Positions 1 to 31,278 of a stretch of 31,278 bases of DNA are shown in pieces. The DNA comes from a virus: the IMG/VR virus record IMGVR_UViG_3300030098_005059, positions 1-31,278 of that record. One strand, written 5' to 3'. Under the pieces are notes generated by a model. The model was given only the letters and a program-made list of their open reading frames with translations, had not been told where the DNA came from and did no database searches. Within the stretch, counting starts at the first letter, position 1, and each line of letters begins with the position of its first letter. The translations under genes were made by a program, and so were the position numbers.

Positions 1-640
1 CCTTAGGCATATTGAATTTGCGATATAGTCCCGCAATTCTTGTAGCCATGTTATCTCTATTGCCATGTCTAACTCCTGTCCGTAACGCCTCTGCAATGTC
101 GTCAGATGTTCCTGCGACATGATCATACGCTTCTTGCTCCGCCTTCTTCCTGTTCCATAAAACTTCTGGCGGGTCTACCCATTCGAGTAGTTCAGATTTT
201 CTTCCGAACCTGTAGGACTTGCCGTTTATTATGCTCGGTGGAGCAACGACATAACCTCCATCATTCCTGATGTCTACGTGTTCCAGAAAACCTGCACCCT
301 GTTTCAGTACATCACTGTACTTATACCAGTAGTGATATCCGTTAGGACTATGTACCGCAGTAGTTGGAGTAGGGGGTTGTATACCCGCACTCCTCATTGC
401 GTCTACTCCTGCCGAACCATCTACATCGAGTACAGTGATTCCTGAAATCTTGCCCGTAACTATCCCAACGTTTGCGTTAGGTGTCTCGGCCCAGTATTCT
501 TTTACGTCTCCGACTGTAAGTTTGTTTGTTTGTAACTCTTTCCAAGACGTCAGTAATGGTCTCTTGTCATCGGGGCGTAGAGGAATAACAGATAAGCCTT
601 GATTGATATACTCAATCGCCGCATCTAATATTGCGCTCAT
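1..640 (-). CDS. Bifunctional DNA primase/polymerase (PrimPol), N-terminal part, runs off the window
   Basis: Reading leftward from ATG at 640-638 there is an open frame of 213 codons that leaves the window without a stop. The residues fit the archaeo-eukaryotic primase (AEP) PrimPol domain: an N-terminal GLSVIPLRPDDKRPL segment (about 15-29), the metal-binding DxD pair in VLDVDG (D72, D74), HSPNGYHYWYK with the nucleotide-binding His (H103), and VDIRNDGGYVVAPPS with the third acidic residue (D123). A GVRHGNRDNMATRIAGLYR stretch (189-207) looks like the start of a primase C-terminal domain. A helicase domain may follow outside the window but is not seen. The leader GGGGAG lies 6 nt before the ATG. 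The gene sits 3 nt after the putative recombination gene, so primer synthesis or DNA polymerisation in phage replication is the likely role. Confidence 0.9.
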   Translation of the reverse strand, partial: MSAILDAAIEYINQGLSVIPLRPDDKRPLLTSWKELQTNKLTVGDVKEYWAETPNANVGIVTGKISGITVLDVDGSAGVDAMRSAGIQPPTPTTAVHSPNGYHYWYKYSDVLKQGAGFLEHVDIRNDGGYVVAPPSIINGKSYRFGRKSELLEWVDPPEVLWNRKKAEQEAYDHVAGTSDDIAEALRTGVRHGNRDNMATRIAGLYRKFNMPK

Positions 641-643
641 GTA

Positions 644-1540
644 TTACTCCCCGAATGTGCTTATAATTTTTTCCAGTTGTACTACCGAGTAATCTCGTAA
701 CTCCTGATCGAAGTCGTTCCCGAGTTTATCTTTGAGTACAGTGCGCCAAGCGCTTTTGTTTTGTTCAGCCGTCAGCATGGTTTCGTTAGCGTCTTTCTGC
801 ACCTGCTTTGTCAAGTCCAGATACTCTTTACACGCTTGTTTCCAATCGGGCATAGAAAAGTCAGGGTGCTCGGCCACGTAATGTATGTACGAAAGAGGCG
901 CCTGCTTTAACGTAGTCCCTTTGTGCTTACCGAAATTAAATTCCGTCTCGTGTAATGAGGCACTGTCAGAGGCGATAGGTTTAAGCTGTTCTTTCGGTGT
1001 GTATTTTTTTGCTTGTGGCTTTGCGTCGAAGGTATTCTCTGTACCAAAGACCTCTTCTGCGGGTGTTGGTTGTAGCCCTGCCTCTATAGCTACGTGAGAA
1101 TAACCTACCCTGTAGGCCTTTCCTACTGCTCTTGTTTCTGCCATCGACATGATTGCGTATTCATCTTGGTTACGCCACATCTTTTCAAGGTTAGAACAGA
1201 GCGCTATCCCACGTCCATGCAGTATGTTTCTGCCGTCAATCGATCTCAACACCACCGACGCAATGTATTTTATTTCTTCGTCAGTCTGTGTCTCTTCTAC
1301 CCTATGTACGTCCTCAACTAATGGCTTCACGTTAAGCATTGCACCTAGACGATTCCACCATTCTACTTTCGGATACTGTTTCCCGTGTATCCCTTGAACA
1401 TACTTGTCGTTCATGTACTTGCTCATTGCTTGGGCAAGTTCTTTTGCGTCTACGGGTTCTATGTCGGCAGGTTTACCTGCTTTTGTAATCGCTTCCATAG
1501 TTTCGTCGTACACATTAGAAATGTCATTTATTTCTTCCAT
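644..1540 (-). CDS. Putative ssDNA-annealing/recombination protein with C-terminal FGKHKG domain
   Basis: 298 residues. The central region has YPKVEWWNRLGAMLNV (57-71), then MSMAETRAVGKAYRVGY (131-147) and AIEAGLQPTPAEEV (151-164). This order is typical of phage proteins resembling single-strand annealing or ssDNA-binding recombination factors. After a basic linker comes FNFGKHKGTTLKQAPLSYIHYV (201-222), the signature opening of DUF3820/ExoX-like C-terminal domains. The C-terminal tail (about 250-298) is helical and charged. The gene overlaps its upstream neighbour by 13 nt and has a GGAGAA leader before the ATG. Next to PrimPol, a role at replication forks or in recombination is plausible. 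The annealing assignment is an inference from motif shape, not a demonstrated homology. Confidence 0.62.
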   Translation of the reverse strand: MEEINDISNVYDETMEAITKAGKPADIEPVDAKELAQAMSKYMNDKYVQGIHGKQYPKVEWWNRLGAMLNVKPLVEDVHRVEETQTDEEIKYIASVVLRSIDGRNILHGRGIALCSNLEKMWRNQDEYAIMSMAETRAVGKAYRVGYSHVAIEAGLQPTPAEEVFGTENTFDAKPQAKKYTPKEQLKPIASDSASLHETEFNFGKHKGTTLKQAPLSYIHYVAEHPDFSMPDWKQACKEYLDLTKQVQKDANETMLTAEQNKSAWRTVLKDKLGNDFDQELRDYSVVQLEKIISTFGE

Positions 1541-1980
1541 GTTATTTTATTCTCCACTTGTGTGCTCATTGCAGAAGTCAATGCTTTCGCAAGCCTTCCG
1601 CCTTGTTTGATTAAGTTATTCAACTTGGTCTTACTGTACTTATTTCTCGGTGGTTGTGGCTTGTTCTCAAGTTGCTTTATCTGCTCCTCGCTCCAGCCAC
1701 CAACTTCCATTAGTACCCCGTGTACTTGATCTTCATACCAATAGGATACTTCCTTATTGACGATCAAACATTTATCTGTGTCCCTGCGTTGAACCGACAG
1801 TTCCTCAGATACACCACGCAAGATTTTTTCTATCTCACGTAGCCCATCTCTGTGTAGTATGTATTGTTTGTAATATCTACTACCCAGTTCGACGAGTTGC
1901 TCAAGGCTCTGCTCGTCAGGGGTGAAGGTTATGATTTCTCCCGTTACCTTATCTGTAAATTCTATTTTACCAGAATCCAT
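1528..1980 (-). CDS. Hypothetical protein, 150 aa
   Basis: No family recognised. The N-terminus KIEFTDKVTGEIITFTPDEQ looks like a short beta-hairpin. The middle is helical and charged (QLVELGSRYYKQYILHRDGLREIEKILRG, about 28-56), and the C-terminus is basic (RNKYSKTKLNNLIKQGGRLAKAL). A strong GAGGAG leader precedes the ATG at 1980. Its last 13 nt overlap the start of the putative recombination gene, so the two are probably translationally coupled. A replication accessory role is possible from position only. Confidence 0.75.
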   Translation of the reverse strand: MDSGKIEFTDKVTGEIITFTPDEQSLEQLVELGSRYYKQYILHRDGLREIEKILRGVSEELSVQRRDTDKCLIVNKEVSYWYEDQVHGVLMEVGGWSEEQIKQLENKPQPPRNKYSKTKLNNLIKQGGRLAKALTSAMSTQVENKITWKK

Positions 1981-2009
1981 GTGAATTATCTCCTCTTTCT
2001 TGTGTGAAT

Positions 2010-2324
2010 TTATTCATCTTTTATACAATCGCTAATGTCTATTTCGTGGTCATAACAATCTGATACAAGTTGTTCCGTAGTCATCCCTTCGTCTTCTAAG
2101 TTCTCTCTTACTATGTCTTCAACGCATGGTGTACCATACTCTAAACTACATATTTGTATCCTATCTATTTTCTCTGAACATGAGAGGTCAACAAGTTTTT
2201 TCATGTTGTCAGCCACCCAGTTATCTATTGCATAGCAAACGTATTCGGGTGAGTAGTCAGCAGACCACCATCCAGAATCCTCTACCATCTTTGCTATCAC
2301 CTTTCCTCTATCGTATATACTCAT
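2010..2324 (-). CDS. Hypothetical acidic protein, 104 aa
   Basis: No family recognised. The protein is acidic, with EDSGWWSADYSPEYVCYAIDNWVADNMKKL (15-44) and an Asp/Glu-rich C-terminus (DCYDHEIDISDCIKDE). It has five cysteines, but they are scattered and do not form a clear zinc motif. The ATG at 2324 follows AAAGGAGAACAACTA, a good Shine-Dalgarno leader. The start shares one nucleotide with the stop codon of the AT-rich gene upstream. Confidence 0.72.
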   Translation of the reverse strand: MSIYDRGKVIAKMVEDSGWWSADYSPEYVCYAIDNWVADNMKKLVDLSCSEKIDRIQICSLEYGTPCVEDIVRENLEDEGMTTEQLVSDCYDHEIDISDCIKDE

Positions 2325-2710
2325 TAGTTGTTCTCCTTTACTAATTCTTCATACTTTAATTTTTCAAATTCTTTTATATCTTCTTTACTAATAGATTTTT
2401 TCAAGAATTTTTTATGTTTTATTCCTAATGCTTTTCCTTTTAAGTTTGTAATTTTTCCATACAAAACATCGTCATAATCTATTTTTCTTTTATTCGTTTG
2501 ACTTCCTTCTATCATGTTTTGAATTAAAAATAGTTTAGATGTTATAGGAACACTTGCGTTAAATTTTCGATTCGATGAATATTTCCATGTATCCCTATAT
2601 AACTTTTCTTCTTTTTGTATATCTCTATACAATGAAGGTATTAAGTCATCGCTATCAGGTAATTTACCAAATAACTTATTTATTAATTTTTCCTGTTTAG
2701 ATGTAATCAT
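2324..2710 (-). CDS. AT-rich hypothetical protein, 128 aa, probably recently acquired
   Basis: No family recognised. The protein is lysine-rich (KKFLKKSISKEDIKEFEKLKYEELVKENN at the C-terminus), with a helical N-terminus (SKQEKLINKLFGKL). Its base composition stands out: codons are dominated by A and T with long A/T runs, clearly poorer in G+C than the genes on either side. It keeps the operon style, with a GGGAG leader before the ATG at 2710 and a 1-nt overlap with the next gene. This looks like a recent insertion ('moron') into the early operon. Real-gene status is supported by leader, spacing and length; function is unknown. Confidence 0.7.
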   Translation of the reverse strand: MITSKQEKLINKLFGKLPDSDDLIPSLYRDIQKEEKLYRDTWKYSSNRKFNASVPITSKLFLIQNMIEGSQTNKRKIDYDDVLYGKITNLKGKALGIKHKKFLKKSISKEDIKEFEKLKYEELVKENN

Positions 2711-2728
2711 CTTTTAATTTCTCCCTAT

Positions 2729-3136
2729 TTACTCTTTATGCGCATTTGCGTATAGTTTTTTAGGTGCACTATCAGGAAAGTAAAAGAACAGTGCGCTACA
2801 TAGCCACCCTTTTCTTTGGGCGTTCTTACTTTCATACCATGCCCCGTTACCTTCTTCGTACAGAAGAGTCAACTCATCTGTTTCTGCCCAACTATCTCCC
2901 ATAGTCGGAAACCATTCCTCAGAGAACACAAGCATTGCTTTTGTCTCGTTGTTGTTCCCAATAGCATGGTCAATTATTTCTGGCATACCTGCAACAAAGG
3001 GTTCGTCTCTTAATCCGAACCTGTCGTCAGTAAACATCCAATTTATAGTGCCTTTCGGCCTGTACAAATGTAAGATGTGTAGCGAATTGTTATGTTCTAG
3101 GTCTTCGCCAATCCCTAGATGAATGTGTTTATTCAA
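2729..3136 (-). CDS. Conserved hypothetical protein, DUF6717-like, 135 aa
   Basis: The segment WMFTDDRFGLRDEPFVAGMPEIIDHAIG (about 33-60), followed by YEEGNGAWYESKNAQRKGWLCSALFFYFPDSAPKKLYA, resembles a small uncharacterised family I recall as DUF6717 (pattern FDD..vGL..EPFV.G...iID and GWLC.ALf.YF...P..lY). No activity is known. The start codon is read as TTG at 3136-3134: AAAGGAGAAACCAA stands directly in front of it, and no ATG lies in frame near the start. It is one of three genes in this arm that appear to start with TTG. Confidence 0.75.
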   Translation of the reverse strand: MNKHIHLGIGEDLEHNNSLHILHLYRPKGTINWMFTDDRFGLRDEPFVAGMPEIIDHAIGNNNETKAMLVFSEEWFPTMGDSWAETDELTLLYEEGNGAWYESKNAQRKGWLCSALFFYFPDSAPKKLYANAHKE

Positions 3137-3151
3137 TTGGTTTCTCCTTTC

Positions 3152-3373
3152 CTACATAGGAAATTCTTTGTCTCTTTGTGTTAATTTTTTAACCGATATT
3201 CTAAAAAACGATGGGTTTTTTGTATGTCCCCATTGTTCTTGAACATATTTATACCCCTGATCTAATGCGTCCCATGATGACATCGCCTTGACCTGATGAT
3301 CTACTGATGCAAGTTGCGTGCCATTCTCTGAGCCGACATCTATTTTCAGGGAATAAGAATCCTTATCCATCAT
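3152..3373 (-). CDS. Hypothetical protein, 73 aa
   Basis: No family recognised. The pattern YSLKIDVGSENGTQLASVDHQVKAMSSWDALDQGYKYVQEQWG suggests a small beta-alpha domain. The C-terminus is basic (FFRISVKKLTQRDKEF). The ATG at 3373 overlaps the upstream stop codon as ATGA. A second ATG follows immediately and the leader GGGAG can serve either, so the start is uncertain by one codon. Confidence 0.65.
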   Translation of the reverse strand: MMDKDSYSLKIDVGSENGTQLASVDHQVKAMSSWDALDQGYKYVQEQWGHTKNPSFFRISVKKLTQRDKEFPM

Positions 3374-3699
3374 ATGTTTAGTCTCCCTTGTCTGTTATTA
3401 CATGAGCATGTTCTACAATGCCCTCTCGTTATTCTTGGTGTCTCTCGTACCTGCTTGAATTGATAGACACTTTCCTTTGTTCTATCGTCTCTCCATGAGT
3501 CGATCTCAAAGTATTCTCTTAGGTCGTGTATTCTTGATGCCACTCGCCTTGACCCCGACTTCCTTTCTAGTTCTCTCCTATGCACAGGGGCACAGGTATC
3601 TCCGAAGCCAAGATAGTTTTCTGTTAGAGCCTCCAGAATTATACACGCTTGGCCCCCGAATCTTTCTTTGTCTTCGGGGGTGAGCATATTGTTACTCAT
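3370..3699 (-). CDS. Winged-helix-like DNA-binding protein with C-terminal Cys cluster, 109 aa
   Basis: The segment QACIILEALTENYLGF (18-33), then VHRRELERKSGSRRVASRIHDLREYFEIDSW (39-69), fits the helix-turn-helix plus wing pattern of small phage winged-helix proteins, with the RVASRIHDLR recognition-helix region and a following strand. The C-terminus has HCRTCSC (CxxCxC preceded by His), possibly a metal site. No other domain is present. It overlaps the next gene by ATGA and has a weak GAGAG leader. A regulator of phage or host transcription is plausible; the target is unknown. Confidence 0.6.
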   Translation of the reverse strand: MSNNMLTPEDKERFGGQACIILEALTENYLGFGDTCAPVHRRELERKSGSRRVASRIHDLREYFEIDSWRDDRTKESVYQFKQVRETPRITRGHCRTCSCNNRQGRLNI

Positions 3700-3989
3700 T
3701 TGTTACTCTCTTTCTTTGCTTTAGCCGTTTTTAATTCGTCTTGTTCCCGCACTAACGACCTTAGAAGAGCAATCCTATCCATTTCGCTTTGCGTATTACT
3801 CACCACCAATTGTAGTTTTTCTAGTATGTACGTCAGATTAGGGACAAAGCATAAATTCCTATCAACTGCTTGGTTGTCAATGTAATCTTGTAACGTATCT
3901 TTGTAAGGTCGGCTCATAGGCCATTCTATAAGGTGGTCTATCTCCGCTTTTAGTTCCTTGAATCGTTTAGTTATTTCTGAATTTTTCAT
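3696..3989 (-). CDS. Hypothetical helical protein, 97 aa
   Basis: No family recognised. The protein is mostly helical and charged: EITKRFKELKAEIDHLIEW (4-22) and the C-terminal QSEMDRIALLRSLVREQDELKTAKAKKESNK could form coiled coils. The start ATG at 3989 has AAGGAG seven nucleotides upstream, and its stop overlaps the winged-helix gene start as ATGA. The coupling suggests the two are made together, and a partner role is conceivable. Confidence 0.7.
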   Translation of the reverse strand: MKNSEITKRFKELKAEIDHLIEWPMSRPYKDTLQDYIDNQAVDRNLCFVPNLTYILEKLQLVVSNTQSEMDRIALLRSLVREQDELKTAKAKKESNK

Positions 3990-4004
3990 ATTGTCTCCTT
4001 GATG

Positions 4005-4613
4005 TTAATCTATTCTTCCACCCGCACTCGCTTCTATGTTATGAGAGTTAAGAACTCTTGCGAACTCATTGGCCCATGCCATGTTTATCTCGTAACTCTG
4101 TATAAGTGGTGAGTCTTGAGAATGTTTAGGGCTTGCTGATATCGCAACACCTCTTGTTCTTCTAACACCTGCGTCATAATGCGGATACGCTCTGTAATGT
4201 TCCTTGGCAAATTTTGCTTCGGGTTTTCTTGCGTTCGGTAGATGTACCCATGCAAAGCCACATACTCCACCTTCCACAAAGTATTCCTTCTCCACAGGTG
4301 AGTTGTCATCAAGAGTGTTCTTATGTTCCCGAACTATCATCGGTTCGGGCGTACATTGTAGAGCACTTATGTTTGCCTTCTCTTCTGCTTCTGCGAATAT
4401 CTTCTGTAGAGTTTGGGTATGACTTGCCTTACCCGATACCTCTTCACGTTTTTCTTTACGCTCAACCTTATCTTCATACCTAAACATGTTGATAAATTCT
4501 GAACGTTGTTCTGGTGATAGCATAGCCATGAGTTCACGCTTACTCTTGCCTACATAATCTACACCTAGTTTTTCTGCTAGTAATTTTCGCATTACTAATC
4601 TTCTTTTGGCCAT
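4005..4613 (-). CDS. Conserved phage protein of unknown function, 202 aa
   Basis: The C-terminal half matches a recurrent phage pattern: VEGGVCGFAWVHLPNARKPEAKFAKEH (112-138), then YDAGVRRTRGVAISAS and a final EINMAWANEFARVLNSHNIEASAGGRID. Similar proteins (GFAWV..., ...YA.AFA.VL...GI.AYAGSRMD) occur in many phages without known function. The N-terminal half is basic and helical (RRLVMRKLLAEKLGVDYVGKSKRELMAML). The leader AAGGAG lies 8 nt before the ATG at 4613. The gene start overlaps the 3' end of a 39-residue gene by 19 nt. Confidence 0.8.
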   Translation of the reverse strand: MAKRRLVMRKLLAEKLGVDYVGKSKRELMAMLSPEQRSEFINMFRYEDKVERKEKREEVSGKASHTQTLQKIFAEAEEKANISALQCTPEPMIVREHKNTLDDNSPVEKEYFVEGGVCGFAWVHLPNARKPEAKFAKEHYRAYPHYDAGVRRTRGVAISASPKHSQDSPLIQSYEINMAWANEFARVLNSHNIEASAGGRID

Positions 4614-4714
4614 TTGCTTGACTCCTTTATCACTGATGCTTGTGACTTGAATATATCTTTTATGTGATTCACAGTCTTGTCATCCGTGTCTTGTTTGTTT
4701 TCGCTTTTCGGCAT
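4595..4714 (-). CDS. Small hypothetical protein, 39 aa
   Basis: ATG at 4714-4712, stop TAG at 4597-4595. The short product (MPKSENKQDTDDKTVNHIKD at the N-terminus) is hydrophilic and probably disordered at first, then helical. The main support is an unusually strong Shine-Dalgarno sequence, TAAGGAGGACACC, directly before the ATG. The frame also fills what would otherwise be a 110-nt gap in a tightly packed operon. Its 3' end overlaps the next gene by 19 nt and contains that gene's ribosome-binding site. Function unknown. Confidence 0.6.
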   Translation of the reverse strand: MPKSENKQDTDDKTVNHIKDIFKSQASVIKESSKWPKED

Positions 4715-4724
4715 GGTGTCCTCC

Positions 4725-5108
4725 TTATGCCTTTAGTGATTCTTTAAACGCTTCGTCGTTAGCTTCTTTGATTGCACCCTTCATGTCCTCAACCGATGGT
4801 GTTTCTTGTTCGGGGTATCGCATAAACTTACGTTCAACTATGTTGAAGTACTCATCAATCACATACACTCCATTGTCCCCGTTGTCCGTATCTAGTCGGT
4901 CTATTGGCCCTACGCCTACACTCAAAGTGCCACCGAAGAAGTTTCCGATGATCTGTACGAGCCGTGCTGTTCCGTAATCTTCTGCGGTTCTCACGTCGTA
5001 CTCTTTCGCTACATCTAGGAACGCTTGAACGCTATTACGCCCGCCGTTCCAATGAAGGTATATTCCTATACCTGTATCCTGCATTTCTAATACTGCTCTG
5101 TTACCCAT
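4725..5108 (-). CDS. Conserved hypothetical protein of the MGNRAV...YLHWNGG type, 127 aa
   Basis: The frame is open to an ATG at 5147, but the internal ATG at 5108 is chosen. It is preceded by CAGGAGAAAAACA, and the protein then begins MGNRAVLEMQDTGIGIYLHWNGG, the usual start of a widespread uncharacterised family. The later parts NSVQAFLDVAKEYDVRT and YGTARLVQIIGNFFGG also fit that family, in which a helix follows the HWNGG motif. The chosen start overlaps the upstream gene by 8 nt, as elsewhere in the operon. Function is unknown. Confidence 0.78.
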   Translation of the reverse strand: MGNRAVLEMQDTGIGIYLHWNGGRNSVQAFLDVAKEYDVRTAEDYGTARLVQIIGNFFGGTLSVGVGPIDRLDTDNGDNGVYVIDEYFNIVERKFMRYPEQETPSVEDMKGAIKEANDEAFKESLKA

Positions 5109-5310
5109 TGTTTTTCTCCTGTTCTGAATCTTCTTCGGGTACATCAAACGAAAACGTATACGTTATGTAGTCGTATTCGTAAGGTGCAATTAGTCTTTGT
5201 CCTGTTTTATGCCATCGTACAGGGCAGGCCTGTAGCCATGTTTCAAACTCTTCAGGTATGTTATCAGTCCATTCTTCAGTCCATTCTTCTCTACTAATCA
5301 TGTAGTCCAT
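5101..5310 (-). CDS. Hypothetical acidic protein, 69 aa; first gene after promoter P2
   Basis: No family recognised. Short acidic protein with a Trp-rich N-terminal segment (EEWTEEWTDNIPEEFETWLQACPVRWHK) and an aromatic strand region (YEYDYITYTFSFDV). The leader GAAGGAGGAAATCT before the ATG at 5310 is one of the strongest in the window. This is the first gene downstream of the 5.4-kb promoter with its 5' hairpin, so it is probably well expressed early. Confidence 0.7.
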   Translation of the reverse strand: MDYMISREEWTEEWTDNIPEEFETWLQACPVRWHKTGQRLIAPYEYDYITYTFSFDVPEEDSEQEKNNG

Positions 5311-5350
5311 AGATTTCCTCCTTCTATGTTATTTTTTTTTACAAATTGTT

Positions 5351-5369
5351 AATCTTTATAAATAAGATT
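5351..5369 (-). promoter_or_regulatory. 5'-terminal mRNA stem-loop of the P2 transcript
   Basis: On the minus strand, AATCTT, a 7-nt loop (ATTTATA) and AAGATT form a 6-bp stem. Its first base lies about 2 nt after the predicted transcription start. A hairpin occupies the same place after promoter P1, with changed stem bases that still pair. Such 5' stem-loops are known (for example in ompA mRNA) to protect transcripts from decay; that role here is inference. Confidence 0.5.
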
Positions 5370-5406
5370 GTGCCAAGATTGTACTAAATTATTTTACATT
5401 TGTCAA
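5368..5406 (-). promoter_or_regulatory. Leftward sigma70 promoter P2 with TTGGCACAA box
   Basis: On the minus strand: -35 TTGACA (5406-5401), a 17-bp spacer, -10 TACAAT (5383-5378). This is five of six matches at -10 and six of six at -35. One base further lies TTGGCACAA (5376-5368), overlapping the predicted start (about A5371). The same elements with the same spacing recur at 8539-8577. P2 reads into the 5310 gene and the rest of the left arm. TTGGCACAA at +1 could be an operator or part of the initial transcript. Confidence 0.8.
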
Positions 5407-5409
5407 ATT

Positions 5410-5601
5410 TCAGTGTGAATCAATCTCAAATTCTGCAACATCATATTTCTCTGCATCTGAATGGTGTTTTGCACCTAATTCGTATGCGTGTGTCAGCATA
5501 GCTTGAAGTTCTAATTTTTGTTCTAGCGTATAGGCCCATGTACTATCGTGTACTAACTCGTCTATCATGCTACCTATCGATATGTAATACTTATACTTCA
5601 T
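5410..5601 (-). CDS. Hypothetical protein, 63 aa
   Basis: No family recognised. Composition KYKYYISIGSMIDELVHDSTWAYTLEQKLELQAMLTHAYELGAKHH suggests two helices with a conserved-looking Tyr/Ala face. The leader AAAGGAGAATAGCG before the ATG at 5601 is one of five nearly identical leaders in this arm. The gene ends just upstream of promoter P2, so it is the last gene of its transcription block unless P1 transcripts read through. It overlaps the upstream gene by 11 nt. Confidence 0.7.
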   Translation of the reverse strand: MKYKYYISIGSMIDELVHDSTWAYTLEQKLELQAMLTHAYELGAKHHSDAEKYDVAEFEIDSH

Positions 5602-5812
5602 CGCTATTCTCCTTTGTTGAACATTCTAGTGTAGTTGCACCACATTCTGTGCAAACTTCCATGTCGCAACATTCATCGCCATGTTTTTCTAGTTCTTCAT
5701 CGGGCATCTCTTTCAGTTCGTAGTACAAAGGTCTTGTACTAGGATGTTTTGTTATACAATCGTATATGACTGCACATTGACTTTGGTGATAGAATCCAAA
5801 AAAGTTATCCAT
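5591..5812 (-). CDS. Small Cys-rich, possible zinc-binding protein, 73 aa
   Basis: No family recognised. The C-terminal half holds DECCDMEVCTECGATTLECS (46-65): the two CxxC-like pairs (CCDMEVCTEC) plus a further Cys suggest a metal-binding knuckle. The N-terminus (MDNFFGFYHQSQCAVIYDCI) is aromatic and Cys-containing. Leader AAGGAGAATAGCG precedes ATG-GAT-AAC, one of the repeated leaders. It overlaps both neighbours, by 8 and 11 nt. Confidence 0.7.
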   Translation of the reverse strand: MDNFFGFYHQSQCAVIYDCITKHPSTRPLYYELKEMPDEELEKHGDECCDMEVCTECGATTLECSTKENSDEV

Positions 5813-5975
5813 CGCTATTCTCCTTATGTATTTCTACTGCGTTAGTGCAATACAGAGTATCTTCATCTTCTGATAGCACTGTTACTGTTTCAGTTTCGTT
5901 TGGATAATGTCCGTTAGCCTGCTCCATTGGTAAGCCTTCGGTGTTCCAAGTGATTGTTAATTTCTTTCCGATCAT
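5805..5975 (-). CDS. Small hypothetical protein, 56 aa
   Basis: ATG at 5975-5973, stop TAA at 5807-5805. The product starts MIGKKLTITWNTEGLPMEQA and continues with NETETVTVLSEDEDTLYC, a beta-rich pattern. Support comes from an ATGA overlap with the stop of the upstream gene, a GGGAG leader 8 nt before the ATG, and an 8-nt overlap with the next gene. The leader of that next gene (AAGGAGAATAGCG) is embedded in its last codons. The frame fills a 160-nt gap in an otherwise continuous operon. Function unknown. Confidence 0.72.
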   Translation of the reverse strand: MIGKKLTITWNTEGLPMEQANGHYPNETETVTVLSEDEDTLYCTNAVEIHKENSDG

Positions 5976-6190
5976 AAATTTCTCCCGTGAATGAAAGCAT
6001 TTTGTCGTGCTTTACGATACTCTTCTAGTGTTGAGTATCCTAGTCTGTCTTTTTCTTTGTGCTCTATCCTAAGTCTTTGAGCACGTTTATTACGCCATTT
6101 GCGTCTAGCTTCTGCCGTTGCGTTTCTAGGGGGTTTATTGCATTTACCCCCTGTACTTGCAAAGAGAAGTCCTATCTCCATATTTGTCAT
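5972..6190 (-). CDS. Basic hypothetical protein, 72 aa
   Basis: No family recognised. Very basic and helical: NATAEARRKWRNKRAQRLRIEHKEKDRLGYSTLEEYRKARQNAF (23-66), suggesting nucleic-acid binding. The N-terminus (EIGLLFASTGGKCNKPP) is short and hydrophobic. The ribosome-binding sequence (AAGAGACAATAAAC) is weak compared with the neighbours. It starts 2 nt after the upstream stop, which suggests translational coupling. Confidence 0.65.
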   Translation of the reverse strand: MTNMEIGLLFASTGGKCNKPPRNATAEARRKWRNKRAQRLRIEHKEKDRLGYSTLEEYRKARQNAFIHGRNL

Positions 6191-6192
6191 GT

Positions 6193-6465
6193 TTATTGTC
6201 TCTTTTTCGTTGGTATGCCGTTATCTTCTAGGAACATCACCACCCATTCATACGCTTGTCTATATGTTCTGAAGTTTGCTTTCTCTCCTAGTAATCTTCT
6301 GTACATATATTCTGCGTCTTTCACGGGTCTAGAACGCCTATGAGCCTTGATTCCGTGCATAGCTAACTGTAATTCTGATCGCAGGGTTATAAACTGAACC
6401 AAAGTCCTTTTTACAGGGTCGGTCATGTCTATTAAAGTGCCTACGTCTTGTGTTTCGTTATTCAA
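6193..6465 (-). CDS. Hypothetical protein, 90 aa, TTG start
   Basis: No family recognised. Helical and basic: DPVKRTLVQFITLRSELQLAMHGIKAHRRSR and DAEYMYRRLLGEKANFRTYRQAYEWVVMFLEDNG. The start is read as TTG at 6465-6463 because the repeated leader AAAGGAGAATAACG sits directly before it. The first codons TTG-AAT-AAC also mimic the ATG-GAT-AAC starts of neighbours with the same leader. An alternative ATG at codon 14 has no leader. Confidence 0.65.
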   Translation of the reverse strand: MNNETQDVGTLIDMTDPVKRTLVQFITLRSELQLAMHGIKAHRRSRPVKDAEYMYRRLLGEKANFRTYRQAYEWVVMFLEDNGIPTKKRQ

Positions 6466-6467
6466 CG

Positions 6468-6707
6468 TTATTCTCCTTTGCTATTTCGTTCAGGAATATG
6501 TATTACTAATTCGTCAATATCTTCTTCAGTCAGCACAGAGTCCCGTTTAGCATCTTCATATTCATCGTTTATCTCTTCTTCAGTCATCACGTCTAATTCT
6601 TGAAAGTATTTAGCACGTAGTATTTCAAGTAATTTCTCTGCTGGAACATGTTCATAATTCCAGACATAGATTTTTAGTAATCTATCTATCTTGTTTTGTT
6701 TATCCAA
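6468..6707 (-). CDS. Hypothetical acidic helical protein, 79 aa, TTG start
   Basis: No family recognised. Helical: KIDRLLKIYVWNYEHVPAEKLLEILRAKYF, then a strongly acidic segment (DVMTEEEINDEYEDAKRDSVLTEEDIDELV). The start is TTG at 6707-6705, with AAGGAGAGAATAACG directly upstream; the codons TTG-GAT-AAA continue the shared start pattern. It overlaps the next gene upstream by 8 nt. An acidic, DNA-mimic-like character is possible but not distinctive. Confidence 0.66.
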   Translation of the reverse strand: MDKQNKIDRLLKIYVWNYEHVPAEKLLEILRAKYFQELDVMTEEEINDEYEDAKRDSVLTEEDIDELVIHIPERNSKGE

Positions 6708-6891
6708 CGTTATTCTCTCCTTGTGTTATGTGTCCGTTGTCTATTAGCATTTGTGCTGTTCGCCCAAATCGCCCCTGTAGTGTCCAAGCTAATCCTGTAT
6801 CGACAAGATGTTGCCACGCTTCAAGGAATTGTTCATCGCTTTCGGGTGTTTCAAAACCTTCAGCGATACCTACTGCCGTGTAATTATCCAT
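6700..6891 (-). CDS. Conserved small phage protein (DTGLAW.LQG.FGRTA family), 63 aa
   Basis: The stretch EAWQHLVDTGLAWTLQGRFGRTAQMLIDNGHI (24-55) matches a short family seen in many phages of actinobacteria, proteobacteria and marine hosts, usually 50-70 residues and uncharacterised. The function of the family is not known to me. Leader AAGGAGAATAACG before ATG-GAT-AAT is one of the five shared leaders. It overlaps both neighbours by 8 nt. Confidence 0.78.
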   Translation of the reverse strand: MDNYTAVGIAEGFETPESDEQFLEAWQHLVDTGLAWTLQGRFGRTAQMLIDNGHITQGENNVG

Positions 6892-7273
6892 CGTTATTCT
6901 CCTTGTTTAGATCGTAGCATTTGCTACAAATCGCTAGTGTACAGTTAAGCTGGTGTAGATTTTCGTGTAGCATTTCAGATGGTGCAACAACACGAAATCT
7001 AAACTCGCTATTCTGATTCTTGTGTATCTCCCACACGTTTTCTAGTGTTCTTATTGCTCTTCCTACGTGTTTGCTCGTAGTTTGTGAGTAAAAATCCCCA
7101 CCATCTGCGGTGTAGTTACCGACTACCTTTTCTCTGTTCTCGTCAGTCATACCTATCACTAGGTTATAACTTTTGAGTAGGTTTCCATCTGTCGATAGTT
7201 TACCGCTCATATGTTGCATAGGTTCACCTTGAATCCAAGATTCTACTACGTCTTGATTAGTGCCACGTATCAT
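6884..7273 (-). CDS. Conserved hypothetical phage protein, 129 aa
   Basis: GKLSTDGNLLKSYNLVIGMTDENREKVVGNYTADGGDFYSQTTSKHVGRAI (24-74) follows a pattern I have seen in small phage and plasmid proteins (.gn..dG..LySYnl.Ig.......v..ytas...f.S.TTs.Hv). Those proteins are uncharacterised and probably beta-rich. The C-terminus adds CTLAICSKCYDL, a possible metal knuckle absent from the basic pattern. The start ATG at 7273 overlaps the stop of the upstream zinc-ribbon gene as ATGA. Confidence 0.72.
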   Translation of the reverse strand: MIRGTNQDVVESWIQGEPMQHMSGKLSTDGNLLKSYNLVIGMTDENREKVVGNYTADGGDFYSQTTSKHVGRAIRTLENVWEIHKNQNSEFRFRVVAPSEMLHENLHQLNCTLAICSKCYDLNKENNDG

Positions 7274-7437
7274 GTGTACATCTCTACCTTTCTATTTGTT
7301 TTACGATCACATCGATCGCAATTTTTATCGCTATTGTATGGAACATAGAGATTCCAAACTTTAGTATCTCTACACTCATAGCAATAGTATTTGATATCCT
7401 GCCCGCCATCGGGCAAGTCAAAGATTTCCATATACAT
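7270..7437 (-). CDS. Zinc-ribbon-like small protein, 55 aa
   Basis: The frame is open back to GTG at 7497, but that start has no leader. ATG at 7437 has AAAGGA about 9 nt upstream and is preferred; a second ATG two codons later is also possible. The product contains YYCYECRDTKVWNLYVPYNS and then NCDRCDRKTNRK: two CxxC pairs 23 residues apart, the layout of a zinc ribbon. No catalytic domain is present. A DNA- or RNA-binding or protein-interaction role is likely but unproven. Confidence 0.62.
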   Translation of the reverse strand: MYMEIFDLPDGGQDIKYYCYECRDTKVWNLYVPYNSDKNCDRCDRKTNRKVEMYT

Positions 7438-7552
7438 ATATGTGTATCCTTTGTATATCGTATTAGAAACTATTTGTTCCCAGACGCACCATTTCACGAG
7501 TGCGTTTCGTTATGCCCACATGGGACATATACTCATCGGTGAGATTTACTAA

Positions 7553-7891
7553 CTACGCATACTTACCGCCTATTCCAAGCGGTAGCTCCCGCCTTAATTT
7601 GTTTGTGTGTTCAGCGTATTTTGGTGCATATGCAGGATCAGTAACCTTGTTGAAAAATTCCTTACTCCATGTATCTGTATTAGCCCATAACAATGCACAT
7701 AGCATAGGCTGTTTAGGGCATGTGTGAACCATTGCATCACTATTCACGCAAGCGTAACATAAGCAAGAATGAGAATGGTACTCTTGCGTATATATCACAC
7801 CGCAACACCCATAAGTTTTTTGTTCGCTTGGGTATCTCTCATTATCTCCCCAAGTTGCATTTCCTTCTTCTGTGTCAAACGTGTATATCAT
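7553..7891 (-). CDS. Cys/His-rich hypothetical protein, 112 aa
   Basis: No family recognised. Residues 28-66 carry many potential metal ligands: YGCCGVIYTQEYHSHSCLCYACVNSD followed by HTCPKQPMLCALL, that is nine Cys and three His in about 40 residues. The rest, WANTDTWSKEFFNKVTDPAYAPKYAEHTNKLRRELPLG, looks helical. The leader AGGGAGTAAAC precedes the ATG at 7891. A 55-nt gap follows to the next gene's frame; nothing was recognised there. Confidence 0.68.
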   Translation of the reverse strand: MIYTFDTEEGNATWGDNERYPSEQKTYGCCGVIYTQEYHSHSCLCYACVNSDAMVHTCPKQPMLCALLWANTDTWSKEFFNKVTDPAYAPKYAEHTNKLRRELPLGIGGKYA

Positions 7892-7979
7892 GTTTACTCC
7901 CTATGTGTATCTTGACTGTTTCGACCTTGTTTTTGGTCATCATCAGTACCGCTCTAGCGATAGACAGTTTGGACATAGT

Positions 7980-8000
7980 GGGGGTGAAGTGATCACCCCC
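7980..8000. promoter_or_regulatory. GC-rich 8-bp hairpin between the first and second early genes
   Basis: GGGGGTGA, a 5-nt loop (AGTGA) and TCACCCCC form a perfect 8-bp stem in the 124-nt gap after the 8016-8489 gene. There is no T-run after it on either strand, so it is not a classical rho-independent terminator. Candidate roles are partial termination, mRNA processing or 3'-end protection of the first cistron. Confidence 0.55.
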
Positions 8001-8015
8001 GTATGTGTGCGGGCA

Positions 8016-8489
8016 TTATTTAGCTACTTTTTGCGCTCTCATGACGATAGTGTCAAGGCGTGCTACTTTGGTTTTTAGTTCCGCTATGTAACCTGTTTGT
8101 AGTTTGCGCCTTGTTTCAAGTTCGCTGATGCGTACTTCTTGCGCTTCTATGAGCTCTAGTAGTGCTTTCATCGTGAGTACAGGGGTTTTCTTGCCCTTTT
8201 TCACGTCTGCGCGCTCTTGCTTGTCAGTGTCCACGTGATCGCTGACCTTTTGCGCATAAGTCCCGTGTTTCATGGTCTTTTTTGCACTTTTGTCGCGTGC
8301 TTCAGGTAGTGCGCCTATCTCTTCCTTTACGACTTCCATCGCTCTCGCGTAACCCTTCGACTTCTTCGACTTTTTAGTCGGTTTTTTCTTTGGTGCTGTA
8401 CACCATGCACTTTGTACGTGCCAATTGTATCCCGATTCTTTCTTGAATTCTCGCATACAATCCCCACACCGATATGTTGGCCTAGCCAT
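8016..8489 (-). CDS. Zinc-finger, lysine-rich protein with coiled coil, 157 aa; first gene after promoter P1
   Basis: N-terminus TYRCGDCMREFKKESGYNWHVQSAWC has CxxC, then 12 residues to His and five to Cys (C8, C11, H24, C30), a C2HC finger like a C2H2 finger. A highly basic linker follows (KKKPTKKSKKSKG), then a C-terminal coiled coil (LLELIEAQEVRISELETRRKLQTGYIAELKTKVARLDTIV, 110-149). This layout suits a DNA-binding oligomer. It is the first gene downstream of P1, with a hairpin-containing gap after it, so it may be an early regulator. Leader AGGAG lies 9 nt before the ATG. The exact family is not recognised. Confidence 0.72.
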   Translation of the reverse strand: MARPTYRCGDCMREFKKESGYNWHVQSAWCTAPKKKPTKKSKKSKGYARAMEVVKEEIGALPEARDKSAKKTMKHGTYAQKVSDHVDTDKQERADVKKGKKTPVLTMKALLELIEAQEVRISELETRRKLQTGYIAELKTKVARLDTIVMRAQKVAK

Positions 8490-8520
8490 AATTTATCACT
8501 CCTATGATATTTATTTTTTG

Positions 8521-8540
8521 AACGCTTTATTTAAAACGTT
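8521..8540 (-). promoter_or_regulatory. 5'-terminal mRNA stem-loop of the P1 transcript
   Basis: On the minus strand AACG plus TTT pairs with AAA plus CGTT (one bulged G), with a 5-nt loop TAAAT. It starts about 2 nt after the predicted transcription start, as in P2. Stem positions 3 and 4 are C-G and G-C here but T-A and C-G in P2, so pairing is kept despite base changes. Confidence 0.5.
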
Positions 8541-8577
8541 GTGCCAACAGTCTATCAATATAAATACGATTTGTCAA
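8539..8577 (-). promoter_or_regulatory. Leftward sigma70 promoter P1 with TTGGCACAA box
   Basis: On the minus strand: -35 TTGACA (8577-8572), a 17-bp spacer, -10 TAGACT (8554-8549), then after one base TTGGCACAA (8547-8539). The 13-mer AAATTTGACAAAT around the -35 is identical in P2 at 5.4 kb, as are the 17-bp spacer and the position of the TTGGCACAA box. P1 reads into the zinc-finger gene. Predicted start is about A8542. Confidence 0.8.
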
Positions 8578-8731
8578 ATTTAAGTATAAAAACGTTGTGA
8601 ATTGAGTATAAAAAAATGTCCAAAAATTGTAGAATGTGAAAAAAAACTTTAAAAAAAAGTTAAAAAATGCTAAAATTGAGATCAAAATTGATCAAAAAAT
8701 AATAAATATTACACGGAAACAGGTGAAAAAA
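8578..8731. other. A-rich segment between the divergent arms
   Basis: On the plus strand this stretch is extremely A-rich, with several runs of 5-8 A. The small terminase frame can be extended through it to a GTG at 8636, giving a lysine/isoleucine-rich 32-residue extension. That extension has no ribosome-binding site and is probably non-coding. TATAAA occurs at 8585 and 8607, but no well-placed -35 was found, so no rightward promoter is claimed. The A-tracts may be bent DNA between the two transcription units. Confidence 0.45.
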
Positions 8732-9217
8732 ATGGGCAACAAATTAAAATTAAATTCTCGTATCAGTCAGGCAATTTGCACATCATTAAAAAACGGAAAT
8801 TATTTATCGACTTCTGCCCGCGCGGTCGGAATATCTGAAGCTTCGGTGCGGTCATGGATTGCACAAGGGAGCACGCCAAACGCTCCAAAAATTTTTAAGG
8901 ATTTTGTTGATGATGTCGAAAGAGCACAAGCAGAAGCGGAGTTAAGGAGTTTAAATGCGATTGCTACCTCTGACGATTGGCGCGCTCATGCGTGGATATT
9001 AGAACATGGTACGAATAAAGCACGTTATAAGAGCGATGATATAGCAACTCCGCAAGTTGTCGCGGTGAATACGTTAATCGAGTCGTTGAGATCAAGAGCA
9101 AGCGGACAAATAGAGCAAAATTCAACTCGCGCGACAAAGGAAAGCGCACGTAATAGTAGTATCGTGTATGTTAGTGGCGGTGAGGGGGATGAGGAAGGGT
9201 TGGATGAGGTGAGGTGA
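8732..9217 (+). CDS. terS: Terminase small subunit
   Basis: 161 residues from ATG at 8732, which has AGGTG 6 nt upstream; the frame extends to GTG 8636 but without a leader. SRISQAICTSLKNGNYLSTSARAVGISEASVRSWIAQGS (9-47) is the helix-turn-helix common to phage small terminases. It is followed by the helical FKDFVDDVERAQAEAELRSLNAI and then DDWRAHAWILEHGTNKARYK, the W.A..W.LE......Y pattern of these proteins. TerS recognises phage DNA, often near its own gene, and loads the large subunit. The C-terminus is low in complexity and acidic. It lies directly before terL, apart from a 262-nt gap rich in repeats. Confidence 0.85.
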   Translation: MGNKLKLNSRISQAICTSLKNGNYLSTSARAVGISEASVRSWIAQGSTPNAPKIFKDFVDDVERAQAEAELRSLNAIATSDDWRAHAWILEHGTNKARYKSDDIATPQVVAVNTLIESLRSRASGQIEQNSTRATKESARNSSIVYVSGGEGDEEGLDEVR

Positions 9218-9329
9218 GTGGAGAGGTGTTGGTGGTTGTGTTATGTTGTTAGAGGTAGGGGTATGCTTGGAGTTTATGTTATGTGTGTGTTGAAGGGGGT
9301 CATTCTAAATTTTAAACCCAAATAGAGGT

Positions 9330-9353
9330 GTTTCATGCAACGTTTCATGCAAC
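9330..9353. repeat. Two tandem 12-bp repeats GTTTCATGCAAC
   Basis: GTTTCATGCAAC occurs twice, back to back and without mismatch (9330-9341 and 9342-9353). The core GTTTCAT recurs in both arms of the inverted repeat at 9411-9443, and AGGTGTTTCAT is shared with the right arm in reverse complement. Repeated spaced cores of this kind are typical of protein-binding sites. Confidence 0.8.
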
Positions 9354-9410
9354 AGTATTAGCCATATTGTGTGTTCTTTATCTTGTGTATATATCTCACT
9401 AATGGTTATT

Positions 9411-9443
9411 GTTTCATATATACCCTTTAGGGGTATATGAAAC
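9411..9443. repeat. Inverted repeat GTTTCATATA...TATATGAAAC upstream of terL
   Basis: A perfect 10-bp stem (9411-9420 with 9434-9443) encloses TACCCTTTAGGGG, in which CCC-TTTA-GGG can form an inner stem. The repeat ends 37 nt before the terL start codon. It lacks a T-run, so a terminator is unlikely. It shares its GTTTCAT core with the tandem repeats 58-70 nt upstream, suggesting one DNA-binding protein recognises all four. Confidence 0.75.
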
Positions 9444-9479
9444 ACCTAAGAGGGAGAGTGTGAGAGGGAGAGGATTTAT

Positions 9480-10868
9480 GTGAAGGTATTGTTGAAATGT
9501 GATATTCTTATATTCATGTTAAAAGAAGATCGCAAACTCCTTTTGGAGAATATAGGTATATCTACATGGGAAGAGCAGGATGTGATTCTTGACCATGAGG
9601 CTAGGATAAAGCTGGTGGCTGGAGGTGAGCGTGCTGGGAAGAGTTTCTTGGGTGCTTTATATGTCATTGCTCATCTGGATGAGTATAATGAGGGAGATAT
9701 TCTTTGGTTGGTGGCTCGTGATTATGAGAGGACTAGAGCTGAATTTAGTTATCTGGTGGATATGTTTACCAAGCTGGGCTTTTTACTTAAGTCGAGTAAA
9801 CGGATAGACCCGGGAGAGATCGAGTTAGTGAACGGGGTAAAGATAAAAACAAAGTCGGCCCAAGATCACAGATCACTTGCGATGGAAGCGCCGGTAGGGA
9901 TAGTTGCATGTGAGGCGTCTCAGATAGATCATGAGGGTTTTTTAAGACTTAGAGGTCGTATCGCAGAGAAACGTGGGTGGTTATTTCTTGAGGGAACCTT
10001 TGAGGGTTCTGTCGGGTGGTATCCTTCTATGTGGGAAGCATGGCAGCCTTATCCTAATAACGAAGGGGCCAAATCTTTTTCACTCCCCTCTTGGACTAAC
10101 AGGCTAGTTTATCCTGACGGAAGATACGACGAAGAGATGACCGCCTTGGAAAACCTACACTCCGACGACTGGTTCGCAGAACGTATGGCAGGTAAACCAG
10201 CTCCTCCGAAAGGACTGGTACATCATATGTTCCGTAACGAGATTCATGTGAGAGGTGACGTAGAATATGTTCCCGGTGAACCTGTACATCTATGGGTAGA
10301 CCCCGGATATTCACAGGTAACCAAATCGGCATACGCCGTACAGGCGATACAAATTATAGATCAGCAGGTACGGGTATTCGATGAAGTCTTTGAAAGAGAG
10401 ATGACCACAGAGGATATCATAGAAATCTGTTCGACCAGACCTTGGTGGCGGGATGTGCAGTATGGAGTGATCGATATAGCAGCGAAGAACCTCGGAGAGA
10501 CCAGACCCTACGATGTATGGCTGCAAAAAGGTGGCGTTCACATGATGACAGAGAAAGTCGGAATTATGGACGGCATAGAAAGATTTAATACGTTTTTAAA
10601 ACCAGACCCCGTAAATAACATGCCGAAAATGCTTTTCAGCCCACGGGCAAAAGGTGTATTATCAGAATTAGGCGGTGGCCCAAATCCATTTGACGGACAG
10701 GTTCACGTGTATAAATGGGCAACCGACAGAGAAGGAAACGTCGTGGGAAGAACCCCCCGTGACGCTTTCAATCACGGCATAAAAGCTATAACATATGGAT
10801 TAGTACATAATTACGGATACTCCCGCAGCGAGGCTGCGAAGAGAGTTATCTCGATAAAAAGGTGGTAA
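9480..10868 (+). CDS. terL: Terminase large subunit
   Basis: 462 residues, GTG start at 9480 with AGAGGA upstream; an ATG 12 codons later has no leader. The N-terminal ATPase shows Walker A GGERAGKS (48-55), a Walker B-like PVGIVACEAS with catalytic E145, and a coupling motif LFLEGTF (168-174). The C-terminal RNase H-like nuclease shows LWVDPGYS (D274), YGVIDIAAKN (D332) and RDAFNHGIKAI (D428) as probable metal-binding acids. It pumps DNA into the prohead and cuts concatemers. In the Walker B the usual Asp before Glu is Cys. Base use changes abruptly inside the gene: T is about three times C at 9481-9600, but T and C are nearly equal at 10321-10440. Confidence 0.93.
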   Translation: MKVLLKCDILIFMLKEDRKLLLENIGISTWEEQDVILDHEARIKLVAGGERAGKSFLGALYVIAHLDEYNEGDILWLVARDYERTRAEFSYLVDMFTKLGFLLKSSKRIDPGEIELVNGVKIKTKSAQDHRSLAMEAPVGIVACEASQIDHEGFLRLRGRIAEKRGWLFLEGTFEGSVGWYPSMWEAWQPYPNNEGAKSFSLPSWTNRLVYPDGRYDEEMTALENLHSDDWFAERMAGKPAPPKGLVHHMFRNEIHVRGDVEYVPGEPVHLWVDPGYSQVTKSAYAVQAIQIIDQQVRVFDEVFEREMTTEDIIEICSTRPWWRDVQYGVIDIAAKNLGETRPYDVWLQKGGVHMMTEKVGIMDGIERFNTFLKPDPVNNMPKMLFSPRAKGVLSELGGGPNPFDGQVHVYKWATDREGNVVGRTPRDAFNHGIKAITYGLVHNYGYSRSEAAKRVISIKRW

Positions 10869-10871
10869 AAA

Positions 10872-12725
10872 TTGGCAGACGCACCTGATATGCTAGAACA
10901 AATAAGAGAAATCTGGGATTCACCCGGATTTAACACCCGCAGGACAAGGATGGAAGATGACTACTCACTTTACAGACTTAACTCCTTCAAGGTGCCCGAA
11001 GGATATCAGTCGTATACTTCAAACGCCCCAAAGATATTTGCAGATAAAATAGTCTCCTTCCTCGCCGAGTCGAATCGGATTGTGAGGGTGGCTCAGGGGA
11101 TGAGCGAAGAACAAAGACAAAGCGAGTCAGCCAAAGAGAAATGGTTCATAGGATGTATGAATCTCGCAGACGAAAGACTCAGAAAGCAAGGACACCCGTC
11201 AGTAAAAGAACAACTTGCGTTTTTCACTGTGCTCAGAGGATGGTACTGCGGACGGGCCGTACTGAATAAAAATCCCGACGGAAGCACTTATGTAGACGTC
11301 ACACCTTACGACCCACTAAGATTTGTATACGAAGCAGACGACGACGGCTTGATATGGGGAGCCTACCTCACAAGAAGGTCACGCCGAGCGATAAAAAGCC
11401 TGTATGGTATAGAAATCGTACCGGATAACCCACATGAAGACGAAAATCGAGGCATAGATGTATGGGATTATTACGACCGGAAGGATAACGCTATCATTAT
11501 AGACAGCGCCGGAGGTAAATATGCCAAACGACCGGAGGCTCACAACGTCGTAACGGAAGATGGCATGCCTTGTGTACCCCTGTTTTACGGAACAGTAGGT
11601 GCAGCACCGACAATTCAGACAATTAATTCGGGTGACGACACCCAAAAAGACACCGGAGAAAGTGTATTTTCCGCAAATCGTGAACTTTATGACGAATATA
11701 ACTTTGCGATGAGCGCAATGAAGACACTTGTCAGACGTGCAGTCAAGCACCCGTACAAAGTTATGTCACCTGATGGTACAGTCACACTCGATTCAGACCC
11801 GTGGAAAGACGGAAGTGAGATTCCTCTACCCGCAGGTACAGATATACAGCTACTTGACGAGGTAAAGATGCCGATTGCATCGGACGCCTTCGTCGGATTG
11901 CTTTCAAGCGAACTCCAAAGAGGCTCACTCTCCAACGTAACCTATGGTGAACTGCCGTTTGCGATCTCAGGATACGCAGCCAGAATTTTACAGGCAGGAA
12001 ACGAACACCAGATACTCCCTAGGGTAGACGCATTGAATAAAGCCTACACCCAGATAGGAGAAATGCTGGTTGGTCAGTACCTCACGGGCGGGTTTGAGAA
12101 CATGCAGGTCAGAGGTAGACACAATGACCTACGGGTGTACTTCAACGAAGAGATTTCCCCTGACACAATCAGGGATATCGGCCCGTTGGATGTAACCCAT
12201 ACACCAAACTTACCTGAAGACGACCCTCAACGTGTAACGATGGCTCAAATGATGAGAGAAGGGCCACAGCCACTTGCACCAGACGAGTGGATATGGGAAA
12301 ATGTACTTAATATACAGGATGTAGACCAATTCCGTAGAAGAATTGAAGCACAGCAAGGCCGAGTTCTCGACCCGAAGGCTGCGATGACCTCAATAATCGA
12401 GGCTTTGATAGCGACTGGTGATCAGGACAAGGCACTTATTTACGTAGATATGCTAAGAAAACTTTTGAAACAGGAGAAACAGCAGGAAACTGTACAGGAT
12501 GTAGAATATTCCCGTCTCATGGGTCAAACACTTGGCGTTCAGATGCCGGGAGGGCAACCTCAGGCACCTCAAGGGGCACCACCTCCACCTCAGGGTGAAG
12601 GCACAGGTGTATTAAACACTCCGGGAGGAGTAGCATCTTCGGCGGCGATGGGATTTCCACCGCAGCCACCGGGGCCGGAAGTGGTAGCAGGGGCACAACA
12701 ACCTAGAAACAGAGGAACAATTTAA
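10872..12725 (+). CDS. Portal protein
   Basis: 617 residues with TTG start at 10872, chosen because AGGTGG lies 6 nt upstream; ATG at 10890 is the alternative. The N-terminus DYSLYRLNSFKVPEGYQSYTSNAPKIFADKIVSFLAES is the usual portal entry region. YVDVTPYDPLRFVYEADDDGLIWGAYLTRR (about 136-165) and GTDIQLLDEVKMPIASDAFVGLLSSELQRGSLSNVTYGELPFAISGYAARILQ (about 325-377) are the wing and crown-like helical segments. The end is Pro/Gly/Gln-rich (PGGQPQAPQGAPPPPQGEG) and probably disordered. It forms the DNA-entry ring for packaging. It follows terL by 3 nt and overlaps the next gene by one nucleotide. Confidence 0.88.
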   Translation: MADAPDMLEQIREIWDSPGFNTRRTRMEDDYSLYRLNSFKVPEGYQSYTSNAPKIFADKIVSFLAESNRIVRVAQGMSEEQRQSESAKEKWFIGCMNLADERLRKQGHPSVKEQLAFFTVLRGWYCGRAVLNKNPDGSTYVDVTPYDPLRFVYEADDDGLIWGAYLTRRSRRAIKSLYGIEIVPDNPHEDENRGIDVWDYYDRKDNAIIIDSAGGKYAKRPEAHNVVTEDGMPCVPLFYGTVGAAPTIQTINSGDDTQKDTGESVFSANRELYDEYNFAMSAMKTLVRRAVKHPYKVMSPDGTVTLDSDPWKDGSEIPLPAGTDIQLLDEVKMPIASDAFVGLLSSELQRGSLSNVTYGELPFAISGYAARILQAGNEHQILPRVDALNKAYTQIGEMLVGQYLTGGFENMQVRGRHNDLRVYFNEEISPDTIRDIGPLDVTHTPNLPEDDPQRVTMAQMMREGPQPLAPDEWIWENVLNIQDVDQFRRRIEAQQGRVLDPKAAMTSIIEALIATGDQDKALIYVDMLRKLLKQEKQQETVQDVEYSRLMGQTLGVQMPGGQPQAPQGAPPPPQGEGTGVLNTPGGVASSAAMGFPPQPPGPEVVAGAQQPRNRGTI

Positions 12726-13888
12726 TGGCTACTAATAATTTTAGATACGTTAGAGTTTTTGACGGAACAAATTATAGATATATTTTATTACAGGGTACTT
12801 TACAGCAAATAAACCAAGATATAGACCGAATCAATGTCTCTGACGAATATACAGTAGATACGGCTTTCCCACCATCTTCGGTCAACAGAAATACAGCGCA
12901 TCAGAATATGATAAATTCGTTGAGTCAAGATTCTACTATAATGGCCGACCCTCTTCACCCAAAAATAATAACTTTGCCGGGGTATCAAGTTGGTCAAGAC
13001 ATACCGGAAGACCCCGGAACCGCCTTTGCTCAACTACCAAATTTTAGTGAGACACAAAATTTTGGCGGATTAAATACACTAAATTTAACTCCTTCGATTG
13101 TAAATGAAGGAGTGGCAGATAATGCCGCAGATCAGGCAGCCGCGGCCGCAGCCGCAGCGCTACCTGAAAATTATCGAGCAAGATTTATAGAAGGGGGGGA
13201 AGTAGGGGAACCCGGCGCAGACGCACCGGGCTACGATAGAGATGTAGCAGCAGGGTTCCAAAGATATATGACTGACCTTTTTGGCGGAAGAGGGATAGCA
13301 CCTACCTCAAGATTAGGAGGTATTGCACAACAAGGGTTTGATACGTTACGAAATCTTTATGATGTACAAGCTCGTGTTACACAGAACCCACTGTTTGAAA
13401 CTGGAGGTGGCGTGGGAAGTTTTGTAGATTTTCTTAATCAACGAACAGGAACTGGTTTAGGGGCTGGAGCAGCTCTTGGGCAAGCGTTAGGAAACGCAGC
13501 CTCGCTGATGAGAGATTACGGAACTGGAGGAATTGTTCCCGGAACGGCAGGATATGGACTGGTTGAACCTTATCTAAACCCAGAGGGTCTAGAGGGTGCA
13601 AGAAGAACAACTAATGCGTTAAGTGCACTTATATCACAACTTAGGATGCCGGGTAATTTAGCTAATATTGCGATGCAAGGTATAGACCCGATGGCATTAA
13701 TGGCAAGGTATCAAGCTACCCCTGAAGCAACAGGAACACGTAGCTTTTTGGAATATGCCGCAAACCAACTAGGACTTGGAGGATTCCTACAGCCAACTAT
13801 GGGTGAGGATGCTAGATTAAGGTTATATCGTGGCGGTACACCGAACTGGGCAGTTGCTCCACTTGAGCCAGCAGTAGGTGGCGGATAG
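12725..13888 (+). CDS. Virion-associated protein of unknown function, Ala/Gly-rich, 387 aa
   Basis: No family recognised. The N-terminus is beta-like (FRYVRVFDGTNYRYILLQGTL). An 8-residue Ala run lies near residue 140, followed by a Gly/Ala-rich, weakly hydrophobic region (GLGAGAALGQALGNAASLMRDYGTGG, about 245-270) and helical C-terminal segments. There is no signal peptide or clear transmembrane helix. The start ATG overlaps the portal stop (TAATG). Its place between the portal and the giant polyvalent protein resembles that of ejection (internal core) proteins in short-tailed phages. That role is an inference. Confidence 0.6.
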   Translation: MATNNFRYVRVFDGTNYRYILLQGTLQQINQDIDRINVSDEYTVDTAFPPSSVNRNTAHQNMINSLSQDSTIMADPLHPKIITLPGYQVGQDIPEDPGTAFAQLPNFSETQNFGGLNTLNLTPSIVNEGVADNAADQAAAAAAAALPENYRARFIEGGEVGEPGADAPGYDRDVAAGFQRYMTDLFGGRGIAPTSRLGGIAQQGFDTLRNLYDVQARVTQNPLFETGGGVGSFVDFLNQRTGTGLGAGAALGQALGNAASLMRDYGTGGIVPGTAGYGLVEPYLNPEGLEGARRTTNALSALISQLRMPGNLANIAMQGIDPMALMARYQATPEATGTRSFLEYAANQLGLGGFLQPTMGEDARLRLYRGGTPNWAVAPLEPAVGGG

Positions 13889-13891
13889 AAA

Positions 13892-14218
13892 ATGGCAGAG
13901 TTTTTTGAAAACCCATGGATGAAGTATCTGGAAGATTTACCCAGAGCACCTTTTTATGCGATGGCTCAACCTTTTACGCAGACAACCGGCGGTAGAAGAC
14001 AGGCAGAAAGTGTATTTAATGACGCCCTGAACGAATATTATGGAGCGGTAGGAAATCAGATTTTATCTGGGCAGACACCTTCTATGACATTTACTTCGTT
14101 CTTACAGGGAACTGATACCGGAAATGAGTTTCCTTTTGCTCAGAGATTCGCAGAACGCCGTAGACAATTTGGAGATACAACTAGATTCGTACCTAGAACA
14201 CGAAGTATATTTTATTAG
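13892..14218 (+). CDS. Small virion-region protein, unknown, 108 aa
   Basis: No family recognised. Sequence begins MAEFFENPWMKYLEDLPRAP and contains RQAESVFNDALNEYYGAVGNQILSGQTPSMTFTSFLQG, a helix followed by a loop. The C-terminus is basic and aromatic (RFAERRRQFGDTTRFVPRTRSIFY). A GGTGGCGG leader overlapping the upstream gene end precedes the ATG 3 nt after the stop. The motif with an LSGQTP stretch before a Phe-rich loop looks like a short connector between larger proteins. Probably part of the same virion set as its neighbours. Confidence 0.6.
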   Translation: MAEFFENPWMKYLEDLPRAPFYAMAQPFTQTTGGRRQAESVFNDALNEYYGAVGNQILSGQTPSMTFTSFLQGTDTGNEFPFAQRFAERRRQFGDTTRFVPRTRSIFY

Positions 14219-14227
14219 GAGTCTATT

Positions 14228-17200
14228 ATGGTAATGCCTCGTGATGGTTTTGCTAGTTGGTTAAGTAGACAACCGACTCCGGCGTATAATATTCGTCCTA
14301 CAAATGCCCCAACTAATCGCAGAGATTTACAGGGTATAAGAGGTATGATGCAACAGCCATCTTTATCTCAACCGCAATTAACCTTGCCGACTCCTTCTGT
14401 CTTACCGCAAACTCCAACGGGAGCAATCGGACAAGGGACAAACCTCTCATGGTATAGACCCTTCAGGCGAGGAACTCCACAACCTATGCCCCCAACCCCT
14501 ATGCCTGTAGAAGAACCTCCTCCTCCTCCTGACCCTGATGCGTATTCATTATTAAATAATCAATTAGTCTCTGAAGGAAAATTTCAGTATTTACCTAAAA
14601 AAATTGTTACCGGAGGATGGGATGACACAAGACAGGAGGTACAAACTATTGACAATCCATTAGGTACAGATTTAGGCCCGTTAGATAGGAACCATTACGA
14701 CACATTTAAAACATACGATACAGGGCAAAAAAGTGGCTTCGGAGTAGGGGATCAAAAATCCCTTGCGATGGAACAGATGTTCGGAGACCCTGCCCTTGCA
14801 GATGAAATAGCAAAAGAGTCGCAAGCAAGAAGAATTGAACAGGGCCTTGCCCCAACTGTATATTTTGAAGACGGCGTGAAATTTATGGCCTTTATGAACC
14901 TTATGAATAATAAACGGAATCATCAGAAGGTAAAACAGACAGTTGCTTCTCAAAAGGCTTTAAGAACAATGGGAGAAGCGTTGACCGCAACACCTCTTCC
15001 TGAAGAGATAAAGATTGATCTCTCAAGAGCTGGAGGGCCAACACTGGAAGTTGGAGGTGAAGGTACAGGTATAGATGACGCTATATACGGATGGACTCAA
15101 AGAAACCTGACTGCACTTGATATTGGTTTAGCCATAACTACGGCGGCAGTTGGATACACCACAGGAGGTGCAGGCATCTCTGGTGTGGCTCCCGCTTGGG
15201 CTTGGAGACAGGGATTAAGAACTGCTGCAAAATGGGGTAGCAAGGAACTGTTAACCGGTATGGCAGTAAACTCTTACTTTCATGACGGATTAGCAGAAGC
15301 GATAGAATCGAAGTATGAATTAGGTGCTGTTGGAGGAGCGGTGACAATGGCTGCTACAAAAGGAAGAAGCGCATATACAAGAGGTCTTTTAGGAGCTGGT
15401 GTAGCTTCGGCTGGTTACGCGCTTGGAAGTCTAGCGGATGCAAAAGGTCAGGACTGGACTGGTGATGTCGCAGGAAGTTTGCTTGCAGGTATAGGTACAT
15501 GGAAATATAGCGGAAACGCCGGAACTCTTGCTCATAACATGGCACATACAGGAAGTATTCCTAAGGGTTTCAGGTCAACTTTTCAGAGTAAAAATGCCCC
15601 TTTGATGAGCTCAGAGATCGCTAAAGCAAAAGAAGGGTATAGGTCGATAGCTGATTCCGCAGATAAATTAGAACTACAATTAAAAAATATGTCGCCGGAG
15701 CAGGCAAAAGAAGCAAGGAAAACAATAAAAGATTATAGAAAGATAGCAAAAGAATATAAGAATATCGACTCTGGATTTACTTACGGACAGTTGTCTGACC
15801 TTGAAAAGAAAGCGACTGACGAAATGAGAGAGGCTTTATCTGCTCGGTTATTGGAATTTGCCGATGTCTCGGAGGTAAGAAGTAGCACTGCATGGGCCTT
15901 TAATACACTAGCCCAGATATACCGATCAGACCCAGAGAAAATGGCTAAACTTGCTACGAGAGAAGCAGATGCCACAAAACCAAGTATCTGGGATATTAGC
16001 GGAATACCGAAAGAACCAAGGGGTAACAGAGAGAAGTGGATGGACTTATACGATCTTCCTAAAACAGACCGAGAATCTCTTGAAGCACTTCACCCACGAG
16101 ACGTAAATGGTAACCTTGTACCCCCAAGACTTTCTGATGCAGCGACAAATATTAACGACTCTGTTGCAAATGCCAGACATGTAAAGGAATCTATGGGACG
16201 GGCAAACTCTGTGGCAGGACGTACCAAGATAAGTGATAACGGAAGAATAGTAGACCCCGACTTTGAAGATGTACATTCTGCTGCTTTTGATCGATTGAAG
16301 AATCGGAAGACTCCGGTGACGGAGCAGATATTTAGACCTGAAAGCCCTGTAGATGAAGTTATCGCAGACCAAGCAGCTAGAACAATTAAAATAAGAAACC
16401 ATATAGATATAGCAAGGGTTGCGTTTCAAATGTTCGGTGCAAATATGAAGACCGCCAAAGCCGTTGCAAGAATAGTGCATGATATAGACGATTGGCTTGG
16501 AGGAACAGTTAACCTCTCAAGTGATGATTATTTGCAATCAAGGATTAAAGGTGCTATTGAAGCGGTTTCCCGACCGGGAACACGCACATTAGATGATTGG
16601 GAAATAGACAGTATGGTGGTAGAAGAGATAAAAAGGGACTGGCCGGGTTTGATAAAAGAGGTAGACCCAGCACGTGGGATAACCTTAGAAGTAGCTCAGG
16701 CCTCGGCGAGGAAGGCTCTAGCCAGTAGGCGGGGGCAGAAAATAAAGCAAAGGATTATAAATGAAGGCAAGGCTAAACGGGACTACGAAGAAAGGGCTAT
16801 AGAAGTTTCTGAGGTTATCGACGGAAAGGCTACAGGAAAAGTATTAAAGTTAACTGATTATTCTGATAAATCCACAGGAGTAATGGCGTGGGTTGACAGG
16901 ATGGACGACGCCGCTAGAATTATATATGTATTAAAAGAGGCAGACCCTAAGACTTTGGTTCACGAGTTAGGTCATGCGTGGGAAAAAACTATAAAGGTTG
17001 CGGCCAGAGGAGACAGAAGATATCGGAACGGAGATCAATATAACAAATTAAGGGCTCTCGAAGAAGATATGTACAACAGTATCCTTGCAGGCACTAACGA
17101 ATCAAGGCTACAGGCCACAGTCGAAGAGATGGGGAACTGGAAGCCCGGCGCACCTTGGAATAACGCTATAAAGGAAGAGTTTGCCGAAAGAATTGGAGCG

Positions 17201-20200
17201 TCTCTCTCTAATATATTTAGGGCATTTGGTGATATTGATATATCTAGCGTAAAAACTCCCGAAGATTTATTAAGAGAAATCGAAAATGTTTCAGAACTTG
17301 ATTCCCTTGTAGACTTTGCCTCTCGAGCAATTCTCGATACCCATGATTTAAAAACTATAAGCGACAGGATAAACCTTCACAAAAATGTTAGGGTAAGGCA
17401 ACTGTTTACGGCTGCTATATTAAAGAGCAGAAATATCGCTAAAACAAAAGACTTTTATGAACTCGAAGAAAGTTTGGATGACGCTGTAGAAGGAACCAAT
17501 ATGGCTCCTCTCTTTGGTGAAGGGATGCCGGATAGCGTACAGGCCAGAAGGGTTTTTAAACTTCCTGAAGAAAACCCAAAGATAAAAAACTATACCGGTA
17601 AAGGGACAGGAGATATTAATTACGAAGAAATAGATTATGTTATTGACCTTTCTGATCTAAAGAATAAGGTCAATAATAGGGCGATAGAAGACTACGGCGA
17701 AGTATCACGAGGTAGTGGAGTTATCAAAGCAGCAGAATATATTCGCATTAGAAAAAAAAGTTTGCGGCAGATACTAAGACATAGGTTTGTTGAGTATCTC
17801 GAGTACCGAGAACAACATTGGAAGAAAAAACCAACGGCGGCGGATTGGAAAAGGGCAGAGCGAGAGATAGAAAAAATAATAGATGATCTAGATTTGAAAG
17901 AGCCTGACGATTATCTAGCCGGTGATTATCCGTCTGCCGGATACCATGCAACCGACATTACGTTCGACTGGTCTAAAAAAGACGGAAGTGTAAAAGGGCA
18001 TATAGACATTAGCGTGACTGAAGATGGGATTATAGACGTACCTCTGATTGAGATAACTGGCGGATGGCTTTTTCCTGCGGAAATTAACCAATCGGATTTG
18101 ATAATAAAAAATCAGCTTAAGTCTTTTTACAGGTACCATGCTTGGGATAATAAAAAGGGCACCTTTGTAAGATCAACGGATAATGCGGTTTTAGCAAACG
18201 ACCAGTGGCTGGCGGATATAACAGCTCAACTACAATTAATGTTTCCTCATATGAGATATATGTTCGGTAGCAGAGCGTCAGGTGCAAAAGCCGCAGGTGC
18301 TACAGCCGGTACAAAAGTAGCACAAAGGTACGATTTTCGTGACTTAACAAACTTAGATGATAAAAAAATATTTGGTAGAACAGATGAAGCAAAAAAACTT
18401 TTACATATAAAAGCAAATGCTAATTTCGATCGCCTTCAAGAATCCTTTGCTGATTATGTTGACGATTATGTGGGCACACCAAGAAAGAAACTCCCTAAAG
18501 ATTACAGTAATTTTCCTGATACTGTTCAGCTAATTGAAGTTCTTGAAGGAAGTACCCTCATCAGATGGAATAAAAACAAAGGCCCAATAGAAGCGTTAAC
18601 AAATAACGAGCAGAGAGCATTAGAAAGAAAAGTTCTTGAGCCTCGAAGCGCAGAGGATCGGGCGCTCGACAGGGAGATGATAAGGGCTTCGGCGGATCAA
18701 GTAGGCAGAGATGTAAATAGGTTAGCAGATGAAAATACACGCCTGCGAGATTTAATGGATGCTTTAGAAGATAGCATTTCCGATACTCCCCCTACAGGAC
18801 AACAACTCTCTGCGGCAGGATTATCTCCAGCAGATGTAGACCCGGTGGTTTTACGCTCACAAATAGATCAGGGTAGAGAATTTGCAGATCAATTTCATAG
18901 ATTTATAAATGTCTGGAGCGCTGGATACCGATTCGACAATATGTTGTTTAATAGTTTAGGTAGTGCAAGAGATCGCTTTAGGGTAAGATCAATGATAGAC
19001 GAAATCAAACGGGCAGAAGCCGCTTTGTCACCCGATATGAAAGGCCAGATGAGCAATCATATGGATATTATAAAATCTATAGACAACGAACTTTTGAAAT
19101 TGGACAGGGAAAGGATAAATGATATCCCTACACATACCCCCCGGGTAGGCATTTACAGAGGTCAAGAAACAGTAGACTTTGACTTAATGGAGGGCAAAAA
19201 TTTCCCATACGCCGAGTGGCAAAGGAGTATTGTGTCGGGAGAAGACCCTAGGCGACTTGATTTTCCTATAACAGAGAAACTACAAGCACAGATGGGGAAC
19301 TTAGATGACCCTGACGGCGGATGGCAAGCCAGAATAAGAGGAAACGACGAGTCTGTCGGAAGTATTGTTAATGATACACCCGGAGAAAACGCCGCAAAAG
19401 TCGTAGTGGTAGAGCCCGCCGACGAGAAAAATATATTGGAAATTCCTCCGATAGGGTGGGGATTACCCAGAAGCCTTAGAGAAAAGAAAGCCGCATATAG
19501 ATTTCTGGTAGGGTTTGTTCCCAAAAAACTAGGCACTAAAAAACTAAAAATAAGTCAAGAGTTAGAAGAAAGTGAAGATGTATATGATAGTGAATTATTT
19601 GCGTCGATTATAAATCCTCTTGTTGACATGATACAGCAGGGAATGGAGAGGTCTAATAGTGTAGCTTCATCAGTTACCAGTGTGATTGACGCGAAAATAA
19701 GCGATGCCTTTAAGATTAAAGGTTTTAGAGGTATGGAAAGGGACGATATCTTAATGACAAAGGACGGCAGGATACCTTTCTTGGCAGGAGTCGATATACC
19801 AAGCGCGCCTACTGTACAGGATGTTGCCGCAAGGTGGCCTATCTATAGAGACTCAGGACTACTTTCCGACGATATGATTGAGGCATTTGAGACATTAAGA
19901 AAATTACTCCAACCTTATGACACGCTTTTAAGAAACGGAAAACATATAAACCTTGAAAGAGATAGATTTAGACCCGATATACTTTTGAGTGACGACCCTT
20001 CTAATAGCGGATTTTATGTTCCTAGAGGTTCTGCACAGCAATCAGCAGATGATTTCAATGCCTTTGATGCAGGAAAGGGAACGAAATTTGAAACAACAAG
20101 ATTCGGAGCGACAACAAAGATTGGCGCATTGAACAAGGCTACCTTTGATTCTATGGCTGAAGCACTTGATGCAGGATACGAGTATGTTCCGTTAATCCAA

Positions 20201-23098
20201 GCAATATCTTCATATATCAAAGGAGCAAGAAGACTTGGTTATCAGGATTATTTCACCAGAGTCATTTTGAAAATGAAAGAGGTAGACGGAGATACCCCTT
20301 TATGGTATTCACCTAAACGTCTTATCGCTCTGCCTCAAGAAAAAAATAAGTATTCTCACCCTGAACTTTCAAAATACGTCTTTGGAGAGGATGCAAAAAG
20401 GGATATTGAGAATATCGAAATTCATTTATATGAAAATAATGATACGGCCCGAGCAAAAAAACTTACCCTATATACAAAAGATGACGACTATACAAAGATG
20501 GGAGACCTTGCTGACGAATTAGAAGAGATAGCACAGAACGGAAAGCTAACGGAAGAACTAAAAGGTACAGCAGGTAGGATAGCGGCTAGTCTTAATAAAA
20601 AAATAGGCCAGATAGATGAACTAAAAAATAACCCTAGGTATCGTAACGATCTAAACAAGAAGGCCATAACTGTTTACAATAACGCTTTGAACGATGTACA
20701 TAGAGCGGCAGGTGAGATGAGTCTGGCAGAATTTACAGGGATGACGGGAATAAACCTCCGTGGTAAATATCTTCCTCACTATCTAAGAGCGATAATGGAA
20801 CACGCTTTTCCTAGGCCTCCTGAACCTTCCTTACCATTACGTGGGCCGGGAGGTGTCCTTGAAAAGGCTCGCTTTGCAAAGGTGGATGTTAGTAAAGGTG
20901 CAGGGGGACAAGCAGTATCAGATGCATCTGTAATAGCAAAATACTACGCAGGGCAAAGTAAGCAGTATTTAAAAATATGGACGATGAATAATAGGTTATA
21001 TTCAACAATAGGTGCTACATGGGATAACTCTTCAATAGGAATAAATCTTATGTTCAGATTATTAGTAGATATAAAAAACAGTGGTTTTGGAACTAAGGGT
21101 TCTTATGACGCAGCAAAGGTAATAAGCGGTAAAATGACTCCGGCAGAACTTCAGCGAATGTACCCAAGTCTTGCAGCGCTCAAGGCAAATGTTATGATAT
21201 TAAATCCACTACAGTATCCTGACCACGCAAGGCTTGTAAACGGAAGGCTTATGGCCCACTTTAATGAACTCGCAATCGCCAGAGGGATGCCGACGGCTGA
21301 AGATTGGGCGCAAGTCGGGCTTCGTATGCGTGGCACACAACACGAATACTCTCTAAGTTTTTTTGATAAGCTGCCGGTTTTCCGAAGAGCAGGGATGTTA
21401 TTTGGTTATACCGGAGATCAGGCTAGACTTGCGATTGCAGATAGTGAATTAGAACACCATCTTAGAACTACAGGAAAAACTCTTCAACAGGCAAAAGCCG
21501 ATGGCTCTATGGAATCGATCGCAAAACATGCTAACAGGTCAATGGGGTTCTCTCCTCAAAGTGGTACATACGACATAGGAGAACTACTTTTATTTGCACC
21601 AAACTTTTTCAGAGCTAGATTTGAAATGATCTATGGTGCCCTTAGGGCTAGTGTTCCTATCGGAAGAAGGTCGCTAGACCAAAAACTGGCGAGAAGAGAT
21701 ATGGCAAAGTTTCTCGGTTCAGCACTTGTCCTGACTGTTGCAATTAATGAAGCACTTGGAAACGATACAGACTTAAACCCTGTGATTGTAAAAAAATCTT
21801 ATAGAGGTTTCCCTAGAAAACCTGATGTACAGTGGAACCCTAACTTTTTACGAATCCGTTACGGAGATCGAGATTATAGTTTACTAGGTGCATATGATTC
21901 TATGTTTAGAATGATTTTAACGGCAGGGCAAGGTGATGTCACTACATTCAATAGTGTTCTTGGAGGAAGTCCTAGGGCTGTTATTGACCTAATTACGCAG
22001 AGTAACTTCTTTGGAAAGCCACTTGAAGACTTAAGTGATAATCTGGAGGATACCGGTTATGATTGGCTTGCTGATACTTTAGCATATATCTGGGAAGGTT
22101 ACAAACCTTGGGCCGCTACTGAAATGACAAAGATGGCTGTTGGGGATTTTAGAGAAGAGGTAACTAATAAGAATTGGCATGCGGCTGCTATAGATGCTTC
22201 ACAAATAGGTGGCGAAGCATTTGGCCCGAAGTCCGCAGAGATAAGTTTCGGAGATATAAAGCAGGACGTTACCGAATCCGAATATCAGGACGGAAGAGTT
22301 TCTGCTAAATTTTACAGTTCACTTGAACCTCACGAACGAACATATATAACTGACCTTGTAAATAAACAGAATCCCGATCTATACAAAGACCTACCACAGA
22401 AACTAGATCAACCTAGTATATATATGGCGAAGAGCAGAGAACTGAATGAGATATTCAAAGAGACTGAACGTGATATATTTGATGCGTTTGAAACGGCAAC
22501 AGGCCCTATCGCCTTAAGAGAAGGAAGAAAACTAACAGCAAAGGAAGCCCGCTCAAAGTGGTGGAACGCATATATGGATATACAACAGGCAAAAATCGGT
22601 GTGAAATTTGCGTTGGATAGAGTGCAGTTCGATCAAGATATTGAAGGCAAGGGAACCGAAGAAGAGAAAAAGGCGTTGCGAAAGTTTTATGATATCGGAG
22701 ATAGAGAAGATATTTCCCTGAAAGGGGAAGTAGGGATTGAATTTAATTCGGACTTGTATATGTTTTATGTAACTAGCCTTCTGGAATCAGAACTTACCCC
22801 TGACCTAAGAGAATATGTTGTAAGAAATATAAAGATGAAATCCAATTATCCAGACGAGTGGAACAAGTTATTTAGAGAATCTAATAGAACAAGAGAGATA
22901 CTAGACCCTTTCACTAAAAACAGAAATGCAACCATATATACATCTTATGGATTACAGATGGAAATGCAAAAAGCTAGAGAAAAGTTCCAGTCTAAACATT
23001 CACCTAAACCTTCCAAATTCTTAGAGGGAGGTATACTCGAACCTCAACTAGAGAATATAGGTGCAGGTATAAAAGGACTTGCCGAAAGTTTAAAATAA
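14228..23098 (+). CDS. Giant polyvalent protein (2956 aa) with zincin metallopeptidase domain
   Basis: A single 8.9-kb frame with an AGGAG leader. Order: a Pro-rich N-terminus (about 30-115, including VEEPPPPPDPD); an Ala/Gly-rich hydrophobic stretch (about 285-430), possibly membrane-active; a charged helical region (450-530); a zincin domain with ADPKTLVHELGHAW, zinc site H912-E913-x-x-H916, and EEFAERIGASL (983-993) supplying the likely third ligand. A long charged middle follows (1000-2240). The C-terminal region includes NRSMGFSPQSG...LLFAPNFFRARFEMIYGALRAS and RIRYGDRDYSLLGAYDSMFRMI (about 2434-2560), a pattern shared by large phage polyvalent proteins. Such proteins are thought to enter the host with the DNA and act on host targets. 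The last 400 residues are charged and helical. Confidence 0.78.
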   Translation: MVMPRDGFASWLSRQPTPAYNIRPTNAPTNRRDLQGIRGMMQQPSLSQPQLTLPTPSVLPQTPTGAIGQGTNLSWYRPFRRGTPQPMPPTPMPVEEPPPPPDPDAYSLLNNQLVSEGKFQYLPKKIVTGGWDDTRQEVQTIDNPLGTDLGPLDRNHYDTFKTYDTGQKSGFGVGDQKSLAMEQMFGDPALADEIAKESQARRIEQGLAPTVYFEDGVKFMAFMNLMNNKRNHQKVKQTVASQKALRTMGEALTATPLPEEIKIDLSRAGGPTLEVGGEGTGIDDAIYGWTQRNLTALDIGLAITTAAVGYTTGGAGISGVAPAWAWRQGLRTAAKWGSKELLTGMAVNSYFHDGLAEAIESKYELGAVGGAVTMAATKGRSAYTRGLLGAGVASAGYALGSLADAKGQDWTGDVAGSLLAGIGTWKYSGNAGTLAHNMAHTGSIPKGFRSTFQSKNAPLMSSEIAKAKEGYRSIADSADKLELQLKNMSPEQAKEARKTIKDYRKIAKEYKNIDSGFTYGQLSDLEKKATDEMREALSARLLEFADVSEVRSSTAWAFNTLAQIYRSDPEKMAKLATREADATKPSIWDISGIPKEPRGNREKWMDLYDLPKTDRESLEALHPRDVNGNLVPPRLSDAATNINDSVANARHVKESMGRANSVAGRTKISDNGRIVDPDFEDVHSAAFDRLKNRKTPVTEQIFRPESPVDEVIADQAARTIKIRNHIDIARVAFQMFGANMKTAKAVARIVHDIDDWLGGTVNLSSDDYLQSRIKGAIEAVSRPGTRTLDDWEIDSMVVEEIKRDWPGLIKEVDPARGITLEVAQASARKALASRRGQKIKQRIINEGKAKRDYEERAIEVSEVIDGKATGKVLKLTDYSDKSTGVMAWVDRMDDAARIIYVLKEADPKTLVHELGHAWEKTIKVAARGDRRYRNGDQYNKLRALEEDMYNSILAGTNESRLQATVEEMGNWKPGAPWNNAIKEEFAERIGASLSNIFRAFGDIDISSVKTPEDLLREIENVSELDSLVDFASRAILDTHDLKTISDRINLHKNVRVRQLFTAAILKSRNIAKTKDFYELEESLDDAVEGTNMAPLFGEGMPDSVQARRVFKLPEENPKIKNYTGKGTGDINYEEIDYVIDLSDLKNKVNNRAIEDYGEVSRGSGVIKAAEYIRIRKKSLRQILRHRFVEYLEYREQHWKKKPTAADWKRAEREIEKIIDDLDLKEPDDYLAGDYPSAGYHATDITFDWSKKDGSVKGHIDISVTEDGIIDVPLIEITGGWLFPAEINQSDLIIKNQLKSFYRYHAWDNKKGTFVRSTDNAVLANDQWLADITAQLQLMFPHMRYMFGSRASGAKAAGATAGTKVAQRYDFRDLTNLDDKKIFGRTDEAKKLLHIKANANFDRLQESFADYVDDYVGTPRKKLPKDYSNFPDTVQLIEVLEGSTLIRWNKNKGPIEALTNNEQRALERKVLEPRSAEDRALDREMIRASADQVGRDVNRLADENTRLRDLMDALEDSISDTPPTGQQLSAAGLSPADVDPVVLRSQIDQGREFADQFHRFINVWSAGYRFDNMLFNSLGSARDRFRVRSMIDEIKRAEAALSPDMKGQMSNHMDIIKSIDNELLKLDRERINDIPTHTPRVGIYRGQETVDFDLMEGKNFPYAEWQRSIVSGEDPRRLDFPITEKLQAQMGNLDDPDGGWQARIRGNDESVGSIVNDTPGENAAKVVVVEPADEKNILEIPPIGWGLPRSLREKKAAYRFLVGFVPKKLGTKKLKISQELEESEDVYDSELFASIINPLVDMIQQGMERSNSVASSVTSVIDAKISDAFKIKGFRGMERDDILMTKDGRIPFLAGVDIPSAPTVQDVAARWPIYRDSGLLSDDMIEAFETLRKLLQPYDTLLRNGKHINLERDRFRPDILLSDDPSNSGFYVPRGSAQQSADDFNAFDAGKGTKFETTRFGATTKIGALNKATFDSMAEALDAGYEYVPLIQAISSYIKGARRLGYQDYFTRVILKMKEVDGDTPLWYSPKRLIALPQEKNKYSHPELSKYVFGEDAKRDIENIEIHLYENNDTARAKKLTLYTKDDDYTKMGDLADELEEIAQNGKLTEELKGTAGRIAASLNKKIGQIDELKNNPRYRNDLNKKAITVYNNALNDVHRAAGEMSLAEFTGMTGINLRGKYLPHYLRAIMEHAFPRPPEPSLPLRGPGGVLEKARFAKVDVSKGAGGQAVSDASVIAKYYAGQSKQYLKIWTMNNRLYSTIGATWDNSSIGINLMFRLLVDIKNSGFGTKGSYDAAKVISGKMTPAELQRMYPSLAALKANVMILNPLQYPDHARLVNGRLMAHFNELAIARGMPTAEDWAQVGLRMRGTQHEYSLSFFDKLPVFRRAGMLFGYTGDQARLAIADSELEHHLRTTGKTLQQAKADGSMESIAKHANRSMGFSPQSGTYDIGELLLFAPNFFRARFEMIYGALRASVPIGRRSLDQKLARRDMAKFLGSALVLTVAINEALGNDTDLNPVIVKKSYRGFPRKPDVQWNPNFLRIRYGDRDYSLLGAYDSMFRMILTAGQGDVTTFNSVLGGSPRAVIDLITQSNFFGKPLEDLSDNLEDTGYDWLADTLAYIWEGYKPWAATEMTKMAVGDFREEVTNKNWHAAAIDASQIGGEAFGPKSAEISFGDIKQDVTESEYQDGRVSAKFYSSLEPHERTYITDLVNKQNPDLYKDLPQKLDQPSIYMAKSRELNEIFKETERDIFDAFETATGPIALREGRKLTAKEARSKWWNAYMDIQQAKIGVKFALDRVQFDQDIEGKGTEEEKKALRKFYDIGDREDISLKGEVGIEFNSDLYMFYVTSLLESELTPDLREYVVRNIKMKSNYPDEWNKLFRESNRTREILDPFTKNRNATIYTSYGLQMEMQKAREKFQSKHSPKPSKFLEGGILEPQLENIGAGIKGLAESLK

Positions 23099-23174
23099 TA
23101 TTATCATTAGAGGGTAACCTTCAGGAGCACATGTATACGGATACGTGCACTTTTGAACACATGAGGAACTGGTA

Positions 23175-23990
23175 ATGACTACAGAACAAACCCCTTTTCA
23201 GCCTACAGGTAGTGGAATTTCCGACATTCAGACAGAGGAACCAGCCATAGAGACACCGGTACAACCGGAGTTAACTAGCACGGAACCAACACCGAATACA
23301 GGGAGCGCCCAACAACCAACAACTGACGGAGCGGTTTCGGAAACAGGTAATCAAACTGATCAGCGAACGTACACGGAAGACGAATGGCGTAAATTTCAAT
23401 CTTCAACCGACAAAAGAATTGCCGAGCTGGAGACACAGAATAAAAATTTACAAGAGCAGTCTACTAAGATGAGAGACGAGTATAGTACCGCAACTCTGGA
23501 TGCAGAAGTGCAGCAACTTACTCAAAATTTAACTCAGCAGTATATACAGCAACAGGGAATGGACGAACAACTTGCCGTTCAAATGGCACATAGGGACGCC
23601 AACAACCTGAAGCAACAGTATTTACAGCAGAGGGAAAACTCTAATCTTCAGGACACAATTTCAAAACAACAGGAACAGCTAGGAACAAGAGTAAAGATGG
23701 CAAGGGCGTATGAACTTTCCGTTGAACATAAGGTTCCTATCGACAGCCTGATGGCATTTGATAAACCTGAACAGATGGAGGCTCATGCCAAAACTCTTTC
23801 GGAAATGAATCGTTTGAAAGGTCAGTTGCAGGGAAATACTCCTGCACAGAATTACACGTCCAGCACACCTCAACCAGATGTTGCTCCGACAGACGCGGAA
23901 GCAATATTAGACCGCTATAACCAAGGCGATCAAGGTGTATCAACCGAGATGGCCCGTGAGGCGGCATCGAAATTAGGTTTTGAGTTGTAA
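23175..23990 (+). CDS. Probable capsid scaffolding protein
   Basis: 271 residues. The N-terminal 70 residues are Pro/Thr/Gln-rich and disordered. A coiled coil follows (KRIAELETQNKNLQEQSTKMRDEYS, about 79-103, and a Gln-rich helical region to about 175). The C-terminal half, KMARAYELSVEHKVPIDSLMAFDKPEQMEAHAKTLSEMNRLKG, is helical. Composition, size and position directly before the major capsid gene fit a scaffold that drives prohead assembly. No protease is seen in the window, so removal or exit of the scaffold cannot be judged. The 76-nt gap upstream holds a weak GCAC...GTGC hairpin and a GAGGA leader. Confidence 0.72.
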   Translation: MTTEQTPFQPTGSGISDIQTEEPAIETPVQPELTSTEPTPNTGSAQQPTTDGAVSETGNQTDQRTYTEDEWRKFQSSTDKRIAELETQNKNLQEQSTKMRDEYSTATLDAEVQQLTQNLTQQYIQQQGMDEQLAVQMAHRDANNLKQQYLQQRENSNLQDTISKQQEQLGTRVKMARAYELSVEHKVPIDSLMAFDKPEQMEAHAKTLSEMNRLKGQLQGNTPAQNYTSSTPQPDVAPTDAEAILDRYNQGDQGVSTEMAREAASKLGFEL

Positions 23991-24003
23991 AGGATAAGCC
24001 AAA

Positions 24004-24876
24004 ATGGCACAAACACAAACTTCAACAACGGGGAACCTTCAGAGTATGTCACGTATCATGCTTACAAAAGCACGATACACTGAAGAACATAGTATGCCGG
24101 TGGTACAGCTTATAGATAGAATAACTCTATCTAATGGGCACTACCAAGTAGACATTCCGAAGGTTGCTCAGATGACTGCTTCTGATCTAGTTGATGGTGA
24201 AGACTTTATTGATTCAGAGGAAATCTCTCCTTCAATAGTTTCCGCCACAGCAGCAGAGGTTGGAATCAAAGTCATCGTAACAGATAGACTACTAAGACAG
24301 AACAACGAATCTGTCTTCTCAATCATAGGTCGCCAGATGGGTGACGCTATGGCAAGAAAAAAAGATACAGATGCAATAGCACTTTTCTCAGGGTTCAGCA
24401 CTTCTTATGGACAAGACGGCGCTCTGTTTAATTTATCTAACATATCAGGTGTTATAGGTAATGCTAAAAAAGAAAAAATCGGAACAGATTTTATCGTGCA
24501 TCACCCACTTGCAATATGGAAAATGACTAGCGCTGTAAACAACTTAGTTGGAACATATAGTCTTCCTGATGCTTTTAATAAGCCACCTGTAAAAGAGTAT
24601 TGGACAGGGATAAAATTATCTCAGGTTCCTATTTTTGAAGATGGTAACATCGAAAAGTCTGTGGGTGATAACGCAGGCTATGGTGTAATTGCTAGTAGAG
24701 ATGCTATGGGATATCTTGTAGCGTCAGGTAAATCAGAACGTAGACAGCGAGATGAATCTCTTCGGGCAACTGAAGTGGTGATTGTCGAGGAATACGGAAT
24801 GTTTGAAGCTGACGACAGCAGAGGGGCGGCGTTATTGTACGATTTCCCTGATGCAACAGCAAATGCTACATCATAA
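24004..24876 (+). CDS. Major capsid protein (HK97-fold type)
   Basis: 290 residues. The segments VQLIDRITLSNGHYQVDIPKVAQMTASDLVDGEDF, ATAAEVGIKVIVTDRLLRQNNESVFSIIGRQMGDAMARKKDTDAIALFSGF and IVHHPLAIWKMTSAVNN follow the order of HK97-fold coats. These are the strand-rich P-domain entry, the spine helix with ARKKDTDA, and the A-domain. The C-terminus (VVIVEEYGMFEADDSRGAALLYDFPD) matches the closing beta strands with an R-G-A-ALL motif. It assembles the icosahedral shell on the scaffold encoded 13 nt upstream. Leader AAAGGAT precedes the ATG. The protein is short for the fold, without an added insertion domain. Confidence 0.85.
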   Translation: MAQTQTSTTGNLQSMSRIMLTKARYTEEHSMPVVQLIDRITLSNGHYQVDIPKVAQMTASDLVDGEDFIDSEEISPSIVSATAAEVGIKVIVTDRLLRQNNESVFSIIGRQMGDAMARKKDTDAIALFSGFSTSYGQDGALFNLSNISGVIGNAKKEKIGTDFIVHHPLAIWKMTSAVNNLVGTYSLPDAFNKPPVKEYWTGIKLSQVPIFEDGNIEKSVGDNAGYGVIASRDAMGYLVASGKSERRQRDESLRATEVVIVEEYGMFEADDSRGAALLYDFPDATANATS

Positions 24877-24890
24877 TTAGGAGTTAGTAT

Positions 24891-25232
24891 ATGGTATCGT
24901 CAAATCCACAAAAGATTTCACAAACTTTACAGCCTCTTGTTAAGGCTCAGGGTTATAATCTCGAAACAATCGATTTTAAAAACTCGCCTAGAGGTAGTTT
25001 ATGGAGAAAATCTGGAGAGGAATGGATAGAAGTAAAAAATCTTCCACTTGACCCGTACCATCTACAACGCTATTTATTACGGGGGTTTAGATTACATGCG
25101 CCTCAGGCAAAACCTGATTCGCAACAGTTATCTTTTCTCTCCGTGAACGAAGAAGCAATGATTGAAGGGGACGACAGTTCTAAGAAACAGACTCCCCTTC
25201 GGTCTGATACAATAAAAAAATCCGGAAAGTAA
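24891..25232 (+). CDS. Hypothetical protein of the capsid region, 113 aa
   Basis: No family recognised. KISQTLQPLVKAQGYNLETIDFKNSPRGSLWRKSGEEWIEVKNLPLDPYHLQRYLLRGFRLHAP (8-71) looks like a compact alpha/beta domain. The tail is hydrophilic and basic at the end (KKQTPLRSDTIKKSGK). Leader AGGAG before the ATG. It lies between the capsid and the candidate decoration protein, which suggests a head-completion or morphogenesis role. It could also be a minor head protein; the sequence does not decide. Confidence 0.68.
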   Translation: MVSSNPQKISQTLQPLVKAQGYNLETIDFKNSPRGSLWRKSGEEWIEVKNLPLDPYHLQRYLLRGFRLHAPQAKPDSQQLSFLSVNEEAMIEGDDSSKKQTPLRSDTIKKSGK

Positions 25233-25233
25233 T

Positions 25234-25311
25234 GTAACGATTGACCGAGTTACTTTTTGGTTAATATATATATCGGTTGGTCGCAGGGGGTAAACCCTGT
25301 AATTATTAACC
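25234..25311 (+). promoter_or_regulatory. Structured intergenic leader before the decoration gene, with possible promoter
   Basis: Three nested pairings are visible: GTAAC/GTTAC (25234-25238 with 25249-25253) followed by five T; an outer stem GGTTAATA/TATTAACC (25259-25266 with 25304-25311, 8 bp perfect); and within it CAGGG/CCCTG (25284-25288 with 25295-25299). The structure ends just before AAGGAGG. A promoter TTGACC (25241)-18 bp-TATATA (25265) overlaps it. Possible roles are partial termination, mRNA processing or raising expression of the next gene. Confidence 0.5.
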
Positions 25312-25327
25312 TTTAAGGAGGTTTATT

Positions 25328-26083
25328 ATGGCATTTCCGAATACAATTTACGGAAGACCCGGATGGGAAAAAAAACAAACTTCTAGTCAGAAGCATAAGA
25401 TTGGTACACGTATGTCTTTTGAAGATGGCAGAGCATTTAGGTATGTTGAGGTAGGGGCAGCCGATATTGCTGCTGGTGCAGTAGTGCAGGCTCCTGCTGC
25501 CGTTGCCCATCACGATGTTGATTTAGCAATTACTACCGCAGCTTCAGATGTTACTTCAGTAACAGTAACTCTTGAGGGTACAGCGGCAACTGCTGATCAG
25601 TATAAAGACGGATATCTTTTTATAAATGATGGTACGACTGGAGAAGGACATGTCTATAGGATTAAGTCCAATGCAGCAGGAAATTCTAGTAGTACTTGTG
25701 TAATTACCCTTGAAGAAGATGACCCAACTGTCACTGCATTAACTAATGGTACACACCTTGCTGGACTTGTAGTTAATCCATATAGTAATGTGATTATTTC
25801 TCCTACTACAGTATCGAACGTAGCTATTGGTGTTGCTCCACGTCTATTAACAACTAATTATTATGGATGGATTCAGACATGGGGGCCTGCCGCAGTATTA
25901 GCAAATGCTGCTGGTGTTATAGGTCAACACGTAAGAGTTGGAGGAGCGTCCACAGCCGGTGGAACTGAAGATATGGATTTTGATGGGAGCAATGAAAACG
26001 AGCAACTTCTTGGTGTTCAAATGCAAATTGCACCTACATCTGCTGGTGACTATGGACTTATTTACCTACAAATTACACCATAA
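25328..26083 (+). CDS. Candidate head decoration protein, 251 aa
   Basis: Beta-rich and Ala/Thr/Gly/Val-rich protein without recognised domain name. Features: GTRMSFEDGRAFRYVEVGAADIAAGAVVQAP (27-57), repeated strands (VTLEGTAATADQYKDGYLFINDGTTGEGHVYRI), and a C-terminal YYGWIQTWGPAAVLANA...GQHVRVGGAS...LLGVQMQIAPTSAGDYGLIYLQI. I recall similar proteins next to capsid genes in uncultured marine phages. Position after the coat gene and the strongest Shine-Dalgarno in the right arm (AAGGAGG) suggest a high-copy head decoration or fibre protein. A major tail protein is a less likely alternative. Confidence 0.6.
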   Translation: MAFPNTIYGRPGWEKKQTSSQKHKIGTRMSFEDGRAFRYVEVGAADIAAGAVVQAPAAVAHHDVDLAITTAASDVTSVTVTLEGTAATADQYKDGYLFINDGTTGEGHVYRIKSNAAGNSSSTCVITLEEDDPTVTALTNGTHLAGLVVNPYSNVIISPTTVSNVAIGVAPRLLTTNYYGWIQTWGPAAVLANAAGVIGQHVRVGGASTAGGTEDMDFDGSNENEQLLGVQMQIAPTSAGDYGLIYLQITP

Positions 26084-26422
26084 GTGAATAAGAAGAAACA
26101 AACAAAGTGGCTCTCACCGAAAGCCGATGAAAAAAGTATTTCAAACTTTGCTAACCCTTCTGAAGAAACTTTTACTGTCGGGGAAAGGGAGCAACCGGTA
26201 TATATTCCGGGAGCTTCCCGCCTCGATGGTGGTCAATTAGATGAGATACTCCATGACCAAACTGAAAAGGCAGATGCTGAAGCGAAAAGTACAACAGTTC
26301 ATACTCCATCAACTAAATCAGATAGAGAAAGATTAGCTGAAATTAATAAAGACATAAAGTCTTGGAGAAACGAAAAGGAACGCAGAGGTACGAAAAGAAA
26401 ATTTTATGGCGGTTTTGGATAG
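26084..26422 (+). CDS. Hypothetical protein of the head region, 112 aa, GTG start
   Basis: No family recognised. The start GTG follows the upstream TAA without a gap and has no Shine-Dalgarno, so translation is probably coupled to the decoration gene. The product is hydrophilic and probably disordered (KKKQTKWLSPKADEKSISNF, later TVHTPSTKSDRERLAEINKDIKSW) with a Lys/Arg-rich end (NEKERRGTKRKFYGGFG). It may be a small head-completion protein. An alternative initiation site further in is not evident. Confidence 0.6.
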   Translation: MNKKKQTKWLSPKADEKSISNFANPSEETFTVGEREQPVYIPGASRLDGGQLDEILHDQTEKADAEAKSTTVHTPSTKSDRERLAEINKDIKSWRNEKERRGTKRKFYGGFG

Positions 26423-26424
26423 AG

Positions 26425-26436
26425 CCTTATATAAGG
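26425..26436. promoter_or_regulatory. CCTTATATAAGG palindrome at the adaptor gene ribosome-binding site
   Basis: A perfect 12-bp palindrome whose right half contains the AAGG Shine-Dalgarno sequence, 7 nt before the ATG at 26444. In RNA it could form only a short stem with a small loop. It may partly hide the ribosome-binding site or bind a protein as DNA. The following TTTTATTATGGCA resembles the start of the decoration gene. Confidence 0.35.
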
Positions 26437-26443
26437 TTTTATT

Positions 26444-27712
26444 ATGGCAGTTGTTCAATCAAGAACTAGAGAACAAATACGACGCACTATAGCGTCAAAC
26501 TTAGATCAGTTACCTTCGGGTTCTGCTAACGGAAGTGGTAGCACTACAACTTTAATAGATACTACATTACTTGGAGGCGACGATCACTATAACGGATGGT
26601 GGATTGTATTCACATCCGGAACTAATGATGGAAGTATCAGAAGGATTAGTGATTACACGGCTTCGACTGGTACTCTAACGTGGGTAACAGCAGTAGCCGC
26701 AGGTACTTCCGCAACCCATACATACGAACTCTGGGAACCTCACTTTGCACCTGAGAGAATACACGATTTTATTAATGACGCAATTATTCAGCGTACCGCA
26801 AGAGGTCTAGTACCTGATGATACCGATACTACAGGCGATGTACCTGTAGGATACAGGGGCCAAACTGAGTACACCTTACCGACAGATATGGTAGGAGTGT
26901 CTCGTGTGATGTATAGACATGGTGCAGACCAAAAGCAATTAGATGATTTAAATTCTTCTACCTATGCAACAAAAGATAGCGATGTAACGATAAGCACTAC
27001 ATCAGAGATGACTAGATTTACTAGTAATTCTATAAAGTTAGTGGTCGCTGGAACTGTAAGTGGCGGAGATATATTATTTACAAGAACTATTACATCTGCG
27101 GATATTTCTAGGTTTACACATGTAGAGTTTTGGATATGGGTAGAGGCTACAGTAATTGCCTCAGATTTAAAATTATTATTAAAAGATTCTAGTACCACTG
27201 TAGATACCATACCTCTACCTGCACTATCCGCTAGAACATGGACATACTGTAGATTAGCATTGACAAATCCTGAAGACGATACTGCAATCGTTGGAGTAGG
27301 ACTAGAGTATGATGCTAACGCAAAAGCCAATACTATATTAATGAACAAACTAATAGCTGATCGTGAAGACTATGGGAGGTGGTCTGCTCTTAACCAAGAC
27401 TCATGGTATCTACGTAGGGAAGAGAGACAGCTTGTACTGTTTGAAGATGCACTATCTTCGGTAAACGGAAAACTTATAAGGTTTGAGGGATATAAAAAAC
27501 CATCTCTGTTATCTTCAGACTCTTCTACGTCAGAGATAAACGCAGACCTTATTTCATCTAGAGCAACCGCAAGAGCGCTTATGTCTCTATCCAGAGGTAA
27601 CGTAACAGACCCTGACGACAGAAGGCAGAACGCCTCATGGTGGGAAGCAATGGCGTCTAGAAGTGAACTATCTCAACCGATACTTAGACAGGGTACGAGG
27701 CTTGTAGACTAA
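26444..27712 (+). CDS. Head-tail adaptor protein with inserted beta domains, 422 aa
   Basis: The adaptor core is split. It has an N-terminal helix (TREQIRRTIASNLDQ, 8-22), the helix APERIHDFINDAIIQRTARGL (102-122), TEYTLPTDMVGVSRVMYR (141-158), and a C-terminal SWYLRREERQLVLFEDALSSVNGKLIRFEGYKKP...NADLISSRATARALMSLSRG. This order matches phage adaptors (gatekeeper-like, SU10/P22-type) below the portal. Two insertions stand out: a small beta domain (GDDHYNGWWIVFTSGTNDGSIRRISDY, about 35-97) and a jelly-roll-like domain (about 180-305) resembling carbohydrate-binding modules. It overlaps the next gene by one nucleotide. The adaptor link is inference from motif order. Confidence 0.68.
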   Translation: MAVVQSRTREQIRRTIASNLDQLPSGSANGSGSTTTLIDTTLLGGDDHYNGWWIVFTSGTNDGSIRRISDYTASTGTLTWVTAVAAGTSATHTYELWEPHFAPERIHDFINDAIIQRTARGLVPDDTDTTGDVPVGYRGQTEYTLPTDMVGVSRVMYRHGADQKQLDDLNSSTYATKDSDVTISTTSEMTRFTSNSIKLVVAGTVSGGDILFTRTITSADISRFTHVEFWIWVEATVIASDLKLLLKDSSTTVDTIPLPALSARTWTYCRLALTNPEDDTAIVGVGLEYDANAKANTILMNKLIADREDYGRWSALNQDSWYLRREERQLVLFEDALSSVNGKLIRFEGYKKPSLLSSDSSTSEINADLISSRATARALMSLSRGNVTDPDDRRQNASWWEAMASRSELSQPILRQGTRLVD

Positions 27713-29604
27713 TGGCAGTTGTAGTAGACAGTAATGAAATTTTACTAAACAGTGTATACTATAAAACCATTGGCCCCCCAAGACGGGCGCTTGTGTCTAT
27801 ACAGGCCCCTAGATTTACTATAGGTGACACTCAACGTGGGGCTGACCCTCGTGCGTCTATACTTACACAGAACGATTTTCGTGGAGGAATAGGTTGGAAC
27901 AGAGGACTTGATGCAGGCTCTATCGACAGGTGTTGGTTTTCAAATTGCCAGCTTAGGTTCAAGGAGCATGTGGTATTAGGAAGAAAAACTAATGCAACCG
28001 CCACAACCGACGCTTCAGGTGACGCTATAGGTGGGATAGTGAACGCTATAACTATTTTTGGAAATGAAGTTTACGCAGTCTTTGGTAATGATATACATAA
28101 ATATAATGACGCTGGAGATTTCTGGAGTGAGAGGATAGATGTTCTTGATGGGACTCCTACCGACAGTATAGTGTTCAGAAACTCTACAGATACCTACCTT
28201 ATATGGGCATGTGATGCTGAAGGGTATGCACATACTGTGGACGGAAGTACTATTACAGACAGAACAGAGTCGGCTTCTGCCAACAATATAGTAAAGTATT
28301 TTACTGTTTTTCATGGCGCTCTTTGGGGTATAGATTCCAATGGGGTTCTAAAAACGTGGGCTTCAGGTGTTACTGCGGCACCTACCCATAAGGCTCAACT
28401 TCCCTTACCGGACAATTATGTAACAGCCTTGATGGTATATCGAGATGCAGCAGGTAATCCCGCCATTTATGCTGCAACTAAAGTGGGGCTCTTTGTATAC
28501 GACGACACCAATAATCGTTGGGAAATGACTGAACTACAACTTCCCTTCCATGAGGAAGCTGGAGCAGGTGCAATCGTATGGAGAGACGCCCTATATTTTC
28601 CTGCGGGTAACGCAATATATAAATATCAGACAGGTTCCAATACTGCGGTTCTAAGTCTGATTGGTTTCGACAGAGATCACGGACTACCAAGTACGTATTC
28701 AGGTGCAATAAAAAAACTGATAGGTACACATAACGACATACTGGCAATTACAGATGCAGCTTCAGGTGAAGACCCCGAGTATACTTTGTTTGCAACAGGT
28801 AGACAGGAAGGGGGATTTGGTGGAGGTTCTACAGTAATTAGCGGTGCAGGACAATCTACTATACTGGGATATAACGATATTGCATGGGAAGTAAAATGGT
28901 CTGCTGGTGACAGTGCAGGTACAGGTGAGATAGCGGTAGGTACATCCTACTCTGATTATCGTCTGTGGTGGGGAGTTGGTTCCACTGTGTACTATATGAA
29001 ACTTGCTTCGGACATTATCAACCCTTCACAAATTGCTGGGTTTGAGTACACAAGTTCAGGAACTATGGAGACCCCATGGTTTGACGGAGATGATGCGACA
29101 GGTGATAAATTAGGACTTACCTTCAGGGCCGTAACAAGTGACTGTACTTCTAACCAAACTATTCAGGTAGAATATGCTACGAATTTTTCTGAATCGTATA
29201 CCAGTATGGGTACTATAACAAGTAACGGAACTACTACATATAACTTCGGGTCTAGTGCTGGGGTAGCATTTAACTCTATAAAATTTAAGTTTACTTTGAG
29301 TACAAATAGTTCCACTGCAAGTCCTGACCTGAACCTTATCGAACTAAGGTGGCGTGAAAAGCTACCCGTCAAGTATGGTTGGACTGTCAATATAGACGCA
29401 CAAAGAGGATACAAGGGCAAAAGCCCTAAGCAATTATTCGACGCCCTTAATACGGCAATAGAATCTAATACGCTTCTAGCGTTTACATACAGGAATAACG
29501 ATACTAGTAGAACGTATTATGTTGATGCAGTCTCGGCTACAGGATTTGATATGACGGGCCTTGACGAACGAAACCAGTTACAACTACAGTTAGTGGAGCA
29601 ATAA
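27712..29604 (+). CDS. Large tail protein with beta-propeller-like repeats, 630 aa
   Basis: N-terminus, LVSIQAPRFTIGDTQRGADPRASILTQNDFRGGIGWNRG, is a start I associate with tail (nozzle or hub) proteins of uncultured phages. The centre (about 105-370) has repeated short strand units such as GNEVYAVFGNDIHKYND, FHGALWGIDSNGVLKTW, YAATKVGLFVYDDTNNRWEM and WRDALYFPAGNAIYKYQTG, which suggest a beta-propeller. The C-terminal part is a beta sandwich (TIQVEYATNFSESYTSMGTI) ending in a small domain with RGYKGKSPKQLFDALNTAIESN and RNNDTSRTYYVDAV. Its place after the adaptor fits a tail tube-end or nozzle component. TAATG coupling on both sides. Confidence 0.62.
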   Translation: MAVVVDSNEILLNSVYYKTIGPPRRALVSIQAPRFTIGDTQRGADPRASILTQNDFRGGIGWNRGLDAGSIDRCWFSNCQLRFKEHVVLGRKTNATATTDASGDAIGGIVNAITIFGNEVYAVFGNDIHKYNDAGDFWSERIDVLDGTPTDSIVFRNSTDTYLIWACDAEGYAHTVDGSTITDRTESASANNIVKYFTVFHGALWGIDSNGVLKTWASGVTAAPTHKAQLPLPDNYVTALMVYRDAAGNPAIYAATKVGLFVYDDTNNRWEMTELQLPFHEEAGAGAIVWRDALYFPAGNAIYKYQTGSNTAVLSLIGFDRDHGLPSTYSGAIKKLIGTHNDILAITDAASGEDPEYTLFATGRQEGGFGGGSTVISGAGQSTILGYNDIAWEVKWSAGDSAGTGEIAVGTSYSDYRLWWGVGSTVYYMKLASDIINPSQIAGFEYTSSGTMETPWFDGDDATGDKLGLTFRAVTSDCTSNQTIQVEYATNFSESYTSMGTITSNGTTTYNFGSSAGVAFNSIKFKFTLSTNSSTASPDLNLIELRWREKLPVKYGWTVNIDAQRGYKGKSPKQLFDALNTAIESNTLLAFTYRNNDTSRTYYVDAVSATGFDMTGLDERNQLQLQLVEQ

Positions 29605-30008
29605 TGACAACACAACAGATGGATAGATCGCAGTTACCTGTATGGTGGACTGGCTCTGTACCCGAATACATATGTTTTGCTACACTTATAAGACTAGGTA
29701 AAAAGCCTGATATAGATTTTACATACCAAAACCAGATGGCTGGCGGGAGATTACAGAAGGGTGGACGAGTAATCGACTTCCTCTTTTTAAATCCTCCAGA
29801 CTTAGCGATAAACGTTCAAGGACAGTTTTATCATTACGAAAAAGGAGCGGCCGTGAGACAATCAGACGTACTGACTAGAGAGTTTCTGGCAACAGAAGGT
29901 ATAAAACTAATCTTCATTGACGAAGATGACCTTATGACAAGTCCGGAAGCCGTCGTACGGGACGCTCTAAGATACATAGACAGATCAAGACTAGGAGGTC
30001 GAGCCTAA
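29604..30008 (+). CDS. Vsr/DUF559-like endonuclease-fold protein with altered active site, 134 aa
   Basis: Sequence order matches the PD-(D/E)xK fold of Vsr/DUF559 proteins: SVPEYICFATLIRLG (E21 in helix 1), GGRVIDFLFLNPPDLAINVQGQFYHYEKG (D58 in IDF, then the AINVQGQFYH strand) and REFLATEGIKLIFIDEDDL with the final helix. In active DUF559 or Vsr proteins the strand reads like IEVDG or FVDG followed by H. Here the two acidic positions are Asn70 and Gln72, while D58, E21 and H77 remain. It may be an inactive structural relative or bind DNA ends. The location in the tail operon with TAATG overlaps suggests a virion or assembly role. Confidence 0.65.
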   Translation: MTTQQMDRSQLPVWWTGSVPEYICFATLIRLGKKPDIDFTYQNQMAGGRLQKGGRVIDFLFLNPPDLAINVQGQFYHYEKGAAVRQSDVLTREFLATEGIKLIFIDEDDLMTSPEAVVRDALRYIDRSRLGGRA

Positions 30009-31278
30009 TGCCTAACACATTAAAACTAGCAGGTCACGTATTTGATAATACAGGAGCGGCCGTAGCTGCAACAGTTCAGAGATACGAGGTTGGAACTACT
30101 ACAACCTTTGGAAGCTCAACTACAGCAAGCGGAAGTACAGGTAAGTGGGCATTTACTGACGGCCAAAATGGTTACGATGTAAAGATAACCTATGGTACAA
30201 ACGTCAGGTGGCTCAAGGGGTTAGACGAATTACAGGTTAGTGAACTTGCAATTATACAATCTACCGAAGGAGCGGCGGCAAACTTTTATATAGCCGCAGA
30301 TCAGGCAGATGATGACGGAGATTCATGGAGAATTCAAGCGTCAGATGTGGCGTCAGGAGCAAATGGTACTCTTGCTATAGCTAACAACGAGAACGCTACC
30401 AACACCTTTGTCGATCAACTTACACTTACTGCTCATGCTACCCCAGCGAGTACAGTACTTACACTTACAGGACAATTAGTTGCAACGTCATTGGATATCA
30501 ATGGTGCGGCTGATATCTCTGGGGACTTAACCTTATCCGCAGGAGGAGATGGTGCATTAGTGTTTGCTACAGCAGGCGAAAACTCTATTAAAATTCCCGA
30601 TAATCAAGGTAGTGCTTTAATTATTGAAGAGGCTAACAACGCCTATATGACATTTGTTACTACAGACAGTTCGGAGGCTGTTAGTATAGCTAAGACCCTA
30701 ACACTGAGTACAGTTGCAGCCGCAGGTACAGATACCGATAAGTTCTTGGTATTAGATAGTTCAGGTAATGTAGATTATAGGACAGGCACAGAGGTATTAT
30801 CAGATATTGGAGCTGGTACAGGTTCAGGTGACATGACTTCATTCCAATTAGAAGATGATGATGGTACTGAAGTAACAATATCCAACGCTAAAGAAGTAAA
30901 GTTTATTGGTTCAGGTATAACAACCAACTGGACTGATACAGACAATGGTACTGATGCCGACCCTTATGATCTGACATTTACTGTAGACGCGGCACAGACA
31001 GGCATAACAAGCATAATACCTACCGCTACCGCTCATGATGCCGCAGGTACAGCAGTAACTATATCAGGAGGAGATACTACGGCAGGTACAACTAATAACA
31101 TAGCTGGGGGAGCTCTTACATTACAAGGTGGTCAGGGAAAAGGTTCAGGTGCTGGTGGTGATATTATATTTCAAACTGCAAATGCTGGAGGTTCAGGAAG
31201 TTCACTAAACGCATTGGCAACAGCTTTAACTATAAGTGACGATTTAAGTTCTACATTTGCTGATAATGTTTTATTAAA
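30008..31278 (+). CDS. Tail fibre/appendage protein, N-terminal 423 aa, runs off the window
   Basis: ATG at 30008 overlaps the upstream stop (TAATG) and the frame stays open to the window end. Residues 1-82 (LKLAGHVFDNTGAAVAATVQRYEVGTT...KWAFTDGQNGYDVKITYG) look like a carboxypeptidase-regulatory/Ig-like beta sandwich. Residues about 98-215 are a module (SWRIQASDV...GTLAI, DISGDLTLSAGGDGALVF, ENSIKIPDNQGSALIIEEANNAYMTF) that I know from marine phage tail fibres. Gly/Thr-rich repeats follow (about 350-423: GGALTLQGGQGKGSGAGGDIIF). It is probably a receptor-binding appendage; no C-terminal domain or chaperone is visible. Confidence 0.8.
   Translation, partial: MPNTLKLAGHVFDNTGAAVAATVQRYEVGTTTTFGSSTTASGSTGKWAFTDGQNGYDVKITYGTNVRWLKGLDELQVSELAIIQSTEGAAANFYIAADQADDDGDSWRIQASDVASGANGTLAIANNENATNTFVDQLTLTAHATPASTVLTLTGQLVATSLDINGAADISGDLTLSAGGDGALVFATAGENSIKIPDNQGSALIIEEANNAYMTFVTTDSSEAVSIAKTLTLSTVAAAGTDTDKFLVLDSSGNVDYRTGTEVLSDIGAGTGSGDMTSFQLEDDDGTEVTISNAKEVKFIGSGITTNWTDTDNGTDADPYDLTFTVDAAQTGITSIIPTATAHDAAGTAVTISGGDTTAGTTNNIAGGALTLQGGQGKGSGAGGDIIFQTANAGGSGSSLNALATALTISDDLSSTFADNVLL

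Follow-up and report, generated by a model that had tools for sequence, protein, structure and literature searches.

Early phage mRNAs must survive in a host with rapid message decay, and the question raised by this locus is whether a phage may build protection against that decay into its early promoters. The window, a 31,278-base IMG/VR virus record analysed at its full length, holds ~22 small leftward genes clustered between 8489 and 644, a probably early cluster ~8 kb long in the window. A preliminary description had proposed that two promoters of this cluster, P1 and P2, share an identical -35 block and an identical box just past the -10, and that each transcript begins with a hairpin whose stem has changed in sequence while keeping its pairing. 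No DNA match to the window was found in 50,697 cultured-phage records; the only cultured relatives by terminase were actinobacteriophages, at 23–29% identity, and searches of prokaryote genomes found no host. An N4-type virion RNA polymerase with hairpin promoters was considered and set aside, as the 2956-aa protein gave no significant match in PHROGs, Pfam or PDB, although a very distant homolog may escape such searches.

In a consensus scan of window positions 1–10000, P2 was the top promoter-like site (11/12 matches) and P1 joint second (10/12). P1 lies at the junction of the leftward small-gene cluster with a rightward small-terminase-like gene, and P2 in a 99-bp gap within the cluster. 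Near-consensus hexamers, a 17-bp spacer and a place upstream of leftward small genes are what is expected of a σ70-dependent phage early promoter. Both promoters, the AAATTTGACAAAT block, the spacer and the TTGGCACAA box proved to be exactly where the preliminary description had put them (Table 1), and exact copies of AAATTTGACAAAT and TTGGCACAA occur in the window only at P1 and P2. The two promoters are identical in the flanks of the -35 (7/7) and in the TTGGCACAA box (9/9), and match at 5/14 positions in the remaining spacer. A 9-mer match between random pairs of positions has a frequency of 4e-6, and when the promoter-like sites of the window were compared in 2063 pairs, only P1/P2 had the same 9-mer at the same offset past the -10. 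The likeness of P1 and P2 exceeds chance, and identical boxes beside a diverged spacer would fit constraint better than recent duplication. From these features we infer that P1 and P2 are strong host-σ70-type promoters of the cluster; their start sites and early timing are predictions. They resemble T4 early promoters, likewise strong σ70 promoters with extra consensus bases beyond the -35 and -10 (PMC2988021), to which AAATTTGACAAAT and TTGGCACAA may be compared. The sequences are different, and in the part of that T4 account consulted no start-site hairpin was encountered.

Table 1. Features of the window discussed in the text; RNA is written for the transcribed strand.
Feature	Position	Strand or direction	Details
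Terminase	9480–10868	rightward	
Portal-like, capsid-like and adaptor-like genes		rightward	
First gene served by P1	8016..8489	(-)	157 aa, Cys/His zinc-finger-like start; L005 counterpart 31% identical
First gene served by P2	5101..5310	(-)	69 aa; L005 counterpart 56% identical
P1, σ70-like promoter	8549..8577	(-)	-35 TTGACA (8577–8572), 17 bp, -10 TAGACT (8554–8549)
P2, σ70-like promoter	5378..5406	(-)	-35 TTGACA (5406–5401), 17 bp, -10 TACAAT (5383–5378)
AAATTTGACAAAT block around P1 -35	8569..8581	(-)	includes 11-bp dyad ATTTGaCAAAT
AAATTTGACAAAT block around P2 -35	5398..5410	(-)	
TTGGCACAA box of P1	8539..8547	(-)	one base past -10; includes predicted start A8542
TTGGCACAA box of P2	5368..5376	(-)	includes predicted start A5371
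P1 5'-terminal hairpin, AACGUUUU-AAAU-AAAGCGUU	8521..8540	(-)	8 pairs including one G-U, loop of 4; pairing from predicted +3
P2 inverted repeat, AAUCUU-AUUUAUA-AAGAUU	5351..5369	(-)	6 pairs, loop of 7; predicted +3; weak
Second P1 leader hairpin, UAUCAU-AGGA-GUGAUA	8494..8509	(-)	predicted fold; bears Shine-Dalgarno AGGAG of first early gene

The nearest relatives, L003–L006, were obtained by a terminase search. L005, the closest, and L003 encode a terminase protein 93% identical to that of the window; L006 matches the window at 99.9% and begins at window position 9644, so that the promoters fall outside its coverage. At the place of P1, ahead of the counterpart of the first early gene, L005 and L003 carry a promoter (TTGACA-17-TAAAGT) with a different hairpin at the predicted start (-9.9 kcal/mol and z = -4.6 in L005). 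No promoter was found in L005 at the place of P2. No copy of TTGGCACAA was found in L003–L006, L005 retaining P1 without the box, and a third instance of the promoter with its box was not found in related phages. The proposed conservation of TTGGCACAA therefore does not extend beyond this phage, and on these comparisons the box, together with the -35 flanks common to P1 and P2, is a phage-specific promoter extension. A family-wide role for TTGGCACAA was rejected: of 17 pattern matches in IMG/VR, none lay in loci tied to the window by terminase or portal searches. By eye, most of the 17 resemble coding sequence. A σ54-like reading of the box was likewise dropped, a matching -12 element not being seen by eye.

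The hairpins were placed relative to a predicted transcription start 7 nt past the -10, on which all their positions depend. The predicted P1 RNA, ACAACGUUUUAAAUAAAGCGUU, has two unpaired bases and then an 8-pair stem, so that its stem-loop starts at predicted +3. The hairpin folds with -5.2 kcal/mol over +1 to +30 (z = -3.7, p = 0.01, a single-test value like all p values here, several scans having been run over the same sequences), and z reaches -4.5 for a 42-nt leader. The predicted P2 RNA, ACAAUCUUAUUUAUAAAGAUU, has a 6-pair stem with -2.2 kcal/mol (p = 0.084), which is absent from the minimum-energy fold of the longer leader, where another fold wins. Inverted repeats are thus present at both predicted starts, with stem pairs 3 and 4 differing as proposed, and of the two proposed hairpins the P1 structure is clearly stable while that of P2, taken alone, fails the chance test. 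Within the window alone, and as far as folding predictions go, the P1 hairpin is convincing and the P2 hairpin marginal.

Relatives were sampled more widely by a portal search, which gave 80 loci, and two terminase searches, which gave more. In group A (L088–L101), as many as three leftward promoters (P1, P2 and P3) occur in well-covered genomes, and each of these has a start hairpin of its own; start hairpins were also found in L053/L057, L062/L063, L157/L161/L163 and L188/L197/L207. They differ in sequence, and start between predicted positions +1 and +3. When the start was set 7 nt past the -10, 19 of 27 leaders have a fold with p ≤ 0.05 and a stem starting in the first four bases, mostly at +1 to +3; this list was picked by hand from earlier scans, mainly for hairpins and with a few leaders lacking one, and so shows geometry but is biased as a test. 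Across the scans the promoter threshold varied (10/12 or 9/12 consensus matches), as did the definition of a hairpin (Watson-Crick repeats, energy-scored stems in the position test described below, or minimum-energy folds). L038, L051/L058 and L098 have a promoter without a start hairpin. Judged from these sequences, the start hairpin is supported in several clades and is not universal. Of the original interpretation, the 5'-terminal hairpin of predicted leftward early transcripts, changed in sequence and retained in pairing, recurs in the relatives at promoters that are orthologous or analogous, P1 of L005 among them; the relatives lend no support to the conservation of TTGGCACAA.

Could the window hairpins be chance pairing in AT-rich DNA beside two ordinary strong promoters? 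Sites upstream of the terminase in the window and its relatives were chosen by sequence consensus only (10/12). After removal of redundancy 32 minus-strand sites were left, and the share of them with a hairpin at or below -3 kcal/mol was determined for each 10-nt bin. In the start bin, 0–9 nt after the -10, 13 of 32 sites (0.41) had such a hairpin, compared with a mean of ~0.09 in the other bins and 0.10 in the same bin on the plus strand. The computed excess has a binomial probability of 1.5e-6 (7e-6 without the P1 of the window) in a test that was not blind, start hairpins having already been seen in these genomes, and whose sites are partly dependent, as the group A promoters P1, P2 and P3 may descend from a common ancestor. 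Non-promoters are surely included among the sites and weaken the effect. The unchanged test on a second, more distant set (68 loci from a terminase search with L188) gave 4 of 27 sites in the start bin, which is not significant. In three of these four the promoter is homologous and its hairpin lies exactly at +1; among the three is L190, a contig identical with L188, which the first set had already included. Chance would account for the second set and for the insignificant P2 repeat, missing from the minimum-energy fold; it is countered by the P1 hairpin, significant by itself, by the different hairpin of L005 and L003 at the same place and by the position effect in the first set. We regard it as quite improbable.

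If the hairpins are more than chance, they could act as RNA or as DNA. The start inverted repeats, or the TTGGCACAA and ATTTGACAAAT dyads, might be DNA operators at which a phage or host repressor silences early transcription. Indeed, the dyads TTG-GCA-CAA on the start and ATTTG-A-CAAAT on the -35 are identical at P1 and P2, and group A and B promoters have long dyads on the -35. In the start region of L028/L034 there is a perfect 15-bp DNA palindrome, GGTTGTCCGACAACC, which starts 2–3 nt past the -10; too early for an RNA hairpin at +1, it looks like an operator. The stems behave differently. While TTGGCACAA and ATTTGACAAAT are common to P1 and P2, the hairpin stems are not, and within one genome the different promoters have no stem sequence in common (L101 P1, P2 and P3). 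Loop lengths also vary among the leaders. In near-palindromes at predicted starts, identified by Watson-Crick symmetry while tolerating any mismatch, the mismatches on the transcribed strand were G-T in 11 cases and A-C in 2 (one-sided sign test, 0.011). A DNA operator predicts G-T and A-C in equal number, and the excess of G-T favours RNA. The varied stems, the G-T asymmetry and the variation in loop length argue against the stems as operators, and not against TTGGCACAA as an operator.

Covariation bears on the same choice. It had been proposed from P1 and P2, but two copies in the window are too few for proof; the compensatory changes come from other genomes. Five homologous groups each contain at least one change on both sides of the stem: C-G to U-A, A-U to G-C and A-U to C-G in group A P1, U-G to G-C in the P2 group, G-C to A-U in the P3 group, C-G to U-A in L161/L157 and C-G to A-U in L188/L207, the last read by eye. 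For the stem of group A P1 a hand alignment was used because MAFFT displaced L099 and L101, and an alignment fitted to a stem is biased towards that stem. When the 3' arm was shifted by 1–3 columns in the P2, P3 and L161/L157 groups, all both-side changes were lost and pairing fell to 0–63%. The groups are small (3–6 sequences each, 3–5 in those shuffled), and a control in which letters were shuffled was not beaten, the observed covariation score being reached in 49, 169 and 155 of 500 shuffles for P2, P3 and L161/L157, respectively. Taken together, the compensatory changes, the G-T asymmetry and the promoter-specific stems favour an RNA structure over a DNA operator, and we consider the operator unlikely.

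A structured leader could instead be a cis-acting antitermination RNA like put of phage HK022, with hairpins that would bind RNA polymerase and allow read-through of terminators in the long early cluster. HK022 putL and putR are likewise folded RNAs, found at the beginning of early phage transcripts, or close to it, and transcribed from promoters of the host polymerase (PMC9378689); putL lies just downstream of PL and has two stem-loops, with pairing from the third base (PMC9378689). A second hairpin (GUGC...GCAC) follows the first in the group A P1 and P2 leaders, and the early cluster of the window is ~8 kb in length. The likeness ends at sequence and number, as put RNAs (~70 nt, two stem-loops) resemble one another in sequence (PMC9378689), whereas the stems here vary, and the P3 leaders and P2 of the window have a single hairpin. 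A known RNA family was sought for the leaders of the window and four relatives, and Rfam, which may or may not include put, gave no credible match. Antitermination of this kind seems to us improbable, yet it may be the most interesting rival, as putL also pairs from base 3. The interpretation to which we now turn has two main rivals, the DNA operator and put-like antitermination.

The hairpin may serve as a structural cap, keeping the 5' end out of reach of 5'-end-dependent decay by RppH and RNase E, or by RNase J, depending on the host. The P1 RNA, and perhaps the P2 RNA, would begin with about two unpaired bases and a short stem-loop, followed by an A-rich linker and the Shine-Dalgarno sequence; in several clades selection would retain the pairing of the hairpin and not its sequence, and the cap would prolong the life of early mRNA. 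RppH and RNase E or J require single-stranded 5' ends (PMC3997798), and stabilising 5'-terminal stem-loops are known from ompA and papA in Escherichia coli and the aprE leader in Bacillus subtilis (among those cited in PMC3997798). The hairpins described here lie, as these do, right at the 5' terminus of the mRNA and are preceded by few unpaired bases; they differ in occurring at up to three early promoters per phage genome in several clades, with a stabilising effect that is presumed. Among phages the 5' leader hairpin of T4 gene 32, which has a CUUCGG loop and stabilises its transcript (cited in PMC8948821), is the closest precedent. Both are leader hairpins of phage mRNAs, that of T4 conferring the stability expected here; as far as that citation describes it, the T4 hairpin belongs to a class with a fixed CUUCGG loop, whereas loops and stems vary here and pairing starts from the predicted transcription start. 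That the hairpins of these early promoters are 5'-end caps blocking mRNA decay is the account we favour, tentatively and with somewhat less than even confidence.

The position itself, +1 to about +20, would let a hairpin fold in the nascent RNA while polymerase is leaving the promoter, so that an effect on promoter escape or early RNA polymerase pausing, instead of mRNA decay, might be imagined; specific support for it was not found, and we think it very improbable. A broader proposition, that an uncultured phage family begins each of its early mRNAs with a promoter-encoded hairpin at +1, selected for structure and serving decay protection or factor-free antitermination, is possible though doubtful. 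If true, a promoter-built start hairpin with retained pairing would indicate selection for protection of the 5' end or for an RNA signal to polymerase. No earlier description of a +1 hairpin as a family-wide phage strategy was found in the open-access literature, which is weak evidence of absence. For a family in which no cultured member was found, the hairpin model yields a direct testable prediction. Under the rule for B. subtilis RppH, which needs a minimum of two unpaired bases, with a preference for three or more (PMC3997798), the two unpaired bases of the predicted P1 RNA of the window would make its protection borderline; most relatives have none or one.

In four of the related uncultured phage loci (L028, L029, L034 and L035), a perfect 15-bp palindrome, GGTTGTCCGACAACC, lies at the start of the leftward early promoter P1 and begins two bases past the -10 element. 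It is probably a DNA operator. The P1 start hairpin, the stem-loop predicted near the transcription start, differs between L062 and L063, where one version is nearly the reverse complement of the other in otherwise near-identical surrounding sequence. It looks as if the palindrome had been flipped.

Long near-perfect dyads, for example TACTAATcGTCAAATagtatATTTGACtATTAGTA, cover the -35 element upstream of P1 or the second leftward promoter, P2, in L101, L099 and L095, and likewise upstream of P1 in L053 and L057. In these five loci, the arms vary in sequence from promoter to promoter with Watson-Crick symmetry retained, and a C-T mismatch adjoining GTCAA recurs. P1 of L090 and L091 did not fit this pattern in the register tried. 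Downstream of the start hairpin, group A and B leaders have short linkers that resemble one another and read approximately AAACAAGT or ACCAAGTC; these occur at different promoters of L090–L101, L053 and L057.

The direct repeat CACAACGTTTT flanks P1 in the window, its copies 56 bp apart. The 2956-aa protein had no significant match in PHROGs, Pfam or PDB; it contains a HELGH zinc-peptidase-like motif.

Coordinates of the repeat copies and the large protein in the window
Feature	Position	Strand	Location
CACAACGTTTT, first copy	8599-8589	-	upstream of P1 -35
CACAACGTTTT, second copy	8543-8533	-	at P1 start
2956-aa protein	14228-23098	+	between portal-like and capsid-like genes
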